DNA of 64,000 nt from Chryseosolibacter histidinae (GTDB lineage Bacteria; Bacteroidota; Bacteroidia; Cytophagales; Cyclobacteriaceae). Location of the stretch: assembly GCF_018598225.1 (NCBI RefSeq), contig NZ_JAHESF010000018.1, positions 62,001 to 126,000 on the forward strand. The letters are read 5' to 3'. Position numbers and translations under genes: made by a program. Below the pieces are notes generated by a model. It was not told the origin of the DNA, made no database searches, and saw nothing but the letters and a program-made list of their open reading frames with translations. Below are positions 1 to 64,000 of this stretch, piece by piece (position 1 is the first letter of the stretch; the number at the start of each line of letters is the position of its first letter).

Positions 1-588
1 GGAAACAAGGAAACGCTGGCACTCCACGCGTTGATGCTGTTCAGCAGCGCCAGGTTCAGGTCCAGGTTCGGGGCTTCCGGTGAGCTGATCGATTTAGAAA
101 ATCAGGATCGCACCCTGTGGAACAAAGAGCTGATAGCCCTCGGCTCCCACTACCTTCACCAATCAAGAAGCGACACTGTATCCAAGTATCATCTCGAAGC
201 CTCCATCGCGTGCCTGCATTGCATGGCCGAAAGCTTCCACACCACCCACTGGAAAACCATCGCAGCCCTCTACGCACAGTTGCTGCACGGAACGCCCAAT
301 CCCTTCATCGCGCTCAACCACGCCATTGCGTTGTATCATGCGGGAGAAAAGTCGCGTGCCTTCGAGATCCTTCACGAACTCCAGAGACATCCCTTCCTCG
401 GGCAGTACTACCTGCTCAACACAGCCCTGGGAAAATTCCACCACCTCGAAGGCAACGATGCCGCAGCCAAAGAATACCTGCTGAAAGCGCAGCGGCAGAC
501 AAACTTTGAAAAGGAGAAAGAGTTCATTCAGAAGATGATCGATGAACTCGGAGATGTTGCCGGTTGCCAGTTGCCTGTTACCAGTTGA
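1..588 (+). CDS. ECF-type RNA polymerase sigma factor with C-terminal DUF6596 helical domain, 3' end only
   Basis: The reading frame is open from the first base, so the gene begins upstream of the window and only about 195 C-terminal residues are visible. They match the alpha-helical C-terminal extension of the SigJ/ECF42-like sigma factors: an ALMLF-S-ARFRSR helix, then EQDR-like (ENQDRTLWN), an EASIACLHCMAES helix, a PNPFIALNHAIAL helix and TPR-like helices ending near EFIQKMIDE. In this family the extension follows sigma-2 and sigma-4 domains and replaces a separate anti-sigma partner in control. The last residues (GCQLPVTS) and the TGA stop are encoded by an intergenic repeat that continues beyond the gene, so the natural C-terminus may have been altered by repeat insertion. 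Neighbouring gene 719-2434 converges on it. The target regulon is unknown. Confidence 0.8.
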   Translation, partial: GNKETLALHALMLFSSARFRSRFGASGELIDLENQDRTLWNKELIALGSHYLHQSRSDTVSKYHLEASIACLHCMAESFHTTHWKTIAALYAQLLHGTPNPFIALNHAIALYHAGEKSRAFEILHELQRHPFLGQYYLLNTALGKFHHLEGNDAAAKEYLLKAQRQTNFEKEKEFIQKMIDELGDVAGCQLPVTS

Positions 589-732
589 GACTGTGCAAAA
601 TATCACGCGTGATTACCGTTTGATAGGCTGATAAAAATCCACTTCGAAGCACACTCTCCAATGCGGAAGTTTACTTCCGCCACCCGCACTAAACTGGCAA
701 CCGGTAACCAGCAACCAACTACCCAACCGGTA
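556..732. repeat. Inverted pair of CAGTTGCC-word repeats (family C)
   Basis: The left arm at 556-588 repeats the words GTTGCC and CAGTTGCC. The right arm at 692-732 is the inverted form (AACTGGCAACC, AACCAGCAACC). The arms overlap the ends of the two convergent genes and supply the TGA of the sigma gene and the TAG of the kinase gene. A second copy of the family lies at 30270-30416. Confidence 0.7.
663..680. terminator. Hairpin between convergent genes
   Basis: Perfect 8-bp inverted repeat GCGGAAGT-TT-ACTTCCGC between two convergently transcribed genes. It has no long T-tract, so activity as a bidirectional terminator is inferred from position and symmetry. Confidence 0.45.
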
Positions 733-2434
733 AACGAAACGTAAACCTGCTCCCCTTTCCCACCTCGCTTGTAACACCAATCTCTCCCTGCTGTGCTTCG
801 ATGAATTCTTTGGAGATGGCCAGTCCCAATCCCGTGCCGGAAGGTGTACCGGGTACCTGGAAGAATTTTTCGAAGATGCGGTTGAGGTACTTCTCTTCGA
901 TGCCGGGGCCGTGGTCTTCCACTGAAAAGCTGATGGCTCCATTCGAGTGGTCGCAGCTGAGTATGATGCGCTCATTTTCCGGGCTGTAGCGGATGGCGTT
1001 GGTCAGGAAGTTCACCAGCACCCAGGTGGTCTTGTCAACGTCGGCCTGGATCGGGGGCAGATCGCCTGCAGCCTGAACCTCGATAGCAACGTGTTTTCGT
1101 TCGGCGTGGAATTTCACTGCTTCAACTGCCATGGTCAGGATATCTTTCGGGTCGGCTTTTCGGATGTTCAGCCTGATGTTGCCGGTCTCCACCTGAGAAA
1201 GGTCCAGCAGCTCGTTGGTAATCTTTGACAGGCGTACGATCTCGTCTTCAAGCGTGGAGACAATGTTGCGCTGCTCGTCGTTGAGCGAGCCGATGCGGGC
1301 GTCGTTTAAAAGTCGTGAGCACATTTGCAACGAAGCGATGGGCGTTTTAAGTTCATGCGAGATGGTGGCGATAAAATTCGTCTTGGCCAGGTCCAGCTCT
1401 TTGTACGGGGTGATATTCTTCAGCAGGATCACCTGCCCGATCTTCACGGCATCCTTTTCACCCGTGGGCGTATGGCTGATGTTGATCGATTCTCTGGAGA
1501 AGTAGTTTTCCTTACCACCGACAATCGCCTTGATCAAAGTGCTTTCATGGGCGCCAGCGTTTTCGCGGATCAGGCTTCGGAACAGGTCGTTGTTCACGGC
1601 GATATCGGGGGCATAGTGATTCAGCACGTCTCTGCTGGTGAGGTGCAGCAGGCTCAATGCCTGGTCGTTGGCAAACACCACCTTGTCATGCTCATCCAGC
1701 CCGATCACCGGGTCGTTCATTCTGTTGATGATGGTCTCGATGCGTTTTTTCTCGAACAGGATCTTCGCCAGGTTGCTGTGCTCATACTCATCGAGCTTCT
1801 CCGCCATCTGGTTAAAGGCTTCAGCGAGCTCCTCAAATTCGTCCTTCCGGTCGAAGTGAAGTCGTTCTTCATAATCTTTGTTGGCGATGGACTTGATACT
1901 CCGCGTCAGCTGCATGATCGGGTTGGCGATATATCCTGGGAAGTTGATAATGAACGTAAAGGCCGCCAGCGTGCAGATCGTACCGATAATGATCAGGTAG
2001 GTAGTGGCGTCATGCGCTGTATTTTGTGTGACTTCGTTTTTGCGGATGATGGCCTGCATGTTCAGGTCCTGGATCGCCAGGCAGATGTTCCTGATCCGCA
2101 CAATGCAGCTATCGGCAATACCGGTATTTTTCAGTCTTTCAAACGCCACCCTCAGCCTGTGGGTCAGCTCCCGTTCGCCGGCTTCTGTAACATTGTCTTC
2201 CTGGCGCCTCAGGTTCGATTCTATTGCGCCCAGGGCCCTCGTGGAATCAGTGCCAAGACTGTCGCACACCTCGATGATACGTTTGGTATATTCAAGCGTT
2301 TCATAGTTATCGGTAAGGATGTTCTTCGAATCGCTGGTTAATGCCTTGAGGTAATACAACCCCATGCCGCCCACCGTAACGATCACGATGAATAGAAAGG
2401 CTACACCCAAAGCTACTTTTGTTTTGATGCTCAT
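719..2434 (-). CDS. Membrane sensor histidine kinase (HAMP-PAS-HisKA-HATPase), partner of the KdpD-like module
   Basis: 571-residue kinase. A first membrane segment lies at about residues 7-28 and a second at about 145-168. Between them is a roughly 115-residue extracytoplasmic sensor region. A HAMP linker follows at about 170-222, then a PAS domain at about 235-345. The HisKA motif ATISHELKTP carries the phosphoacceptor His360, and the ATPase domain has NAIRYS, DHGPGI and GTGLGLAI boxes. The start overlaps the end of the upstream KdpD-like gene by 4 nt (ATGA), implying translational coupling. In classical KdpD these two parts form one protein with four membrane helices; here the kinase half has only two and a real periplasmic domain. 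The response regulator is probably the divergent NtrC-type gene at 3905. The stop codon sits inside a family C repeat. Confidence 0.9.
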   Translation of the reverse strand: MSIKTKVALGVAFLFIVIVTVGGMGLYYLKALTSDSKNILTDNYETLEYTKRIIEVCDSLGTDSTRALGAIESNLRRQEDNVTEAGERELTHRLRVAFERLKNTGIADSCIVRIRNICLAIQDLNMQAIIRKNEVTQNTAHDATTYLIIIGTICTLAAFTFIINFPGYIANPIMQLTRSIKSIANKDYEERLHFDRKDEFEELAEAFNQMAEKLDEYEHSNLAKILFEKKRIETIINRMNDPVIGLDEHDKVVFANDQALSLLHLTSRDVLNHYAPDIAVNNDLFRSLIRENAGAHESTLIKAIVGGKENYFSRESINISHTPTGEKDAVKIGQVILLKNITPYKELDLAKTNFIATISHELKTPIASLQMCSRLLNDARIGSLNDEQRNIVSTLEDEIVRLSKITNELLDLSQVETGNIRLNIRKADPKDILTMAVEAVKFHAERKHVAIEVQAAGDLPPIQADVDKTTWVLVNFLTNAIRYSPENERIILSCDHSNGAISFSVEDHGPGIEEKYLNRIFEKFFQVPGTPSGTGLGLAISKEFIEAQQGEIGVTSEVGKGSRFTFRLPVG

Positions 2435-3555
2435 GATAGTATCACTAAATCAATATCTGAATCCGAAAGCCTGTTCAGCAACTGGTTAAAAACGTTGGTC
2501 TTCAGGATCACCTGCCATAATGTTAAATGCGGTTTCCCGATGCAGACCGTGGTGATCTCCTTCTCTTCGGCTACCTTGGCGATCGTTGATGGAATGCTGT
2601 TGCTTTTGACCTGGATCACTTCTGCCCCCAGTTCCGTGGCCGTCTTGAAGTTGTTGATCAGGTGCCGCTGCACCGATAATTTGATCCGGTCCGAATTTTC
2701 ACGTCCGGTCTGCACGTACAGCACATACCACTTCGAGTTATAATATCCCGCGAGCCGCGCCGTTTTGCGGATGATCTTCCTGGCAGTTTCATGGTTGCTG
2801 CTAATGCAGGCAAGGAACCGTTCGTGGCGCAGTTTAGTGTTGACAGTCACTTCGGTGTCAACCTTCCGCTCCACCTGCGACGCAACTTCTTTCAGCGCCA
2901 GCTCGCGCAGCTGAAGGATCTTTTCGGACTGAAAGAAATTCCTGAGGGCGATCTCGATCTTGGAAGCATGATAGATCTTTCCTTCCCGGAGGCGGGTGAT
3001 CAGCTCATCGGCGGTCAGGTCTATATTCACCACTTCATCAGCCAGCTGCAGCACACGGTCAGGCACCCGTTCCCGCACTTCGATGCCCGTGATCAGCCGA
3101 ACTTCTTCATTGAGGCTTTCAATGTGCTGGATGTTGACAGCGCTGATCACATTGATACCGGCGTCGAGGATCTCCAGCACATCCTGCCATCGCTTCTCGT
3201 TCTTGCTTCCTTCAATGTTGGTATGGGCAAGCTCATCGACGATCACAACTTCCGGGTGTACGTTCACGATCGCCTGCAGGTCCATCTCCTCCAGCTCCTT
3301 GCCTTTGTAAAAGACTTTCCTTCGCGGGATCACGGGCAGGCCTTCGATCAGGTCGTGCGTTTCTTTCCGGTTGTGTGTTTCAATGAACCCGATCTTCACG
3401 TCTACACCATTCTTCAAAAGACTGTGCGCTTCCAGCAGCATACGATACGTTTTTCCAACGCCGGCGCTCATTCCGATGTAGATCTTGAACTTCCCCCGTT
3501 TCGACCTGCGGATCAGGTTGAGGAAATACGCCACTGATTTTTGTCTATCTTCCAT
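2431..3555 (-). CDS. kdpD: KdpD-like N-terminal sensor module (KdpD domain + USP domain) without kinase
   Basis: The ATG at 3555 gives 374 residues; an in-frame start 27 nt upstream is possible but less like the family. The N-terminal half is the KdpD osmosensing domain, with a Walker A-like GMSAGVGK at residues 28-35 and a Walker B-like EVVIVDELAH near 102-111. The C-terminal half from about residue 245 is a universal-stress-protein-like domain (RFLACISSNHETARKIIRKT). No membrane helices, HisKA or ATPase domain follow. This corresponds to the cytoplasmic N-terminal half of canonical KdpD, which tunes kinase/phosphatase balance and binds nucleotide in the family. It is presumably a soluble partner of the kinase encoded next in the operon. 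A separate KdpD-N gene upstream of a HAMP kinase is an alternative architecture known in some Bacteroidota. Confidence 0.88.
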   Translation of the reverse strand: MEDRQKSVAYFLNLIRRSKRGKFKIYIGMSAGVGKTYRMLLEAHSLLKNGVDVKIGFIETHNRKETHDLIEGLPVIPRRKVFYKGKELEEMDLQAIVNVHPEVVIVDELAHTNIEGSKNEKRWQDVLEILDAGINVISAVNIQHIESLNEEVRLITGIEVRERVPDRVLQLADEVVNIDLTADELITRLREGKIYHASKIEIALRNFFQSEKILQLRELALKEVASQVERKVDTEVTVNTKLRHERFLACISSNHETARKIIRKTARLAGYYNSKWYVLYVQTGRENSDRIKLSVQRHLINNFKTATELGAEVIQVKSNSIPSTIAKVAEEKEITTVCIGKPHLTLWQVILKTNVFNQLLNRLSDSDIDLVILS

Positions 3556-3904
3556 CGAACAGTTTTGAGCAGTACGTCTCAATGCTCTTTTCGAACATCT
3601 CCGGTCTTGTTTCAGGCTGACATCTTCGCTTTAAAATTACGAAAAAGGCCTTTTCACCTTCTATAAAAAGTAGGCAGTAGGCAAAAGCAATAGGCAGCAA
3701 CCGCGGTGCCGAAGCGCCTAACTTATTAAATCATAGCCCCTTAGCAAAAGCACTCGTCAGCAGACCCTGCGGAATCTGCATGGTACCATTCCGAAACGAA
3801 AGGTTTTTTAGCAACGATCGATGAGATCCAGGTGAGAAATCTCCATGGTATGAATGTTGCCCATGACGCATTCGATTTTTGATTAACTTTACCGCGATTA
3901 CCGC
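3556..3904. other. Divergent intergenic region with AGTAGGCA-word repeat
   Basis: About 350 bp separating the minus-strand kdpD-like operon from the plus-strand regulator; promoters for both must lie here, but I could not assign them firmly. A short repeat of the words GTAGGCA, AATAGGCA and AGCAA occupies 3670-3702 (family I). No gene is supported: a long antisense frame across 3731-4606 is a shadow of the regulator gene. Confidence 0.5.
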
Positions 3905-5224
3905 ATGATAAATATCCTGATCATTGATGACGAAGAGAACCTTCGGAAGCTGCTGTCGCGGGTTGTTGAGCTGGAAGGTTATCATGTTTTGCAGGCCGGG
4001 TCGGTGAGGGATGGATGGAGGATCCTGAATAAAGAATCCATCCAGGTGGTGATCTCCGATGTCAGGCTTCCTGACGGCAACGGCGTTGCGCTCACCCAGA
4101 AGATCAAGAAGGAATTCCCATCTGTTGAGGTCATCGTACTTACCGCTTATGGCACCATTGAAGACGGCGTGAAGGCCATGAAGAACGGTGCTTTCGATTA
4201 CCTGACAAAAGGCGATCACCAGGAGAAGATCATACCCCTGCTCAGCAAAGCGTCGGAGAAGGCCGTGCTTCAGCAAAAGGTGTCTATGCTCGAATCGAGG
4301 CTGCAAGAAAAATTCGGCTTCGACAATATTCTGGGCAAAAGTCCCATCATCCTCCAATGCATCGACCTGGCGCGAAAGGTCTCCGGTACAGCCACCAACG
4401 TGCTGCTGCTGGGAGAGACCGGAACAGGAAAGGAAGTTTTCGCGCAGGCGATCCACTACGAGAGTCCGAGAAAAACAAAATCGTTTGTAGCGCTCAACTG
4501 CAGCGCTTTTCCGAGAGACCTCCTCGAAAGTGAGTTGTTCGGCCACGCGGAAGGTGCTTTTACGGGCGCCACAAAATCCAAACGGGGATACATCGAAGAA
4601 GCGCATGAAGGCACGTTGTTCCTGGATGAGATCGGCGAGATGAACATCGACCTCCAGGCCAAGCTGCTGCGGGTGCTGGAGACCGGAGAATTCTACCGCG
4701 TGGGTGAAAGTAAATCGCGAAAAGTAAATGTGCGGTTCATTGCCGCCACCAACCGGAACCTGGAAAAAGATTCAGACGCGGGCGCTTTCAGGAAAGACCT
4801 GTTCTACAGGCTATCGGTCTTCACGATTATGCTGCCTCCGCTCCGTGAGCGCGCAGAAGATATCGGGATGCTCGCCGATTATTTCATCCGGCAATATTCT
4901 TTGAAATCCAACAAACGCGACCTCACGGCCACCCCGGAGTTCATCAAAACGCTGAAACAACATTTATGGAAAGGTAATATCCGCGAGCTGAAGAACGTGA
5001 TCGAACGAAGCGTGATCCTCGCGGAAGAAGAATTATCGCCTGCCCTGCTGCCCGCCGATTTTCTGGTCGATACCGATGCGAACGCGCTGGATCTTGCCTC
5101 TATGGAAAAACAGCATATCAGGAAAGTGCTCAATCATACAGGAGGTAATAAAACGCAGGCAGCGAAACTGCTGGAGATCGGTCTTACCACGTTGTATCAG
5201 AAGATCAAGGATTATAATCTCTGA
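3905..5224 (+). CDS. NtrC-family sigma-54-dependent response regulator
   Basis: 439 residues with three domains. The receiver at 1-120 has acidic residues D8/D9, phosphoacceptor Asp52 in ISDVRLPDG and Thr80/Lys102-type switch residues. The AAA+ sigma-54 activation domain at about 138-375 has Walker A GETGTGKE at 170-177 and the sigma-54-contacting GAFTGA loop at 217-222. A Fis-type helix-turn-helix lies at the C-terminus (GGNKTQAAKLLEIGLTTLYQKI). It is transcribed divergently from the kdpD-like/kinase operon and lies next to kdpCBAF. In most bacteria kdp is controlled by the OmpR-type KdpE, so an NtrC-type regulator implies sigma-54 control. A matching -24/-12 sequence does occur ahead of the kdp operon at 11502-11515. 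Pairing with the adjacent kinase is inferred from position. Confidence 0.92.
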   Translation: MINILIIDDEENLRKLLSRVVELEGYHVLQAGSVRDGWRILNKESIQVVISDVRLPDGNGVALTQKIKKEFPSVEVIVLTAYGTIEDGVKAMKNGAFDYLTKGDHQEKIIPLLSKASEKAVLQQKVSMLESRLQEKFGFDNILGKSPIILQCIDLARKVSGTATNVLLLGETGTGKEVFAQAIHYESPRKTKSFVALNCSAFPRDLLESELFGHAEGAFTGATKSKRGYIEEAHEGTLFLDEIGEMNIDLQAKLLRVLETGEFYRVGESKSRKVNVRFIAATNRNLEKDSDAGAFRKDLFYRLSVFTIMLPPLRERAEDIGMLADYFIRQYSLKSNKRDLTATPEFIKTLKQHLWKGNIRELKNVIERSVILAEEELSPALLPADFLVDTDANALDLASMEKQHIRKVLNHTGGNKTQAAKLLEIGLTTLYQKIKDYNL

Positions 5225-5231
5225 GACGGAG

Positions 5232-5269
5232 AGTCCACGGTCCACGGTCGACAGTCCACGGCCGTCAAC
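5232..5269. repeat. GTCCACGGTC-word repeat (family A)
   Basis: Three tandem imperfect copies of the word GTCCACGG with an embedded GGTCGAC, just 3' of the regulator gene. Family A recurs at 26749, 26918, 27931, 28031, 50954, 53308 and 53411. Confidence 0.7.
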
Positions 5270-5283
5270 CCTTTCTACGAACA

Positions 5284-5333
5284 GTCGTCGGACCACTGAC
5301 AGCGCGCATGCCACTGCGCAGTGGTCTGACGAC
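5284..5333. terminator. 50-nt hairpin element (family E), likely bidirectional terminator
   Basis: Left arm GTCGTCGGACCACTG at 5284-5298 pairs with CAGTGGTCTGACGAC at 5319-5333. This is a 15-bp stem with one G:T-type mismatch and a 20-nt GC-rich loop. It lies between two convergent genes. An element with the same arms and the same loop length occurs at 46036-46085. Confidence 0.6.
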
Positions 5334-5341
5334 TATCAGCC

Positions 5342-6424
5342 TCAAAAACTCACCGCCAGTGACGTTGCAACGAACGTATTGTTTTTAGAACTTCCTGTGC
5401 CTTCCACAAAGACCTCATCCTTACTGCTAAAACTCCTCACCTCAACTCTCCAAAGCGCGTTAGGTGATATCTGGTAATCGAAATTAGCAGAGACACCGAT
5501 AGTTCTGAATCCGTTGGGCGTACAGGTCGGAATGATCACACCGTTCTTATCATCATAGTACTCTCCACGCACTGCAACGGCTACCTTATCGCTTACCTTA
5601 TACCGGGCGATCATTATCGGACTATACCATGCGTTGGTGGCGCTGCTTTCGGGACCCTTCTCTTCAACGCCATAGTCGAATCCAACGATGAGGCCAAACG
5701 CGTCGGAGATCCGGAACATGCCATAGAAGTTGTGAAAGTAACGCATCTGCCTTGCACTGTCAGCTTTATCAGTGCCGATGAACGAGCTGCCGTTCAGCGT
5801 TACCTTATCGGAAGGTTTGAAAGTGATCTGCGTACCGAACGATAGAAGTGAATTTCCTTCCACCCGCTGAATGCGCTGCCAGCCATTGAGCACCAACCCG
5901 GACAGGAACCATTTTCCATTGTCAGTTGTGTAAGAGACCTTGGCACCGGCTTCATAATACGGTGTGTTATCCGCCAGGATGCTCCTGGTCAGATTCCAGC
6001 AATCCTTGCCGACAGCACTTTCAAAGCCGATGTGCGAGCCAAAGATCCCGGCATCTACCCAGAGATTTTTCGTGGACGATAGTTTCACACCAGCGTTGGC
6101 TTCGAAAACATTTTTCAGTACACCAGGTTCAGCTACAAGATTCGCGTTGGCGTAAGTGCCCGCCATCAAGGCAAGGTTCGCTCTGACATTATCCGTGTTG
6201 TAAGAGCCCCTGACAAAACCTAGGTTCAGGTTGACCTCATTGTGCCGGTTGTAAGAATACACAAAACCAGGTCGTGTATTGTTCTCCGGTTTGTTGAAAT
6301 CATAAACGTAATAAGTTTCAAGGTATCCGTTCACTGAAAACGGTGAAGGCTTCTGATCGTCCTGTGAAAAACAAAAAGTGGTAAAGGTTAAGGTAATCAG
6401 AAGTGTTAGATGTATTTTTTTCAT
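5342..6424 (-). CDS. Outer-membrane beta-barrel porin (OmpL-like, beta-barrel porin-2 type)
   Basis: 360 residues beginning with a signal peptide (MKKIHLTLLITLTFTTFCFSQ). The rest is alternating beta strands rich in aromatic girdle residues (NGYLETYYVYDFN, YEAGAKVSYTTDNGKWFLSGLVLNGW) and ends in aromatic Phe, typical of a Bacteroidota outer-membrane porin. It lies 118 bp downstream of kdpC in the same orientation. It is therefore probably an outer-membrane route for potassium or other small cations feeding the Kdp ATPase; this role is inferred from position only. The gap to kdpC contains an inverted repeat, so it may also be expressed independently. Confidence 0.8.
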   Translation of the reverse strand: MKKIHLTLLITLTFTTFCFSQDDQKPSPFSVNGYLETYYVYDFNKPENNTRPGFVYSYNRHNEVNLNLGFVRGSYNTDNVRANLALMAGTYANANLVAEPGVLKNVFEANAGVKLSSTKNLWVDAGIFGSHIGFESAVGKDCWNLTRSILADNTPYYEAGAKVSYTTDNGKWFLSGLVLNGWQRIQRVEGNSLLSFGTQITFKPSDKVTLNGSSFIGTDKADSARQMRYFHNFYGMFRISDAFGLIVGFDYGVEEKGPESSATNAWYSPIMIARYKVSDKVAVAVRGEYYDDKNGVIIPTCTPNGFRTIGVSANFDYQISPNALWRVEVRSFSSKDEVFVEGTGSSKNNTFVATSLAVSF

Positions 6425-6444
6425 ACTTGGTTTGAGGCCGGAGT

Positions 6445-6536
6445 GCAGAATTTAGAATATAGAATCTAGTATTTAGAACGTTTAGTATTATGGCGTACAT
6501 TCTAAATTCTAACTCCTAAATTCTATATTCTATTTT
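6445..6536. repeat. AT-rich TTTAGAAT-word inverted repeat (family G)
   Basis: 6445-6479 repeats AGAATTTAGAAT and TAGAAT words; 6499-6536 is the inverted form (ATTCTAAATTCT). It lies between kdpC and the porin gene and could form a long imperfect hairpin that attenuates readthrough. Confidence 0.65.
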
Positions 6537-6542
6537 CAAAAA

Positions 6543-7106
6543 TCATTTCAATTCATCTAATGCAACATTGAGTTTCAGCACATGTACTGTGGAAGGGCCG
6601 AATAATCCGAGATACGGTCCTTCGGTGTGCTCATCGACCAGCGCCTGAAGTTTGTCTGCGCTGATATTGCGCACCCTGGCAATTCTTGCGATCTGGATCT
6701 TTGCCGCTTCTGGTGAGATATGCGGATCCAAACCACTGCCGGATGCCGTGACAAGGTCGGCAGGGATCTGCGCTTTGGTAACACCAGGATTGTGTACCAG
6801 GAACGTCTCGATGCGGGCCTGCACGGTGGCAAGATATTCAGCGTTGGAAGGCCCCTTGTTGCTGCCCGCCGATCCCGCAGCATTGTAGTCTACAGCGGAA
6901 GGCCTGCCCCAGAAGTATTTGTCTTCCGTGAACTTCTGCCCTATCCTTTCATAACCGACAACCTTTCCGTTGACGATGATCGTTTCGCCCTTTCCTCCAC
7001 CCGGCGCCGCCTTGCTGACGATCGATATGAGCAAGGGGTACAACACTGCAAGAATGAGCACCAGCACCAGGGTGAGCTTGATGGATATTTTAAGATTCTT
7101 TTTCAT
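6543..7106 (-). CDS. kdpC: Potassium-transporting ATPase subunit C
   Basis: 187 residues. A single N-terminal membrane helix (about 8-30, KLTLVLVLILAVLYPLLISIV) is followed by the conserved KdpC ectodomain, with GYERIGQKF, FWGRPSA, NYNAAGSAGSNKGPSN-like and GSGLDPHISPEAA signatures. KdpC stabilises the KdpFABC complex and promotes ATP binding by KdpB. The gene follows kdpB by 19 nt in the same operon and is full length for the family. Confidence 0.97.
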   Translation of the reverse strand: MKKNLKISIKLTLVLVLILAVLYPLLISIVSKAAPGGGKGETIIVNGKVVGYERIGQKFTEDKYFWGRPSAVDYNAAGSAGSNKGPSNAEYLATVQARIETFLVHNPGVTKAQIPADLVTASGSGLDPHISPEAAKIQIARIARVRNISADKLQALVDEHTEGPYLGLFGPSTVHVLKLNVALDELK

Positions 7107-7125
7107 ATTCGTTTCTTTGATACTT

Positions 7126-9195
7126 TCAAATGAATAAACCCAGCAGCATGTCGATCAGCTTGATGCCGATAAAGGGTGCGATGATACCACCCAGGCCATA
7201 GATGAAAAGGTTTCTCCTGAGCAGGGCCGAGGCCCCGATCGGTTTATACGCCACGCCGCGCAACGCCAGTGGTATCAGCACCGGGATGATAATGGCGTTG
7301 AAGATGATAGCTGCAAGAATGGCCGACTCAGGGGTCTTCAGGTCCATGATATTCAGTGCCTGCAGCGCAGGAATGGAAGAGATGAAAAGCGCCGGCACAA
7401 TGGCGAAGTATTTGGCCACGTCGTTGGCGATGGAGAACGTAGTGATCGTTCCGCGCGTGATCAGCAATTGCTTGCCGATCTCAACCACTTCAATGAGCTT
7501 GGTGGGATCGCTGTCGAGGTCAACCATGTTGGCGGCTTCCTTCGCTGCCTGCGTTCCGCTATTCATGGCCACCCCTACGTCGGCCTGGGCCAGCGCGGGC
7601 GCATCGTTGGTACCGTCGCCCATCATGGCCACAAGCTTGCCACTGGCCTGCTCCTGTTTGATGTAGTTCATCTTGTCTTCAGGTTTGGCTTCAGCGATAA
7701 AATCGTCCACACCTGCTCTTTCGGCAATGTATTTTGCCGTGAGCGGATTGTCGCCGGTAACCATAACGGTCTTCACGCCCATCTTGCGAAGCCTTTCGAA
7801 ACGTTCGGTGATGCCAGGTTTGATAATATCCTGCAGCTCGATGGCACCCAAAGCCTTGTTGTTCTCGGCAACCACCAGGGGCGTTCCTCCATTGGCGGAG
7901 ATCTTTTCAACGATCGCCTTAAGATCGGCCGGGAAAGGATTCCCATTTTTTTCAACGATAGCCCTGATGGCATCATAAGCGCCTTTGCGGATGATCCTGC
8001 CATCGAGATCAATGCCCGAGGTCCTGGTATCGGCAGAGAACTTGATGATCCTCGAATTCGGCAGACCATACGTAAAGTCTGACTGGCTGCCAATGGTAAC
8101 GGGGTGCCGGTATCCTTTTACTGCCGCGAGCTCAACGATGGATTTTCCTTCGGGGGTTTCATCCGATAATGAAGCAATGGTGGCGCTTTCGATCAGGCTG
8201 TCAACATCAGCACCGTTGGCCGGATGAAATTGCGTGGCCTTCCTGTTACCGATCGTGATGGTTCCGGTCTTGTCCAGCAATAAAACATCAACATCTCCGG
8301 CGGTCTCCACAGACTTGCCGCTTTTCGCGATCACATTCGCGCCCAACGCCCTGTCCATACCCGCAATGCCGATGGCCGACAACAGGCCGCCGATGGTGGT
8401 GGGGATCAGGCACACAAAAAGTGAAATGAAGGCCGCAATGGTGATCGCCGTGCCTGCGTAGTCGGCATAAGGCTTCAACGACACACATACAATAGTAAAG
8501 ATCATGGTGAAGGCCGCCAGCAAAATTGTGAGCGCGATCTCATTCGGGGTCTTCTGACGGCTTGCGCCTTCCACGAGCGCGATCATCTTATCGAGGAAGG
8601 TCTCTCCCTGCGAGGTGGTGACGCGTACCACGATCCGGTCCGAAAGCACTTTCGTTCCACCCGTCACAGATGACTTGTCACCACCAGCCTCACGAATCAC
8701 CGGAGCCGATTCACCTGTAATAGCCGATTCGTCGACGGTAGCGATGCCCTCGATGATCTCCCCATCCATGGGAATGGTATCACCCGCCTCGCATATGAAT
8801 ACGTCACCTTTTTTCAATTGAGATGACGGCACGCTATGCACGCGGTTTGAATTTTCCGAAAACACCTTAGCTTGTGTGGTCTCCCGGGTTTTACGCAGAC
8901 TCTCGGCCTGTGCCTTACCCCTTGCTTCGGCCAGTCCTTCCGCAAAGTTGGCGAAGAGCAGGGTGATCAGCAGGATGACGAACACCGTTACGTTGTACCA
9001 CAATGCGCCCTGCGTTGCATCACCCGTGAAGAGCTGATTCAGCACCACGAGCAACATTACGAGCGTGCCCAGCTCAACCGTGAACATCACCGGGTTCTTC
9101 ACCATCAGCCTCGGGTTCAGCTTGACGAACGACTGCCTGACGGCCGCGTTTACCAGTGCGGGTTCGAATAGTTTTATTTGACGTTTTCTTGTCAT
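7126..9195 (-). CDS. kdpB: Potassium-transporting P-type ATPase subunit B
   Basis: 689 residues, normal length for the type IA P-type ATPase that powers high-affinity K+ import. The phosphorylated Asp308 lies in [10 protein letters not shown]. The actuator TGES motif is at 160-163; the equivalent serine is the inhibitory phosphorylation site in E. coli. The hinge motif [12 protein letters not shown] is present. Membrane helices surround [19 protein letters not shown]. It overlaps kdpA by 4 nt and is followed by kdpC. All catalytic signatures are intact. Confidence 0.98.
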
Positions 9196-10919
9196 AACTC
9201 AAATGTTTTTAAGGTAAAATATTCAGCCAGTGGTCCGAGTGCCAGCGGCGGGAAGTACGACAGCGCGGTAACGATGATGATCACAGCAAAGGTCATCATG
9301 CCGAAAGTGAACGAGTCTGTGCGCAGTGTTCCGCCTGCCTCGGGAATATATTTTTTATTCGCCAGCATGCCCGCGATGGCAACGGGACCGATGATGGGAA
9401 TGAACCTGCCCAGGATCAGCACAAAGCCGCTGGTCACATTCCAGAAAACATTGTTGTCACCAAGTCCTTCGAAACCACTCCCATTGTTAGCGTTGGCCGA
9501 CGTATATTCATAAAGCATCTCCGAAAAACCATGGAAGCCAGGGTTATTCAGCCAGCCCGACGGTTTCACTGCCCACGCGATGTCAGGATGATGGGCAACC
9601 ATATATGCGGCCAACGCCGTAAATCCTTTGGTAAGCAACGCGGTGAACAAAGTCACGATCATGGCGATCTTCACTTCACGCGCTTCTACTTTATGTCCCA
9701 TGAACTCAGGTGTGCGGCCTACCATCAGCCCCGAGATGAACACGGCAATGATGATGTTGAGATAATAGTTCAGAATGCCCACGCCACAGCCACCGTAAAA
9801 TCCGTTCACCATCATGCCCAGCAGCTGCATCATTCCCGAGAGCGGCATCGTACTGTCGTGCATCGAGTTCACCGAGCCGGTAGAAATAATGGTGGTGATG
9901 ATGCTCCAGTATGCGGAAGCAGCGGGGCCAAACCTCACCTCTTTTCCTTCCATGGCACCGGTTGCCTGTGCAATTCCCATTTTTTCGATCGCCGGATTTC
10001 CGTTGAGCTCCGAAACGATCGTCGGGATCAGCAGCCACAGCATGCCCACCGTCATCACTGTAAAGATCACGTAAGCAAATTTTTTATTCCGGATGTAGAA
10101 GCCCAGCGCGAAGATCATGGCCACAGGTATCACCATTTGCATCACCATCTCCAGGATGTTGGTGAAATAGTTAGGGTTCTCCAGCGGGTGCGCCGAGTTG
10201 GCGCCGAACCATCCGCCGCCATTGGTACCCACGTGTTTGATGGCGATCATTCCCGCAGCAGGTCCTCTTGAAACCAGAACGGTATCGCCTTGCAACGTGA
10301 TGATGGAGTCTTTACCCTCGAAGCTAGCAGGGGTACCGTTGAAGGCGAGCAGGATCGCCCCGGCAATACAGATCGGCAACAGGATCCTCGTATTTGTTTT
10401 GACAAAAATGCTCCAGAAGTTCCCGAGGTTGCGGGTGGTTTTCTCTTTCAGTCCGTTGAACAACGCTACCAGGCAGGCGATGCCCGTGGCGGCACTCACA
10501 AACTGAAGGAAGGTGACCACCAGCAACTGGGTCAGGTAGGTCACACCTGACTCGCCGGAGTAGTGCTGAAGATCACAATTCACCAGGAAGCTGATGGCCG
10601 TATTGAAAGCAAGATCCGGTGTCTGTCCGGGGTTGCTGTCCGGGTTCAGTGGAAGTTTATCCTGATACAGGAGCAGAAAGAAAGCATACACGAGCCACAC
10701 CAGATTGATGGTGAGCATCGCTTTCAGGAACTGCTTCCAATCCATGGCCTCGTTCGGATCGATTCCGCAGAGACGATAGATGGAACGTTCTACCGGAGCC
10801 ATAAAATCGGTGAGGGTCTTTTCGCCCAGGAAAACTTTTGAGATGTACTTGCCCAGCGGATAAGCAAGCAACACCGTGAGAAGGAACATGAAGATTATAC
10901 CCAATATTTCTGTGTTCAT
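9192..10919 (-). CDS. kdpA: Potassium-transporting ATPase subunit A (K+ channel-like)
   Basis: 575 residues with about ten membrane helices. It is the K+-selective translocation subunit, related to the SKT/KtrB channel superfamily. The selectivity-filter-like loops are visible: VTYLTQ preceded by [30 protein letters not shown], the [11 protein letters not shown] loop, and the [13 protein letters not shown] loop. The start lies 10 nt downstream of kdpF and the end overlaps kdpB. Confidence 0.98.
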
Positions 10920-10929
10920 AAGATCGGCG

Positions 10930-11010
10930 TTAGAATTTTTCAGGTTTAATCAGGACATACAGCAGGTAACAAAACACTGCTATCGACAAAATGAATAATG
11001 CAATGATCAT
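10930..11010 (-). CDS. kdpF: Potassium-transporting ATPase subunit F
   Basis: 26-codon gene. Starting from the ATG at 11010 it encodes a single hydrophobic helix (MIIALFILSIAVFCYLLYVL) followed by a short IKPEKF tail and TAA. Size, single helix, charged C-terminal tail and position 10 nt ahead of kdpA are exactly those of KdpF, the small lipid-like stabilising subunit of the complex. Confidence 0.9.
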   Translation of the reverse strand: MIIALFILSIAVFCYLLYVLIKPEKF

Positions 11011-11019
11011 GTGGCAGGT

Positions 11020-11103
11020 TTATATTTTTTCGAAGTAATCAACCGCCCTGAAGAATAAGGCAAAGCAGAGCAGGCATGAGATCAGTAAAAGGATTGTCGT
11101 CAT
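11020..11103 (-). CDS. 27-residue membrane microprotein upstream of kdpF
   Basis: The ATG at 11103 opens a 27-codon frame (MTTILLLISCLLCFALFF, then RAVDYFEKI) ending 9 nt before the kdpF start. It is one hydrophobic helix followed by a short charged tail, much like KdpF in size and layout but not in sequence. Tight spacing on both sides puts it in the operon. It may be an additional small Kdp subunit or regulator. I do not know a named family for it; conservation upstream of kdpF in relatives would settle whether it is real. Confidence 0.6.
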   Translation of the reverse strand: MTTILLLISCLLCFALFFRAVDYFEKI

Positions 11104-11121
11104 ATGATTTGGTTTTATAAT

Positions 11122-11472
11122 TCAGACTCCGCTGGCGTAATGCAGCCGGGCATATTCCATTCGCAGCTCCTTCGGCATGAAGGGTTCGATCCATTTTCTG
11201 GCGGCAGGTTGCCGGTCCATCGAGTTCGATAAAGTGAACAGGTAAACATTCACAACGCCGTTCTTCACGGTTGCATTTCCATCCTTGAAAAGTTTGCAGG
11301 CAACAACCAGGAACTGTTCCAGCTTTTTGAATTTGCCTTCGTCGCATAATTTCAGCGACACCTCCGCGAAGGCCTGGATGGATCTGTAAAACTGGCGTGT
11401 GTGATGCGGGTCATCGTTGCATTCAGGAACTGCGCCGTCCAGCATAACAAGGGCTATTCTTTCGGTTATCAT
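11122..11472 (-). CDS. DUF7674-like small protein, first gene of the kdp operon
   Basis: The ATG at 11472 gives 116 residues (MITERIALVMLDGAVPE...). The frame continues 63 nt further upstream, but those codons cross the candidate -24/-12 promoter, so the shorter start is preferred. The protein is helical and soluble, with KLCDEGKFKKLEQFLVVACKLF and GNATVKNGVVNVYLFTLS segments and a C-terminal RKWIEPFMPKELRMEYARLHYASGV. These resemble the DUF7674 proteins of Bacteroidota, for which no function is established. It ends 18 nt before the microprotein gene, so it is probably co-transcribed with kdp. Family assignment is by recollection and moderately sure. Confidence 0.65.
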   Translation of the reverse strand: MITERIALVMLDGAVPECNDDPHHTRQFYRSIQAFAEVSLKLCDEGKFKKLEQFLVVACKLFKDGNATVKNGVVNVYLFTLSNSMDRQPAARKWIEPFMPKELRMEYARLHYASGV

Positions 11473-11501
11473 AACATTCTCGGTTTGATGCCACCGGAAT
11501 A

Positions 11502-11515
11502 GCAACGCCCCTGCC
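11502..11515 (-). promoter_or_regulatory. Candidate sigma-54 (-24/-12) promoter of the kdp operon
   Basis: Read on the minus strand the sequence is TCGGCAGGGGCGTTGCTA. It has GG and GC separated by exactly 10 nt, with TTGC at the -12 element, as required for sigma-54. It lies 30 bp upstream of the ATG at 11472, predicting a leader of roughly 20 nt. The neighbouring NtrC-type activator supports the call. Confidence 0.6.
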
Positions 11516-11566
11516 GAAAGCCGTAAAAAGCTCAATTACAGGTGATTAAGAAAAATCGCAGAACGA

Positions 11567-11591
11567 GCACCCTACTGAATCCGTAGTGTGC
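11567..11591. promoter_or_regulatory. Dyad, candidate enhancer site for the NtrC-type regulator
   Basis: GCACCCTAC-N7-GTAGTGTGC is an inverted repeat with one mismatch. It is centred about 75 bp upstream of the -12 element, the usual distance range for an NtrC-class upstream activating sequence. Assignment is by position and symmetry only. Confidence 0.4.
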
Positions 11592-11739
11592 CTTTCAAAA
11601 TCGGTAGTTGATACGTCGGGAAATGAAGAGCAGAGGTTTTGAAGACGGCTTCGGGCCAGATCAGGGTGCACCGTTCGATGCGCCATGAACTTGCATCGCA
11701 CAGATCACGATCGAGCGTGGCGCATGTCCCTGTTATTCA

Positions 11740-11813
11740 CATAACCCACGGCTTCACGTGGGTTATGCACATTAAGCCCTTTTTCAGAGCTTAAATACAG
11801 TTAGTAAACTAAC
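11740..11813. repeat. Three consecutive hairpins, REP-like element
   Basis: The first hairpin is an 11-bp perfect inverted repeat CATAACCCACG / CGTGGGTTATG (11740-11750 and 11757-11767). The second is TAAGCCCT / AGAGCTTA with one mismatch (11773-11793). The third is GTTAGT-AA-ACTAAC (11800-11813). They lie in the 526-bp non-coding stretch between eboF and the kdp leader gene. The first hairpin resembles REP palindromes mobilised by REP-associated tyrosine transposases; no transposase gene is present nearby. The rest of 11592-11998 shows no supportable gene. Confidence 0.55.
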
Positions 11814-11998
11814 GAGATGAACCAAAGTTCCAATTTGAAATGATAACCAGATCTGTGCATTCTCTCTATGAATTTAAGAAAGTGTCTGGTATGTCCGAGC
11901 CCTGGAAGGGCTCAATGTATTTTCACGTGCCACAGGTGTTCCGGATCGGGGTACGCTTTTTCTGGCACGTAACGCACATATCAGATCAAGGCGCTATT

Positions 11999-13351
11999 CT
12001 AAGCTGTCAGATGCTGCCAGATCACATCATACACTTCGGTAGACTTCAACTCCTTCCGGGGTTGTTGCTGATCCGTGATGAGCACGGGATGAAATGATGA
12101 CGGTGTATGAACGCTGCCGTGGGAACCTTTGATGAGCGTAGCATCGAGGGGAATAACATCCATCACATAGCGGAGCGCTGCTTTTTTACGGAGCAGCTTG
12201 TAGGCCGCGCGCAGTTTGGAAGTCATGAACATCTCTACCGGATCGTAGCCAGGTTTCTTATGGATGTCAACCACCCTTGCGTAATCCGGAGCCTTGCTGT
12301 CGTCCATCCAGAAATAATAGCAGAACCAGCTTCTTTCATCCGCTACTACTACAAGATCGCCGGCCCGTTCATGATCGATGTTGAATTGACGCTGCGCTTG
12401 CCGGTCGAGCACAAGCGCTACCCCTGGTACTTTCTCGATGGCGCTTCTCACCTTCGACGCGATCTGCGGATCGTTGAGATACACATGCGCTACCTGGTGA
12501 TCGGCAACAGCAAAGGCTGCGGAAGCACCGGCATCGAGTAATTCAAGACCCCGCTCCACGCGGATTCCCAGCCAGCCGTTCTCGCGCAACACGCGATTGA
12601 GGTATATCGGACGGTCTACATTGACAATACCATATTCCGACAACAAGATGATGCGCGCCCCGGCTTTGGTATAGTGAGACACCAGTTGCTCGACCACGCT
12701 ATCTATTTCACCTAACTCCCTGGATATACGTCCAAAATCCTGTCCGTATTTCTGAAGGCAATAATCGAGGTGCGGAAGGTAGATCAGCGTTAAGGTCGGG
12801 TTGTATTTTTCGTCTGTGATCACCGATGCGTCAGCGATCCACTGGGTGGACTTAATGTTCGCCCCCGGTCCCCAGAACTGGAATAGCGGAAAGGTGCCCA
12901 GCTCTTTTTGCAGATCATCACGAAGCGCGGCAGGATGTGAATAGCAGTCTGGCATTTTTCTTCCGTCCGCCAGGTAGTTGGGACGTGGCGTCACTGAATA
13001 ATCAGCGGTGGAGTACATGTTGTACCACCAGAACATCTTCGAACAGGTGAAGGAAGGATCGATGCGTTTTGCCTTGTCCCAGATCTTCTCTCCTGAAACC
13101 AGCTTGTTGGATTGCTTCCAGAATTTGATCTCGCAGTCTGTGCGGTCATACCATCCGTTTCCCACAATACCGTGCTCACTGGGCCATTTGCCCGTCACGT
13201 AGGTCGACTGCACCGATGTGGTCACGGCAGGCAGCATCGGCTGGATGGTATGCACCGATTTGTTCTGCGCATATTTTTTAAGAAAGGGCGTATGCTCGCC
13301 GATCAATCCGGACGAAAGCCCTACAATATCGATAACAACTGTTTTTTGCAT
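11999..13351 (-). CDS. eboF: EboF: alkaline-phosphatase-superfamily / nucleotide pyrophosphatase-like protein
   Basis: 450 residues of the type I phosphodiesterase/nucleotide pyrophosphatase fold. The first metal Asp8 is in VVIDIVGLSS. The nucleophile region PAVTTSVQSTYVTGKWPSEHG carries Thr44/Thr45, and YLPHLDYCLQKYGQD and GSHGSVHTP supply further ligand positions. The usual SDHG metal motif reads SEYG (LLSEYGIVNVDRP), so two canonical ligands are changed and the chemistry may differ. No signal peptide is evident. It is the last gene of the six-gene ebo operon, 13 nt after eboE. In Nostoc punctiforme the ebo genes are reported to be needed for moving a scytonemin precursor to the periplasm; the substrate here is unknown. 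Confidence 0.85.
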   Translation of the reverse strand: MQKTVVIDIVGLSSGLIGEHTPFLKKYAQNKSVHTIQPMLPAVTTSVQSTYVTGKWPSEHGIVGNGWYDRTDCEIKFWKQSNKLVSGEKIWDKAKRIDPSFTCSKMFWWYNMYSTADYSVTPRPNYLADGRKMPDCYSHPAALRDDLQKELGTFPLFQFWGPGANIKSTQWIADASVITDEKYNPTLTLIYLPHLDYCLQKYGQDFGRISRELGEIDSVVEQLVSHYTKAGARIILLSEYGIVNVDRPIYLNRVLRENGWLGIRVERGLELLDAGASAAFAVADHQVAHVYLNDPQIASKVRSAIEKVPGVALVLDRQAQRQFNIDHERAGDLVVVADERSWFCYYFWMDDSKAPDYARVVDIHKKPGYDPVEMFMTSKLRAAYKLLRKKAALRYVMDVIPLDATLIKGSHGSVHTPSSFHPVLITDQQQPRKELKSTEVYDVIWQHLTA

Positions 13352-13364
13352 CGCGATCTTTTAT

Positions 13365-14573
13365 CTAGTCAGCCTCATTCAAATAACCGATCACCCACTC
13401 CATTTCCCGGATGATCGATTCTGACAACGGCAATTTCAAGGCATCGGGCAACACTTCCCACGTATAGGTTTCCACTTCAAGGTGGCCTGTAAACGGCTGC
13501 TGACACTGAATGGCCAACACGTCGCGGATATCGTCCTGCGTAGACTTCAGCACCCCGTAATCCTGAACGAACAACGGCACGTGAAAGTGCGAGCGCCATT
13601 CTTTCACTGACGCATGGCCTGCATCAGCAAGCGCTTCCGGGAGATCAGGATACCGGACCAAAGAACCATCGGCCAGGCGGGCCACTACCTGGTGCAGGTA
13701 GGTAGACTCGTTGAACTGACGGAACGCTTTGGCTACTGGCTCACGCTCCGCCGGATTGGGCATTACAGCCTTGAGGGCAGCGCTGATCTGGATCTTTCCT
13801 ACTTTTATTTTTTTGTCCCTGAGCTGACGGATCACAGCAGCATGATCTTCATATCCCACCGCGAAGTGGCATACATCGTAACAGAGCTGCAGGTGCTCCC
13901 TGATCACCTGTTCTGCTTGCGCGGCGCTATACCCTGATCGTCGCTCCAGGTATTTTTTACCTGTCGGCAGCAGATACTGTTCATACCAGTCGAAAAACCC
14001 AGGGCCGCTCTCCAGCAGGCCGTCGGGCTCCGGTTCTACATCGAGGTGAAGAAGCTTTCCGGTCTTTTCGCGGATCATGGCCAGATGGGCGATAACCTGC
14101 AGCATGTGCTCCGTTGTTTTTTCGAAAACAGCCTGCTGCTGATCTGCTTGATGCCAGTATTTGTACGAGAGCGGTGACGTGGAGATACCACCTTCCATTC
14201 CTTCGGGCAGCAGCGCTGTCAGAATATCGAATAAACGGATCGTGTAGGCAACGCGATCAGGTGTGGTCCAGTCGGGCGCATGCACCTGGTCTTTCACGCG
14301 TGTGTTGTGAAATCCGCCATAGGGAAATCCGTTCATGGTAAAGACGAAACAATTTTCCTGCTTCAGCCAATCCTTAAAGATCTGAAGCTCGTTTCCCTGG
14401 AGCTGAAGGCTGGCCTGGTTCGACAGTCGCAGTCCTATCCCGAAAGGTTTGTCTTTACTGATCGTTTTTTTGATGCCTGGAATGTTCTGCCGCAAAGCAG
14501 CAAAGTGATCGTTCCAGCTTTCTCCTGCATGAATGTTGGTGCAGTAGGTCAGGTATCCGTGAGGTGTACGCAT
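13365..14573 (-). CDS. eboE: EboE: metabolite traffic protein, xylose-isomerase-like TIM barrel
   Basis: 402 residues beginning MRTPHGYLTYCTNIHAGESW, the recognisable N-terminus of EboE-type proteins. Strands and acidic/His residues of a sugar-isomerase-like TIM barrel follow: GLRLSNQASLQL, FTMNGFPYGGFHN, LHLDVEPEPDGLLE, LCYDVCHFAVGYEDH, KVGKIQISAALKA, FVQDYGVLKSTQDD, HLEVETYTWEVLP. The conserved Glu, Asp and His residues suggest a divalent metal site. It sits 24 nt after eboD and 13 nt before eboF. The biochemical reaction of EboE is not established; the family is defined by its role in ebo-dependent precursor traffic. Confidence 0.9.
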   Translation of the reverse strand: MRTPHGYLTYCTNIHAGESWNDHFAALRQNIPGIKKTISKDKPFGIGLRLSNQASLQLQGNELQIFKDWLKQENCFVFTMNGFPYGGFHNTRVKDQVHAPDWTTPDRVAYTIRLFDILTALLPEGMEGGISTSPLSYKYWHQADQQQAVFEKTTEHMLQVIAHLAMIREKTGKLLHLDVEPEPDGLLESGPGFFDWYEQYLLPTGKKYLERRSGYSAAQAEQVIREHLQLCYDVCHFAVGYEDHAAVIRQLRDKKIKVGKIQISAALKAVMPNPAEREPVAKAFRQFNESTYLHQVVARLADGSLVRYPDLPEALADAGHASVKEWRSHFHVPLFVQDYGVLKSTQDDIRDVLAIQCQQPFTGHLEVETYTWEVLPDALKLPLSESIIREMEWVIGYLNEAD

Positions 14574-14597
14574 CGCCGATGATTTTATGATCTTCTC

Positions 14598-15749
14598 TTA
14601 GCGGCTGCTGAGGTCCTTGAGCCATTCACTGGCTTTCCGGATCAGCGCGCTGTCCATTTCGTGAACTTCTTCTCCTTTACCGATGTCGTTGAGCAGGGTG
14701 ATGGTGAGCCTGCCTCCGAGGTGCTCGCGAAATTCCTCGAGCCCCAGCAACAGCGGACTTTTATCATCGCTCACTTCCAGCAACGGATGGGTGATGCCAA
14801 GTCCCAGCACCTGGTGTAATTCCAGGATCTGGTCCAGTGCTTCCCTGCTTAACCTTCCGCTCAGGTGTGAATATACACTGTCGAGGGCGATGCCGATGGC
14901 CACCGCTTCACCGTGACGGATGTTGAAGCCGGCGAGCTGCTCGAGCTTATGTGCGCTCCAGTGTCCGAAGTCCAGGGGCCGTGCCGAGCCCATTTCAAAA
15001 GGGTCGCCACTGCGGATGTGCTGCATGTGAAGGTCGGCGCAACGTTTGATCAGGTACTGCATGGCCGGCATATCACGTTTGGCCAGCAGCGTTGCGTTCT
15101 GCACCAGCCATTGAAAGAACGGTGCGTCTTTGATCAGCGCTACTTTGATGGCTTCGGAGATGCCCGAGCGCCAGTCGACCTCTTCGAGCGTTGTTAAAAA
15201 ATGAAAGTCGTTGAACACGGCCACGGGTGGCGCAAATGTTCCCAGGAAATTTTTCTTCTTGAAATAATTGATGCCGTTCTTCACCCCTACGCCTGAATCA
15301 TTTTGTGAGAGCACCGTGGTGGGGATCCGGATGTGACGGATGCCACGGTGTGATACTGCAGCCGCGTATCCCGCAAGGTCGAGCACCGAACCTCCGCCGA
15401 TCGCCACGAGATACGAATGCCTGTCGATCTTCCGGGTGTTTACTGCGGCAACGATCTTATGAAATAACGCTTCGTCGTTCTTGGCCTGCTCGCCGCCGGG
15501 AATGATCATCTCTTCCACAAGCTGAAGTGACGGAAAACCCTTGAAGTAAGACCTGATACCATTGATCAGATCCGGGTGGTGTGCCACGACTCCTTCGTCG
15601 AGCACAAAAAAGACCTTGGGTGGTGTATCTTTTTTCTTTTCGCCTTCGATGAACTTGCCGAATGCCGGGTTTTCCGGGCTGAAGAGATGGGTGGTGAAAA
15701 ATACTTTATAATCAAACCTGACACTGAACGACTGCTGCAAAAAATCCAT
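14598..15749 (-). CDS. eboD: EboD: 3-dehydroquinate-synthase-like sugar phosphate cyclase
   Basis: The ATG at 15749 gives 383 residues; an upstream in-frame start at 15776 would add nine. It is a clear member of the dehydroquinate synthase fold, with NAD-binding GGGSVLDLAGYAAA, IPTTVLSQNDSGVGVKNGIN, and metal ligands in SGISEAIK, RPLDFGHWSAHKLE and IRHGEAVAIG. The usual GHT...GHAIE reads GHWSAHKLE, and the protein is longer than AroB, so it belongs to the ebo-associated branch rather than to housekeeping shikimate synthesis. It may make or modify a cyclitol; the substrate is unknown. It lies between eboC (93 nt) and eboE (24 nt). Confidence 0.88.
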   Translation of the reverse strand: MDFLQQSFSVRFDYKVFFTTHLFSPENPAFGKFIEGEKKKDTPPKVFFVLDEGVVAHHPDLINGIRSYFKGFPSLQLVEEMIIPGGEQAKNDEALFHKIVAAVNTRKIDRHSYLVAIGGGSVLDLAGYAAAVSHRGIRHIRIPTTVLSQNDSGVGVKNGINYFKKKNFLGTFAPPVAVFNDFHFLTTLEEVDWRSGISEAIKVALIKDAPFFQWLVQNATLLAKRDMPAMQYLIKRCADLHMQHIRSGDPFEMGSARPLDFGHWSAHKLEQLAGFNIRHGEAVAIGIALDSVYSHLSGRLSREALDQILELHQVLGLGITHPLLEVSDDKSPLLLGLEEFREHLGGRLTITLLNDIGKGEEVHEMDSALIRKASEWLKDLSSR

Positions 15750-15842
15750 AAGGAACGTTCCCTCGTAAAATTTCAATTATCGCTAAAGTTACGAGTAATC
15801 GCCGGAGGGGCATCCACCCCCTGCATATTTTTTATGGCCGGA

Positions 15843-16724
15843 TCAGGTCACAGCAAACAGCCTGGCCAGGAAAATGGATACGGGCAGGAGCAGCACGATC
15901 CCCAGGGCCAGGTAAAAAGCACCAAACGTGGCTGCCCAGGCCGCATTCATCACGATCAATGCAATAACGCCAGCTTTTACGGCTTTACCGATGTTCTTGC
16001 CAACAGGCTCACGGAACGCTTTCAGCAACGGCGGAAAAATGAGCAGCACCAGGATCAGCAGAAAACCTGAAGCATAAACGACGTTACCCAACAGCACGGA
16101 AGAATACAGGATCGACGCGATGACGACCAGGTACAGGAACGCAGCGATGAGCATGGTTTTGCTTTTGCCACCATGAACTTCGCCCTGACTGATGAGCGTG
16201 ATGGCTGCAATATAAAGCACGGGCACCACCGCCAGCGCCCGGAATTCCTCCAACGCGAAAGGCACAAGGCTCATGCCCAGTAAAAGATTCAAACCCCGGC
16301 AGAGGCCCATGTTCAACGGACCGGCCACACGGTGATGCTTGGACCACTTGTCATAGACCAGCGCAGCAATGGCGATAGCAAGGGCAATAACGCCTGACGG
16401 ATAGACAGCCACTGCCGCGGCGGCTACGATACCCACGATCAACAAAAAGGTTCCTAACAACGCAGCCTCTTTTTCCCTGATCAAACCACTGGGGATGGGA
16501 CGTTCGGGCCGTTCAACACGGTCGAGCGCTGCATCGAAAAAATCATTGAAGACAACACCGCCACCGTACAGGCCGATGGTAGCCACGATCAGTAAAAGAA
16601 CTGATGGAAGCTCGTGCGTTCCTCCGGTGTACCAGGCGATGGCAGCACCTCCGAGTATGTCGGAGATCGCCGTAACAATGTTGGCGGGCCGCGTGAGCCT
16701 CAGAAATCCAATCAGCTTTTTCAA
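15843..16724 (-). CDS. eboC: EboC: UbiA-like prenyltransferase membrane protein
   Basis: 293 residues with about eight or nine membrane helices. The UbiA signature NDFFDAALDRVERPERPIPSG (split here as NDFFDAALD plus RPERPIPSG) provides the first Asp-rich Mg-prenyl diphosphate site. The second region has YDKWSKHHRVAGPLNMGLCR. The UbiA superfamily joins isoprenyl chains to acceptors, so EboC could anchor a precursor to a lipid carrier; this is inference from the family. It starts 1 nt after the eboB stop, so the two are tightly coupled. Confidence 0.92.
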   Translation of the reverse strand: MKKLIGFLRLTRPANIVTAISDILGGAAIAWYTGGTHELPSVLLLIVATIGLYGGGVVFNDFFDAALDRVERPERPIPSGLIREKEAALLGTFLLIVGIVAAAAVAVYPSGVIALAIAIAALVYDKWSKHHRVAGPLNMGLCRGLNLLLGMSLVPFALEEFRALAVVPVLYIAAITLISQGEVHGGKSKTMLIAAFLYLVVIASILYSSVLLGNVVYASGFLLILVLLIFPPLLKAFREPVGKNIGKAVKAGVIALIVMNAAWAATFGAFYLALGIVLLLPVSIFLARLFAVT

Positions 16725-16725
16725 C

Positions 16726-17631
16726 TTAACGAATGATCAAAGAATCTTTATTGATGCGAGGTTGTTGTCCTCCGCGCAAAACAGTATTGCCCTGAAACTT
16801 GAGGCTCTGGTCGATCTGCTGTGCGGCAGCAAAATCCGCTTCATTGAGCTGACCACTCTGGCCGAAAGCTGTGATGGCATTCTTATAAGTAACGAGGTGG
16901 ATCGTTTCGTCGGGGATGCCGTGTTGCTTCATCAGCGCTGCAGTTTTCGGAACTGCCAATGGATCGCTGATGCCCCAGTCGGCTGCGGAGTTGATCATGA
17001 TCCGCTCGGCGCCATATTTCTTCACCACTTCCACCATTCTTTCGTTGCCCATTTTGGTGAACGGGTAGATCGTAAAGGCGGCCCAGAAGCCACGGTCGAG
17101 CACTTCTTCTACGGTCTCCTCGTTGTTATGGTCGACGATAACAAATCCGGGATCCAGCCCGCAGTCGATGGCAATATCCATGCTGCGCTGGGTACCGCGC
17201 TTCTTATCGCGGTGTGGCGTATGGATCTGTACTGGCAGCGATGCTTCTTTGGCCAGCAGCAACTGAAGCCTGTAGTACTTTTCTTCCGCGGCGGTCTGGT
17301 CATCGAAGCCGATCTCTCCCACACCTACCACTCCCTCCTTGTAAATGAACAGGGGCAGGATCTCCATCACTTGCTCTGCCAGCGCTTCGTTGTTAGCCTC
17401 GCGTGAGTTGAGGCCGATGGTGCAATAATGTTTGATGCCGAACTGCGATGACCTGAAACGCTCCCATCCGATCAGGCTGCTGTAATAATCCTTGAAGGTA
17501 GCCACACCTGTGCGCGGCTGTCCCAGCCAGAACGCAGGCTCGATGAGGGCAACCACACCGGCATCCGCCATGGCCTGGTAATCATCCGTTGTGCGCGAGG
17601 TCATGTGAACATGCGGATCGAAGAATTTCAT
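16726..17631 (-). CDS. eboB: EboB: TatD-family metal-dependent hydrolase
   Basis: The ATG at 17631 gives 301 residues beginning MKFFDPHVHMTSRTTDDYQAM, typical for the family; an in-frame ATG at 17712 would add 27 residues of non-conserved sequence. It is an amidohydrolase-type TIM barrel with metal ligands in DPHVHM, a Glu in GVGEIGFDD, His in PVQIHTPH, His in VIVDHNNEET, and Asp in NSAADWGISDP. It resembles TatD-type DNases and phosphodiesterases, but the ebo branch has an unknown substrate. It is second in the operon, 134 nt after eboA and coupled to eboC. Confidence 0.9.
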   Translation of the reverse strand: MKFFDPHVHMTSRTTDDYQAMADAGVVALIEPAFWLGQPRTGVATFKDYYSSLIGWERFRSSQFGIKHYCTIGLNSREANNEALAEQVMEILPLFIYKEGVVGVGEIGFDDQTAAEEKYYRLQLLLAKEASLPVQIHTPHRDKKRGTQRSMDIAIDCGLDPGFVIVDHNNEETVEEVLDRGFWAAFTIYPFTKMGNERMVEVVKKYGAERIMINSAADWGISDPLAVPKTAALMKQHGIPDETIHLVTYKNAITAFGQSGQLNEADFAAAQQIDQSLKFQGNTVLRGGQQPRINKDSLIIR

Positions 17632-17765
17632 ACCTTTTATACTTTCCAGGTACAAGGGAATCTCCACCCGGGGTTGGAGATCCTTTTCAGTTAAGTCATG
17701 ACTGCAGCACATAATTTCTTTTCGTTTACATCTATCAGATTACAACATACAAATATGAACGATCC

Positions 17766-18686
17766 TCACGGATTCTTTTCGAGTTTTTTCGCCAGGTCAT
17801 TCCAGGTCATCCCGCTTTTTACGATGGCCTGGAGCTCTGTATTTTTCTCCAGCAGGTCGCGCGCGGGGGCATAAGCACTCTGCGCACAGGCCAGCGCGGC
17901 GGCCTCGCGTTCTGAAGCTCGTTCTGACAACGCGATGCGCCGGATATCCGGGAAGATCTTTTCGTTGATGAACCTGGCCACACATCGCCAAAGCATGGGA
18001 TGAACGGCGCGGTGGGCAGCCCATCGCTCATGGGCATAGTCAGATAACGTATTGGCCAGTTGCTGGTTCGCCCGCTCATCCAGTCCCACGATGCGGTGGA
18101 TCGGTTTTTCTGTAAAGATCGCCTTCAGCACCAGCTGGTTCCATGCCGGCTCATCCAGGTTTTCGGCGGGAAAAGGATTGTCGCACATGATCGATTCGAG
18201 CACATCGGCAATGTTGCTGCGAATACCTTCTGCACAACGGCTGCGCCAAAGCGCGGGATAGGCCAGCAGCGGCAGCGACGAATACAAGGCCACCTGCTCG
18301 CTCATCTCTGCCGTAGGAAACATGGTCTCTATGGTGCGAACATATTCATCCTGCTTTGTGGCATCGAGGTGCATCAAAAGCCAGACTCGGCTCAAACGAT
18401 CGATGGTCCAGTGCGTGATAGCAAGGTTGGGACGAATTCTCAGGATCTCTGCCTTTTCAGCGTCCGACAGCACCACAGGCTGCTTCCCTGTTTTACGCGG
18501 CGCCGCGCCAAAAGCCATCATGAAGTCCTGCGTATTTCCGCCGTTGATCCGGGAAGCCTTTTCTTCAAGCCAGCGAAATGTATCGGCTGAAACATGACGT
18601 TTGATAACATCTGCCAGCCTCGATCTCAGGGAATTTACATCGAAAGAGAATACGGCCGATCCTCTCTTCTCTTCACTCGTCTGCAT
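17766..18686 (-). CDS. eboA: EboA-domain protein
   Basis: The ATG at 18686 gives 306 residues; an alternative TTG lies 15 nt upstream. It is an alpha-helical soluble protein with DVIKRHVSADTFRWLEEKA, LAITHWTIDRLSRVWLLM, YSSLPLLAYPALWRSRCAEGIRSN and VLKAIFTEKPIHRIVGLD segments that match the EboA domain. The molecular role is unknown; repeated helical pairs suggest a scaffold or HEAT-like protein. It is the first gene of the six-gene ebo operon, so the promoter should lie between 18687 and about 18830, a stretch occupied mainly by family B repeats. Confidence 0.85.
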   Translation of the reverse strand: MQTSEEKRGSAVFSFDVNSLRSRLADVIKRHVSADTFRWLEEKASRINGGNTQDFMMAFGAAPRKTGKQPVVLSDAEKAEILRIRPNLAITHWTIDRLSRVWLLMHLDATKQDEYVRTIETMFPTAEMSEQVALYSSLPLLAYPALWRSRCAEGIRSNIADVLESIMCDNPFPAENLDEPAWNQLVLKAIFTEKPIHRIVGLDERANQQLANTLSDYAHERWAAHRAVHPMLWRCVARFINEKIFPDIRRIALSERASEREAAALACAQSAYAPARDLLEKNTELQAIVKSGMTWNDLAKKLEKNP

Positions 18687-18716
18687 TCTCAAATGTAGCA
18701 AAAAAGGGGAATTCCG

Positions 18717-18830
18717 AAGAAGGTACGATCCCGATAGCTATCGGGAACGAGGTACGAAGTACGTAGTAAGCAGCCCTCAACTGAAACCCTGGCGACCGGG
18801 AAAGCACGTACCTCGTACCTTTCCCGAACG
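18717..18830. repeat. GGTACGAGGTACGA-word repeats with 18-bp palindrome (family B), inverted pair
   Basis: 18717-18765 repeats GGTACGA and AGTACG words around the perfect palindrome TCCCGATAGCTATCGGGA (18729-18746). The inverted form GTACCTCGTACC is at 18807-18820. A 36-nt block (18721-18756) is identical to 38909-38944. It lies between the SGNH gene 3' end and eboA. Confidence 0.75.
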
Positions 18831-18832
18831 TC

Positions 18833-19756
18833 TTATTTAAGCAGTGACGAGATCTGATCGCCGATCTCCCTCGCCTTCTGCTCCGCCTCTTTCATTGGCA
18901 AACCGGTCTTCATACCGGGGCGAGTATGGCCTGTGGCGGTAAGCCACGCATCTTTCATCAGTGCCTGGCGTTGTGACACCAGCTCGAAGATGCGCTCGTG
19001 GTTGGGGTTTGTTTTCAGGAGCGCTTTTACATCAGCGGCATTCTCAGCATCATGCTCACCGAGGTACAGCAAAATGTTTTTGGCGATGACCCAATGGCCT
19101 TCGTCGCCGGGATGAACCGCGTCTTTCGCCAGCACGAAGGTTGAATCTGTTTTTCTTCGGTCGTCGAGATACTTTTTCATGGGCCAGTGGATGTCGGCCA
19201 CTTCCCAGCCAATGCGCCTTTGTTCGAGCAGCCAGTTGCTGTAGGTGTCGAGCACTGCCTCATAACCCGGATGTTTGCCGCTCTGCCCGTCGAATACAGG
19301 AGGTGTAACGTGAATGATCTTTGCACCGCTTTTTACCACGGCATCGTGCAGCCAGTGAATGCCGTCTTTGTATTTCTGAAAACGATCTTCATCCAGCGGA
19401 AGGTAAATTCCATCGTTCATGCCATAACAGGCGAAGACGAGATCGGGTTTGGTTTGTGCCAGCACGCGGGCGAGGCGCTCGTGCAGGTCAGGCCTTGGAA
19501 ACTTGCCACCGGCATGACCCGGCTCCGATAACCCGGAGACGGTTTCACTCGGCAGCCCCACGTTGATGAATTCGATGCTTCGCTGCGGGTAACGCGTGAC
19601 AAAATAGGCTTCCAGGTCTGTGATGTATTTTCCCGCGTAGGTGATGCTGTTACCCAGGAAAAGGATGCGGTGAACCTCCGCCCTGCACTGGGTCAGAACT
19701 TCCGCCCTGCATTGTGTTAGAAATAATGCACAAATAATAAAGATAATTTTCCTCAT
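18833..19756 (-). CDS. Exported SGNH/GDSL hydrolase (carbohydrate esterase-like)
   Basis: The ATG at 19756 gives 307 residues starting MRKIIFIICALFLTQC, a hydrophobic export signal. All SGNH blocks are present: block I FLGNSITYAG with Asn in place of Asp before Ser, block II GLPSETVSGL, block III YGMND, and block V DAVHPGDEGH with the catalytic Asp/His. Such enzymes remove acetyl or other acyl groups from sugars; sialate or xylan O-acetyl esterase is possible in this neighbourhood. The segment LTQCRAEV is present twice in tandem right after the signal helix, from a 24-bp duplication. LTQC is not an ideal lipobox, so lipoprotein status is uncertain. Confidence 0.82.
   Translation of the reverse strand: MRKIIFIICALFLTQCRAEVLTQCRAEVHRILFLGNSITYAGKYITDLEAYFVTRYPQRSIEFINVGLPSETVSGLSEPGHAGGKFPRPDLHERLARVLAQTKPDLVFACYGMNDGIYLPLDEDRFQKYKDGIHWLHDAVVKSGAKIIHVTPPVFDGQSGKHPGYEAVLDTYSNWLLEQRRIGWEVADIHWPMKKYLDDRRKTDSTFVLAKDAVHPGDEGHWVIAKNILLYLGEHDAENAADVKALLKTNPNHERIFELVSQRQALMKDAWLTATGHTRPGMKTGLPMKEAEQKAREIGDQISSLLK
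19674..19721. repeat. 24-bp tandem duplication inside the SGNH gene
   Basis: Units 19674-19697 and 19698-19721 differ at only a few bases and add eight residues (LTQCRAEV) in frame. A partial third copy of the core GGGCGGAAGTT occurs just upstream of the gene at 19770-19780. Confidence 0.8.
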
Positions 19757-19776
19757 AACTTTGGAGCCAGGGCGGA

Positions 19777-19911
19777 AGTTCAAGTTTGAAGTTTCAAGTT
19801 ACAAGTTTCAAGTTCAGCTGCGATTCCGGTTGGTTTACTCCGACAAAGATTGCTGGCTGACGTTGACCTGAGGGACACCAACTTTAAACCTTAAATTTTA
19901 AACCTTAAACT
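19777..19911. repeat. CAAGTTTCAAGTT and TTAAACC word repeats (family H)
   Basis: 19777-19816 is a run of AAGTTTCAAGTT words. 19881-19911 is a run of TTTAAACCTTAAA words. They fill the 156-bp gap between the ROK gene 3' end and the SGNH gene start. Confidence 0.65.
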
Positions 19912-19913
19912 GC

Positions 19914-20780
19914 TCACTCAAACCAGCAGCTTGCAGCGCCCAGTATGGCAGCGTTCTCTCCTGCGGATGCTTTTATGATGGGCACATGAAGCGAACGTTT
20001 CTTCAGGTTGTCCACCACCTGCGGCAGGAAGTGGTCCGATGCCTTGGCAACATTTCCACCGATGATGATGGCCTCCGGTTTGTCCAATTCAATGAAGTGC
20101 GCCAGGAACGCGGAAAAGTCTGATGACCACTCTGCAAACATCTGCGAAACAACATGCTGCTCGTCTTTCAGGCTAAGCAGCTCCCGCACGTCCTTCACCT
20201 GCTTTCCGGTGAGCTCCGTGTAACGTTTCACAAACCACCGGGTGGCGAGATATTCTTCAGCGAAAGAATTCTTGAACGGCAGTCTCCACAGGTCTGCATC
20301 TTGTGCCACGCCGTCGTGATAACGCGCTGTACCGATGCCCGTTCCCAATGTGATGCCGATGGCGTGTTTTACGGGACCGGCTGTACCGGCCACGATCTCG
20401 CCCTGCAGAAAACAGGCTGCATCGTTTTTGAACTTAAAGTGATGGGCCGGCAGCTTCAGGTGCTCGGCGAGCATCTCCTTAACGTTGAGTCCGTACAACG
20501 ACTCGTATTTGGCGAGTCCTTTGATGTATGAAATGCCTTGTTCGTAGTCGAAGGGACCTGGCATGGCAATGCCGATCCTTACCTCCCTGCCGGGATACTG
20601 ATCGATAATGGAAGAAAAACCGCTGCACCACTCCTCGATGATCTGGCCTGCTGGCGCATGCGCGTTCACGTGGCTGCGGGCATGCGAATCCTCCACAACC
20701 TTTCCCAACCCCAGGTCAACAGCAGAAACCGTAATATGCGAACCTCCGATATCAGCACCCAGAACTATCCTCTCTTTCAT
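19914..20780 (-). CDS. ROK-family sugar kinase
   Basis: The ATG at 20780 gives 288 residues. The phosphate-1 motif is LGADIGGSHITV, the catalytic Asp lies in FKFKNDAACFLQGE, the phosphate-2 motif is GITLGTGIGTARY, and the adenosine motif is PEAIIIGGNVAKA. The CxCGxxGC zinc motif common in ROK hexokinases is absent; its place is taken by ADLWRLPFKNSFAEEY. Members phosphorylate glucose, N-acetylmannosamine, N-acetylglucosamine or allose. With the lyase at 28100 an N-acetylmannosamine kinase role is conceivable but not shown. Confidence 0.82.
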   Translation of the reverse strand: MKERIVLGADIGGSHITVSAVDLGLGKVVEDSHARSHVNAHAPAGQIIEEWCSGFSSIIDQYPGREVRIGIAMPGPFDYEQGISYIKGLAKYESLYGLNVKEMLAEHLKLPAHHFKFKNDAACFLQGEIVAGTAGPVKHAIGITLGTGIGTARYHDGVAQDADLWRLPFKNSFAEEYLATRWFVKRYTELTGKQVKDVRELLSLKDEQHVVSQMFAEWSSDFSAFLAHFIELDKPEAIIIGGNVAKASDHFLPQVVDNLKKRSLHVPIIKASAGENAAILGAASCWFE

Positions 20781-20869
20781 GGTCAAAATTTTCGCCAAGA
20801 TATTGAGCAGCGCAATATATTCAAAGGGTTTATTACTTCCCGTACATGTGTTAGGGGGACACCCGAAGG

Positions 20870-20970
20870 GAGCCAGGAGCTGGGGCTAGAAGTCAGGAGC
20901 CAGGAGTCAGAAGTCAGGAGGAGAAGGAGTAAGATTAAGGAGTAAGGAGTAGGTGTGGGGAGTCAGGTCT
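20870..20970. repeat. AGTCAGGAGCCAGGAG-word repeat run (family F)
   Basis: About 100 bp built from the words AGTCAGGAG, AGCCAGGAG, AGAAGTCAGGAG and AGTAAGGAGT. Its end runs into the membrane-Nudix gene and supplies that gene's TGA stop. It lies 3' of that gene and upstream of the ROK gene. Confidence 0.7.
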
Positions 20971-22078
20971 GGGGAATCGCAGTCCGCATTTCATTGGCTT
21001 TGCGAAGCATGGTTTTGTTCTCATCGAAGGTCAATATTTCCATTGCTTTGTCGAAAGTTAACCATTGGCGTTTGCGTGTTTTGTCGATGAGTGTGCCTTG
21101 CCGGAAGTATTGCATCAGGTAGAACCTGACTTTGATGTCCTGGCAATTGTACTGGAACATGGATACACCAAGCTCGCATTTGATCAGGGCCCACACGCCG
21201 GTCTCTTCTTTCACTTCCCGCGTCGCTGCCTCCTCTTCACGCTCACCTTCTTCGATGTGTCCTTTCGGAAGGACCCACCGGCCGCCGGTGCTGCTCTCCA
21301 CAACGAGGTATTCCACTGCCTCGCCGTTTTTTCTGAACACTACACCTCCTGCATGCGTGGTGGCAGGTTCGGCGGGATTGGCAACAGCGTTCGTTTTATT
21401 GTTGCCTTCGAGTGTGATAATATACCAGCAGGCCTGACTCACGGCTTTGGAACGCTGGTCAGCATATCGCCAGAATGCCAGCAGCATCGTACCGAGGCAG
21501 ATCAGTGAAAAGGTAAAATTAAAAGTGTACAGTCCCCAGATGACCAGCATGGCGAGCACGACTGAAAAGCTTCTGAAAAATTTCGAGTCAGCCTCAAACC
21601 GGTTTACCACTGTAATGGCCGGACTCTTGTCCAGTGTCAACCGGGCCTTGCACCACTGGAAGGTATTGATCGACGAAGAAGCCTTCAACGGTCGCAGCAC
21701 ACGCTCTTTGATGGCGAAGGCGCTATTGGCAGCATTGTCCACATCGGTTTTGAAGAGCCAGCTTGCCAGGATACGAACGAGGGGCGAAGACAACTTCTGT
21801 TCCCTGACGAGCTTCTTTACCTGTGCTTTCAAAGTTCCCCTGCGGATAACATCGTAGAGGTGCGTATCCAGCAGCGAGCCGAGTAAAAAAATAAAATGCC
21901 CCGCCATATAACTACTGAAAAGGAATATCACCGTCTGCTCGGTGCTGCTCCGTTTTACCGCGCCGAGGAAATAGTTGATAACGGCATCCTGTGTGATGTA
22001 GGTGAGCAATGCACCCGGCAGGATAATGGAAAAGAATTCCATCAGTCCAATGAAAAACTTATCAGGTGAGAAGTTCAT
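20963..22078 (-). CDS. Membrane protein fused to a C-terminal Nudix hydrolase
   Basis: 371 residues. Hydrophobic segments lie near 8-28, 47-70, 168-187 and 188-204, with a soluble linker between the second and third. From about residue 240 a complete Nudix domain follows, with the box at 273-295 (GHIEEGEREEEAATREVKEETG is 22 residues; key positions Gly273, Glu279, Arg287, Glu288, Glu291, Glu292). Nudix enzymes cleave nucleoside diphosphates linked to another moiety, so this one would act at the inner face of the membrane. The substrate is unknown. The last codons are part of a family F repeat. I do not recognise a named family for the N-terminal half. Confidence 0.8.
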   Translation of the reverse strand: MNFSPDKFFIGLMEFFSIILPGALLTYITQDAVINYFLGAVKRSSTEQTVIFLFSSYMAGHFIFLLGSLLDTHLYDVIRRGTLKAQVKKLVREQKLSSPLVRILASWLFKTDVDNAANSAFAIKERVLRPLKASSSINTFQWCKARLTLDKSPAITVVNRFEADSKFFRSFSVVLAMLVIWGLYTFNFTFSLICLGTMLLAFWRYADQRSKAVSQACWYIITLEGNNKTNAVANPAEPATTHAGGVVFRKNGEAVEYLVVESSTGGRWVLPKGHIEEGEREEEAATREVKEETGVWALIKCELGVSMFQYNCQDIKVRFYLMQYFRQGTLIDKTRKRQWLTFDKAMEILTFDENKTMLRKANEMRTAIPQT

Positions 22079-22416
22079 GGTTTGAGCATTTGGGTTTCTG
22101 CCAATGTATAAATTCCAGGTGGGCTATCGATCAGTTGTGCCAGCGATCCTTCTTCGGCAGGCACGGTCAGGTGGGCAAGGAATTTAGATCAATTTAGTGA
22201 TTCGGGTACAGATACTCAAGCTATGCTTCCGGAAAAGTCCAGTTAGACGTTAAGATAAGCCTCAGATACCCATACAGGATGTGTCGGGATTCTGCCGCAT
22301 ACTTAATTCGAGCGTATGTTTTAACGAGAGCATTTTACTTGAAGGGGATTCCTCGCTCCCCGCGCACCAACGCCACATTCCTCGCTCTGAATGACGGATC
22401 AACGGTGGCTTGAGTT
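22079..22416. other. 338-bp intergenic region with ATTCCTCGCTC repeat
   Basis: No gene is supported. 22347-22398 contains two copies of the words GATTCCTCGCTC and ACATTCCTCGCTC, the second followed by TGAATGACGGAT. This word pattern is familiar from intergenic repeats of Bacteroidota (family L). The remainder should hold the promoter of the membrane-Nudix gene, but no motif could be assigned. Confidence 0.45.
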
Positions 22417-23727
22417 TCACATCTCGATCTTGAAGATCTGCAGGTAACGGCTGTCACCTTCACCGACATATTTATTGTAGGCGAGGATCTTACCATTGTG
22501 ACTCCACGATACACCGATCACAGGCGCTGCTTCGTCTGAAGATTGCGGCGTGAGCTGTACGGATACGCCACTCGCCACGTCTGTCTTCCAAATGGCATTG
22601 CCGGCAGCGAAGGCCAGCGTTGCGCCATCGGGGCTGAGGTTGAACTGCGTTTGAACGGCGTGGCGAAGACGGGTGATCTGGCGGATATCTCCTCCGTTAA
22701 CAGGTACGGAAAAGATCTGTACAATGCCGGCATCATCTTTCATCAGAAAGTAAACAGCAGCTCCGTCGGGTGATGTGCGAAGCCAGAAACGTGGTCCCTG
22801 CAACCCGGGGAATTTGCGGTCAGTGGTATGTGTGATCCGGCGCTGGCTACTCTGCGCTGGCACATTCGGCCTTGACGCCGACGTGCCCTCCAATGGTTTT
22901 CCGGACTGTGACTGCGTAACATTGTCGGGGATATCGGCAACAAAGATCTCCGTAACCACCACACCGTTTTTGTCGCGTACATTTCCCTGGAAGGCGATCG
23001 CTCTTTTTTGCCGGGAACCTGTGTTGTTAACGTAGCCATTGTTACCGATCCAGCATTCATCGAAAGCTTTGTCGACCTCGTCACTGCCGGGCTGCGGGTT
23101 CTCGGTCACGACGGCGGCAACCACCGAAAAATATTCACCCGGAAAATTCTCGCCGCTCTCGTTCGTCACCTTCACATTCCCAAGTGGCGCCATCACACCG
23201 ATGGTGCGGAGGTCTTTCTGAACGCCCTTCGAAGACCGTTCCAGGTTCTCCATCAGGTAATCGTTATAAGTAAAGCTGATCCATTCTCCGTCACCACTCC
23301 AGCTATGGGCATGGGTGCCGCCGCGCAGGGCCCCGGCTACCAGCGGCGCTTCAATGGTGCGGGCCTCGGCGTGCGTGATCCCGTGCGCTTTCTGCTCATC
23401 AAGCACAGCACCGAAACGCCGCGTGAAACCATAGGGCCGCTGCTCGTTACAATTCTCCAGCCCGTGAATGAAGATCAGCTTAGGCGCTGTAGGATGATAC
23501 GCCACCGCCCCCACGCCTGGTCCATGCTCCGTCTGGCCTTTTGTACTGTAAAGCTTAACGACCGCGCCCGTCGCCACATTCACTTTTTCGATGCAGCACG
23601 TTCTGCCGATGTGGGTGATGTCGTTGCGTGTATCGTATGCCAGCCACTGGTCGTCAGCAGAGAATACCTGCGTTGGGTTCAACATGTGTCCGTAAGCTCC
23701 GAAGGTGAGCTGAATCTCTTCTTTCAT
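22417..23727 (-). CDS. DUF3748 (YidR-like) beta-propeller protein
   Basis: The ATG at 23727 gives 436 residues beginning MKEEIQLTFGAYGHMLNPTQVFS; a much longer in-frame extension runs through an intergenic repeat and is rejected. Repeated TolB/WD-like propeller blades are visible (FSADDQWLAYDTR, SWSGDGEWISFTYNDYL, TSPDGAAVYFLMKD, LSPDGATLAFAAGNAIWKTD, SWSHNGKILAYNK). The sequence matches the YidR/DUF3748 group, related in fold to oligogalacturonide lyases, with conserved GPGVGAVAYHP and HAHSWSGDG. No signal peptide is evident at the chosen start. Function is unknown; the gene follows two transporter genes in the same direction. Confidence 0.78.
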   Translation of the reverse strand: MKEEIQLTFGAYGHMLNPTQVFSADDQWLAYDTRNDITHIGRTCCIEKVNVATGAVVKLYSTKGQTEHGPGVGAVAYHPTAPKLIFIHGLENCNEQRPYGFTRRFGAVLDEQKAHGITHAEARTIEAPLVAGALRGGTHAHSWSGDGEWISFTYNDYLMENLERSSKGVQKDLRTIGVMAPLGNVKVTNESGENFPGEYFSVVAAVVTENPQPGSDEVDKAFDECWIGNNGYVNNTGSRQKRAIAFQGNVRDKNGVVVTEIFVADIPDNVTQSQSGKPLEGTSASRPNVPAQSSQRRITHTTDRKFPGLQGPRFWLRTSPDGAAVYFLMKDDAGIVQIFSVPVNGGDIRQITRLRHAVQTQFNLSPDGATLAFAAGNAIWKTDVASGVSVQLTPQSSDEAAPVIGVSWSHNGKILAYNKYVGEGDSRYLQIFKIEM

Positions 23728-23785
23728 GGAATTAGTGGTTTGACAACAAAATGCAAAAATGCAGTAAAGAATGCTAAAATGCAGG

Positions 23786-23904
23786 TTCACGCAGAGAGCG
23801 CGGAGAAGGCGCAGAGGGCCGCAGAGATAAGCGTTTTTAAAACGCACCTGTGTACACCTAAAGAGTAGCATCTGTTTTTCTTTGCGTTCTCCGCGTTTAT
23901 GCAT
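23786..23904. repeat. CGCAGAGAGCGCGGAGAAGGC-type repeat (family K), inverted pair
   Basis: 23786-23829 carries ACGCAGAGAGCGCGGAGAAG and GCGCAGAGG words. 23876-23904 carries the inverted form (TTTGCGTTCTCCGCG). The right arm contains the TAA stop of the sodium:solute symporter gene at 23897-23899. Confidence 0.65.
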
Positions 23905-25426
23905 TTCTGAGTTTTATTCGTGATAACAGGATGCCTGACAGGAAGATGGCGAGTGTGCCGATGACGATCACCATGTTGATGTGCAGGGTATTGCGCAAGA
24001 ATGCGTACTGCTCCGGAAGCAGATGAGAGAACGACATCCACACGATCACCAGAATGCCTATGAGCGTGGCCAGCTTGGCTGTGGTGTTGCCTGACTTCCG
24101 GCTCACCATGCCCAGCAGGAACAACCCGAGCATGCCTCCGGCGAAAATACCTGCCAGCTGCCACCACAGATCGAGGATACTCTTGACGCCGATCATCACA
24201 ATACCTGTTACAATGGCCAGTATACCCACCGTAGCTGTGGAAATGTAAAGCACCCTCATCTCTTTGCGGGGCGTAACATGCGTGTTGATATAACGCTGGT
24301 AGATATCTTTAAGAAACACGGTGGCGCTGCTGTTCATGCCGCTGCTGATGGTGCTCATGGCTGCCGAAAGAATGGCGGCGATGATGAGTCCCAGCAAACC
24401 TGACGGAACTTTGGTGACCATAAAGTAAGGCAACACTTTATCACCGTAGTCAGCAGGCTGGAGCGTGGAAGCTGGCACACCTTTCTCGAACGCTACCTGG
24501 TCCCGCACCGCCGAAGCGAGCTCCGGGTGCTGTTGGAAATACGCGAACAACGCAGTACCGATGAAGAAAAAGACGAGCGATACCGGCACATACCAGTAGA
24601 CACAGAGCCAGATGCTGCGCGACGCCTCCTTCTCGTTTTTAGCCGTGTGATAGCGCTGCACGTAATTCTGGTCGATTCCAAAATTATTCAGGTTGATAAA
24701 AAATCCGTAAAGAAAGATCACCCAAAAAGTTGAGGCGCTGAAATTGGTGAGGTCAAAGCTGCCCAGGCTGAACTTGCCATGGTCGTTGCCGATGGCGATG
24801 ATGTCGGAGAAACCGTTCTTCATTTCGTACACTACCATGCCGAGCACAACAATAGCCCCGATGGTCTTGATAATGCCTTGCGCCACTTCTGTCCAGATCA
24901 CAGCCTCCATACCGCCGAGCATGGTATACGTAATGATGCACACACCGCTCACCACCATGATGGTGCGCATGTCTATGCCGGTAAGCGCCTGCAACGTGAG
25001 CGCGATGCCGAAGAAGATGGAGCCCATGCGCGCCAGCTGGGTAAGCACAAAACAGACCATGGCATACGTGCGCGCCCATGGACCGAACCGGTGCTCGAGG
25101 TGGGCATAGGCGCTGATCTCTCCTGTCTTCCGGTAGAAGGGAACAAAATACTTCGCAGCGATCCAGGCAGCAAACGGCATGGAAAGGCTGAACACAAATG
25201 CATTCCAGTTAGCGCCAAACGCTTTACCGGGAACACCCAGAAAAGTGTTGCTGCTGAGGAATGTTGCATAAAGGCTCAGTCCCAATGCCCACCCGGGAAT
25301 GTGTCCCGAAGCTTTGGTGAACTGTTCCGTGCTGTTGTTCTTCCGCGAGAAATAAATTCCGATGGCGATCATGCCTGCCAGGTATAAAACAATAACGGAT
25401 ATATCGATCAGGGGTAATGCGTTCAT
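23897..25426 (-). CDS. Sodium:solute symporter (SSS family)
   Basis: 509 residues with about 13-14 membrane helices beginning MNALPLIDISVIVLYLAGM. Typical SSS features are GWALGLSLYATFLSSNTFLGVPGKAFG (first conserved helix, sodium site), MEAVIWTEVAQGI, and AAMSTISSGMNSSATVFLKDIY (second sodium-site helix). It imports an organic solute with Na+; sugars, sialic acid and small acids are all possible. It is 24 nt downstream of an MFS transporter gene and near an N-acetylneuraminate lyase, so sialate or a related sugar is the leading guess. The stop codon lies within a family K repeat. Confidence 0.9.
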   Translation of the reverse strand: MNALPLIDISVIVLYLAGMIAIGIYFSRKNNSTEQFTKASGHIPGWALGLSLYATFLSSNTFLGVPGKAFGANWNAFVFSLSMPFAAWIAAKYFVPFYRKTGEISAYAHLEHRFGPWARTYAMVCFVLTQLARMGSIFFGIALTLQALTGIDMRTIMVVSGVCIITYTMLGGMEAVIWTEVAQGIIKTIGAIVVLGMVVYEMKNGFSDIIAIGNDHGKFSLGSFDLTNFSASTFWVIFLYGFFINLNNFGIDQNYVQRYHTAKNEKEASRSIWLCVYWYVPVSLVFFFIGTALFAYFQQHPELASAVRDQVAFEKGVPASTLQPADYGDKVLPYFMVTKVPSGLLGLIIAAILSAAMSTISSGMNSSATVFLKDIYQRYINTHVTPRKEMRVLYISTATVGILAIVTGIVMIGVKSILDLWWQLAGIFAGGMLGLFLLGMVSRKSGNTTAKLATLIGILVIVWMSFSHLLPEQYAFLRNTLHINMVIVIGTLAIFLSGILLSRIKLRNA

Positions 25427-25450
25427 GGTTGATCCGGCGCTAATAAAATA

Positions 25451-26713
25451 TCAAGCAGTTTTCAATTTAAAAATATCGGTCCAGTTCCTCACCGTGGCGT
25501 TGTTCACCAGCGGCTTCGCCCAGATGCCGATGCTCAGGATATAACCCAGTGTAATAAAAAGTACAGTCATCGCCAGCTGCAGTCCCAGCCACTCGCCCAG
25601 CACACCGATCACCAGTGGCACCACGGCTCCTCCCGCAATGCCCGTGCACAGAATGCCCGAAAAAGTGCCGTGATGGTGTGGCACGGAATTCATGCCCAAC
25701 GAGAATACGATCGACCACATCACGGAAAGGAAGAGTCCCGTGAGCGGAAAGCAGACGAGCGCAATATTCACAGGACCGGTCAAAGCAAAGATGAGCGCTA
25801 CGATGGCACAGGCTGCAACCACGACAAGCACGCGGCGGCTATCGAACAGCTTGAGCACAAACAGTCCGAGGAAACATCCCACCGTGATCAGTCCCCAGAA
25901 ATAAGATATGGCTGTGGCGCCGGTTGTTGCCGGATCGGCGCCGTGATATACCTGGAGAAATTTCGACATCCAGTTGGCGATGCCCTGCTCGGTGCCTACG
26001 TATGCAAATATTCCGATGAAGTAGAGGGTCACGATCCTGTTGCCCAGCAACGCCTTGAAGCCCGCACTTGTATCGATCTTTTCCTCTGCCTTCAGCTCAA
26101 CCTTTGGAAATTTCACAAACAGGATCACCACCACCATCAGCAGCGCGGTAACGGCAAAGATCCAATACAACGAAACCCACTTCAGCTCCGGCGAAACAAT
26201 TCCATCGAAGAACCGGATCATGGGATGCGTGCTCCCTGAATGGATATTAGACACCATCACACTATAAAGCAACGGACTCAAAAATGACGCAAGCCCGAAG
26301 AACAGGTTCGCCAGCACCGAGTTGAAAGCAAAGTGCTCCTCTCCCCCAGCCTGCCGCAACAGTGGATTGATCACCACCTGCAGCATGGCCATACCGATGC
26401 CGATGGAGAACAACGAGATCAGTGCCACCTCGAACGTGGGGATCAGCGCAAACAACAACGCCGCCACGAACGCCAGGATGAAGCCGGCCAGGATCACTAC
26501 CTTCTCTGAATATTTCTCGATCAGGATCCCGGAAGGAATGGACATCACACCATAGGCAACAAAAAACGAAAAGGGCAGGAAACCCGCCAGCGCGATGCTC
26601 AGGTCGAAGCTCTCAATAATATCCGGCACCAGCGGCCCCAGAATATTGGTGAGAAAGGAGATCACCGAGAAGATGAGAAAGATGAGCAGAACGATCAGTG
26701 TGTTGGGCTTCAT
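25451..26713 (-). CDS. MFS transporter, sugar type
   Basis: The ATG at 26713 gives 420 residues beginning MKPNTLIVLLIFLIFSVISF; an in-frame extension upstream is translated from a family A repeat and is rejected. Twelve hydrophobic helices are visible, with the N-domain motif GILIEKYSEKVVILAG and a C-domain equivalent LKLFDSRRVLVVVA. It resembles the FucP/FHS-like sugar branch (MSIPSGILIEKYSEK, LSVMWSIVFSLGMNSVPHHHGTFSGIL). The substrate is probably a hexose, an amino sugar or a product of the lyase at 28100. It is first in a likely MFS-SSS-DUF3748 transcription unit. Confidence 0.85.
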   Translation of the reverse strand: MKPNTLIVLLIFLIFSVISFLTNILGPLVPDIIESFDLSIALAGFLPFSFFVAYGVMSIPSGILIEKYSEKVVILAGFILAFVAALLFALIPTFEVALISLFSIGIGMAMLQVVINPLLRQAGGEEHFAFNSVLANLFFGLASFLSPLLYSVMVSNIHSGSTHPMIRFFDGIVSPELKWVSLYWIFAVTALLMVVVILFVKFPKVELKAEEKIDTSAGFKALLGNRIVTLYFIGIFAYVGTEQGIANWMSKFLQVYHGADPATTGATAISYFWGLITVGCFLGLFVLKLFDSRRVLVVVAACAIVALIFALTGPVNIALVCFPLTGLFLSVMWSIVFSLGMNSVPHHHGTFSGILCTGIAGGAVVPLVIGVLGEWLGLQLAMTVLFITLGYILSIGIWAKPLVNNATVRNWTDIFKLKTA

Positions 26714-26748
26714 GGGCGGTTTAGATGTGAGATTGGAGATTAAGACAG

Positions 26749-26950
26749 AGTCCACAGTCCATGGTCGATGGTCCATAGCAGCGTATGTGATTGTCGAGGA
26801 TGCGGGTCATGGTATCGGTTTAAAGTTATGATAAGGTTAAGTTAAAATTAAGTGCGACAATTCACATTTAACGCTTTCGTGTGAGCAGAACACGTAAATT
26901 GCCCATAGCGTCACCGCCGTGGACTATCGACCATGGACTATGGACTGTCT
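26749..26950. repeat. Family A inverted repeat pair
   Basis: Left arm 26749-26778 (AGTCCACAGTCCATGGTCGA and on) and right arm 26918-26950 (GTGGACTATCGACCATGGAC and on) are inverted copies about 140 nt apart. The right arm encodes the last residues (QSIVHGR) and the TAG stop of the AraC-type gene. Confidence 0.75.
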
Positions 26951-27805
26951 GCTAAACGCCTTGGGTGACGTACCCATCACCTGTTTAAAAACTTTCGAAA
27001 AATGGTACTGATCAAAAAATCCCAGGGCATAGGCGATGGATTTAATGGTCTGGTTCCTGTGCTGAAGCAGCTGGCAGGCACGTTGTACTTTCATGGACGT
27101 ATAGAGGTTCAAAGGCGTTTGCATTGTTTTTTTCTTGAACAGGGCGCAATAGTGAGACACGGAGAGTCCCGCAACGCTGGCGAGCGCTTCGAGGGTAACG
27201 TGGCCGTGGATGTTGGCGCGCATGTATTCTATGCTCTGGATCACGCCGTCCTTCTTCGCATGTTTTTTGGCCGACAGCACCGTGAGGCGGAAGGAGCATA
27301 AAAAAGTGTAAAACCTGCTGTTGGCATACACGAGGTTCTCAACATTCTCCATCAGCTCGAGGTGGTGCAGAATATCATCGAACTGCGAGATCCTGCCTGC
27401 CAGGAATTTCGCCTTGCCCGGCGCATAACTATTTTTATACATCAGGTGTCCGGCTACCGCTGCCGCCTGAGCGCCTGAAAAATAGGCCCAGTAGATGCTC
27501 CACGGATCGTCTTCTGACGTACCCGAAACTGCCTGGAGAGATGCAGGCAAAACGAAAAAATCGTTCTCCGACACACGAAAGGTCTTCTTTTTTACGGTAT
27601 ACCAGCCTGTTCCTTTGGCCACATATACCAGCACATACGCTCCTGCTTCGGGGTAATTTTTCTTGATAGGCTGGAACGACGTGCTGGCCTGAAAACCGAT
27701 CTCCGTCACAAACAGGTTTTTACACAGCGGATGCTGTTTCATTTTCTTCCGGGTGCTTTGCGGAACAACACGGTAGCGATGAAATTCCGGATGCTCACTT
27801 TCCAT
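26924..27805 (-). CDS. AraC-family transcriptional regulator
   Basis: 293 residues. An N-terminal cupin-type sensor domain (about 20-160: YVLVYVAKGTGWYTVKKKTFRVSENDFFVLP, WSIYWAYFSGAQA) is followed by a tandem helix-turn-helix AraC domain (about 195-290: VTLEALASVAGLSVSHYCALFKKKTMQTPLNLY, IKSIAYALGFFDQYHFSKVFKQVMGTSPKAFSRQ). It probably senses a sugar and controls the MFS-SSS transporter unit next to it, or the divergent lyase gene at 28100. The final seven residues come from a family A repeat. Confidence 0.92.
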   Translation of the reverse strand: MESEHPEFHRYRVVPQSTRKKMKQHPLCKNLFVTEIGFQASTSFQPIKKNYPEAGAYVLVYVAKGTGWYTVKKKTFRVSENDFFVLPASLQAVSGTSEDDPWSIYWAYFSGAQAAAVAGHLMYKNSYAPGKAKFLAGRISQFDDILHHLELMENVENLVYANSRFYTFLCSFRLTVLSAKKHAKKDGVIQSIEYMRANIHGHVTLEALASVAGLSVSHYCALFKKKTMQTPLNLYTSMKVQRACQLLQHRNQTIKSIAYALGFFDQYHFSKVFKQVMGTSPKAFSRQSIVHGR

Positions 27806-27930
27806 GTTAAGAAAACGTTATGGGCATATTGCAATGTAAAAAAATCGCTAAGAAATAACACCAGAATTTTATACATCTTTTCAGTAATGCCCTCCATTGA
27901 TAGAATCCGGTGGGATGGAGAAATTGTGTG

Positions 27931-28062
27931 AGTAGTCCACAGTCCACGGACGACAGACCACAGACGCATGTGTTCAGAAAAAGTACGAAGTACAATATAC
28001 GAAGTACGATCGCTGACGTTCACACTGCCCGGCTGTGGACCGTGGACTGTCGACCGTGGACC
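27931..28062. repeat. Composite intergenic repeat: family A - family B - linker - family A inverted
   Basis: 27931-27967 is family A (AGTCCACAGTCCACGG). 27981-28010 is family B (AAGTACGAAGTACA). 28011-28027 is a linker GCTGACGTTCACACTGC. 28031-28062 is family A inverted (GGACCGTGGACTGTCGACCG). The B-linker-A order recurs at 50902-50985 with linker GCTGACGCTCACACTGC. It fills the divergent gap between the AraC gene and nanA. Confidence 0.75.
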
Positions 28063-28099
28063 TTTTCACTAAAACATATTTTCTAACACTAATTTCGTC

Positions 28100-29047
28100 A
28101 TGACTTCTTCTGTTGAAATCCTTACAGCGACATTTACGCCCATGCATTCCGATGGTTCTATAAACTATGACCGTATCGCCGATCTGTATCATCACTACAT
28201 TAAAAGTGGTGTACAGGGCGTTTTCCTCAATGGCACTACGGGCGAGTGCATGTCGCTTACCACCGAAGAAAGATTGAAGCTTGTTGAGGTGTGGACGGAT
28301 TGTCGCCGACAAAACAGCAATTCAACTTTCCGGATCTTTGTTCATGCTGGAAGTTGCAGCCTGTACGAAACCGCACAAATGGCCGAACACGCGCAGGCAC
28401 ACGGAGCCGATGGTATCGCCATGGTGGCAACATTTTATTTCCGGCCACAGACCCTGGAAGACCTGATCGAACAATGCGAATACGTGGCCGCGGCGGCACC
28501 CGCAACACCTTTCTATTATTACAATATTCCTTCGATGACCGGTGTGAATTTTCCACTCAACAAGATCATCGAGGCGGCATCCAAACGGATCCCGAATTTC
28601 GCAGGACTGAAAAACAGTTTCAACGACCTGGTCGACTACCAGGAATGCATCCACTATGCGAAAAAGAAACTCGCCATGTACTGGGGGACGGATGAGGTAT
28701 TTATGATGCTGTATGCTGCGGGAAACCGCCACTACGTTGGCAGCACCTACAATTATATGAGTGGCCTTTATTTTGACATGGTAGAAGCTTATCATGCAGG
28801 TGATCATGAGCGCACTGTTCAGCTGCAGCGTGAGGCAAGCACCATTTATAAAGTATTGCTGTCGAACAATGGCCTGATCGCGGGCAAGGAAGTGATGCGG
28901 TACCTGGGTATCGACTGCGGACCTGTGCGAAGACCGCTGAAAGCGATGAGCGCGGCAACCAGTGAGGCATTGCTCGCCAACCTGCAGCGCACAACGTTCT
29001 TCAGCTACACTTCGCCAAAACAAAAAATTGTAAGAACCCTACTATAA
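28100..29047 (+). CDS. nanA: N-acetylneuraminate lyase (DHDPS/NAL superfamily)
   Basis: 315-residue Class I aldolase. The carboxylate-binding loop GTTGE is at 45-49, catalytic Tyr141 is in YYYNIPSMTG, and the Schiff-base Lys171 is in NFAGLKNS. The downstream WGTDEVFMMLYAAGNRHYVGSTYN segment and the C-terminal GKEVMRYLGIDCGPVRRPL match the lyase branch rather than DapA. The loop reads GTTGE where known sialate lyases have GS(T/S)GE, so a related 2-keto acid sugar aldolase is possible. The reaction splits N-acetylneuraminate into N-acetylmannosamine and pyruvate in the cytoplasm. It is followed by a XylR-like regulator in the same direction. Confidence 0.8.
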   Translation: MTSSVEILTATFTPMHSDGSINYDRIADLYHHYIKSGVQGVFLNGTTGECMSLTTEERLKLVEVWTDCRRQNSNSTFRIFVHAGSCSLYETAQMAEHAQAHGADGIAMVATFYFRPQTLEDLIEQCEYVAAAAPATPFYYYNIPSMTGVNFPLNKIIEAASKRIPNFAGLKNSFNDLVDYQECIHYAKKKLAMYWGTDEVFMMLYAAGNRHYVGSTYNYMSGLYFDMVEAYHAGDHERTVQLQREASTIYKVLLSNNGLIAGKEVMRYLGIDCGPVRRPLKAMSAATSEALLANLQRTTFFSYTSPKQKIVRTLL

Positions 29048-29095
29048 TGCAATAAAACTATCCATCTTTCTCATTAACCTCAAACCCTTACTGTT

Positions 29096-30265
29096 ATGAT
29101 CAAGATCATTTTACTGAGCGACTTTTCGGAAGAGTACAGTAAAAACCTGCTCCGGGGAATTACGCGGTACTCGAAAGATCACGGTCCCTGGACATTCTGC
29201 CGGATGCCTGCCTATTACCGCGAAACGATCGGGATAGACGGCATCCTGGAGTGGGCCAAAGGCTGGGAAGCTGATGGCATCATCGGGCAGTTCCACAATG
29301 CCGAAGAAGCCTGGAAGTTCACACAAGCCAAAATGCCCGTGATCGCGCAGGACTTCAAAGAAAGATTTGAAGACATCCCCAACATCACCGGCGCCTATCA
29401 TGAAACGGGAAGGCTGGCGGCGGACTACTTTCTGAAAAAGGGATTCAAGAATTTTGCTTTTTACGGTCTTAAGAATACGGTCTGGTCACGTGAGCGTGCC
29501 GAAGGCTTTGAAGAAAGGGTGAACGAGGCCGGCTACAAAGTTGACTATTTCGAGCGCCAGCACTCGCGTTCGGAGGATCTTTATCATTACAAACCATCGG
29601 CGTTGACGCGCTGGCTCAAGTCGCTGCCGAAACCCATCGCGCTGATGGCCTGCGACGACAACCAGGCCTACCACGTGGCCGAAGCCAGCCGCCACTTCAA
29701 CATCCGCATACCGGAAGAGATCGCACTGCTGGGCGTTGACAACGACGAAATGCTCTGCGAGCTTTCGGACCCGCCCATCTCCAGCATCGGCCTCGACACC
29801 GAACGAAGCGGCTACGAAGCTGCCGCGCTCATGGAACAAATGATCGCACGCAAGCAAGGCACGTTCAAAGACGTGGTGGTAAAACCCACACAAGTGGTCA
29901 GTCGTATGTCGACAGATATCTTTGCCAGCACCGACAAGTACATCGTCAGCGCGCTGAAGTACATCCATGAAAACCTCGACAAGAATCTGAAAGTAGACCA
30001 GGTGCTGAAAGAAGTTCCGCTCTCCCGGAGATCGCTCGAAAAACGTTTTGTACAAATCACAGGATACCCGGTATACGAATACATTTACAACCAGCGGATC
30101 GAAAAATTCACACAAAAGCTGCTCGAGACCGACATGACCATCTTCGAGATCGCCCTCGACCTCGGCCTCAACGACAGCAAGAACATCGCCCGACAGTTTA
30201 AGCAGATCAAGGGATTAACACCGGTGGAGTATAGGAAGAAGTATGTTTTGAGTAACAGGGGGTGA
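29096..30265 (+). CDS. XylR-like regulator: LacI-type sensor domain with AraC helix-turn-helix
   Basis: 389 residues. Residues 1-270 form a periplasmic-binding-protein-like sugar sensor (IILLSDFSEEYSKNLLRGITRYSKDHG, GWEADGIIGQF, RLAADYFLKKGFKNFAFYG, GVDNDEMLCELSDPPISSIGLD). Residues 285-388 are an AraC-type DNA-binding domain (LKVDQVLKEVPLSRRSLEKRFVQITG, MTIFEIALDLGLNDSKNIARQFKQIKGLTPVEYRKKY). This is the XylR architecture. It lies 48 bp downstream of nanA and is likely to sense a related sugar and control this locus. Such regulators bind direct repeats spaced by two helical turns, the geometry of the operator-like sites at 45.8-47.0 kb. Confidence 0.9.
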   Translation: MIKIILLSDFSEEYSKNLLRGITRYSKDHGPWTFCRMPAYYRETIGIDGILEWAKGWEADGIIGQFHNAEEAWKFTQAKMPVIAQDFKERFEDIPNITGAYHETGRLAADYFLKKGFKNFAFYGLKNTVWSRERAEGFEERVNEAGYKVDYFERQHSRSEDLYHYKPSALTRWLKSLPKPIALMACDDNQAYHVAEASRHFNIRIPEEIALLGVDNDEMLCELSDPPISSIGLDTERSGYEAAALMEQMIARKQGTFKDVVVKPTQVVSRMSTDIFASTDKYIVSALKYIHENLDKNLKVDQVLKEVPLSRRSLEKRFVQITGYPVYEYIYNQRIEKFTQKLLETDMTIFEIALDLGLNDSKNIARQFKQIKGLTPVEYRKKYVLSNRG

Positions 30266-30269
30266 GAAG

Positions 30270-30416
30270 GGTTGCCAGTTGCCGGCTAGCCAGTTGCCGG
30301 TTAGACCGGTGCGAACTTTCACAGACAAGCTCCGATTTCGACTTGTGCGGAAGGCGATTGGGGTTACTTTACCGCACCAACTGGCAACCGGAAACTGGCA
30401 ACCAGTGCTAGCAACT
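30270..30416. repeat. Inverted pair of CAGTTGCCGG-word repeats (family C)
   Basis: The left arm 30270-30310 (GTTGCCAGTTGCCGG words) and right arm 30378-30416 (AACTGGCAACCGG, AACTGGCAACCAG) lie between convergent genes. The right arm overlaps the TAG stop of the aminotransferase gene at 30415. Same family as 556-732. Confidence 0.75.
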
Positions 30417-31626
30417 ATTTGGAAGCCTGATATATCTTCGCCACCGCCTCCGCGAAGCTGTCCATATCCTGGCGGGTTCCGAGCATGGCGTGCTGGAGGA
30501 TCCAGACGGCTTCTTCGGAGCAGGCACGTTCTGCTACGGGGCAGCGCACGTTGGTATAATCCACGTGGTCAGGAATGGCGTAGCAGAGAAAGTTTTTGTC
30601 GCGGAACAAAGGCTGCTCGTAGAGTGGCTTGGGATATCCCATGAAAGCAGGCACGCCTTCTGCGGCCAGCGCTTCCGCGAATTGTTTTTTGGAGAGGCCA
30701 CCGAACTGCGACTTGTCGTATTTGAAAATGAACAGGTGATGGGTGTGCGCGGTTTCGCCATGGCCCCGGGTGAGCGGCGTGATGCCAGGAATTGTGCTTA
30801 ACCGTGACGCCAGGTATTTTCCATTCTCGTCACGGGTGCGGGTCTGCTCATCGAGTCGTTTGAGCTGTTGCAACAGCAGTGCCGCCTGAAATTGTGTGAT
30901 GCGATAGTTGCAGCCCAGGTTGTGATGCTCATACCACTGCCCGCCTTTCACGCGGCCTACGTTGCGCAGAGAGTTCATCATGTCATACAACCGTTCGTCG
31001 TTGGTGACCACGATCCCGCCTTCACCTGCATTCAGGTTCTTCGACGACTGAAAGCTGAAACAACCGGCATGACCGATGCTGCCCAACTTCCGGTCTTTGT
31101 AGGCACCACCATGTGCGTGGGCGGCGTCTTCAATCACGGTCAGTTTAAACCTTTCGGCGATGGCCATGATGGCATCCATGTCACAGGCCTGCCCGGCAAA
31201 GTGCACAGGGATGATCGCTTTGGTGCGGGGTGTGATAGCCGCGGCTATCTTTGACGGATCGAGGTTATAGGTATCGGGATGGATATCGACAAATACGGGA
31301 ACACAGTTGCACTCCAGCACCGTAGACGCTGTAGCGATGAAGGTATAAGGCGGCACGATCACCTCGTCGCCAGGTCTTACGCCCGATGCGATCAAAGCCA
31401 ACCTGATGGCTACTGAGCCATTCACACAGGTAACGGCATACCTGCTGCCGCAATACGCAGCAAATTCTTTTTCGAATTGCTCCACATAACCTTTGCAATC
31501 CGGATTTGCCCATTGACCGCTTTTCGCGATGTCGGTCACGGCATTCACATCGCGTTCGTCAAATACGGGCCAGGCAAAATTCTTCTTCACCATTTTCGCT
31601 CCGCCGTTGATAGCCAGTTGTTTCAT
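30415..31626 (-). CDS. DegT/DnrJ/EryC1/StrS-family aminotransferase
   Basis: 403 residues with the PLP fold I. Asp167 in TVIEDAAHAHGG and the Schiff-base Lys196 in CFSFQSSKNLNAGEGG are in place, along with VPPYTFIATAS and GCNYRITQFQAALLLQQL. Family members transaminate nucleotide-linked keto sugars or act on free keto-cyclitols. The N-terminus MKQLAINGGAKMVKK resembles the L-glutamine:scyllo-inosose aminotransferase-like subgroup. It is the last gene of the minus-strand block, 180 nt after the membrane protein gene, and might process a sugar released by the hydrolases upstream. Substrate unknown. Confidence 0.88.
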   Translation of the reverse strand: MKQLAINGGAKMVKKNFAWPVFDERDVNAVTDIAKSGQWANPDCKGYVEQFEKEFAAYCGSRYAVTCVNGSVAIRLALIASGVRPGDEVIVPPYTFIATASTVLECNCVPVFVDIHPDTYNLDPSKIAAAITPRTKAIIPVHFAGQACDMDAIMAIAERFKLTVIEDAAHAHGGAYKDRKLGSIGHAGCFSFQSSKNLNAGEGGIVVTNDERLYDMMNSLRNVGRVKGGQWYEHHNLGCNYRITQFQAALLLQQLKRLDEQTRTRDENGKYLASRLSTIPGITPLTRGHGETAHTHHLFIFKYDKSQFGGLSKKQFAEALAAEGVPAFMGYPKPLYEQPLFRDKNFLCYAIPDHVDYTNVRCPVAERACSEEAVWILQHAMLGTRQDMDSFAEAVAKIYQASK

Positions 31627-31678
31627 CGATGGTCGTTTTAACCGTTTCGTTTTATTTAACTCCTTCGTTTTATTTTTA

Positions 31679-31774
31679 ACCCCTTTGAGGGTTAGTGGTT
31701 ATTTATTTAGATCGCTAATCGTTTAACTACAAGATATCATTTATACCTATCGTGTAAACCCTCAAAGGGTCGGG
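31679..31774. repeat. CCCTTTGAGGG hairpin pair (family J)
   Basis: ACCCCTTTGAGGGTTAG (31679-31695) and AAACCCTCAAAGGGTCGGG (31756-31774) each form a small hairpin and are inverted copies of one another. A related GAACCCTTTCAGGGTTC occurs at 39050-39066. The intervening bases are AT-rich. Confidence 0.65.
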
Positions 31775-31805
31775 ATGGGGTTAGGATTGAAGTTGATGGC
31801 GACGT

Positions 31806-33044
31806 TTACTTCGAAGAAATCGCCACCACCGCTAACAACACAAGGACGAGCATCACCAGCGCGGTGGCTGCAAACCACCTGCGCGCGTCGTCCTTTTGCG
31901 TCACAGTGTTCTCTTTCAATCGCGGTAGCATGTACAACACGATGGCGATGTTGACAAGATACAGGTACTGTTCCAGCGGATGCGTGTAAAGTCCCGTGAC
32001 CAGGAAGCTCAGGAAAGTGTAAAGCACCAGCGATAGCAAAAACATTTTTTTGATCGAGGTATGGTCGTAGCTGGCATGGTCACGCTTCGCTTTCAGATAA
32101 TACCGGTCAAAGATCACGGCTGCTACCACCAAAATGGAAGCAATGGCCATCAGCTTGATAGTAAGAACAGCTCCATCGCTGACACCGCCGCTGACTACAT
32201 TCCTGATCCGGTCTGTGACGAACGACTGGTCCCATACAATGAAGGGAATGAGCAACGCCACGATCAGGATCGGAAGCAGGTTTGCGTTTCCCGGCCGTCT
32301 TTCTTCTGAAGCGGGCCATGCTGAGATCAACGTGCCGTATGCCATTCCCAGTCCGCCGAAAAACCCGATGGCGTATTCCATCACATTCCAGAAGTTGAAC
32401 GGAATATGGAGCGCTGAGCCCAGCACCTGAAGGAAGTTACCGAATGCAAATCCAAAGCCGGCACCGATCGCTGACCAGGCCGCTACAGTCAAAGGTGGGC
32501 GTTGTTTATTGCGAACACAAAACCACGCCACAGCTATCGCAGCGCCGAGGCATGCAGCCCACATCTCCGAACGTGGTGGCGTCATGAACCATTCGAGCTG
32601 GTTGATGAGGAAGGCGTAGGTCAACAATCCGAACACGGTCATCTCTACGATCAGCGAGTGCCATTTGATACGGTTGCCGGGTGTATCCGCTAACGCGAGA
32701 CCAAAAAGGCCACCGCCCAGAAAACCATACAGCGCGCCGATGACGAACAGCATAGCCAGTCCGTAGTAGACGTTACCAAACTCGCCTCCCCGTCCGTAAC
32801 CTACCACCACACCGTAGCTGATCATTCCACCGATGCCCCAGCCGAAAGCTGCTGCGAGCGCGATGGTGAAAGCTTTGTTATACCAGTCGCTCCTTCTGGC
32901 TACCAGCAACACTGCGAGCGCACCGATAGCTCCGGCCCACGCAGCACCCTGCTCGTGACCGAACTTGCCACGTACAGCCCACGCGGTACCCAGGGAGAGG
33001 GCTACCGGCAAAGCAGATAGGAATAACCGCTTGTTCATGACCAT
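31806..33044 (-). CDS. Polytopic membrane protein of unknown function
   Basis: 412 residues from the ATG at 33044, or 410 from a second ATG at 33038. About 11-12 hydrophobic helices are visible, with Gly-rich motifs such as GWGIGGMISYGVVVGYGRGGEFGN, LYGFLGGGLFGLALADTPGNR and YAIGFFGGLGMAYGTLISAWPASEERRPG. Between helices lie charged loops with conserved-looking Arg/Glu residues. I do not recognise the family. It is 4 nt downstream of the sialidase-like gene and so is part of the PqaA-GDPD-GDPD-sialidase operon. A transport role for a released product is a reasonable guess, without direct support. Confidence 0.7.
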   Translation of the reverse strand: MVMNKRLFLSALPVALSLGTAWAVRGKFGHEQGAAWAGAIGALAVLLVARRSDWYNKAFTIALAAAFGWGIGGMISYGVVVGYGRGGEFGNVYYGLAMLFVIGALYGFLGGGLFGLALADTPGNRIKWHSLIVEMTVFGLLTYAFLINQLEWFMTPPRSEMWAACLGAAIAVAWFCVRNKQRPPLTVAAWSAIGAGFGFAFGNFLQVLGSALHIPFNFWNVMEYAIGFFGGLGMAYGTLISAWPASEERRPGNANLLPILIVALLIPFIVWDQSFVTDRIRNVVSGGVSDGAVLTIKLMAIASILVVAAVIFDRYYLKAKRDHASYDHTSIKKMFLLSLVLYTFLSFLVTGLYTHPLEQYLYLVNIAIVLYMLPRLKENTVTQKDDARRWFAATALVMLVLVLLAVVAISSK

Positions 33045-33048
33045 TGTT

Positions 33049-34401
33049 TTATTTATTCTGTTCCTCGCCCTGTCTTAACCACTCTCGCGAGAAGGAAACG
33101 TGCTTGATCGTTTTACCGGGCTTCACATCGTTACGGTGATAACTGTAGATGACGTGGATCCGTCCATCGGCGCCCAGGATCACCGAGGGATAGTGACTGG
33201 AAGTTGCCTGCGTTTCCCTCACGTCATGCTCGATGCTCTTCTTCCATTTCCAGGTTGCGCCTTCATCGTCAGAAAGCGCCACGGTCAGGTCATGCCTGCC
33301 TTTCTCTGTGTTGTTGAACGCCATCAGCCATGTGCCATCTTCCAGGGTTACGGCATCGAAGCCGGCGCCGGGGTTGGGCAGCACGTCGTCTTTTGCGATC
33401 GACCACGTTAATCCTCGGTCACTGGACTCGGTTCGTTGCATGCGCTGCGGCGGTGGACCATTGTCGCGCAGGTAAGCGACCAGTGTACAGTCTTTTTTCA
33501 TCACAATCGTCGGCTGGATACCGGCACCGCCCAACACAGGGTTGCTGTATTGCCAGGTAGCCCCTCCATCGTCAGACAACGCAAACAGGGAACAATCAAA
33601 ACCATCTGAGTACAACGGCACGATCATACGCCGCCCCACGAACACAGCCTTGTTCTTCGTCTGCCACCCTATGCGCCGCGTGAGTGGATAACCGAGGTCC
33701 GTGTTGCGCTCTTTGTCGCCTTCCTTGATACGGCCGCCACGGATCATGTTCTCTCCTTTCGAGAGGCTGTCCATTTTCATCTTATATTTCTCCCATTCGG
33801 CAAGCAAAGGCTTTTTAAGGCTGTCGGGGAGCTGTGGCAACAACGATGTTTTGAAATACGATTCGTAGGCGTTGAGCTGATCGGCGACCTGTTTCACAAA
33901 GCTGTCGCCGGGTTGAATGCCGCGTTCTGTTTTGTCACCTACTTTCACGAACAGCACATCCTGCCACGACCAAACCGGAGCACCTGCCGATGTATAACGT
34001 TCGCTGGTGCGATACATCGGAATTGAAGTCTCCCACTGGTTGGCCAGCACCGGATACCACATGAGCCAGAGCTTTTGCCGATCCATAAAAAGAATCGGAT
34101 TGATATCGGGGAAGCCCGGCACGTCAGCCATCACAAAAGTTTCTGACCAGGTGGTATCTCCCTTTGACAGGCGGGAGCCCATGATGCGTACATCGTCTGC
34201 CCATCGCTCACCCGAGCCCTGGAACCAGGCCGCCAGCAGATCGCCGTTAGGAAGCTCCACTACGGTTGAGCCGTGAACGTGCTCATCCTGTAAAGGAAAA
34301 ATGATCTCCGACTGGAAAGGAAGATCTGGAGCCGTTTCTTTTTTTTGTCCGCAGGCGACGACAATGAGTGCGATGAATAAGATCCAATACGTATGCTTCA
34401 T
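33049..34401 (-). CDS. BNR/sialidase-superfamily lipoprotein
   Basis: 450 residues with a lipoprotein signal (WILFIALIVVAC, lipidated Cys17). It is a six-bladed sialidase-type propeller with Asp-box motifs SDDGGATWQY, SSDRGLTWSI and SDDEGATWKW, and a first blade VVELPNGDLLAAWFQGSGERWADDV typical of the BNR_2 family. No clear FRIP motif is visible, so true sialidase activity is uncertain; related BNR proteins cut other glycans. Its ATG overlaps the preceding GDPD gene stop by 4 nt. It is probably anchored in the outer membrane or periplasm. Confidence 0.82.
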   Translation of the reverse strand: MKHTYWILFIALIVVACGQKKETAPDLPFQSEIIFPLQDEHVHGSTVVELPNGDLLAAWFQGSGERWADDVRIMGSRLSKGDTTWSETFVMADVPGFPDINPILFMDRQKLWLMWYPVLANQWETSIPMYRTSERYTSAGAPVWSWQDVLFVKVGDKTERGIQPGDSFVKQVADQLNAYESYFKTSLLPQLPDSLKKPLLAEWEKYKMKMDSLSKGENMIRGGRIKEGDKERNTDLGYPLTRRIGWQTKNKAVFVGRRMIVPLYSDGFDCSLFALSDDGGATWQYSNPVLGGAGIQPTIVMKKDCTLVAYLRDNGPPPQRMQRTESSDRGLTWSIAKDDVLPNPGAGFDAVTLEDGTWLMAFNNTEKGRHDLTVALSDDEGATWKWKKSIEHDVRETQATSSHYPSVILGADGRIHVIYSYHRNDVKPGKTIKHVSFSREWLRQGEEQNK

Positions 34402-35249
34402 TTTATCTGTGATCCTTTCTGTTTGTTGATCTCCTCCTGTACGGCTATGATGTCGTCGGTCTGGATAACATCTACACCCAGCCTGATGGCCCTGGCGTAT
34501 TGCTGTGGTGTATCGTATTCATCCAACAGGTCGGTGAATACTTTGATCCTGTTGTCATGACAAAACCTGACCACGGCATCGTCCAGCTCCGAGGGTGAAA
34601 CATCAAAGGCATAAGGCTTGAGCTGCCGAATGACTGATCGCGCGTCTGCAACTCCAGGATAAGCGGGCATCAGGCGGGCCGTTGACGCATGCTCTCTGAT
34701 CCGCGCCAGCGTAGTCAGGTTACCATAAAAGACAGCTGAATCGAGCACGCCGTGGTCTCTTAAAATCCGCACCACTTTTGACGCATCGATGTCTTTACAA
34801 TCAACATACAGTTTAATGTGACGGGAGCGATCTTTGTTCGCAGCACTGACCAGCTTACAAAGGTCTTCCAGCAGCGGGATCTTTTCACCGGCGAATTCCT
34901 TGCCGAACCAGCTGCCTGCTGAAAGAGCGCGAAGGTCCTTCACACTGACTTCTGTGATCTTTTTCTCTACACCGGTTGTGCGCTTCAGCGATCCATCGTG
35001 AAGGCAAACCTGGGCTTCGTCGCGGGTTGTGCGTACGTCAACTTCCAGGAAGCCCGCACCCAACCCGATCGCCTTTGAGAATGACGCAAGCGTGTTCTCG
35101 GGCGCAGAGCGGGAAGCGCCCCGGTGCGCCGAAATTTCAGGAAACCGGTAAACTATTTTTTCGGCTGCATCCTGGGCAAAATCTATAGCAGGTAAGAACG
35201 TGCATAACACCAGCAGAAAAGTGGTGGCGTTGTAATTCGTGAGCTTCAT
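34398..35249 (-). CDS. Exported glycerophosphodiester phosphodiesterase, paralogue 1
   Basis: The ATG at 35249 gives 283 residues with a signal peptide (MKLTNYNATTFLLVLCTFLPAIDFA). GDPD catalytic elements are ISAHRGASRSAPENT (His-Arg), FLEVDVRTTRDEAQVCLHDGSLKRTTG (metal Glu and Asp, general His), and C-terminal VDVIQTDD. The family hydrolyses glycerophosphodiesters such as deacylated phospholipid headgroups in the periplasm. It follows a second, divergent GDPD gene by 15 nt and is coupled to the sialidase-like gene. Closely spaced GDPD paralogues suggest related but distinct substrates. Confidence 0.9.
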   Translation of the reverse strand: MKLTNYNATTFLLVLCTFLPAIDFAQDAAEKIVYRFPEISAHRGASRSAPENTLASFSKAIGLGAGFLEVDVRTTRDEAQVCLHDGSLKRTTGVEKKITEVSVKDLRALSAGSWFGKEFAGEKIPLLEDLCKLVSAANKDRSRHIKLYVDCKDIDASKVVRILRDHGVLDSAVFYGNLTTLARIREHASTARLMPAYPGVADARSVIRQLKPYAFDVSPSELDDAVVRFCHDNRIKVFTDLLDEYDTPQQYARAIRLGVDVIQTDDIIAVQEEINKQKGSQIK

Positions 35250-35264
35250 TCCGGCAACCATGGG

Positions 35265-36113
35265 TCAGGGCCTGTAGCCGTTTTCAGACAAGATCTTCAA
35301 CAGCAGCTCGGGCTCGTCGGTTTGTACGATGTCGGCACCGTCTTTCAGTAATTTCTTCAGCGCTCGTTTTTGCTTTCCGCGGATGAGGTCGGCATCGATG
35401 TCGCCGAGCGCGTTGATCCACACACGTGCATCGTTGTTATGGATCAGCTGCGTGCATTCCGGTGTATAAAAAGAAAAATCGATATGAACCACGGAAGCAT
35501 CGAACAGCAGCAGGGCTGAATCGGCCTGCGTGTAGGAATGCGCGCGGGGCATGATCATGAGGTCTTTGCCCGCAGCACGGATGCGCGAGAGCACCTGGAA
35601 ATCACTATCGAAAAAAAACACGATATTCTCAGTGCCTGTTTTTTTCACCATACGGATGACGTCGTCAACACGATCGGTCTTAATATCAAGGTCTACCATG
35701 ACCTTTCCCTCCGCCAGCTTCAGCGCATCCTCCAGCGAAGGAATGCGCAGTGAGGTTCTTTTCCCCTTATCGACAATAAAATATTGCTGAAGCTCCGCCC
35801 AGGTGAGCGCTTCGGGATCGCCTTTGCCGTTGGTGGTACGGTCCATCGTGCGATCGTGCATGAGAAAGGGCACGCCATCTTTCGACACCTTCACATCGAT
35901 CTCGATGATATCAACGCCGAGCCTGATGGCCTCCGTGATCGCCTTCAACGAATTTTCGGGATACTTCTTGTGCGCTGCCCGGTGTGCTGCTACCAACACT
36001 GTACTGGGCGGAACCTGTAAAAACTTCCTCCTGATGTCATCTGCCGTCTGCTGGCCCAGTGCGGTGAAAGCGCACGCCAGGAAGAGCAGCAGGGTAAACG
36101 AACACCTCGCCAT
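35265..36113 (-). CDS. Exported glycerophosphodiester phosphodiesterase, paralogue 2
   Basis: 282 residues with a signal peptide ending near ALGQQ. Catalytic elements are VAAHRAAHKKYPENS, IIEIDVKVSKDGVPFLMHDRTMDRTTNG and KVMVDLDIKTD. The canonical HRG reads HRA here, a slight departure. It lies 1 nt after the PqaA gene stop and 15 nt before the other GDPD gene, in a tight five-gene operon. Confidence 0.9.
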   Translation of the reverse strand: MARCSFTLLLFLACAFTALGQQTADDIRRKFLQVPPSTVLVAAHRAAHKKYPENSLKAITEAIRLGVDIIEIDVKVSKDGVPFLMHDRTMDRTTNGKGDPEALTWAELQQYFIVDKGKRTSLRIPSLEDALKLAEGKVMVDLDIKTDRVDDVIRMVKKTGTENIVFFFDSDFQVLSRIRAAGKDLMIMPRAHSYTQADSALLLFDASVVHIDFSFYTPECTQLIHNNDARVWINALGDIDADLIRGKQKRALKKLLKDGADIVQTDEPELLLKILSENGYRP

Positions 36114-36114
36114 G

Positions 36115-37476
36115 TTACTTCACAAATACCTCGTCGGTGTCAGACACATACATGCGGGTGCTCTGCGTATACTCACCGCCGTTGGGATCTTTGTATTTCA
36201 GATCGAGGTAAAACGCCCGGTAACCCGTAGCAGGGAATGGCTGCGTAGTGGTGATCAGCGGAGATTTCTTTTTTAACTCGAGACTTTTACCGGTCCACTG
36301 GTCATTGCGGAAGTCTGTGTCTTCCGAGTTTGTCGACCAGAAGATGGCATCCACCAGCACATCGGGCGTGGCTTTCACTTTCAGGGTGATACCTTTTTTG
36401 GAGTAAGACAGGTCTGGCTGGCACTGCGCATACGGTGTGCCTGACAGTGTCTCCCCGAAGAAAGCGCTCAGGGCGGCGAGGGCTTGTTTCTTATCGCCCA
36501 GGTCATGGCCTACGTTGGGAACATAGTGGATAAAGTTCTGACCGGGAATGCTGTCGATGTAATGTTTGATAGCGTCAACGGTCCAGTATTCGTCATTGGT
36601 GCCCATGATAATGAGCTTGGGCATGGTCAGCTTTTTACGGTATGAATACGGGTCGACCATCGCTGTGATGGCATCTCCTTTTTCAGAGTGCACGGTCTGT
36701 GGGATGCCGAGCTTCACGTAGTCTTCGATCTGCACACTGTACGTTTTCCACATCTTCACCTGGTAGTCGAGGTTCACGGGCATGTTGAGCACATCGATCA
36801 CCATGGGTGCAATGGCAGCAACACGATTGTCATTAGCACCGGTAAGCCAGGTCGTCCATCCCCGTTTGGAGGCGCCCGACACCACAAAACGTTTCACCTC
36901 GTGCTTCAGGGTCTGTCTTGAAAATTCCTGTACAGCATCCATGGCACGTACAGCGCTCTTCACCATAGGGAAAAGCAGCGGCCACGAGTAGTCTCCATCT
37001 TCCTTGAACTTATGAAGGGTAAAAGAGATCAGCGCATCTTCCGTGAGGTCGCCATGCAGGGGCTGGTTCGGGGTCTGACGGAGCACGGCAACAATACCTT
37101 TGTTCTTCGAGGCCAGCAGGCTGAGACTCTGGTTGAACTTGTCGTTCTGCCCGTTCCAGTTAGGCAATCCTTTTTTATTGCTGCCACCGGTGATGAACAG
37201 CAGCGCGCCGTCATATTGATTTTGCTTTGGCACCAGGATGGTGAGCTGGTGGGTCCACACGTACTCATGCCATTGCTGCGAAGTGAGCAACAGGCTGTAG
37301 GCGGTTACGTCACCGATGGTATAAGTCTCCTTCAACTCCCACCGGTATGACTTGTCACCGTTGTTCAGGTATCCCTGCAACGCGGTGGAGGGTGTGAGCG
37401 ATGCCTGAGCATCCGCTTGTGATGGTAAGAGGAACTGGATGCAAAGAAGGGTTGAGAAGATAATGATGCTGCGCAT
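36115..37476 (-). CDS. PqaA-type protein (PhoPQ-activated pathogenicity-related family)
   Basis: The ATG at 37476 gives 453 residues with a signal peptide (MRSIIIFSTLLCIQFLLPSQADAQ). It is an alpha/beta-hydrolase with LLFITGGSNKKGLPNWN, a nucleophile elbow FVVSGASKRGWTTWLTGA (Ser in GASKRG), MVDPYSYRKKLTMPKLIIMGTNDEYW (acid region) and a C-terminal His in VPNVGHDLG. The WHEYVWTHQLTILVP segment matches PF10142-type PqaA proteins. The family's substrate is unknown. It is the first gene of the PqaA-GDPD-GDPD-sialidase-membrane operon. Confidence 0.85.
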   Translation of the reverse strand: MRSIIIFSTLLCIQFLLPSQADAQASLTPSTALQGYLNNGDKSYRWELKETYTIGDVTAYSLLLTSQQWHEYVWTHQLTILVPKQNQYDGALLFITGGSNKKGLPNWNGQNDKFNQSLSLLASKNKGIVAVLRQTPNQPLHGDLTEDALISFTLHKFKEDGDYSWPLLFPMVKSAVRAMDAVQEFSRQTLKHEVKRFVVSGASKRGWTTWLTGANDNRVAAIAPMVIDVLNMPVNLDYQVKMWKTYSVQIEDYVKLGIPQTVHSEKGDAITAMVDPYSYRKKLTMPKLIIMGTNDEYWTVDAIKHYIDSIPGQNFIHYVPNVGHDLGDKKQALAALSAFFGETLSGTPYAQCQPDLSYSKKGITLKVKATPDVLVDAIFWSTNSEDTDFRNDQWTGKSLELKKKSPLITTTQPFPATGYRAFYLDLKYKDPNGGEYTQSTRMYVSDTDEVFVK

Positions 37477-37488
37477 GGTGTTGTTAAT

Positions 37489-37602
37489 AGTTGACAGTTG
37501 ACAATAAAACAATTGACAAAATATTGTTCATAAATAAAGTACTTCGCTCTTAAAAATTAAACCCCGCTCTTTGTCAATTGCTATTTTGTCAATTGTCAAC
37601 TT
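37489..37602. repeat. TTGACAGTTGACAAT inverted pair (family D)
   Basis: Left arm 37489-37522 (AGTTGACAGTTGACAAT) and right arm 37570-37602 (TTGTCAATTGTCAAC) lie between the ceramidase-like gene stop and the PqaA gene start. The same family recurs at 47059-47183. Confidence 0.7.
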
Positions 37603-37616
37603 AGAGCGCAGTCTTC

Positions 37617-38876
37617 TTACCGTGCACTCAGCTCCCCAAGCCATTGCAACACTTCACTCATATAAATCTCCCCCGTCATTTCACCCAGGCTGGTACGGCT
37701 TACGTAATCGTAACGTTTAAAACTGTTAAAGTCAACTTTTGTGAGCATATAACCGAATGCATCGTTGGTTAATCCGAAAAGAAAAGCGTGGTTGGTGCCC
37801 ATGTTGCGTTTCACATAGAATCCGATGTTGGGCAACGCTTCACCGGGGATGGTAAGCACTTTCGCGGTTCCGATGGCAAGATAGTTCAGGCGTGTCGTCA
37901 CCACGTTGTCTTTGAATTGCGTGATCTTCACGGGCGAGTTCTTCAGGATGAAACGCATCATCTCTGAATCGACCGGAAAATCGATCTCACGTGCAGCACA
38001 GAAAAGCGCCGGATCTTTTTGGACCTCCGCGGTCTCCACGATCCGCAGTGCTTCATCCGCCAGCAGGTTCCCGATGCGGATACATTCTTCCCAGGTGTTC
38101 GCTTCCTTTCCATCCTCCAGCCTCACATCGGCTGTGACCATGCCACCCTGCGCGCCGTTCATAAAGATGGCCACACCTCCTGTTCGCTGCTCGATGCGTT
38201 CATACAACGGACCGCACAGATCAGGACTCAAAATACCGCGACCTGAACCGATGACCTCCGGATGAATAGCGTAGTTGACGAGCGTAACAATTGGTTTTCC
38301 TTTGTTCTTGCCTGTTTCAGCGATGGCCTGGATCACACCACACCTTGGGTCGTAAAGCTGTTCTGCGTAATAGTTGTAAGCGATCTTGCCCTTCGCATCG
38401 CCCACCGCGATCTTCAGAGAAACGGGCGCCAGCCTGCTCACAGCTTCATCAACGGCGGCAGCGATCTGCTTCACACACCAGTCCAGGTATGGAAGGTCAG
38501 CCAATGATTTTCCGTTCTCGTCCGGGAAGCCATACGCGTCTGGTGCGCTGTGGGTGTGCGTGGCGCCGATCAGGATGTTTTCGGCAGGAATACTTTTGAT
38601 CAGTGCCCTGGACCGGTCGCCCAAAGCGGAGGTCCATCCGAGATTGTCAACACTCACAATGGCGATGCGCACGTTTCCTTTTTCAAACACCATCGCCCGC
38701 GCGTAAAGGTCGCCTTTCTTTTCAGTTGTCTTCTTCGGTTTACCTACACCTCCTGACACCGGAAGCAATGGGTCGGGTGTGATCACACGCACGGCAGCAC
38801 CGGCTTTCATTACCTGCGCATCAGCACCGAATGGCAGCAGGATCAGTAGGAGCCCGAATATTAGTGCAGTTTTCAT
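37617..38876 (-). CDS. Exported protein with neutral/alkaline ceramidase N-terminal domain
   Basis: 419 residues with a signal peptide ending near GADAQ. It carries the ceramidase-type metal site (ILIGATHTHSAPDAYG, with a further VNYAIHPEVIG His). The catalytic serine region normally reads GDVSPN-like; here the equivalent stretch is NGAQGGMVTADV, with Thr in place of Ser. The protein is also shorter than bacterial ceramidases of about 650 residues. It is therefore probably not a true ceramidase but a related amide or ester hydrolase. It is upstream of the PqaA operon in the same orientation. Confidence 0.78.
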   Translation of the reverse strand: MKTALIFGLLLILLPFGADAQVMKAGAAVRVITPDPLLPVSGGVGKPKKTTEKKGDLYARAMVFEKGNVRIAIVSVDNLGWTSALGDRSRALIKSIPAENILIGATHTHSAPDAYGFPDENGKSLADLPYLDWCVKQIAAAVDEAVSRLAPVSLKIAVGDAKGKIAYNYYAEQLYDPRCGVIQAIAETGKNKGKPIVTLVNYAIHPEVIGSGRGILSPDLCGPLYERIEQRTGGVAIFMNGAQGGMVTADVRLEDGKEANTWEECIRIGNLLADEALRIVETAEVQKDPALFCAAREIDFPVDSEMMRFILKNSPVKITQFKDNVVTTRLNYLAIGTAKVLTIPGEALPNIGFYVKRNMGTNHAFLFGLTNDAFGYMLTKVDFNSFKRYDYVSRTSLGEMTGEIYMSEVLQWLGELSAR

Positions 38877-38883
38877 AGCGGAT

Positions 38884-38952
38884 GCAAGGTACGGGGGTAC
38901 AAGGTACGAGGTACGATCCCGATAGCTATCGGGAACGAGGTACGCCAGTACT
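38884..38952. repeat. GGTACGA-word repeat with 18-bp palindrome (family B)
   Basis: Words GGTACGGGGGTAC, AAGGTACGAGGTACGA surround palindrome TCCCGATAGCTATCGGGA at 38917-38934. The block 38909-38944 is identical to 18721-18756. It sits in the promoter-proximal region of the ceramidase-like gene. Confidence 0.75.
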
Positions 38953-38992
38953 TACCAAAGGTATCGTAACAGGATTCGTGTCGTTCTCACAC

Positions 38993-39019
38993 ATAGCGTT
39001 TTTTAAAGGTCAAAATGCG
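38993..39019. promoter_or_regulatory. Degenerate 21-bp-spaced GCG site, possible fourth operator copy
   Basis: ATAGCG at 38993 and AATGCG at 39014 have exact 21-bp spacing. The context GGTCAAAATGCGCAA resembles CGTCAATTTGCGCAA at 47038. It is 117-143 bp upstream of the ceramidase-like gene. Weak on its own. Confidence 0.25.
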
Positions 39020-39049
39020 CAATGCTAAAAACGTCCGATATTGACCTTG

Positions 39050-39066
39050 AACCCTTTCAGGGTTCG
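39050..39066. repeat. GAACCCT-TTC-AGGGTTC hairpin (family J)
   Basis: Perfect 7-bp stem with a 3-nt loop, 18 bp past the end of the purple-acid-type phosphatase gene; possible terminator for that gene. Confidence 0.5.
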
Positions 39067-39084
39067 GAGCGCGATATTGTTGAA

Positions 39085-40479
39085 CTATAGCCGTTCAGAG
39101 ACATCTTTGGGAATACGGTTCACGAGCTTGTTGGGCTTGTTCTTCGTTTTTAACAGGTCAAAGGCGTCGTATAATTCGCCACGGGCGGTGAAGGCCTGGT
39201 ATGATAGCGTGTTGTCTTCGATGCTGATGACCTGGAACAGCTGGGTGTTGCGTGCTTTTCTGTCCATCCACGCGTCTTTGGAGACGTCATACATCTTTGG
39301 GCCGCTTACAGAGACCACGTACATGGTACCGGATGACTTGTCGCTTACGCTGTAGCCGGTGGGAACATTGTTCACCATACCCCTGCCGTATGCGTGGTCG
39401 TGTCCCTGCAGCACGATGTCTACCTTGTGTTTGTCGAAGATCGGCTTGAAGTTGTCGCGCAGGGTTTTATTATCACGGTTCGCGCTGGTGGAGAAGATGG
39501 GATAATGGAATGTGATGGCCGTCCACTTGCGTGGATTGTGGGTCAGCACGGAGTCGAGCCACTGTGCTTGTTTCTGACGGAAGTCTGGCGACTCGTCTAT
39601 CTGCTCGGCGTCGAGTGAGATCACTTTCAGGTTTGTATAGTCGACCACGTAACAGGTTTCTTCGAGCCCTTTCGGGCCATTGCGTGGCAGGTTGAACTGG
39701 GGGCGCCATTGAGGTGATAACACAACGCCCTTGCCGTACTCATGGTTACCGGGAGTCATCACACTCGGCACGGTGGCATGAATAAAGTTACCGGCATAGA
39801 ACCACTCACCCCACTCCACATCGTGATTGTGGCGGTTGATCAGGTCGCCGGCGTGCAGCATGAAGTCGACGCTGGGCAGGGTTTTGTAAGCTTCCCTGAT
39901 CACACGCGACCACATCGATTTGACGTCATTCTGTGCATCGCCGAAATAAATGAAGGAGATCTTTTTTGAAGGATCTGGCATCACCACCTGGTACCACTCG
40001 CTCCAGGCGCCTTCACTGCCTACGCGATAAACATATTTCTCACCCGCGGCAAGGGCATCGACCCGTGCAGAAAAATAATGTGCGGCAACCTGTGGCTCTC
40101 CTTCGTATTGAACTGTTAATGATTCGCGCTGTGCCTGCACTTTGTTTGCCGTCTTTAAAAACTCAGGTCCCGCGGTAGCCACGGCCCATTCCATTGAGCC
40201 GGCCAATACCGTTGTGTCGGTACGCCAGTTCACGGCAAGCGATGTTTCAGGTTTCTCGGTAAGGTTCAGGATAACGCGATCGGGTTCTTTTGATGGGAAC
40301 AAAAGTTTTTCGGGCAGCACGATCTTCGCACTGTGCGAGTGGTTGTGATAATGATCGCTGTGATCGTGGTGGTGGGTGTGTGGCGCGGTGATGCGGTCTT
40401 CGTTGAAAAAACCGGTATACAGTACGATCGCGGTAGCAAGTGCTGTCAGGCTCAGGAACAATTTCAGGTGCTTGTGCAT
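39085..40479 (-). CDS. Purple-acid-type metallophosphatase with His-rich N-terminus
   Basis: 464 residues. A hydrophobic N-terminus (LFLSLTALATAIVLYTGFF) is followed by a His-rich stretch at about 33-50 (HTHHHDHSDHYHNHSHS). An N-terminal fibronectin-like purple acid phosphatase domain follows at about 60-155. The calcineurin-like domain has all metal boxes: YFGDAQND, MLHAGDLINRH, TPGNHEYGKG, ITFHYPIFS and LQGHDHAYGRG. It should hydrolyse phosphomonoesters in the periplasm with a binuclear metal centre. The His-rich tract may load or buffer metal. It lies 87 bp downstream of the susD gene and may be part of that unit. Confidence 0.9.
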   Translation of the reverse strand: MHKHLKLFLSLTALATAIVLYTGFFNEDRITAPHTHHHDHSDHYHNHSHSAKIVLPEKLLFPSKEPDRVILNLTEKPETSLAVNWRTDTTVLAGSMEWAVATAGPEFLKTANKVQAQRESLTVQYEGEPQVAAHYFSARVDALAAGEKYVYRVGSEGAWSEWYQVVMPDPSKKISFIYFGDAQNDVKSMWSRVIREAYKTLPSVDFMLHAGDLINRHNHDVEWGEWFYAGNFIHATVPSVMTPGNHEYGKGVVLSPQWRPQFNLPRNGPKGLEETCYVVDYTNLKVISLDAEQIDESPDFRQKQAQWLDSVLTHNPRKWTAITFHYPIFSTSANRDNKTLRDNFKPIFDKHKVDIVLQGHDHAYGRGMVNNVPTGYSVSDKSSGTMYVVSVSGPKMYDVSKDAWMDRKARNTQLFQVISIEDNTLSYQAFTARGELYDAFDLLKTKNKPNKLVNRIPKDVSERL

Positions 40480-40566
40480 GTGTGTCTCAAAAAAGTAAAT
40501 GTAGGGTATTTAAAAAAAATAGCGGAGAACGGTCTCCGCTATTCACATATTCATAACATAGGCTTA

Positions 40567-42210
40567 TTACCACGGCTTGTTTGTACCTTGCAGCACCCAG
40601 GGTTTGGACCATGCGCTGTTTTGACCGTCGGCTTGTGAGTAGGAAGTCACTTCCAGCCTGTCCATCGCTGCCCTTGTATTGGCCTCGTTCAGCTGCAGCT
40701 CATCGCGACCATAGTAAAATCTTACGGGAAGCTTCTGGCGTTTGGCCACAGGGCCGGCCTGCAGGTCGGGTAAGCCGGTGCGTCTGTAATCGAACCATGC
40801 CTCTGCTGCAGCGGTCCAGCTCGCGATCCACTTCTGCTGGATCAACTGCTCTAATGTTCCGTTGTAGACCACACCTGGTTCCAGGATGTACGTGGCATAC
40901 GATGCGCCGACACCCCATGCCTTCAGCGATTCTTCGATACCTTTCTTGTAATAGGTTTCAGCAACGCCAACAGCCCAGCCCTTCTGTGCGGCTTCCGCCA
41001 GTATAAAGTTCACTTCCGCGGCAGAACACAATCTTGCCTTCAACAGCGGATCTTTTGATTTTTTATAAATATCGGTCAGACCTGAAACGTGGGGATTGAG
41101 CTCACCCTGATTTGGCGTGGGATTCAGGTTATAAGCTGCAGGTAGCGCCGATGTTGCAACGGGAAGGCCAACATAATCGGGATCGGTATCGACCACAGCG
41201 TTTCCTACTTTATCAGGCGACAAATAACGTTTTCCGTTCTGGATCTTGTCAGTACCTGCTGGCAGGCTGGCATCCACCACCAAGGGGATAGAGACTTTCT
41301 TAACCCAGACGGGAAGACGGGGGTCTTTCAATGCCTGCAACGTATTCACAAATGGCTCCGCCACTTCGAGTCTGGTATAGTTGGTAGGATCATTGCCGAA
41401 CTCCGCTGCAGTGGGCCATGATGTATCGAGGCTTGTACCAGCATATGCCATGGCGGCGTCATCGCTGGCACTGGTAATGATCGGATACGTTGCAGGGTCT
41501 CCCACAATCTTCTCGATGCCTGCCTTTGACTCTACGGGCTTTTTAGATGAGATTCTCATATAATATCGCAGTGCAAGCGAGTTGGCCAATTTTCTCCACT
41601 TTGCTGGGTCACCAGCATAGAGCAGGTCCACATTGTTGTCTATGCCGCTATATTCACTTTTTGATTTTGACAACAACGTATTGGCGGCTTCAAGATCTTC
41701 AAGGATACCCATATAAATGGTCTCCTGCGAGTCGAACACAGGTTGAAGGTTTTCGGCGCCACCTTTTGAGCCTTTCAGTGCGCTCTTGTACGGCGCATCA
41801 CCCCAGAGATCAGTGATGAGTCCGAACATCATGGCCCTGATCACAAGTGACACTCCCTGGTGAAATTCCATTTTCATTTCTATCGCACGATCGTGCAGTA
41901 GCTGGTTATTTCTCAGCACATCGTAGTAGCTGTTCCAGTCCTGGCTTCCGCCCCAGTCGTACCCGTTGTGGGCGCTGGCCCATCCGTTCTTCTGCGTATG
42001 CTGCATCACGCCCGCGATGTCCTGATAACCGAGGTTGACAACCCTGATACCGGTTTCACTGATTACCGTGGGCATCACGAGGTTGGGATGCACCAGCTGC
42101 GTCTGCAGGCCGTTGGGATCCACGTTTGTTTCAGTCAGGTCTTCACAGGCAAACAGCAGTGAAGCCGTCATCAAACAACAAGCTATAAATTTCTTATTCA
42201 CGATTTTCAT
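40567..42210 (-). CDS. SusD/RagB-family nutrient-binding lipoprotein
   Basis: 547 residues with a lipoprotein signal (MKIVNKKFIACCLMTASLLFAC, Cys22). SusD_2-type features include TPR-like helices (LLHDRAIEMKMEFHQGVSLVIRAMMFGLITDLWGDAPYKSAL), the KWRKLANSLALRYYMRIS helix, LCSAAEVNFILAEAAQKGW and a C-terminal WFDYRRTGLPDLQ. It forms the cell-surface lid over the SusC barrel encoded 20 nt upstream. The bound substrate is unknown; the GH20 enzyme and ROK kinase nearby suggest amino-sugar glycans. Confidence 0.95.
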   Translation of the reverse strand: MKIVNKKFIACCLMTASLLFACEDLTETNVDPNGLQTQLVHPNLVMPTVISETGIRVVNLGYQDIAGVMQHTQKNGWASAHNGYDWGGSQDWNSYYDVLRNNQLLHDRAIEMKMEFHQGVSLVIRAMMFGLITDLWGDAPYKSALKGSKGGAENLQPVFDSQETIYMGILEDLEAANTLLSKSKSEYSGIDNNVDLLYAGDPAKWRKLANSLALRYYMRISSKKPVESKAGIEKIVGDPATYPIITSASDDAAMAYAGTSLDTSWPTAAEFGNDPTNYTRLEVAEPFVNTLQALKDPRLPVWVKKVSIPLVVDASLPAGTDKIQNGKRYLSPDKVGNAVVDTDPDYVGLPVATSALPAAYNLNPTPNQGELNPHVSGLTDIYKKSKDPLLKARLCSAAEVNFILAEAAQKGWAVGVAETYYKKGIEESLKAWGVGASYATYILEPGVVYNGTLEQLIQQKWIASWTAAAEAWFDYRRTGLPDLQAGPVAKRQKLPVRFYYGRDELQLNEANTRAAMDRLEVTSYSQADGQNSAWSKPWVLQGTNKPW

Positions 42211-42230
42211 AATTCAATTTTTTCAACCTC

Positions 42231-45200
42231 TTAAAAAGTTACTCCTAACTTGAAACCGATAGGCATTACCCAGGGCGTTACATTGTAACGTTCGATGCCC
42301 TGCTTCATCTGCACGCCTCCACCCTGTGTAGTAGACTCTTGCTGGAAAGCTGTTTCAGGGTCGATCCCGATCTTTGCGGCTGTCCAAAGCATGATGTTAC
42401 GACTGTAGATCGAAACATTGGCCGCGCTTAGTCCCAGTCTTTCTGTGATCGATGACGGCAGTGCATAGCTGAGCGATATTTCCCTGAGCTTGATGAAAGA
42501 AGCATCAAACGTAGCAGCCTTGGTGAAGTCCCACGGATAGTTGTCTGCATAAGGAATGATCTTGGTGCCGGGGCCGCCGAGGTTCTCTGTATAACCGATG
42601 ATGTTGCCATCGCCGTCGTATTCGGCGATCACACCAGGATTGAACACACCATAAGGATACGTATTGGCACCATAGGTGAAAGGGAACCCGCCATATTCGG
42701 CTGTAGGACCTCCCACAACGTTGAATCCGTTGGTTACTTTGATCAGGTCATCCGCGTTGGCGACAAGATAATCTCGCAGCTCCTGCTCGGTTCTGTTGCC
42801 GGGATTGATGAGCGTGTTGAGGAAGCGTTGCGTTTTGAAATCAGATTCTCCGTAACGGTAGGTCTGTGATACAAATTCGCCGCCCTGCCTCCAGTCAAAT
42901 GACAAACCAAGGGTGACCCTTCCATAAGTAACGGAGGTCTGCAGACCCATCAGGAAGTCGGGGTTGAAGTTACCGATCTTGTTCTTGGTATTCTTTGCGG
43001 ACACTGACTGCCACGATCCGTTGTCATCCAGGATCGGGTAGCCATAGTAAGGAGAGTTCTTGTCTTCAACGGTTACAACTTTGGCGTCATAGATATCACC
43101 GATCTTATCACCCACGTAAGTCCATGCCCCGCCTTTGGCATCTTCCCAGAAATAGAAGACAGGCATACCGGGGGCAAGCTCCTTGATCACGGACCTGTTC
43201 CGCGAGTAGTTGGCTGAGATATCCCAACGGAGCTTTCCTTTCTCCAGCGGCGTACCACCCAACGCAAACTCCACACCCCTCGACTGCACCAACCCTGCAT
43301 TGAAGATCTTGCTGCTGAATCCCGAGCTTGAAGGTATCTTATTGATCAGAACCTGGTTGCGGGTGTCATTGTTGTAGAAGCTCGCTTCGAATTTCAACCT
43401 GTTGTTGAACATCGCTACATCGATACCATATTCATACGCAGTGCTCAGCTCCGGCTTCAGATCCGGGCTCTTGAGTCCTGCAGGCTGATTGAGCCTGGGC
43501 ACTGTTCCCCAGTCCGATGATTTCTGCACGGTCTGGTAAAGATTGTAGGGATCGGTGTCATTACCAACACCTGCAATACTACCCCTGAGCTTCAACAGGT
43601 TCAGGTTATCAGAGATATTGACCATCTCGCTGATAACAGTGCTAAGGGAAACTGACGGATAAAAGTAGGACCTGTTATTTTCCGGCAAGGTGCTAGACCA
43701 ATCGTTGCGTCCGGTCACGTCGAGATAGACCATGTCCTTATAGCCTACATTCACGAGGCCATACATACTGTGCACGGCTTTCTGACCCCATGAGCTGGAA
43801 TAGGCAAGCTTGTCGCTCGCGATGTTGGAAATGCTGAACAAATTGGGGATCACCAGGCCGGCGCCATCCTTGCTCTTGTTCATGATATCCGTGGATTTGG
43901 TGAACCTCGCGTTGCCACCGACGGAAGCAGTGACACTGAATTGTCCCAATGCTTTCTTATAGGTAGCCAGGAAGTCCGTGTTTCGCTCGTAGCGTGTCAG
44001 CTCATTCAAACCATAAGCACCATTACGCTCCTTGATATATCCGCTGGTGATCTTGGTCTCGCGCCGTTCCTTATATGTATCGAGTCCATACCGGGCCATG
44101 AAGCTGAACTCGGGTGTGATCTGCCATTCAGCTTTAACGTTTCCATACATGCGGTCGCGCACAAAGCCGTTGTTCACTTCGTAGGCCATGTAATACGGGT
44201 TGTTGTAGTTCACGGCGCCATCCTGCGTACGCTGCTGCACACCCTCCATACCCTTAACCCAATAATCCTTCAGCTCGCGGATATCGATGTGGGGAGAAAC
44301 AGCATAAGCCCACTGCATGGGATTGGTACCACGGTTGCCGGCAGGACGGTTGTTGGAATTGCTCCTGGTGAAATCAATGTTGGCACTCACCGTAACTTTC
44401 TCATGCGCCTTTACCGAAGTGTTCAAACCCAGTGAGTTCCTGAAAAGATCCGCGTTCGGAATGATACCCTTATTGGTCATATTGGTGTACGACAACCTAT
44501 ACGAGCCCAGCTGCGAGGCGCTGGCAAGTGAAACACTGTTCGTGGAAGTAATGCCAGTCTGAAAGAAGTTCTTGATATTATCAGGATGCGATACCAGTGG
44601 TGTGGGGATCGGGTTTCCATTGGCATCTTTGGGACTATTCCACTGCACGGCATTGTACCCTTTGTCCAGCTCAGGCCCCATACCTCCTGATGATTTTTCA
44701 TCGATAACGAGCACGCCACCAGGATAAGGATTCTTATCGGGTGTAAAGGGCAGGATACCTGTGGCAAACTTGCTGTGCATATCCAGGAACTTATAAGGAA
44801 TATCGAACACGGTGTTTGATGACACTGACACGGTGGGCTTCCTTGCAGTGCTTCCATTTTTGGTGGTAATGATCACCACACCGTTGTTGGCGCGTGAGCC
44901 ATACAGGGCCGCGGCGCTCTGGCCTTTCAACACTGAAATGCTCTCGATATTGTCAGGGTTCAAATCAGAGATGGCGTTACCGTAGTCGACACGGTTATCA
45001 GAGCCGACCTGGCTGATGTTATTGAGGGAGTTGTTCAATGGTATACCGTCGACGATAAAAAGTGGCTGGTTATCGCTGTTGAGCGAACGGGTACCACGGA
45101 TGTTCATCTTCACAGATGATCCTGCACCACCAGTTGAGTTGATGCTAACCCCCGGAAGACGGCCGGCAAGACCGTTGAGCACGTTCTCCTGCGCCACGTG

Positions 45201-45623
45201 CGTGAGATCCTCACCTTTCACTTTGCCCACGGCATATCCCAGCGAACGTTCTTCACGTTTGATGCCAAGGGCGGTCACCACCACTTCACTCAACATAGCG
45301 GTGTTAAGCTCCAGCGTAATGTCAACAACCGATCTCCCGGCAACCGATACTTCCTGTGTGTTATAACCGATGTAGCTGAACACCAGTGTAGCATCACCGC
45401 CGGCTGATAATGAAAAATTCCCGTTGACATCGGTGATGGTTCCGTTCTGTGTTCCTTTCACAAATACGTTAACACCCGGCAACGCTGTGCCGTCATCAGA
45501 CGAGGTCACTTTACCAGACACGGTGGCGTTCTGGGCCAGCACGGTGCCGGCGAGGGTCAGGGCCAGAAATAGAAACACAAAATGTTTCCATCGGTTTTTG
45601 GTTCTGTAGAAATTCAAATCCAT
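42231..45623 (-). CDS. SusC/RagA-family TonB-linked outer-membrane transporter
   Basis: 1130 residues. The signal peptide is followed by a carboxypeptidase-like CarboxypepD_reg domain (about 33-115: ATVSGKVTSSDDGTALPGVNVFVKGT). Next comes a TonB-dependent plug (about 120-245: VVVTALGIKREERSLGYAV, NIRGTRSLNSDNQPLFIVDGIPLNN) and a 22-stranded barrel with the terminal VTF. It imports an oligomer across the outer membrane with its SusD partner. No anti-sigma-interacting N-terminal extension is present, so control is not by a FecR-type pair. Two 21-bp-spaced direct-repeat sites lie in its upstream region. Confidence 0.97.
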   Translation of the reverse strand: MDLNFYRTKNRWKHFVFLFLALTLAGTVLAQNATVSGKVTSSDDGTALPGVNVFVKGTQNGTITDVNGNFSLSAGGDATLVFSYIGYNTQEVSVAGRSVVDITLELNTAMLSEVVVTALGIKREERSLGYAVGKVKGEDLTHVAQENVLNGLAGRLPGVSINSTGGAGSSVKMNIRGTRSLNSDNQPLFIVDGIPLNNSLNNISQVGSDNRVDYGNAISDLNPDNIESISVLKGQSAAALYGSRANNGVVIITTKNGSTARKPTVSVSSNTVFDIPYKFLDMHSKFATGILPFTPDKNPYPGGVLVIDEKSSGGMGPELDKGYNAVQWNSPKDANGNPIPTPLVSHPDNIKNFFQTGITSTNSVSLASASQLGSYRLSYTNMTNKGIIPNADLFRNSLGLNTSVKAHEKVTVSANIDFTRSNSNNRPAGNRGTNPMQWAYAVSPHIDIRELKDYWVKGMEGVQQRTQDGAVNYNNPYYMAYEVNNGFVRDRMYGNVKAEWQITPEFSFMARYGLDTYKERRETKITSGYIKERNGAYGLNELTRYERNTDFLATYKKALGQFSVTASVGGNARFTKSTDIMNKSKDGAGLVIPNLFSISNIASDKLAYSSSWGQKAVHSMYGLVNVGYKDMVYLDVTGRNDWSSTLPENNRSYFYPSVSLSTVISEMVNISDNLNLLKLRGSIAGVGNDTDPYNLYQTVQKSSDWGTVPRLNQPAGLKSPDLKPELSTAYEYGIDVAMFNNRLKFEASFYNNDTRNQVLINKIPSSSGFSSKIFNAGLVQSRGVEFALGGTPLEKGKLRWDISANYSRNRSVIKELAPGMPVFYFWEDAKGGAWTYVGDKIGDIYDAKVVTVEDKNSPYYGYPILDDNGSWQSVSAKNTKNKIGNFNPDFLMGLQTSVTYGRVTLGLSFDWRQGGEFVSQTYRYGESDFKTQRFLNTLINPGNRTEQELRDYLVANADDLIKVTNGFNVVGGPTAEYGGFPFTYGANTYPYGVFNPGVIAEYDGDGNIIGYTENLGGPGTKIIPYADNYPWDFTKAATFDASFIKLREISLSYALPSSITERLGLSAANVSIYSRNIMLWTAAKIGIDPETAFQQESTTQGGGVQMKQGIERYNVTPWVMPIGFKLGVTF

Positions 45624-45802
45624 GAGGTTAGTTGTTTTATGTAGACTTAATTATAGGACCTCTGTAGTATGCGGACCATTCCTGCAAATCTTCCTGCTGC
45701 TATGCTTTCACCAAAGGAATGACCTTCATCTTTACCTGCGCTTAACATTGTGTTAACCTGGCTATTCAAGATACATCTCCTTCACACACACCATGGACGC
45801 TT

Positions 45803-45829
45803 TTTGCGTTTACCGCTGCAACCTTTGCG
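45803..45829. promoter_or_regulatory. TTTGCG-N15-TTTGCG direct repeat, site 1
   Basis: TTTGCG at 45803 and 45824, exactly 21 bp apart, inside the 39-bp block 45796-45834 that begins GACGCTTTTTGCG and ends TTTGCGTCGAA. It lies about 180-205 bp upstream of the susC start. The geometry suits an AraC/XylR-type or hybrid two-component regulator. Confidence 0.6.
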
Positions 45830-45997
45830 TCGAAAACAGGCATCGGAAATTGGGACGTGCCCTACGCGTTGAATTCCTAATGCCTAATTTTCTAATGACT
45901 ATTTACCGTGTGCGCCGACAGCGGGCTTAGGGCTGTCGTGGTAAGCCAGGTTTTTCTTAATTAAATCTACTGGTTCGGAGGTCGGGAAAAGACGCTT

Positions 45998-46024
45998 TTT
46001 GCGCTAACGATTTCGGTATTTGCG
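45998..46024. promoter_or_regulatory. TTTGCG-N15-TTTGCG direct repeat, site 2
   Basis: TTTGCG at 45998 and 46019, 21 bp apart, in block 45991-46029. Its ends are identical to site 1, 195 bp away, while the middle differs. It lies between the ROK gene end and susC. Confidence 0.6.
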
Positions 46025-46035
46025 TCGAAGGGAGA

Positions 46036-46085
46036 GTCGTCGGACCACTGCGCCACAGGCAGCGCGCAGCCAGTGGTCTGACGAC
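46036..46085. terminator. 50-nt hairpin element (family E), second copy
   Basis: Arms GTCGTCGGACCACTG (46036-46050) and CAGTGGTCTGACGAC (46071-46085) are identical to those at 5284-5333. The loop is again 20 nt but of different sequence, partly resembling the inverted loop of the first copy. It lies just 3' of the ROK kinase gene, as expected for a terminator. Confidence 0.6.
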
Positions 46086-46094
46086 GTGCAGCGA

Positions 46095-46955
46095 TCAAAG
46101 AACGTTGACAGAAACCGCATCTTCATCCCTGATCAGGGCGGCGGCGCCGAGGAGCGCGATGTTCTCACTCTCCGATTGTAATATTTTAAGCCGTTTGATG
46201 GACTCGGGGAAAGTAAAATCTTCGAGGGCGCGGAACATGGCTGTGGCAAAGAACTTATACGCTTTTGCAAGGGAGCCACCGATGACGATCGCCTCCGGGT
46301 CATAGGCATAAGCCACGGTCTTTACCGCGTGACCGATGTGGCCTCCAAATTCTTTCCAGCTCTCCAGCGCAGCAACATCGCCTTCGATGGCCTGCTGATG
46401 TGCTGTCTCGGCAGTCATGTTGTAAAACACTTTGAAGAAGTTTCCGCTGGCGTAGTATTCAATGTTTTGGTCACGATAGCCGATCAGGCCCACCTCGCCG
46501 GCGCCGCAATTGTTTCCGAGAAAAAGCTCGTTGTTGATGATAATACCGGTTCCGAGACCCGTGCCCGAAGCCATGCCCACAACGGTTTTCATGCCCTTCA
46601 CCAGTCCATACCGGTGCTCGCCGAGGATAAAACAATTGACGTCGTTGTTGACGACCACCTGCATTTTGAACGCGTCTTCCAGGATACTTTTCAGCGGCAC
46701 CCGCTCCCACGAAGGAATGTTGGCAACGTTGAACACGATACCGTTCTCGACATCGACCACGGACGGAACACCGATACCGATGCCTTTCACGGCTGGTGTA
46801 ACAAGCGGCCTGATGACATCAATAAGCTGGATCAGGGTAGCATCGAGCGACTCCCGGTTATTCAACAAATGTTTTCTCTGATGTGAGAGCACACCATTGG
46901 GAGCCACCAGCCCCGCCCTTACATTGGTACCGCCCAGATCAACACCTATGACCAT
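46095..46955 (-). CDS. ROK-family kinase
   Basis: 286 residues. Phosphate-1 motif MVIGVDLGGTNVRAGL, catalytic Asp in VVVNNDVNCFILGEH, phosphate-2 motif GMASGTGLGTGIIIN, adenosine motif PEAIVIGGSLAKAYKF. The zinc-binding CxCGxxGC loop is missing: the region reads AGEVGLIGYRDQNIEYYASG. Likely a cytoplasmic hexokinase-type enzyme acting on a sugar imported through the neighbouring SusCD pair, such as glucose or N-acetyl amino sugars. Its own upstream region carries a 21-bp-spaced TTTGCG site shared with susC. Confidence 0.87.
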   Translation of the reverse strand: MVIGVDLGGTNVRAGLVAPNGVLSHQRKHLLNNRESLDATLIQLIDVIRPLVTPAVKGIGIGVPSVVDVENGIVFNVANIPSWERVPLKSILEDAFKMQVVVNNDVNCFILGEHRYGLVKGMKTVVGMASGTGLGTGIIINNELFLGNNCGAGEVGLIGYRDQNIEYYASGNFFKVFYNMTAETAHQQAIEGDVAALESWKEFGGHIGHAVKTVAYAYDPEAIVIGGSLAKAYKFFATAMFRALEDFTFPESIKRLKILQSESENIALLGAAALIRDEDAVSVNVL

Positions 46956-47022
46956 GCCTTGTTTGTGATTAAATGAATATACAAAACAAATCTATCGTCC
47001 GCCGGTAATGGCCACTGAAAAC

Positions 47023-47049
47023 TTTGCGTCTTATAAACGTCAATTTGCG
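47023..47049. promoter_or_regulatory. TTTGCG-N15-TTTGCG direct repeat, site 3
   Basis: TTTGCG at 47023 and 47044, again exactly 21 bp apart, 68-94 bp upstream of the ROK kinase start. Sharing this arrangement with two sites upstream of susC suggests a common regulator for the kinase and the SusCD operon. Confidence 0.6.
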
Positions 47050-47058
47050 CAAGAAAAT

Positions 47059-47183
47059 AGTTGACAGTTGACAATGGGCAGTTGACAACAGTTGGAGTAA
47101 CCGTCACGACCTTCCTCCGATTCGAAGGATACCCTTGAACATCACAGATCCTTTGTCAATTGTTTATTTGTCAATTGTCAATT
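47059..47183. repeat. TTGACAGTTGACAAT inverted pair (family D)
   Basis: Left arm 47059-47095 (AGTTGACAGTTGACAAT, CAGTTGACAACAG) and right arm 47152-47183 (TTTGTCAATTG, TTGTCAATTGTCAATT). It lies between the GH20 gene 3' end and the ROK gene start. Confidence 0.7.
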
Positions 47184-47193
47184 TTCTTTTAGC

Positions 47194-49788
47194 TCACTTG
47201 TCTACCTTAACAACCCGACTCCCCCTCCCCGCTGCATCAAAACATTTCAGCATCACAGGGCTTGCCACGGAAACAGGGCCTTCGTAAACTGCCGAGCGGG
47301 CATCCGGTTCGCTGCCGTCGAGGGTGAAACGGATGGTGAGGCCGGGATATTCAACGTTCGCTTTCAGCATACCGTCTGCGACGATCGCGCCAGGCGGTGG
47401 TATGCGATAGTTATATCCACCGTGAAGGTAATTCAGCCGCGGAAGCTCCCGCGTTCCCAGCGTGTTGGCAAATACATTCCATTCGCGGTCCATGGAAGCT
47501 TCGCGTTTTGCCTGGTCAGGGAGGGTCTCCCATTCACGCGCGGGCGACCATGCACTTTCTGAAAACCCGATAAGCTTGGGCAGCATATAGTATTCCACCA
47601 TCTCGCGGCCTTTGATGGTCTCGCTCCACAGCTGTGCTTCAACTCCCAGGATGTTCTTGCGTGCCTCCGGTTTCAAACGCTCCTTGTCGGCGTATACTTT
47701 GTCCATATCGATCTCGCGTCCCATCGAATTCTCAGGCGTAGTGATGAACATATCGTAGGGCGCAAAGGTCCAGGCATCGCGGGTATCCACAAAACCAGCC
47801 CAGTACAGTCCCGGCTCCTTCGGGTCCTTGTTGTGGGCGAGGTCGAAATAAAAATTCGAAACGTTGCAGAGCACTATGGGATAGCCGGCATTCGCGAGCT
47901 TGTATCCGAGGTCCTGGTAATCGAACAGGTTGTTCCAGATGTAAGGAACAACATCCTGCCCTGCAAACTCGGGGTTGGGCACGTAGGTTCCTTCCGCTGT
48001 TTTCAGGATCGCTACCTCCTCCCAGCCATCTACACGCAGGTTCCGCTTCCGGAGTCTTTTGAGCAGCTCGCGGAAGAAATACACCTGTAGGTTCTTCGGG
48101 TCTTTGATCTCGGGATGATCTTTCAGCAACGCAGCGGCCATGGGCGATCCCGTCCAGGCACCTTCCGGAACTTCATCACCGCCAGCGTGGATCTCATCCA
48201 TCGGGAGTCCCGCAGCGACATACATCTTCGCGATCTCGTCAACCACCTTTTCATAAAAACGGTATGTCGACTCGCGCGCCACGCTCACCACATTATCCTG
48301 GTATCCCTGGGCCGAAAGGTATTTCGACGTATCGTTCGGGTCGATGAGCCTGTACTCATCCGCCTTCGCTTCGTCTCCTTCTTTCATGAACCGCTGATAC
48401 CGCGCTTCCATCGCCTTAATAGCCGCACGCGCGTGACCGGGGAAGTTGAGCTCGGGGATCACTTTGATGTGACGCCGTGCTGCATACCGGAGGATCTCGA
48501 TAAAATCCTCACGCGAATAATATCCGTGGCCATACCTGCCTTCCGTTTTTGCAAAAGGCCCTGATCCATAAGCGGGATGAAGCACAGGAGCGTCTTTGCC
48601 AGAAGTATGTTCACGTTGCGCTCCTACCGACGTGAGCTCCGGGAGTCCTTCGATCTCCAGCCGCCAGCCTTCATCCTCCGTGGTGTAAAACAGGAACCGG
48701 TTGATCTTATAAAACGCCAGCAGATCCAGCATGCGCAAAATGGTTTCTTTGGTCTGGAAGTTCCTGCTGACATCGAGGTGCAGGCCGCGATAACCGAAGC
48801 GCGGTGCATCCTCTACAGTCATACAGCGCAGTGAAAACGTTGGAGACTTTGTCTTGTATTGATCAAGGGGCACCAGTGAGCGCAGGCTCTGGATACCATA
48901 AAAGACTCCGGCTGCATCACTTCCTGTGACCGTGATCTCCTTGGGTGAAATTTTCAGCACATAGGCTTCCTTCTTAACGCCGCCCACACTGACATCACCC
49001 AGCTGCAGTTTGAGCGCAGGGCCTTTCGGTGTTTTGTCTGTGATGCTGAATGCAGTACCGGTGAGCGTCTCCAGCGCTTGCGCGAGGTGATCTGCCTCAT
49101 TCTTCAATGCACCTTGATAATAGATCTGAACCGCGTTGCTGACCTGAAACACGCCGGATGCTTTTCTGACCTTCACAGGCGATGGCGTGATGGGACTGAG
49201 CTGATCGTCACTAAGCTTTTGCAACTTCAGGTTGTTATTATAACTCCACGCGGGTGTCGGGATCGGCGCTTCGTCTTCGTGGCTGCGGTTGATCTGTTCA
49301 GGCGTGGTGAACGGCGTGAGCTTATAATCCGTTACTTCCGTGATCTTCTCTTCCTCTCCCCGGCTGTTATAAAAAACGAAATACAATCCAAGTGGCTGAT
49401 CGGTCTCCTTGATCACCCCTTCCGTACCGCGATAAAGGATCTCCGAGGTTTGCCCAGGGCGAAGCGAAAATGATTTATTGGGAACAAGCTTGTACCAGTC
49501 GCCATTGATGTGCTCGAGCCTGGCCGGTTGTTGTGCTGCTGTGGCAACAATGGGCCGCGGAGCCATGTTGAAGAACAGTGCCCAGTTGTTATCCGTGAGA
49601 TCGATGTCACTGCCGTTGGTGATGGTGAACTTCGCTTCGAATACGTCTTTCTGATCGGTGAAGTTGGTGATCAGCGCCCACTGTACGGCGATCTTTCCAG
49701 CGGAAGCATAATCGGTGGCAGGTTTACAACCCAACAGTGTAGTGATCAATGCGCAGCAGAATAACAGGTTCGGGAAAACTTTATTCAT
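47194..49788 (-). CDS. GH20 beta-N-acetylhexosaminidase, lipoprotein
   Basis: 864 residues with lipoprotein signal (LLGC, Cys21). An N-terminal chitobiase-type carbohydrate-binding domain lies at about 30-160. A GH20b domain is at about 195-325 (GSDAAGVFYGIQSLRSLV). The catalytic TIM barrel is at about 330-740, with FGYRGLHLDVSRNF, PELNFPGHARAAI and the catalytic pair Asp538-Glu539 in IHAGGDEVPEG. A C-terminal beta domain follows. It removes terminal GlcNAc or GalNAc with substrate-assisted catalysis at the cell surface or in the periplasm. It lies 9 nt downstream of the acyltransferase-like gene, so the two are co-transcribed. Confidence 0.96.
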   Translation of the reverse strand: MNKVFPNLLFCCALITTLLGCKPATDYASAGKIAVQWALITNFTDQKDVFEAKFTITNGSDIDLTDNNWALFFNMAPRPIVATAAQQPARLEHINGDWYKLVPNKSFSLRPGQTSEILYRGTEGVIKETDQPLGLYFVFYNSRGEEEKITEVTDYKLTPFTTPEQINRSHEDEAPIPTPAWSYNNNLKLQKLSDDQLSPITPSPVKVRKASGVFQVSNAVQIYYQGALKNEADHLAQALETLTGTAFSITDKTPKGPALKLQLGDVSVGGVKKEAYVLKISPKEITVTGSDAAGVFYGIQSLRSLVPLDQYKTKSPTFSLRCMTVEDAPRFGYRGLHLDVSRNFQTKETILRMLDLLAFYKINRFLFYTTEDEGWRLEIEGLPELTSVGAQREHTSGKDAPVLHPAYGSGPFAKTEGRYGHGYYSREDFIEILRYAARRHIKVIPELNFPGHARAAIKAMEARYQRFMKEGDEAKADEYRLIDPNDTSKYLSAQGYQDNVVSVARESTYRFYEKVVDEIAKMYVAAGLPMDEIHAGGDEVPEGAWTGSPMAAALLKDHPEIKDPKNLQVYFFRELLKRLRKRNLRVDGWEEVAILKTAEGTYVPNPEFAGQDVVPYIWNNLFDYQDLGYKLANAGYPIVLCNVSNFYFDLAHNKDPKEPGLYWAGFVDTRDAWTFAPYDMFITTPENSMGREIDMDKVYADKERLKPEARKNILGVEAQLWSETIKGREMVEYYMLPKLIGFSESAWSPAREWETLPDQAKREASMDREWNVFANTLGTRELPRLNYLHGGYNYRIPPPGAIVADGMLKANVEYPGLTIRFTLDGSEPDARSAVYEGPVSVASPVMLKCFDAAGRGSRVVKVDK

Positions 49789-49797
49789 GCAAAGGAT

Positions 49798-50889
49798 TTA
49801 AAGTTTTATGAAGATCTTCTTCCTGTAAAGGATATACGCGGGAATGAAGTTGATGCACACGAACAGGATGGCATACAACATACTGGCCAGCTTCGGTGCC
49901 ACACCCGCAGCAATGAGCGTCAGCACGAAATGCATATTCAACGACTCACCACCGAAAGGAATGGTGTAAAAAACGATCGCAAGCAGATCGGCCAGCACAT
50001 ACACGGCAATGGCATTGGCGCCGAACACAATGCCCGGCCACGTCCACCGCGTATATTTTTTCAGATCGATAATATAATAGGCCGCACCCAGTGCAAGCGA
50101 CGCAGCACCGGCCGTCACCAGCACATAAGAGCTGGTCCAGATATTCTTGTTCAAAGGAAAAGTGAGACTCCAAACATATCCTGCGAGCACTGAAAAGAAC
50201 CCGGCTACCATCAGCAGGTTGGCCTTCTCATGCGGTTGGCGATCACTCAATAACAGCTGGCCCGCGAGCAATCCTGCGATACCCGATGCAATGGCGGGCA
50301 CTGTGCTGAGAAATCCCTCCGGATCCCAGTCACCCTGCCACATTTTTCCCGGTAAGAAAAGGCTGTCGAACCACGCGGCGAGGTTTACACCGGGATCAAG
50401 CATGGGCTGGTTGTAACCCGGTGTAGGGATCAGGGTCATCGCCAACCAGTACGCAACCAGGATCACGGCACCAATCCAGGCTTGTGTCCTAAATGATGTT
50501 TTGAGAAAAATAAAAGCACACGCCATAAAAACTATGGCGATCCGCTGCAGCACGCCGGTGACCCGGAGCTCGGCAAAATTGAAATACGGAATGAGACTCA
50601 GGAACACACCCACAGCAAAGATCTTGAGCGAACGGATCACGATCTTCTTGTACAATCCCGCCTTCGAGGTGTCTGACTCAAGGCGTTTGCTGAAGGCCAG
50701 CACAATGGAGACACCAACGATAAACAGAAAGAACGGATAGATAAAATCCGTGGGCGTAATGCCATTCCATGCTGCGTGCTCCAGCGGCTCATACACATAA
50801 CGCCAGCTTCCTGGGAAGTTCACCAGCACCATGGCTGCAATGGTAAATCCGCGGAGCGCGTCGAGGGAAATTAATCGTTGTTGTGACAT
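49798..50889 (-). CDS. Heparan-alpha-glucosaminide N-acetyltransferase-like membrane protein (DUF5009/DUF1624)
   Basis: The ATG at 50889 gives 363 residues beginning MSQQRLISLDALRGFTIAAMVLVNFPGSW; a longer frame starts in a family B repeat and is rejected. About ten membrane helices are visible. Family hallmarks are LDALRGFTIAAMVLVN, TDFIYPFFLFIVGVSIVLAF, and GFLSTVPAIASGIAGLLAGQLL. Eukaryotic relatives acetylate terminal glucosamine across the lysosomal membrane. In bacteria the reaction is unproven. Coupling to a GH20 hexosaminidase supports a role with amino sugars. Confidence 0.87.
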   Translation of the reverse strand: MSQQRLISLDALRGFTIAAMVLVNFPGSWRYVYEPLEHAAWNGITPTDFIYPFFLFIVGVSIVLAFSKRLESDTSKAGLYKKIVIRSLKIFAVGVFLSLIPYFNFAELRVTGVLQRIAIVFMACAFIFLKTSFRTQAWIGAVILVAYWLAMTLIPTPGYNQPMLDPGVNLAAWFDSLFLPGKMWQGDWDPEGFLSTVPAIASGIAGLLAGQLLLSDRQPHEKANLLMVAGFFSVLAGYVWSLTFPLNKNIWTSSYVLVTAGAASLALGAAYYIIDLKKYTRWTWPGIVFGANAIAVYVLADLLAIVFYTIPFGGESLNMHFVLTLIAAGVAPKLASMLYAILFVCINFIPAYILYRKKIFIKL

Positions 50890-50901
50890 GGACCGAGTTT
50901 T

Positions 50902-50985
50902 AAGGTACGATTTACGAGGTACGAAGTACGATTGGCTGACGCTCACACTGCACGTCCATGCACCATGGACTATCGACTATGGGCT
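50902..50985. repeat. Composite repeat: family B - linker - family A
   Basis: 50902-50932 is family B (AAGGTACGA, GAGGTACGAAGTACGA). 50935-50951 is the linker GCTGACGCTCACACTGC. 50954-50985 is family A (GTCCATGCACCATGGACTAT and on). The order matches 27981-28062. The family A part encodes the last codons and TAG stop of the following minus-strand gene. Confidence 0.75.
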
Positions 50986-53219
50986 TTCGGTTCGCTGATC
51001 ACGCCCAGGTATCGTCCCATCCAGTAGGGCAAGAGCCATATGTCGCCTGCGCTGTGCTCGGAAGTTCCGTTGTCGCCGCCGTCGAGGTGAAAGCGGTTGG
51101 CATTGTGCCGGCGGATCGCAAGCTCATCCGGTGGCAACACTTCCGTAATGGTCTGTCCCCGGAAGTTGGGTGCGATGTGCTCGATGTCTTTGCGTTCGCT
51201 GTTCTTAACGCTCCATCCGATCAGGTCGAGCGGATATTCCTGCAGGTACCAGACGGCTTCTTCCAGGTCGAAATCGCTCGCTCCCGTCATGGCTGTAACG
51301 ATATTCCACGCTCCTTCCTTTTCTGGCCGTTCGATCTCCCAATGGTCAATGATCGCCTCTCTGAACTTCGTCTTCAATGTATCATTCAAGGCGTACCGGT
51401 ATAAGCCCCAGTACCCGAGGAAGTACATTTCGTCATCGGAATGGTTCCACGCTTCCGACAACATCCGGCTCCACTCGTCCGCATCCGGTGGCGCCATGCC
51501 CACTTCTTTCATGGGCCGCATCAGGTTCTCATAGTAACCGTGCTTCGTCATCAGCTCGAAAGCCTTTTCTTTGTACACTTCCTTCTTCGTAAAGTGATAG
51601 GCGGTCTGCAGCATGGCCACGATGTTGGATGCATTGATCTTACGGTCGCCCACCATCTTCGGACGGGCATTCACATATTCCGGATTCCATTTCCCCCATA
51701 GTGTGGGCTCGCCATTCCAGTCAACAAGATACATATTGTGATCGATGATATGCTGCATCATTGAGTCGATGAGCACAATGGCCCGCTTTTTCAGGTCTGC
51801 ATCTTCGATAAGCTCGGCCATCACACCGAACGCAAAAATGTGGCCGATCGCTTCGTCGCTGCTGGTGGTTGATTTCCAATCCCACTCCGGATGACTGGCC
51901 CTTCTCCATGGCTTGTCCTCGTACTTGTAACCACGCCGTTCGAACGAGCGTGAAGGGAAACCTTTCACACCGTTTATGGTGTACAGCCGCTCCATGGCCT
52001 CCATCGATTCGCGGCAGTTCTGCAGGGCATCTTCAGATTTTGTCACGGCATACCGGAACACTTCCGCCCCGAGGTACATGGACGTCCACAGGCCGTCGTT
52101 GTCGGAATCTTCCAGTGTGCCCGTATCAACATTCCCGTCTTTCATGCCACTGATCGTACCGTTGAATCCGTGGCGGATATGCCTTTCACGCACCTGCTGC
52201 TGAAAGAATTCCGCTTTTTCATGCAGGGTCATTTCCTGGAAACAGATCTCGCCAAGGCCTTTGTCCGTGAGGATGAGTACGGAGTTGTTTCGGCCTTTGG
52301 CGATATCGATGACCTGATCGGAAGGAAGCCAGCGCTTCGAAGCATAGTAGTTGAACTTGCCATCGCGTCTCAGCATAAAAGCGCCCCGCGATGAACCGAA
52401 CCAGAGCTTTCCATCGATCTCCTCTACTGCAGTGATGTCGGTCCATGGAAGTTTCTTTTGAATGTCACCGGTCTGTTTTTTCGTTGCGGCATCAAGCCTG
52501 AAATAACCGTCGCCTGTACCAACGATGATCTCCTGGTTATTGGCGGCCAATGTAAAACACTGAAGGTCGTTTCCTTCGAATACGGGCTGCAGGGTTTTAT
52601 CTTTCCATGAGAACACCGAAAGCGCCTTATTGCCCAGCAACCAGAAGATATTCCGTGAACCGTCGAACAGGATATCGATCACGGGCTCGTCCGCATCGCC
52701 TTTCCACACCACGGTAGAATCGCTCACGTACTGCAGTGTGCGGCCATCGGAAATAAGGAAATCGAAATTTTCCCCGCCGGCAACCTGGGAAGCGCCCGAC
52801 AATGTGTGCCGCGCATAGAGATTTCCAGCCCAGGCGTTGCTCAGCACGGCTTTATCATCCACATAAACAAAATGATCGCGATATAAAGTGATACCGGCAA
52901 TTTTCTTATCACTGATGGGACGGTACGACACATCGGGCACCAGCGTGCCCGGATACAGGAGCGCCCCGGCATGTGGCCTGTACAACCCTTTCGATGTAGC
53001 GATCTGGATCACACCATTGCGATCGCAAAACACCTTGCGCAGCTTCACGCTGTCAGTAAGGTCATACTTCTTGCTGAAATCCTGTACAAAGGGCTTATCC
53101 TGATGCACCGGTTGTGTTCCATTGCTCCCGGGATCGCTACAGGAGACGATGAGGACAATAAAAAGAAGTGCAACTAAAAAAACACCAGACTTGAGAATAT
53201 TGCGGATAAACTGTTTCAT
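50970..53219 (-). CDS. Lipoprotein with N-terminal beta-propeller and C-terminal alpha/alpha-barrel domain
   Basis: The ATG at 53219 gives 749 residues with a lipoprotein signal (LLFIVLIVSC, Cys27). Residues about 45-370 show propeller-like blades resembling two-component-regulator propeller repeats (GVIQIATSKGLYRP, IDGKLWFGSSRGAFMLRRDG, NNSVLILTDKGLGEI). From about 400 an (alpha/alpha)6-barrel-like domain follows, rich in aromatic and acidic residues (GTLEDSDNDGLWTSMYLGAEVFRYAVT, SSDEAIGHIFAFGVMAEL, MLSEAWNHSDDEMYFLGYWGLYRYAL). Such barrels occur in glycoside hydrolases, lyases and epimerases. No specific family or catalytic pair was recognised. The final residues (HSR) and stop come from a family A repeat. 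Confidence 0.72.
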   Translation of the reverse strand: MKQFIRNILKSGVFLVALLFIVLIVSCSDPGSNGTQPVHQDKPFVQDFSKKYDLTDSVKLRKVFCDRNGVIQIATSKGLYRPHAGALLYPGTLVPDVSYRPISDKKIAGITLYRDHFVYVDDKAVLSNAWAGNLYARHTLSGASQVAGGENFDFLISDGRTLQYVSDSTVVWKGDADEPVIDILFDGSRNIFWLLGNKALSVFSWKDKTLQPVFEGNDLQCFTLAANNQEIIVGTGDGYFRLDAATKKQTGDIQKKLPWTDITAVEEIDGKLWFGSSRGAFMLRRDGKFNYYASKRWLPSDQVIDIAKGRNNSVLILTDKGLGEICFQEMTLHEKAEFFQQQVRERHIRHGFNGTISGMKDGNVDTGTLEDSDNDGLWTSMYLGAEVFRYAVTKSEDALQNCRESMEAMERLYTINGVKGFPSRSFERRGYKYEDKPWRRASHPEWDWKSTTSSDEAIGHIFAFGVMAELIEDADLKKRAIVLIDSMMQHIIDHNMYLVDWNGEPTLWGKWNPEYVNARPKMVGDRKINASNIVAMLQTAYHFTKKEVYKEKAFELMTKHGYYENLMRPMKEVGMAPPDADEWSRMLSEAWNHSDDEMYFLGYWGLYRYALNDTLKTKFREAIIDHWEIERPEKEGAWNIVTAMTGASDFDLEEAVWYLQEYPLDLIGWSVKNSERKDIEHIAPNFRGQTITEVLPPDELAIRRHNANRFHLDGGDNGTSEHSAGDIWLLPYWMGRYLGVISEPKAHSR

Positions 53220-53307
53220 TCCTACTAATGTATTTAACAAGAGTAGTGAAAATCAGTATTCCGTTGGACGTATTTTACGTTTATGAAGTCGTGGTTTGCG
53301 AAAGAAG

Positions 53308-53441
53308 AGTCCACGGTCGACAGTCCACAGCCGTATGGTGAAATGTCACCCGTACAGCTTCGATTCAGTTACCCTTACTCCATTCGCGCATCTGCCTTCG
53401 GAGGAAAAATGCTGTGGACCGTCGACGGTGGACCGTGGACT
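53308..53441. repeat. Family A inverted repeat pair
   Basis: Left arm 53308-53331 (AGTCCACGGTCGACAGTCC and on) and right arm 53411-53441 (GCTGTGGACCGTCGACGG and on) are inverted copies about 80 nt apart. The right arm overlaps the TAG stop of the lipoprotein gene ending at 53440. Confidence 0.75.
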
Positions 53442-53886
53442 ATTTCATCATTTCAAACACATGGTTTCCGCTGACGGATTGCTGACGTCCTGCTCCGTAA
53501 GTGGTTTTATTCCATACCAGTGAGAGCGTGAGAACGTTTTCGTCGAGCTTCTCGATCGTTACCGTGACGCCGTTATCACGATCGATGGTTTTGTCGTCGA
53601 TCAGCTTCCATGTTCCGGTGGATGGCCATACCGGATCTCCATTTTGTGCGGTATAGGTGCCCACGCCTGCCGTAAGGATCATGCCGGTGTAAAGGTTAGT
53701 TTGGTCGACGCCATCAACGGTAACTTTGTTGAGCTTCCACGAAGCTGACTTCAGCAATCTTTCCGTTCTTGCCCTGGCAGACTCTCCTTCATCTTTGTTG
53801 CATCCGCTAAAGGTGGTTAAGAGAACCACGCAGGCCATGGCTAAGAGGCTCTCCAGTCTATAGATTATTTTCATTGCGCTGTTCAT
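53440..53886 (-). CDS. Small lipoprotein, lipocalin-like fold suspected
   Basis: 148 residues from an ATG that overlaps the stop of the large ELW-repeat gene (ATGA); a second ATG at 53874 is also possible. A lipoprotein signal ends in TTFSGC. The mature part has repeated beta segments (SASWKLNKVTVDGVD, GTYTAQNGDPVWPSTGTWKLIDDKTIDRDNG, VLTLSLVWNKTTY), the pattern of a Bacteroidota lipocalin-like domain. The overlap implies translational coupling to the T9SS cargo gene. Function unknown. The stop codon is inside a family A repeat. Confidence 0.72.
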   Translation of the reverse strand: MNSAMKIIYRLESLLAMACVVLLTTFSGCNKDEGESARARTERLLKSASWKLNKVTVDGVDQTNLYTGMILTAGVGTYTAQNGDPVWPSTGTWKLIDDKTIDRDNGVTVTIEKLDENVLTLSLVWNKTTYGAGRQQSVSGNHVFEMMK

Positions 53887-56800
53887 TGGTTGTTCTTGAT
53901 AAATCTGATGGTGCTGTTATACCTGTTCGAGCGGGCGCCGATCACGTACACGCCGGCGGGGAAATGAGATACGTTGATAACGGTTTGCTCGCCTGTGACT
54001 TCAGCATGGTGTACTTCCCTTCCATCCACGCCACGGATGCTGATCTTCTTCACACCACTTCCCGGGAGCGTCAACAAGATATTGTGCGAAGCAGGATTCG
54101 GATAAGCCTTCACTTCGATGCCTGCCACCGCCTCGATGCCGGTGATCACAATTACCGCTGCCTCTGATGTTGCAACAGCACAATCATCGGCAGTAACTTT
54201 GACCACATAGGTTCCAGGCGCATTTACCGTGTAAGTGGAAGAAGTCGCGCCATTGACCGCTTCATTGTTCCTGTACCATTGGTTTCCGGCTGAAGCGCTG
54301 GAGGTGAGTGTCGGAACTTCAGGATTGGCAAAACTCGAAGTAACCAAAGGTTTGGCAGGATTAACACAGAAAGACCGGGTGACTGACTGCGCTGCGTTGT
54401 AACCACTGTTCCCTTCCTGCCTGGCTGTGATGCTGGCGCGACCTGCCCTGAGCAGCGTAACCTGTCCGTTCGCAATGCTGACGATCGAAGGGGTTGTTGT
54501 TTCAAAAGATACCGGCAGGTTCGAAGTAGCGGTGGCCGTCAGCTGAAACGCAGATGAGCCTTCAGCTTTGTCAGCAAGCTCACCAAAAGTGAGAGTCTGA
54601 CTGGCCTTCGCTACGGTAAGTGTATGCGCAACAGGCGTGGCGGCGGCAAAGATGTCATTGCCCGGCTGTTTTGCCGTGATGGTGGCAGTACCCCCTCCCA
54701 CAATGGTGATGGTGTTGCCCGATACAGTTGCCACCGAGGTGTTGGAGCTTTCGAAAAGAACAGTTAAACCAGAAGAAGCAGTAGCGGTGACTACGAATGC
54801 TGCATCGCCGTAAGTCTTCGAAGCAAGCGCCTCAAATCCCGTAATCGACTGAGGGCAGCCAATGGGATCTGTGCTGGCATCGTGACTGAAAAGCTCCGTG
54901 CCTGTAGTGGCACTGCTGGCAACAACGAGAATTTTTCCATTGGCCACAGCGAGCAATCCACCTTCTTCAATGTGAATGGACGGATCATGATCAAACGCAA
55001 CCGTACTGCACAACGCGCCCGTGGTCACCCAGAGGCTGCGACCATTGGCCGGATCGTCGGCTATAAAGTATAACCCCTTTCCGACAGCCGTGAGACCATA
55101 CACACCGCCGTCCTGATCTCCTTCAACGATATCCATTACCAAGGTTGTTCCCGCGGCCGTGCCATCGCTTCTCCAAAGCTCATTTCCATGCTCATGATCA
55201 TAGGCCACAAAATAGAGCGTGTTATTGACTGCTCTCAGGGAAGATGGTTCTGAAGATCCATCGCCTTCTTCAATGTCTTTGACCATGGCCGTGCCTGCCG
55301 CGGTACCGTCACTCTTCCAGAGCTCAACGCCATGGGTACCATCGCCAGCCACAAAATAAAGTGTGCCGTTAACATGGGTAAGATCTCTCGGGTATTCCGA
55401 CATCCCCGAAGCATCCTTCACACGTACAGTTCCTGCATCCGTGCCATTGCTTTTCCACAGCTCGATCTGCTCATCATTGTTGTATGCCACAAAATAGAGT
55501 GTGCCATTCACATTCGTGAGATAAGCAGGATACGAGCTGCTACCGCTGTTGGTAGCAATATCTTTCACCATCAGTGTACCGGCCGCTGTGCCGTCACTTT
55601 TCCACAGCTCACTTCCGTAAGTACCGTCGCCGGCATTGAAATACAATGTACCGTTGACGTTTGTGAGGTAAGCCAGATTGCTGCCATTATCACCGGGAAC
55701 GATATCTTTCACCAGCACAGTTCCGGACGCGGTACCATCACTTTTCCACAGCTCCTGTCCGTAAGTATTTTCGTAACGGGGCATGAAATAAAGTGTACCA
55801 TTCACACTGGTAAGCCAGGCCGGATAACTTCCATCGGCTCCCTCAAGGATGTCCTTCACCAGCACAGTTCCTGCAAGGGTACCATCTGTTTTCCAGAGCT
55901 CGGTGCCGTGGGCCTCCCCTTCGCCTTTGAAGAAGAGTGTATTGCCAACAGCCACCAGCGGAGGCCCATCGCCATCATCTTCGTTGTAAACTGATATGGA
56001 TGTACTGATCACCGACGTTCCCGCGGGTGTGCCATCACTTTTGTAAAGCCTGTAAGCCTGCCCGTCGTGCGCAACAAAATAGGTGGTATTGCCGATCACC
56101 ACTGCATTTTCAGGATTTGAAGATGCCGTGGTATTATTGATGTTTTTCAAAAGCGAGGTACCCGCCGCGGTGCCATCACTTTTCCAAAGCTCGTTGCCGT
56201 CCGCCATAGTCTTTGCCGTAAAAACAAAAGAACCATTGAACGTTGTTAAACCAAAGGGATCGCTGTCAGCAGTGCCTGGTTCGATGTCCTTCACCAGTAC
56301 CGTACCGGCTTCAGTGCCATCGCTCTTCCACAATTCATTGCCTGATGCGGCGGTGCGGGCGGCGAAGTACAAGGTACCGTTGTGATTGGTAAGGTAGGCG
56401 AAGTCTCCGTCGAGCGATCCTTCATTGGGTATTGTATTGATATCTTTAACCATCACCGTTCCAACGGCGGTGCCATCGGTTTTGAACAGCTCCTGTCCGT
56501 GCGTGTTGTCCTGGGCATAGAAATACAAGGCGCTTCCCATGGCCACCAACGAGCTCGGATTTAAAACGGTAGTCGAGACCGCAGCAGTGCCTCCCGTAGT
56601 ACCATCCGAGGCGAACAACCTATACCGCTCCTCGGCATTCCCATCGAAAGCGGAAAAATAAAGCTTGTTATTAAATACGGTCAGGTACTGGGCACCCGAG
56701 GCGTCACTGCCCGGAAACACGTCTTTCAACAGCACTGTTCCGCCGCTGGTGCCATCGCTTTTCCAGAGCTCACGTCCTGCAGTACCATCATCGGCACTGA

Positions 56801-57542
56801 AGTATAAAACGTTATTCATTACAGTCAGAAAAACCGGGTACCCTCCCGATGCTCCTGCCCTGATATTTTTCACGATGACCGTACCTGCAGCGGTGCCGTC
56901 ACTCTTCCACAACTCGATACCGTTCACGCTTTCAAAGGCCCTGAAGAAGAGCGATCCGTTCATCACCTTCAGGTCGCCGATCATGCTGTCTCCTGACCCC
57001 GGAGAGATGTCCTTTACCATCACTGTTCCTGCCGTAGTGCCATCGGTTTTCCACAATTCTCTTCCATTTGTTCCATCATTGGCAACGAAATACAACGTTG
57101 TGTTCAGGATCACAAACTCGAAAGCGGAGCTGCCTTCTTCTCCCGGGTTGATATCCTTTACCATCACGGTGCCAGCCTCCGTTCCGTCTGTCTTCCAAAG
57201 CTCATCGCCATGCGTGGCATCGGTGGCTATAAAAAACACTGTGCTATTAAATGTGATAAAAGAATGTACAGTGCTCGAACCACTGCCCGCATTGATGTCT
57301 TTGACCAGCGATGTGCCAGCAGGGGTACCATCGGTTTTCCAAAGCTCGGCGCCCTGTTCATACGTGGAGGCGCTGAACAACATCAGGCTGTTGCTGACCT
57401 TATAGAACTGCGATGCATCGCTGCCCGTACCGTTGACAGCGAGATCTTTTACAAGTGAAAGCTGCGCCTGGACGGTGTTGCTACCCAGCAACAAAAGGAG
57501 GAGCATTGAAAGCCATCGGACACATAAGTAGATCCTGATCAT
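53883..57542 (-). CDS. Large secreted ELWxxDGTxxGT-repeat protein with T9SS sorting domain
   Basis: 1219 residues with a signal peptide (LSMLLLLLLGSNTVQA). About residues 25-865 contain 16 copies of a roughly 48-residue unit centred on ELWKSDGTAAGTVLVKDI; units 6 and 10 are degenerate (RLFASDGTTGGT, RLYKSDGTPAGT), and a partial unit follows the last. The repeats probably form one or more beta-propellers. Next come Ig-like or MBG-type beta domains (SKTYGDAAFVVTATASSGLTVLFESS). The C-terminus is a type A sorting domain (VKAYPNPASHNILLTLPG and FPAGVYVIGARSNRY) directing export and surface attachment by the type IX system. The ligand is unknown. Confidence 0.92.
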   Translation of the reverse strand: MIRIYLCVRWLSMLLLLLLGSNTVQAQLSLVKDLAVNGTGSDASQFYKVSNSLMLFSASTYEQGAELWKTDGTPAGTSLVKDINAGSGSSTVHSFITFNSTVFFIATDATHGDELWKTDGTEAGTVMVKDINPGEEGSSAFEFVILNTTLYFVANDGTNGRELWKTDGTTAGTVMVKDISPGSGDSMIGDLKVMNGSLFFRAFESVNGIELWKSDGTAAGTVIVKNIRAGASGGYPVFLTVMNNVLYFSADDGTAGRELWKSDGTSGGTVLLKDVFPGSDASGAQYLTVFNNKLYFSAFDGNAEERYRLFASDGTTGGTAAVSTTVLNPSSLVAMGSALYFYAQDNTHGQELFKTDGTAVGTVMVKDINTIPNEGSLDGDFAYLTNHNGTLYFAARTAASGNELWKSDGTEAGTVLVKDIEPGTADSDPFGLTTFNGSFVFTAKTMADGNELWKSDGTAAGTSLLKNINNTTASSNPENAVVIGNTTYFVAHDGQAYRLYKSDGTPAGTSVISTSISVYNEDDGDGPPLVAVGNTLFFKGEGEAHGTELWKTDGTLAGTVLVKDILEGADGSYPAWLTSVNGTLYFMPRYENTYGQELWKSDGTASGTVLVKDIVPGDNGSNLAYLTNVNGTLYFNAGDGTYGSELWKSDGTAAGTLMVKDIATNSGSSSYPAYLTNVNGTLYFVAYNNDEQIELWKSNGTDAGTVRVKDASGMSEYPRDLTHVNGTLYFVAGDGTHGVELWKSDGTAAGTAMVKDIEEGDGSSEPSSLRAVNNTLYFVAYDHEHGNELWRSDGTAAGTTLVMDIVEGDQDGGVYGLTAVGKGLYFIADDPANGRSLWVTTGALCSTVAFDHDPSIHIEEGGLLAVANGKILVVASSATTGTELFSHDASTDPIGCPQSITGFEALASKTYGDAAFVVTATASSGLTVLFESSNTSVATVSGNTITIVGGGTATITAKQPGNDIFAAATPVAHTLTVAKASQTLTFGELADKAEGSSAFQLTATATSNLPVSFETTTPSIVSIANGQVTLLRAGRASITARQEGNSGYNAAQSVTRSFCVNPAKPLVTSSFANPEVPTLTSSASAGNQWYRNNEAVNGATSSTYTVNAPGTYVVKVTADDCAVATSEAAVIVITGIEAVAGIEVKAYPNPASHNILLTLPGSGVKKISIRGVDGREVHHAEVTGEQTVINVSHFPAGVYVIGARSNRYNSTIRFIKNNQ

Positions 57543-57813
57543 ATGAATTTATTTTGTTTTTCTGAGCGCAAATGACTGGATGCAGACCTGCAGGAACGGC
57601 GTTGTTCTGCGTGTAAGATTTTGTTCACAATTGACAGAATAATAAGATTGGATAAACTCCTGTCAGGAGAGGCAGTCACTGCCGGGGTTAATGTAGCAAG
57701 CAGCGAAAAAACAGTCTGCACCAAAGTCATGGGTCAAAAATGCCCAACGCTGTGATCAGAAAATAAAATAGTATTCGGACAAAAATTAGGACAATGCAAT
57801 AATGCACTGATTA
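57543..57813. other. Intergenic region between ELW-repeat gene and TPR/LuxR gene
   Basis: 271 bp holding the upstream region of the ELW-repeat gene and the 3' end of the regulator gene. No gene, strong hairpin or recognisable promoter could be assigned. Confidence 0.4.
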
Positions 57814-59412
57814 TCAGACGGCATTCAGCTCAAGATCGTCCAGTCCTTTTTCTGCAGACATGCCGATCTTGGCACGGAGACGCTGGCGTGTCTTGTACAC
57901 GGTCTGGTCAGAAACCCCCAGCATGCTGGCAATTTCCCTTGTGCCGAGGTTGAGATGTGTGAGGGCCATGAGGCGGGTTTCAGCCGGTGTCAGGTCATAA
58001 AACTGCTCCCGCAAACGGTTGAAGAACCCGGGATGCACTTTGTCAAAGATCACCCTGAACTGGCTCCAGTCATCTTCCGTGAGCAGCTTGGCCCGTGTAA
58101 GAGCGTTGCTCAAATCGGTAAGTTTTTCCTGTTGTGTTTGACCGGCTTCCGCAGAAAGTGCCGCCAGTTGTAGCTGAAGCTCTTCGAGAAGCTTGTTCTT
58201 TTGCTGGAGAAATGCGGTAGTGGTGCCGAGCTCTCTTTCACTGCTTTCGAGGGCAAGCTGCGCCTTTTCGCGTTCGGCCACAAGGTGCGCCTCTTTTTCC
58301 CGGTAACGGACCGTCTGCAGCTTTTTGGAAAGGAACAAAGTGATTACGAGGAAAATGGACGCCAGTGCCGCTACCGAGACCAGGATGATGACAATGCGAT
58401 GACTTTCTTCCTTTGCTTTCAGCAGCTCGATCTCCCGGTCTTTCTTCTCGGTCTCATAACCATATTGGAGCTCTGCAACGATCCTCGCCTTCTCTGCATT
58501 GAAAAGGGTGTCTGAAAGCTTACGATGTTCTTTGTAATAGTGTAATGCTTTGGAGAACTCACCCTTGGCTTCGTATGAATCGGTCAGGATCTGGAGCAGG
58601 TCCGCGGAGCGCTCGTCCATATGCATCTCACGCGCCTTCTCAAGTCCGGTGCCGGCAAGCGCAATGGCATCCTTATAGTTTTTCGTGAGGTACGCAAGGT
58701 TTGCCTTGTAGGCGATGCCATGAAGGACCCCATACGGATCGCCGGTGCTATCGTAATAACGTACCGGATATTGCAGCAGCGCTTCAGCTTCCTTATAACG
58801 GCCCTGGAATGAATAGACGTACGCAATGTTGTACTGCCCGCTGGCGACGATCGCATTCCTGCTTTCTTTTGGAAGCAGCTTTGCCTGCTCGAGCGAGCGG
58901 TCAAGATAGTATAACGCACTATCATTGTTTCCGGAGCGGCGAAAGATGACACCGAGGTTCTGGTAATCAAGGGCCACGCCCTCTTTGTCATCCAATTGGC
59001 GATCAAGAACAAGAGCCTGCTTGAGATAACGGATGGCGTCGGCATACCTTCCCTGTGCATCAATCACCCTGGCGATGTTGGCGAGGGTCGCTACCTGTTT
59101 CCGCGGCATGTTGAGCCTGTCGGAGATGGTGAGTGACCTGATCAGGTTTTGCTGCGCTGAAGAATAATGACCCTGGATGCCTTCCGTTGTACCGATGAGG
59201 TGGTAGGCCCTGGCTTCCAGCGTATCGTTTTTTATGGCGAGGGCAATTTTCAGCGCTTCGCTGGCCAGCAACCGCGAAGAATCAGGACTGATGAACATCA
59301 GGGAGTCACTGGCCATGAGGTAGCGCTCCGCTTCGTGCCGCTGGGCAAGCGCAGTGAAAGAAAATGCAAAAAGAAAAACGATTGAAAGAAGCGGTCGGGG
59401 TCTGCGACACAT
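57814..59412 (-). CDS. Membrane regulator with periplasmic TPR domain and LuxR-type helix-turn-helix
   Basis: 532 residues. A signal-like N-terminus is followed by TPR repeats to about residue 320 (ALVLDRQLDDKEGVALDYQNLGVIFRRSGNNDSALYYLDRSLEQA). One membrane helix (RIVIILVSVAALASIFLVITLFL, about 345-367) comes next, then a coiled coil and a C-terminal HTH (LTPAETRLMALTHLNLGTREIASMLGVSDQTVYKTRQRLRAKIG). It would sense a signal on the periplasmic side and bind DNA while membrane-anchored. It is divergent from the susC gene at 59801, so that SusCD operon is a candidate target. Confidence 0.85.
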   Translation of the reverse strand: MCRRPRPLLSIVFLFAFSFTALAQRHEAERYLMASDSLMFISPDSSRLLASEALKIALAIKNDTLEARAYHLIGTTEGIQGHYSSAQQNLIRSLTISDRLNMPRKQVATLANIARVIDAQGRYADAIRYLKQALVLDRQLDDKEGVALDYQNLGVIFRRSGNNDSALYYLDRSLEQAKLLPKESRNAIVASGQYNIAYVYSFQGRYKEAEALLQYPVRYYDSTGDPYGVLHGIAYKANLAYLTKNYKDAIALAGTGLEKAREMHMDERSADLLQILTDSYEAKGEFSKALHYYKEHRKLSDTLFNAEKARIVAELQYGYETEKKDREIELLKAKEESHRIVIILVSVAALASIFLVITLFLSKKLQTVRYREKEAHLVAEREKAQLALESSERELGTTTAFLQQKNKLLEELQLQLAALSAEAGQTQQEKLTDLSNALTRAKLLTEDDWSQFRVIFDKVHPGFFNRLREQFYDLTPAETRLMALTHLNLGTREIASMLGVSDQTVYKTRQRLRAKIGMSAEKGLDDLELNAV

Positions 59413-59477
59413 GGGATTACAGGGGTTCTGGGGCCTAATTTAGGGAATTCTTCGGTATAATCCGGATAGCCTTCGAA

Positions 59478-59565
59478 GGTACGAGGGACGAATAAGAAGG
59501 TACGAGGGACGAAGTACGAGGTACGATTGGGCACCCCACGTACCTCGTATTTCGTACCTCCGCCC
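59478..59565. repeat. GGTACGAGGGACGA-word repeats (family B), inverted pair
   Basis: 59478-59536 repeats AAGGTACGAGGGACGAA and GAAGTACGAGGTACGA. 59539-59561 is the inverted form (ACGTACCTCGTATTTCGTACC). It lies in the 388-bp divergent region between the TPR/LuxR gene and susC; the remaining bases to 59800 hold no recognisable gene. Confidence 0.7.
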
Positions 59566-59800
59566 TTCGTTATTTCCAAAATGTTTTTTCTCCTCCAATG
59601 TTCGGTATTTTAACCGGCCAACTTATACCAATCCTGACCATAATATTCACGCATTTCGCACTGCTGTCACTGATTTAGGGTGAGTTCCTGCCATTCAAAA
59701 TAATACTTTTCGAGGGGCGCTTTTCAGTGGTGGTTTCACAAGATTAGAGTAACGTCATCGGCAGATGATGGAGTTTGAATTAAACATAACCTAAAATTCA

Positions 59801-62800
59801 ATGAAGAAGATTTTACTGTCTTTTATCATGACAGTTCTTTCGCTATGCCTATGGGCGCAGGATAGAACTGTATCCGGGAGGGTCACTGACGGCAGCGACG
59901 GCTCCCCGCTGCCAGGTGTGAATGTGGTGCTCAAGGGTACCAACAACGGTACGGTTACCGATCAGGACGGTCGTTACAGTCTTTCGGTTCCGGCTTCAGC
60001 CAATGCATTGATCTTCTCCTTTATCGGCCTGGTGACACAGGAAGTGTCGCTGGATGGCCGACAGGTAGTCGATGTGTCGATGCAAAGCGATGTTAAACAA
60101 TTGAGTGAAGTTGTGGTCACCGCCCTGGGCATCGAGCGAAAACGCAACGAGCTGCCCTATGCGGCGCAGCAGGTGAGCAGTGAGCAGATCACGCAGACGC
60201 GGAACGGCAACTTCGTGAACGCCCTTTCAGGAAAGGTTGCGGGCCTCGACATCAAGGCCAACAACAATATGGGTGGATCTACGAACGTGGTCATTCGCGG
60301 CTACAAATCCATTACCGGCAACAACCAGGCGCTGTTCGTGATCGACGGCGTTCCTGTAACAAACGCCAACACCAACTCCGTACTGCAGCGCAACGGCGGC
60401 ACAGGTGTTGATTATGGCAACGCCGCCGCAGACATCAACCCTGACAACATAGCCTCCATCAACGTACTGAAAGGTGCAGCAGCCACAGCGTTGTACGGCT
60501 CACGCGCCGCCAATGGCGTGATCATGATCACCACCAAAAAAGGAAGAAAAGAGTCGTTCGACCTGGTAGTGAACAGCGGTGTTACTTTCGGCAAGATCGA
60601 CAAAAGCACCTACGCCCGTTACCAGGATGAATATGGCGCCGGTTACAATTCCGGATTTTATACGGCCGACCTCGGGCAAGGTCCCGGCCCCGTAGTACAG
60701 TTTGACGCCGATGCCTCTTTCGGCACGAAGTTCGATCCCAACCTGATGGTATACCACTGGGACGCACTCGATCCCTATTCGCCATACTACCGCCAAATGA
60801 GGCCGTGGGTGGCAGCGAAAAACGATCCCTCCAAATTTTATGAAACTTCGGTGACCTCCAACCAGAACGTCACCCTGACCGGTGGCAGCAGCAAGACCAC
60901 CTTCAAGGTTGCCTACAGCCGCATTGACGAAAAAGGTGTGCTGCCCAACAGCGAGCTCAAAAAAGACCTCGCCAATTTCTCGGCATCCTTCGACGTGAAC
61001 GACCGGATCACCGTAAGCGCCTCCGGAAACTATTCACGCATCTCAGGCCTCGGCAGGTATGGCACCGGATACAGTGGCAACAATCCCAATCAGCAGTTCA
61101 GGCAGTGGTGGCAGGTGAATACCGATATCCTCGAACAGAAGGAAGCTTTCTTCCGGAACCGCCAGAATATCTCCTGGAACTGGGCTAACCTCCAGGGTAC
61201 GGGCCGCCCGATCTACTCAGACAATCCCTATTGGACACGGTATAAGAACTACGCCAACGACACCCGCGACCACTATTTCGGATATGCCACCGCCACTTAC
61301 AAGATCACCGACTGGCTCGATGTGATGGGACGGGTAGCGTTCGACGCCACCTTCGACCTCCAGGAAGAACGTGTTGCAGTAGGCAGCTCCGGCGTGCGGT
61401 ATTCAGCCATTCCCACCGTGAGAACAGCATCAGTATCGAGTCTCTATTCAAGGTTCGACCAGTCTTACAAGGAAATGAACTACGACCTCATCCTGAACTT
61501 CAAGAAGAAATTCTCTGAAACGTTCAGCCTTACGGGATTGCTGGGAAGCAACATGAGGCGTACACGCCTGAATTCCATCAGGGCTGCCACCAATGGCGGA
61601 CTGGTGGTACCTGATCTGTATTCACTATCTAACTCTGTAAGCCCGCTCCAGGCTCCCCTGGAAGAATATGCGCGTGTAGGCGTGGATGGAATTTTTGCCA
61701 ATGCCAGCCTGGGCTTCAAGGAGCTGATCTTCATTGACCTTTCCGCGCGGCAGGATAAGTCAACCACACTTCCCAAAGACAACAACACCTATTTCTATTT
61801 TTCTACAGCAGGAGGTTTTATTTTCTCGAATGTGCTGAAGCAGCCATGGCTCTCGCTCGGCAAGCTGAGACTGAATTATGCAGAGGTGGGCAACGACCCC
61901 GTAGCGCTGAGTCTGTACGATGTTTATGACAAGCCCGCGGGTTTCGGATCGGCTCCGCTCTTCTCGCTCCCCAACACCAAGAACAACCCCGCGCTGAAGG
62001 CTGAAAGAACGAAGAGCTTTGAAGCCGGCATCGAGGCCGAGTTTTATGACGGACGACTGGGCTTCGACTTCACCTGGTACCAGGCCAGCTCCTTCGATCA
62101 GGCCATACCGGTGAACCTCACTTCTGCTACGGGATACGTTTCCCGTTTTGTGAATTCGGGTGAGGTTCGAAACGAAGGTATCGAGCTCTCCGCTTACGGC
62201 ACACCGGCCGAAACGGAAAACTTCACATGGACGATCGGCGTTACGTTCACCCGCAACAGGAATAAAGTGATTGACCTCTACTCCGGCGCGGTGACCAACG
62301 TACAGCTGTCAGACATCATCAACCCGCTGCAGGGCGGCGTCACTACAAATGCCGCCATAGGCCAGCCGTATGGTGTTCTGAAAGGAACGAACTTCGTTTA
62401 CACCAATGGGCAAAGAACCGTGAATGCCGCAGGTGGTTATGTAGCAACGGCAAGCTCGGCAGAAGTGATCGGCAACCCCAACCCCGATTGGCTGAGCGGT
62501 ATCACCAACACGGTTACCTATAAAGGCGTCAGACTCAATTTCCTGATAGACATCCGTCGCGGCGGTGATATCTTCTCACTCGATCAGTGGTATGGTCAGG
62601 GAACGGGCTTGTATCCCGAAACAGCCGGGCTGAACGAATTGGGAAATCCCAAACGCGATCCCGTCTCTGAAGGTGGTGGTGTCCTGCTGCCCGGCGTTAA
62701 AGCAGACGGAACCCCTAACGATGTGAGAGGTTCAAACCAGAACGGCAACGGAACGGTGCTGGGATATCCTTTAAGTCCTCCGCGTGCCTGGTACGTCTAC

Positions 62801-63052
62801 GATGGAAGTTATGTGAAGCTGAGAGAATTAGCCCTCACCTACTCGCTGCCGGCAGCGGTGATGCAAAAGCTGCGTCCCCTGAAGGGCATCGATATATCGC
62901 TCCTGGGCCGTAACCTCTGGATCATCCACAAGAACATGAAGTACTCCGATCCTGAGGAGACACTGACCTCAGGCAACAACGCGAACGGTTACCAGAGCGG
63001 GGCCTACCCGATGGTGAAGAATTACGGGTTCAATGTGAAATTTAATCTCTAG
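59801..63052 (+). CDS. SusC/RagA-family TonB-linked outer-membrane transporter, second copy
   Basis: 1083 residues. Signal peptide MKKILLSFIMTVLSLCLWAQ, carboxypeptidase-regulatory-like domain (TVSGRVTDGSDGSPLPGVNVVLKGT), plug (VVVTALGIERKRNELPYAA, VIRGYKSITGNNQALFVIDGVPV) and beta-barrel ending in FNVKFNL. It works with the SusD-like lipoprotein encoded 5 nt downstream. The sequence differs clearly from the copy at 42231-45623, so the substrate probably differs. Divergence from the TPR/LuxR gene suggests a regulatory link. Confidence 0.97.
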   Translation: MKKILLSFIMTVLSLCLWAQDRTVSGRVTDGSDGSPLPGVNVVLKGTNNGTVTDQDGRYSLSVPASANALIFSFIGLVTQEVSLDGRQVVDVSMQSDVKQLSEVVVTALGIERKRNELPYAAQQVSSEQITQTRNGNFVNALSGKVAGLDIKANNNMGGSTNVVIRGYKSITGNNQALFVIDGVPVTNANTNSVLQRNGGTGVDYGNAAADINPDNIASINVLKGAAATALYGSRAANGVIMITTKKGRKESFDLVVNSGVTFGKIDKSTYARYQDEYGAGYNSGFYTADLGQGPGPVVQFDADASFGTKFDPNLMVYHWDALDPYSPYYRQMRPWVAAKNDPSKFYETSVTSNQNVTLTGGSSKTTFKVAYSRIDEKGVLPNSELKKDLANFSASFDVNDRITVSASGNYSRISGLGRYGTGYSGNNPNQQFRQWWQVNTDILEQKEAFFRNRQNISWNWANLQGTGRPIYSDNPYWTRYKNYANDTRDHYFGYATATYKITDWLDVMGRVAFDATFDLQEERVAVGSSGVRYSAIPTVRTASVSSLYSRFDQSYKEMNYDLILNFKKKFSETFSLTGLLGSNMRRTRLNSIRAATNGGLVVPDLYSLSNSVSPLQAPLEEYARVGVDGIFANASLGFKELIFIDLSARQDKSTTLPKDNNTYFYFSTAGGFIFSNVLKQPWLSLGKLRLNYAEVGNDPVALSLYDVYDKPAGFGSAPLFSLPNTKNNPALKAERTKSFEAGIEAEFYDGRLGFDFTWYQASSFDQAIPVNLTSATGYVSRFVNSGEVRNEGIELSAYGTPAETENFTWTIGVTFTRNRNKVIDLYSGAVTNVQLSDIINPLQGGVTTNAAIGQPYGVLKGTNFVYTNGQRTVNAAGGYVATASSAEVIGNPNPDWLSGITNTVTYKGVRLNFLIDIRRGGDIFSLDQWYGQGTGLYPETAGLNELGNPKRDPVSEGGGVLLPGVKADGTPNDVRGSNQNGNGTVLGYPLSPPRAWYVYDGSYVKLRELALTYSLPAAVMQKLRPLKGIDISLLGRNLWIIHKNMKYSDPEETLTSGNNANGYQSGAYPMVKNYGFNVKFNL

Positions 63053-63057
63053 CAGCC

Positions 63058-64000
63058 ATGAAAAAATTACTGATAGCATTCCTCTCGGCAATGGCGCTCG
63101 CATCATGCGTTGACAGCCTTGACGATTACAATATCGACCAAAAACGGGCGAGCAAGGTGCCGCCGGAAACATTGTTCACCAACGCACTGAAGGAATTGTC
63201 TGATGCGCTGACCACGCCCAACGTCAACAACAATAACTTCAGGTTGTATACGCAACAGTGGGCCACTACAACTTACCTGCAGGAGCCACGGTACGACCTC
63301 ACGTCGCGCACGATCCCCCAGAGCCTTTGGCAAAGCATGTACAAGGATGTGCTGGCAGACCTGAACGAGTCGAAACGTTTGCTGAATGCGGACGCGCTGA
63401 TGATCGACACCGATAAGAAAACCAGGATCGCACAGATCGAGATCATCGAAGTGTATGCGTGGTCTGTGCTGGTGAATACTTTCGGCAATGTACCTTACTC
63501 ACAGGCTTTCAATTTCCAGAATCCCGTTCCTGTTTATGACGATGCAGCGGGGATTTACGCCGACATCCTGACACGACTGGATGCAGCGCTCGCATCGCTC
63601 GCCACGCCGGGCACGGCATTTCAGACCGGCGACCTGTTGTACAGCGGTGATGTAGCCAAGTGGATCAAGTTCGGGAACTCGCTCAAGCTGAAACTCGCCA
63701 TGGTCATTGCAGACGTGAACGCAGGCAAGGCCAAAACACTCTCCGAACAGGCAGCGCCCAATGTGTTTGCGAGCAATGCAGACAATGCAAGGTTCCCTTA
63801 TCTGGCAGTGCCCCCGAACAACAATCCGCTTTCCGCCAACCTGAATCCCACTTTTTCTACACGGCAGGATTATGTGATCGCCAGTGCGATAACCAATGAA
63901 ATGAATGCACGGAACGATCCGAGAAGGCCATTCTATTTTACGGCTGTTAACGGGCAGTATGTTGGAGGTAACTATGGTTTTGCCAACGCCTACGCCGACT
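63058..64000 (+). CDS. SusD/RagB-family lipoprotein, 5' part
   Basis: The ATG at 63058 follows the susC stop by 5 nt and the frame is open to the window edge, giving 314 codons of a protein expected to be about 500 residues. Lipoprotein signal MKKLLIAFLSAMALASC (Cys17). SusD_2-type helices follow (TPPNV-like NVNNNNFRLYTQQW, IAQIEIIEVYAWSVLVNTFGNVPYSQAF, DVAKWIKFGNSLKLKLAMVIADV). It is the surface lid of the second SusCD transporter. Confidence 0.93.
   Translation, partial: MKKLLIAFLSAMALASCVDSLDDYNIDQKRASKVPPETLFTNALKELSDALTTPNVNNNNFRLYTQQWATTTYLQEPRYDLTSRTIPQSLWQSMYKDVLADLNESKRLLNADALMIDTDKKTRIAQIEIIEVYAWSVLVNTFGNVPYSQAFNFQNPVPVYDDAAGIYADILTRLDAALASLATPGTAFQTGDLLYSGDVAKWIKFGNSLKLKLAMVIADVNAGKAKTLSEQAAPNVFASNADNARFPYLAVPPNNNPLSANLNPTFSTRQDYVIASAITNEMNARNDPRRPFYFTAVNGQYVGGNYGFANAYAD

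Follow-up and report, generated by a model that had tools for sequence, protein, structure and literature searches.

Probable operators of a XylR-like regulator at a susCD locus of Chryseosolibacter histidinae and at ECF sigma genes of related Cytophagales

In the 64-kb stretch of Chryseosolibacter histidinae DNA analysed here (the window), direct repeats of TTTGCG lie upstream of a susC gene and of a gene encoding a ROK-family kinase, and their sequence and conservation make it very probable that they function as operators of the XylR-like regulator encoded at 29096. In many related Cytophagales, a site of the same type is found before a gene for an ECF sigma factor, and a single sensor–operator pair thus seems, from the genomes compared, to be wired either through a sigma relay or directly.

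The repeats and the genes they precede

An exact scan of both strands of the window located TTTGCG-N15-TTTGCG at 45803-45829, 45998-46024 and 47023-47049, all on the + strand and all at the positions given in an earlier note on this DNA; a fourth exact copy was found on neither strand. The three copies compare with an expectation of 0.04, and this number was reached in none of 100 shuffles. The 39-bp blocks with identical ends that had been noticed around the first two copies were recovered as well (45796-45834 and 45991-46029, 74 % identical overall). The susC and ROK genes and their neighbours are encoded on the - strand, so the repeats read CGCAAA-N15-CGCAAA in the direction of transcription. 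Two sites, with cores at 53274 and 38993, are additions to the original three. The putative operators are listed below.

45798..45832, - strand: site 1 of susC, CGCAAA-N15-CGCAAA, 180 bp upstream of the susC start
45993..46027, - strand: site 2 of susC, 375 bp upstream of susC and 195 bp from site 1
47018..47052, - strand: site of the ROK kinase gene, 68 bp upstream of it, with a counterpart in genomes G017 and G158
53269..53303, - strand: site with CGCAAA-N15-CGTAAA (core at 53274), which heads the g50970-NagX-GH20 unit
38988..39022, - strand: more degenerate site (core at 38993), upstream of a ceramidase-like gene

The genes and other elements to which these sites are related are the following.

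42231..45623, - strand: SusC/RagA TonB-dependent importer, assigned by domain scan, proposed target
40567..42210, - strand: SusD-like lipoprotein, directly behind susC
46095..46955, - strand: ROK-family sugar kinase, proposed target
46036..46085, - strand: strong hairpin just after the ROK gene, probable terminator (-31.7 kcal/mol, z -2.98)
50970..53240, - strand: g50970, without a Pfam match, proposed target and head of its unit
49798..50946, - strand: NagX-like transmembrane acetyltransferase, HGSNAT domain (NF046061 at 210 bits, under the cut-off of 480)
47194..49788, - strand: GH20 beta-hexosaminidase
37617..38876, - strand: ceramidase-like gene (weak Pfam match), probable target
25451..26776, - strand: MFS sugar transporter
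29096..30265, + strand: XylR-like regulator with LacI-type sugar-binding and AraC-type DNA-binding domains, proposed binder

The hairpin behind the ROK gene was equalled by only one of 200 shuffles, and because such a strong structure ends the ROK gene, susC probably has its own promoter and transcript. The g50970 protein is predicted to form a beta-propeller followed by a helical C-terminal domain (mean pLDDT 70.5), and its top Foldseek matches are the sensor propellers of HTCS proteins (3ott and 3va6), the match lists being filled by the propeller part.

Several other features of the window were observed. The region 28100-41000 contains an unusual mix of genes, encoding a NanA/DapA-like aldolase, a DegT aminotransferase, a BNR (sialidase-like) protein and two GDPD proteins, together with PhoPQ-related, ceramidase-like and purple-acid-phosphatase-like proteins. 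The gap between the ROK and GH20 genes (47060-47185) carries a second kind of intergenic repeat, in which short TTGACA/TGTCAA repeats flank about 60 bp. A TPR protein with a weak HTH/sigma-region-4-like C-terminus (57814-59412) adjoins a second SusC gene (59801-63052) and is possibly a separate regulator. There was no Rfam match in the window at the gathering threshold.

Conservation of the site and its candidate binder

Of the loci obtained by searching 59 and 390 genomes with susC, 38, among them the window's own, were scanned for the site. The exact pattern is present upstream of the orthologous susC in seven Chryseolinea-type genomes (G017, G158, G178, G198, G184, G203 and G116), each of which has one site where the window has two, and it occurs with one mismatch in Rhodocytophaga (G040). 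When eight susC upstream regions are aligned, the site stands out as the single strongly conserved block. The ROK site is exact in G017 and G158, and the g50970 site has counterparts in five other genomes (G017, G116, G158, G203, by position only, and G184, with one mismatch to the refined pattern). Counterparts of the 38993 site precede the ceramidase-like orthologue in G017 (L071 678) and, in weaker form, in G158 (L144 11141). The earlier note had named lack of conservation upstream of orthologous genes as the finding that would speak against its proposal of one regulon joining susC and ROK; the site is kept at susC, ROK and g50970 in other genomes, and this cross-genome comparison argues for the shared regulon. 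The clustering that the note expected of a genome scan was likewise observed, as the refined pattern has 29 zero-mismatch matches in the nine genomes that carry a susC site, of which 18 fall within this one locus and several of the others belong to a dispersed repeat. With up to one mismatch, counts are near those of the control (16 versus 10 in the window's genome), and G002, which has no XylR-like gene, also contains a zero-mismatch match, so that the motif alone does not define the regulon.

Two observations concern other genes. In G158, a second susC paralogue (C28:31226-34594) has an extra exact site (C28:35870-35896) about 1.3 kb before it. A weak candidate at 26868, before the MFS gene of the window, scored 4.8 in the window scan and was dropped as a site; a site-like stretch is present at the MFS orthologues of Chryseolinea (L071, L145 and L144).

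The consensus of 43 sites from other genomes, read on the coding strand, is TTGCGCAAATTGAGGATTnATATACGCAATTTGCG, which describes an operator of about 35 bp in which four boxes are conserved, at about 0, 9, 21 and 29 bp. When a matrix of these 43 sites was run over both strands of the 64 kb, the sites at 38993, 47023, 53274, 45998 and 45803 ranked first to fifth. This test left the window out for the letters of the matrix and not for the choice of sites, since 28 sigma-side sites in it had been chosen by an earlier matrix that included the window sites. The two susC sites score 10.0 and 9.0 (permuted matrices: mean 8.8, maximum 18.5) and are supported by their rank, CGCAAA core and footprint, not by matrix score. 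A matrix of 31 sites was applied to 80 XylR loci taken from named genomes and exceeded a score of 16 in 21 of them: eight are genomes with a known site, one match is intragenic (L273) and 12 are new genomes. The best matches in the latter (24.2-38.0) are all intergenic, 11 being located before ROK, MFS, SusC-like or sigma genes and one before a NagX-like gene. Control matrices passed 16 in five and one of 160 strand scans, with a maximum of 20.3. The remaining 59 loci have nothing above 16 within 10 kb.

The protein encoded at 29096 has the architecture of XylR, with Peripla_BP_3 at residues 109-273 and HTH_18 at 305-381, and its residues 4-381 align over the full length with E. coli XylR (4fe4 and 4fe7, E 3.6e-47 and 4.3e-47). 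The sites match an operator of the XylR type, in that CGCAAA words stand 21 bp apart at three window sites and are conserved. The XylR-like gene was found in 29 of the 36 genomes searched, including all nine with a susC site. Its helix-turn-helix segments are nearly identical across 13 homologues, and the presumed recognition helices, the segments of which we take from the AraC fold, are identical apart from one Ser/Thr change. No operator site was found before the XylR-like gene itself in the window. Of the 80 XylR loci, 73 have an MFS gene within reach, 61 a ROK gene, 41 a GH20 gene and 40 a NagX-like gene, neighbours which suggest that the sensed sugar is one imported by the MFS transporter and phosphorylated by the ROK kinase. 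Judging from the neighbouring genes, the ligand is probably an amino sugar rather than D-xylose.

It is conceivable, if rather unlikely, that the XylR-like protein binds these sites as a repressor that opens on ligand, or forms a loop between 45803 and 45998; the two susC sites 195 bp apart in the window speak for this. The relatives have a single susC site, however, and E. coli XylR and Vibrio XylRA are described as activators in excerpts of PMC12125979. It is still less likely that the sites are operators of another regulator, be it an HTCS, the AraC protein encoded at 26924 or an AraC protein from elsewhere in the genome. The spacing of 21 bp, taken in the earlier note as a sign of paired helix-turn-helix domains, does fit an AraC-type protein, but it is general for direct repeats read by such domains, HTCS included, predicted Bacteroides HTCS motifs having an average spacing of 21 bp (excerpts of PMC3878776). 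The AraC gene at 26924 also lies within the locus in two Chryseolinea genomes. Nevertheless, a close orthologue (at least 66 %) is present in only 3 of 30 genomes, which excludes this protein as a general binder, and six genomes with a susC site have none, their best matches being 34-40 %. As to HTCS, no kinase, receiver or response-regulator domain was found among 28 window proteins scanned, a set drawn from beyond the first 12 kb and including some of the genes of 13-20 kb. Moreover, in XylR-bearing genomes the site also precedes unlinked sigma genes.

The weakest alternative, that the susC and ROK repeats are worn copies of a dispersed repeat with no regulatory role, is largely refuted by the footprint at susC and has very little probability left. 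Such a family does exist in the window's genome (G000), where CTTTGCG units recur every 9-12 bp in intergenic DNA: close TTTGCG pairs number 94, compared with 13 for the reversed control pattern, and the exact TTTGCG-N15-TTTGCG occurs 12 times genome-wide, compared with 2. Seven of these 12 have a third TTTGCG in the gap and are members of the family, and the gap of the 45803 site resembles, by eye, the member at C28:207059. However, three of the five matches that have no third unit are the window sites, which therefore fall short of the three or more units of the family; they are kept at the same genes in other genera amid poorly alignable upstream DNA, and a matrix built on the sites of other genomes selects them. 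On the absence of a third unit and the conservation at the same genes, the window sites were rejected as members of the family. The dispersed repeat, of the kind ATGCAGTTCACGCAAAGnnCGCAAAGAAGnCGCAAAGnnCGCAAAG (for example at L017, L023 and L033), several times forms opposed pairs about 170-220 bp apart (C11:93884/94104, C32:54576/54748 and C55:11796/12007, as well as C78:122957/123158 and C111:203919/204134).

Sites at ECF sigma genes and two possible circuits

The exact pattern is not conserved at all relatives of susC: in 30 further ones, with identities of 50-61 %, no score above 16 was reached over the 700 bp that precede the start of the match (best score 10.1), and this absence led the search to sigma genes. 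Echinicola, Cyclobacterium and similar genera have the XylR-like gene and lack the susC site; in such genomes, an extended-site pattern leads to a gene for a 175-aa ECF sigma factor. TIGR02937 was above its cut-off in all three full-length proteins scanned, and TIGR02985 in one. A model of this sigma gene (A4, E 1e-35) identified a main copy in 18 of 31 genomes. At the same threshold, it had no match in any of the nine genomes with a susC site, G000 included. Four other genomes are also without it: G001 and G002 have no XylR-like gene, while G128 and G200 (88 and 85 % complete) have one, and G128 also has no susC site.

The site was found upstream of all 18 best sigma matches, without mismatch in 14, with one mismatch in three and with three in G046, the weakest (matrix score 17.8, the best shuffle reaching 11.3). 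The extended-site pattern had been drawn up from G134, G266, G113, G040, G017, G116 and G158, the rows of which are not independent; independent rows are those of Cyclobacterium, Lunatibacter, Runella, Dyadobacter, Emticicia and others. A second set comprised 25 further XylR genomes; the sigma gene is present in 20, and 19 of the 20 best copies carry the site (23.9-40.9), shuffled upstream regions reaching 15.2. Combined, with two genomes shared between the sets, the site is present at 35 of 36 sigma genes, mostly from Cytophagales. It is absent from all five second, weaker sigma copies (two in the first set and 3/3 in the second).

The distribution at susC is the reverse. Within 700 bp, the site was found at none of 16 susC genes of 15 sigma-bearing genomes (best 7.6), one more susC gene in this comparison coming from G128, without the sigma gene; it was found at all nine susC genes on the window's side (21.5-37.2), the 700-bp cut excluding the site of L238, 682 bp upstream. 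A direct ROK site is also present in five sigma-bearing genomes (L242, L260, L296, L307 and L308). Of the 59 siteless XylR loci, an unlinked sigma gene accounts only for the 11 tested and a few that match the 31-genome sigma-search set.

Cyclobacterium-type genomes have conserved blocks upstream of susC, of the kind GGTTTGGAA (L150-L157), and of ROK, the latter corresponding to a promoter-like element, TAGYCY-N16/17-GTA. In the sigma genera, this element is found upstream of the NagX-like gene in 36 of 41 cases, the figure for other genes being 27 of 376. The pattern was derived from upstream regions of Echinicola and Cyclobacterium-type genomes, so that counts there are not independent; in these genomes the element precedes 11 of 13 ROK and seven of eight g50970 genes. 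The independent counts from Runella, Dyadobacter and Emticicia are 26 of 31 for NagX, 1 of 26 for ROK and 20 of 295 for other genes. The two halves of the element are 16 or 17 bp apart in 60 of the 62 cases. On the window's side, the element was found at none of three NagX, four ROK and four g50970 genes. The reversed pattern was found at no NagX, ROK or g50970 gene in any group, and at three of seven susC genes in the Cyclobacterium group. On the sigma side itself, the element is sparse at susC (2/16), MFS (0/35) and GH20 (1/39); this rarity, together with that at the ROK genes of Dyadobacter and its kin, indicates that the sigma regulon presumably either covers fewer genes than the direct one or varies between genera. 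The relay can thus be proposed for NagX and, depending on the genus, for ROK and g50970, and the element counts do not extend it to susC itself. A frame of 310-314 aa is located just upstream of susC in six of seven Echinicola loci, and the one that was scanned encodes FecR. Gene labels in the counts for XylR loci, Echinicola loci and promoters are tblastn matches, with frames from a simple frame finder.

The following arrangement may be proposed, its binding, activation, ligand, sigma relay and direction of change being read from sequences, conservation and co-distribution. Two AraC-type monomers would sit side by side on one face of the DNA, each reading two boxes of the operator with its two helix-turn-helix motifs. 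The LacI-type domain would bind the ligand, probably an amino sugar released from an imported glycan, and the ligand-bound dimer would then activate susCD, ROK, the g50970-NagX-GH20 unit and, probably, the gene of the ceramidase-like protein. The XylR–operator pair of many related Cytophagales stands before the ECF sigma gene, the product of which would read TAGYCY-N16/17-GTA at NagX and, by genus, also at ROK and g50970; in the window's lineage, where no such sigma gene was found, the operator is located at the target genes.

That these are two interchangeable circuits across one order, a sigma relay, or direct control where the sigma gene and its promoters are missing, is a tentative reading, made slightly less probable by the lack of a visible sigma promoter at susC. 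A tree of 76 XylR-like proteins places the direct rows together on one side of a single branch (support 77), so that one switch would be enough; in this tree, L241 and L245 were labelled as sigma-bearing on the assumption that they follow their genus, and the sigma labels of L243, L249, L273, L276 and L309 were transferred from presumed matching members of the 31-genome sigma search. Rhodocytophaga joins the direct side, with the operator about 670-680 bp before susC. In G040, a small frame encoding sigma region 4 without region 2 (L149 15573-16016; tblastn E 5e-11) is located between operator and susC, and on the two-circuit reading this genome would be an intermediate. Similar remnants were sought and rejected in the window (tblastn nothing better than E 0.87) and in Rhodocytophaga aerolata L238 (nothing better than 0.97), leaving G040 as the only case.

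Relation to known regulatory systems

XylR-type operators, the 21-bp repeats of AraC-type proteins and ECF control of susC loci are already known (excerpts of PMC3878776 and PMC12125979). As in E. coli XylR and Vibrio XylRA, the regulator proposed here combines LacI-type ligand-binding and AraC-type domains over its full length, and two direct repeats in front of genes for sugar use make up the operator (PMC12125979, in excerpts). The boxes differ, as CGCAAA contains GC where the XylR/XylRA repeats are AT-rich, and so does the setting: no xylose gene occurs among the 28 window proteins scanned, the neighbours being NagX-like, GH20, ROK and MFS genes, and a sigma gene takes the place of the target in many relatives. 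The 'XylR' entry in a table of PMC3878776, as excerpted, is an NrtR-family protein.

The HTCS operators of Bacteroides thetaiotaomicron are alike in being direct repeats, at an average distance of 21 bp, for AraC-type domains, upstream of susCD and enzyme genes (excerpts of PMC3878776). In contrast, the sensor proposed here is a one-component protein with a LacI-type domain, and the 28 window proteins scanned include no HTCS. The ECF sigma/FecR anti-sigma/SusC systems of Bacteroidota resemble the relatives' arrangement in their ECF sigma factor and, in Echinicola, in the FecR gene by susC; they differ in that the relatives' sigma gene bears a XylR-type operator and in that, at E 1e-35, the sigma model finds nothing in the window's lineage. 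The NagX-like protein, MFS transporter, ROK kinase and GH20 enzyme recall NagX/NagP/NagK use of glucosamine and GlcNAc, and fitness data from five bacteria, including Echinicola vietnamensis, show NagX to be involved in glucosamine use (PMC9007349, in excerpts). Here, however, these functions are joined to a large susCD locus with phosphatase, GDPD, sialidase-like and aldolase genes.

In the open-access literature searched, neither a XylR-type regulator of this locus nor XylR control of an ECF sigma gene was found, nor a case in which a sigma gene governed by a XylR-type sensor gives way to direct control in a sister lineage. The prediction of ECF-controlled promoters is regarded as a challenging task (excerpts of PMC3878776), and the present analysis names a candidate regulator, operator and sigma promoter for an amino-sugar-type locus common to many Cytophagales. 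It further provides a natural setting in which to compare control through a sigma factor with direct control, both by one sensor.
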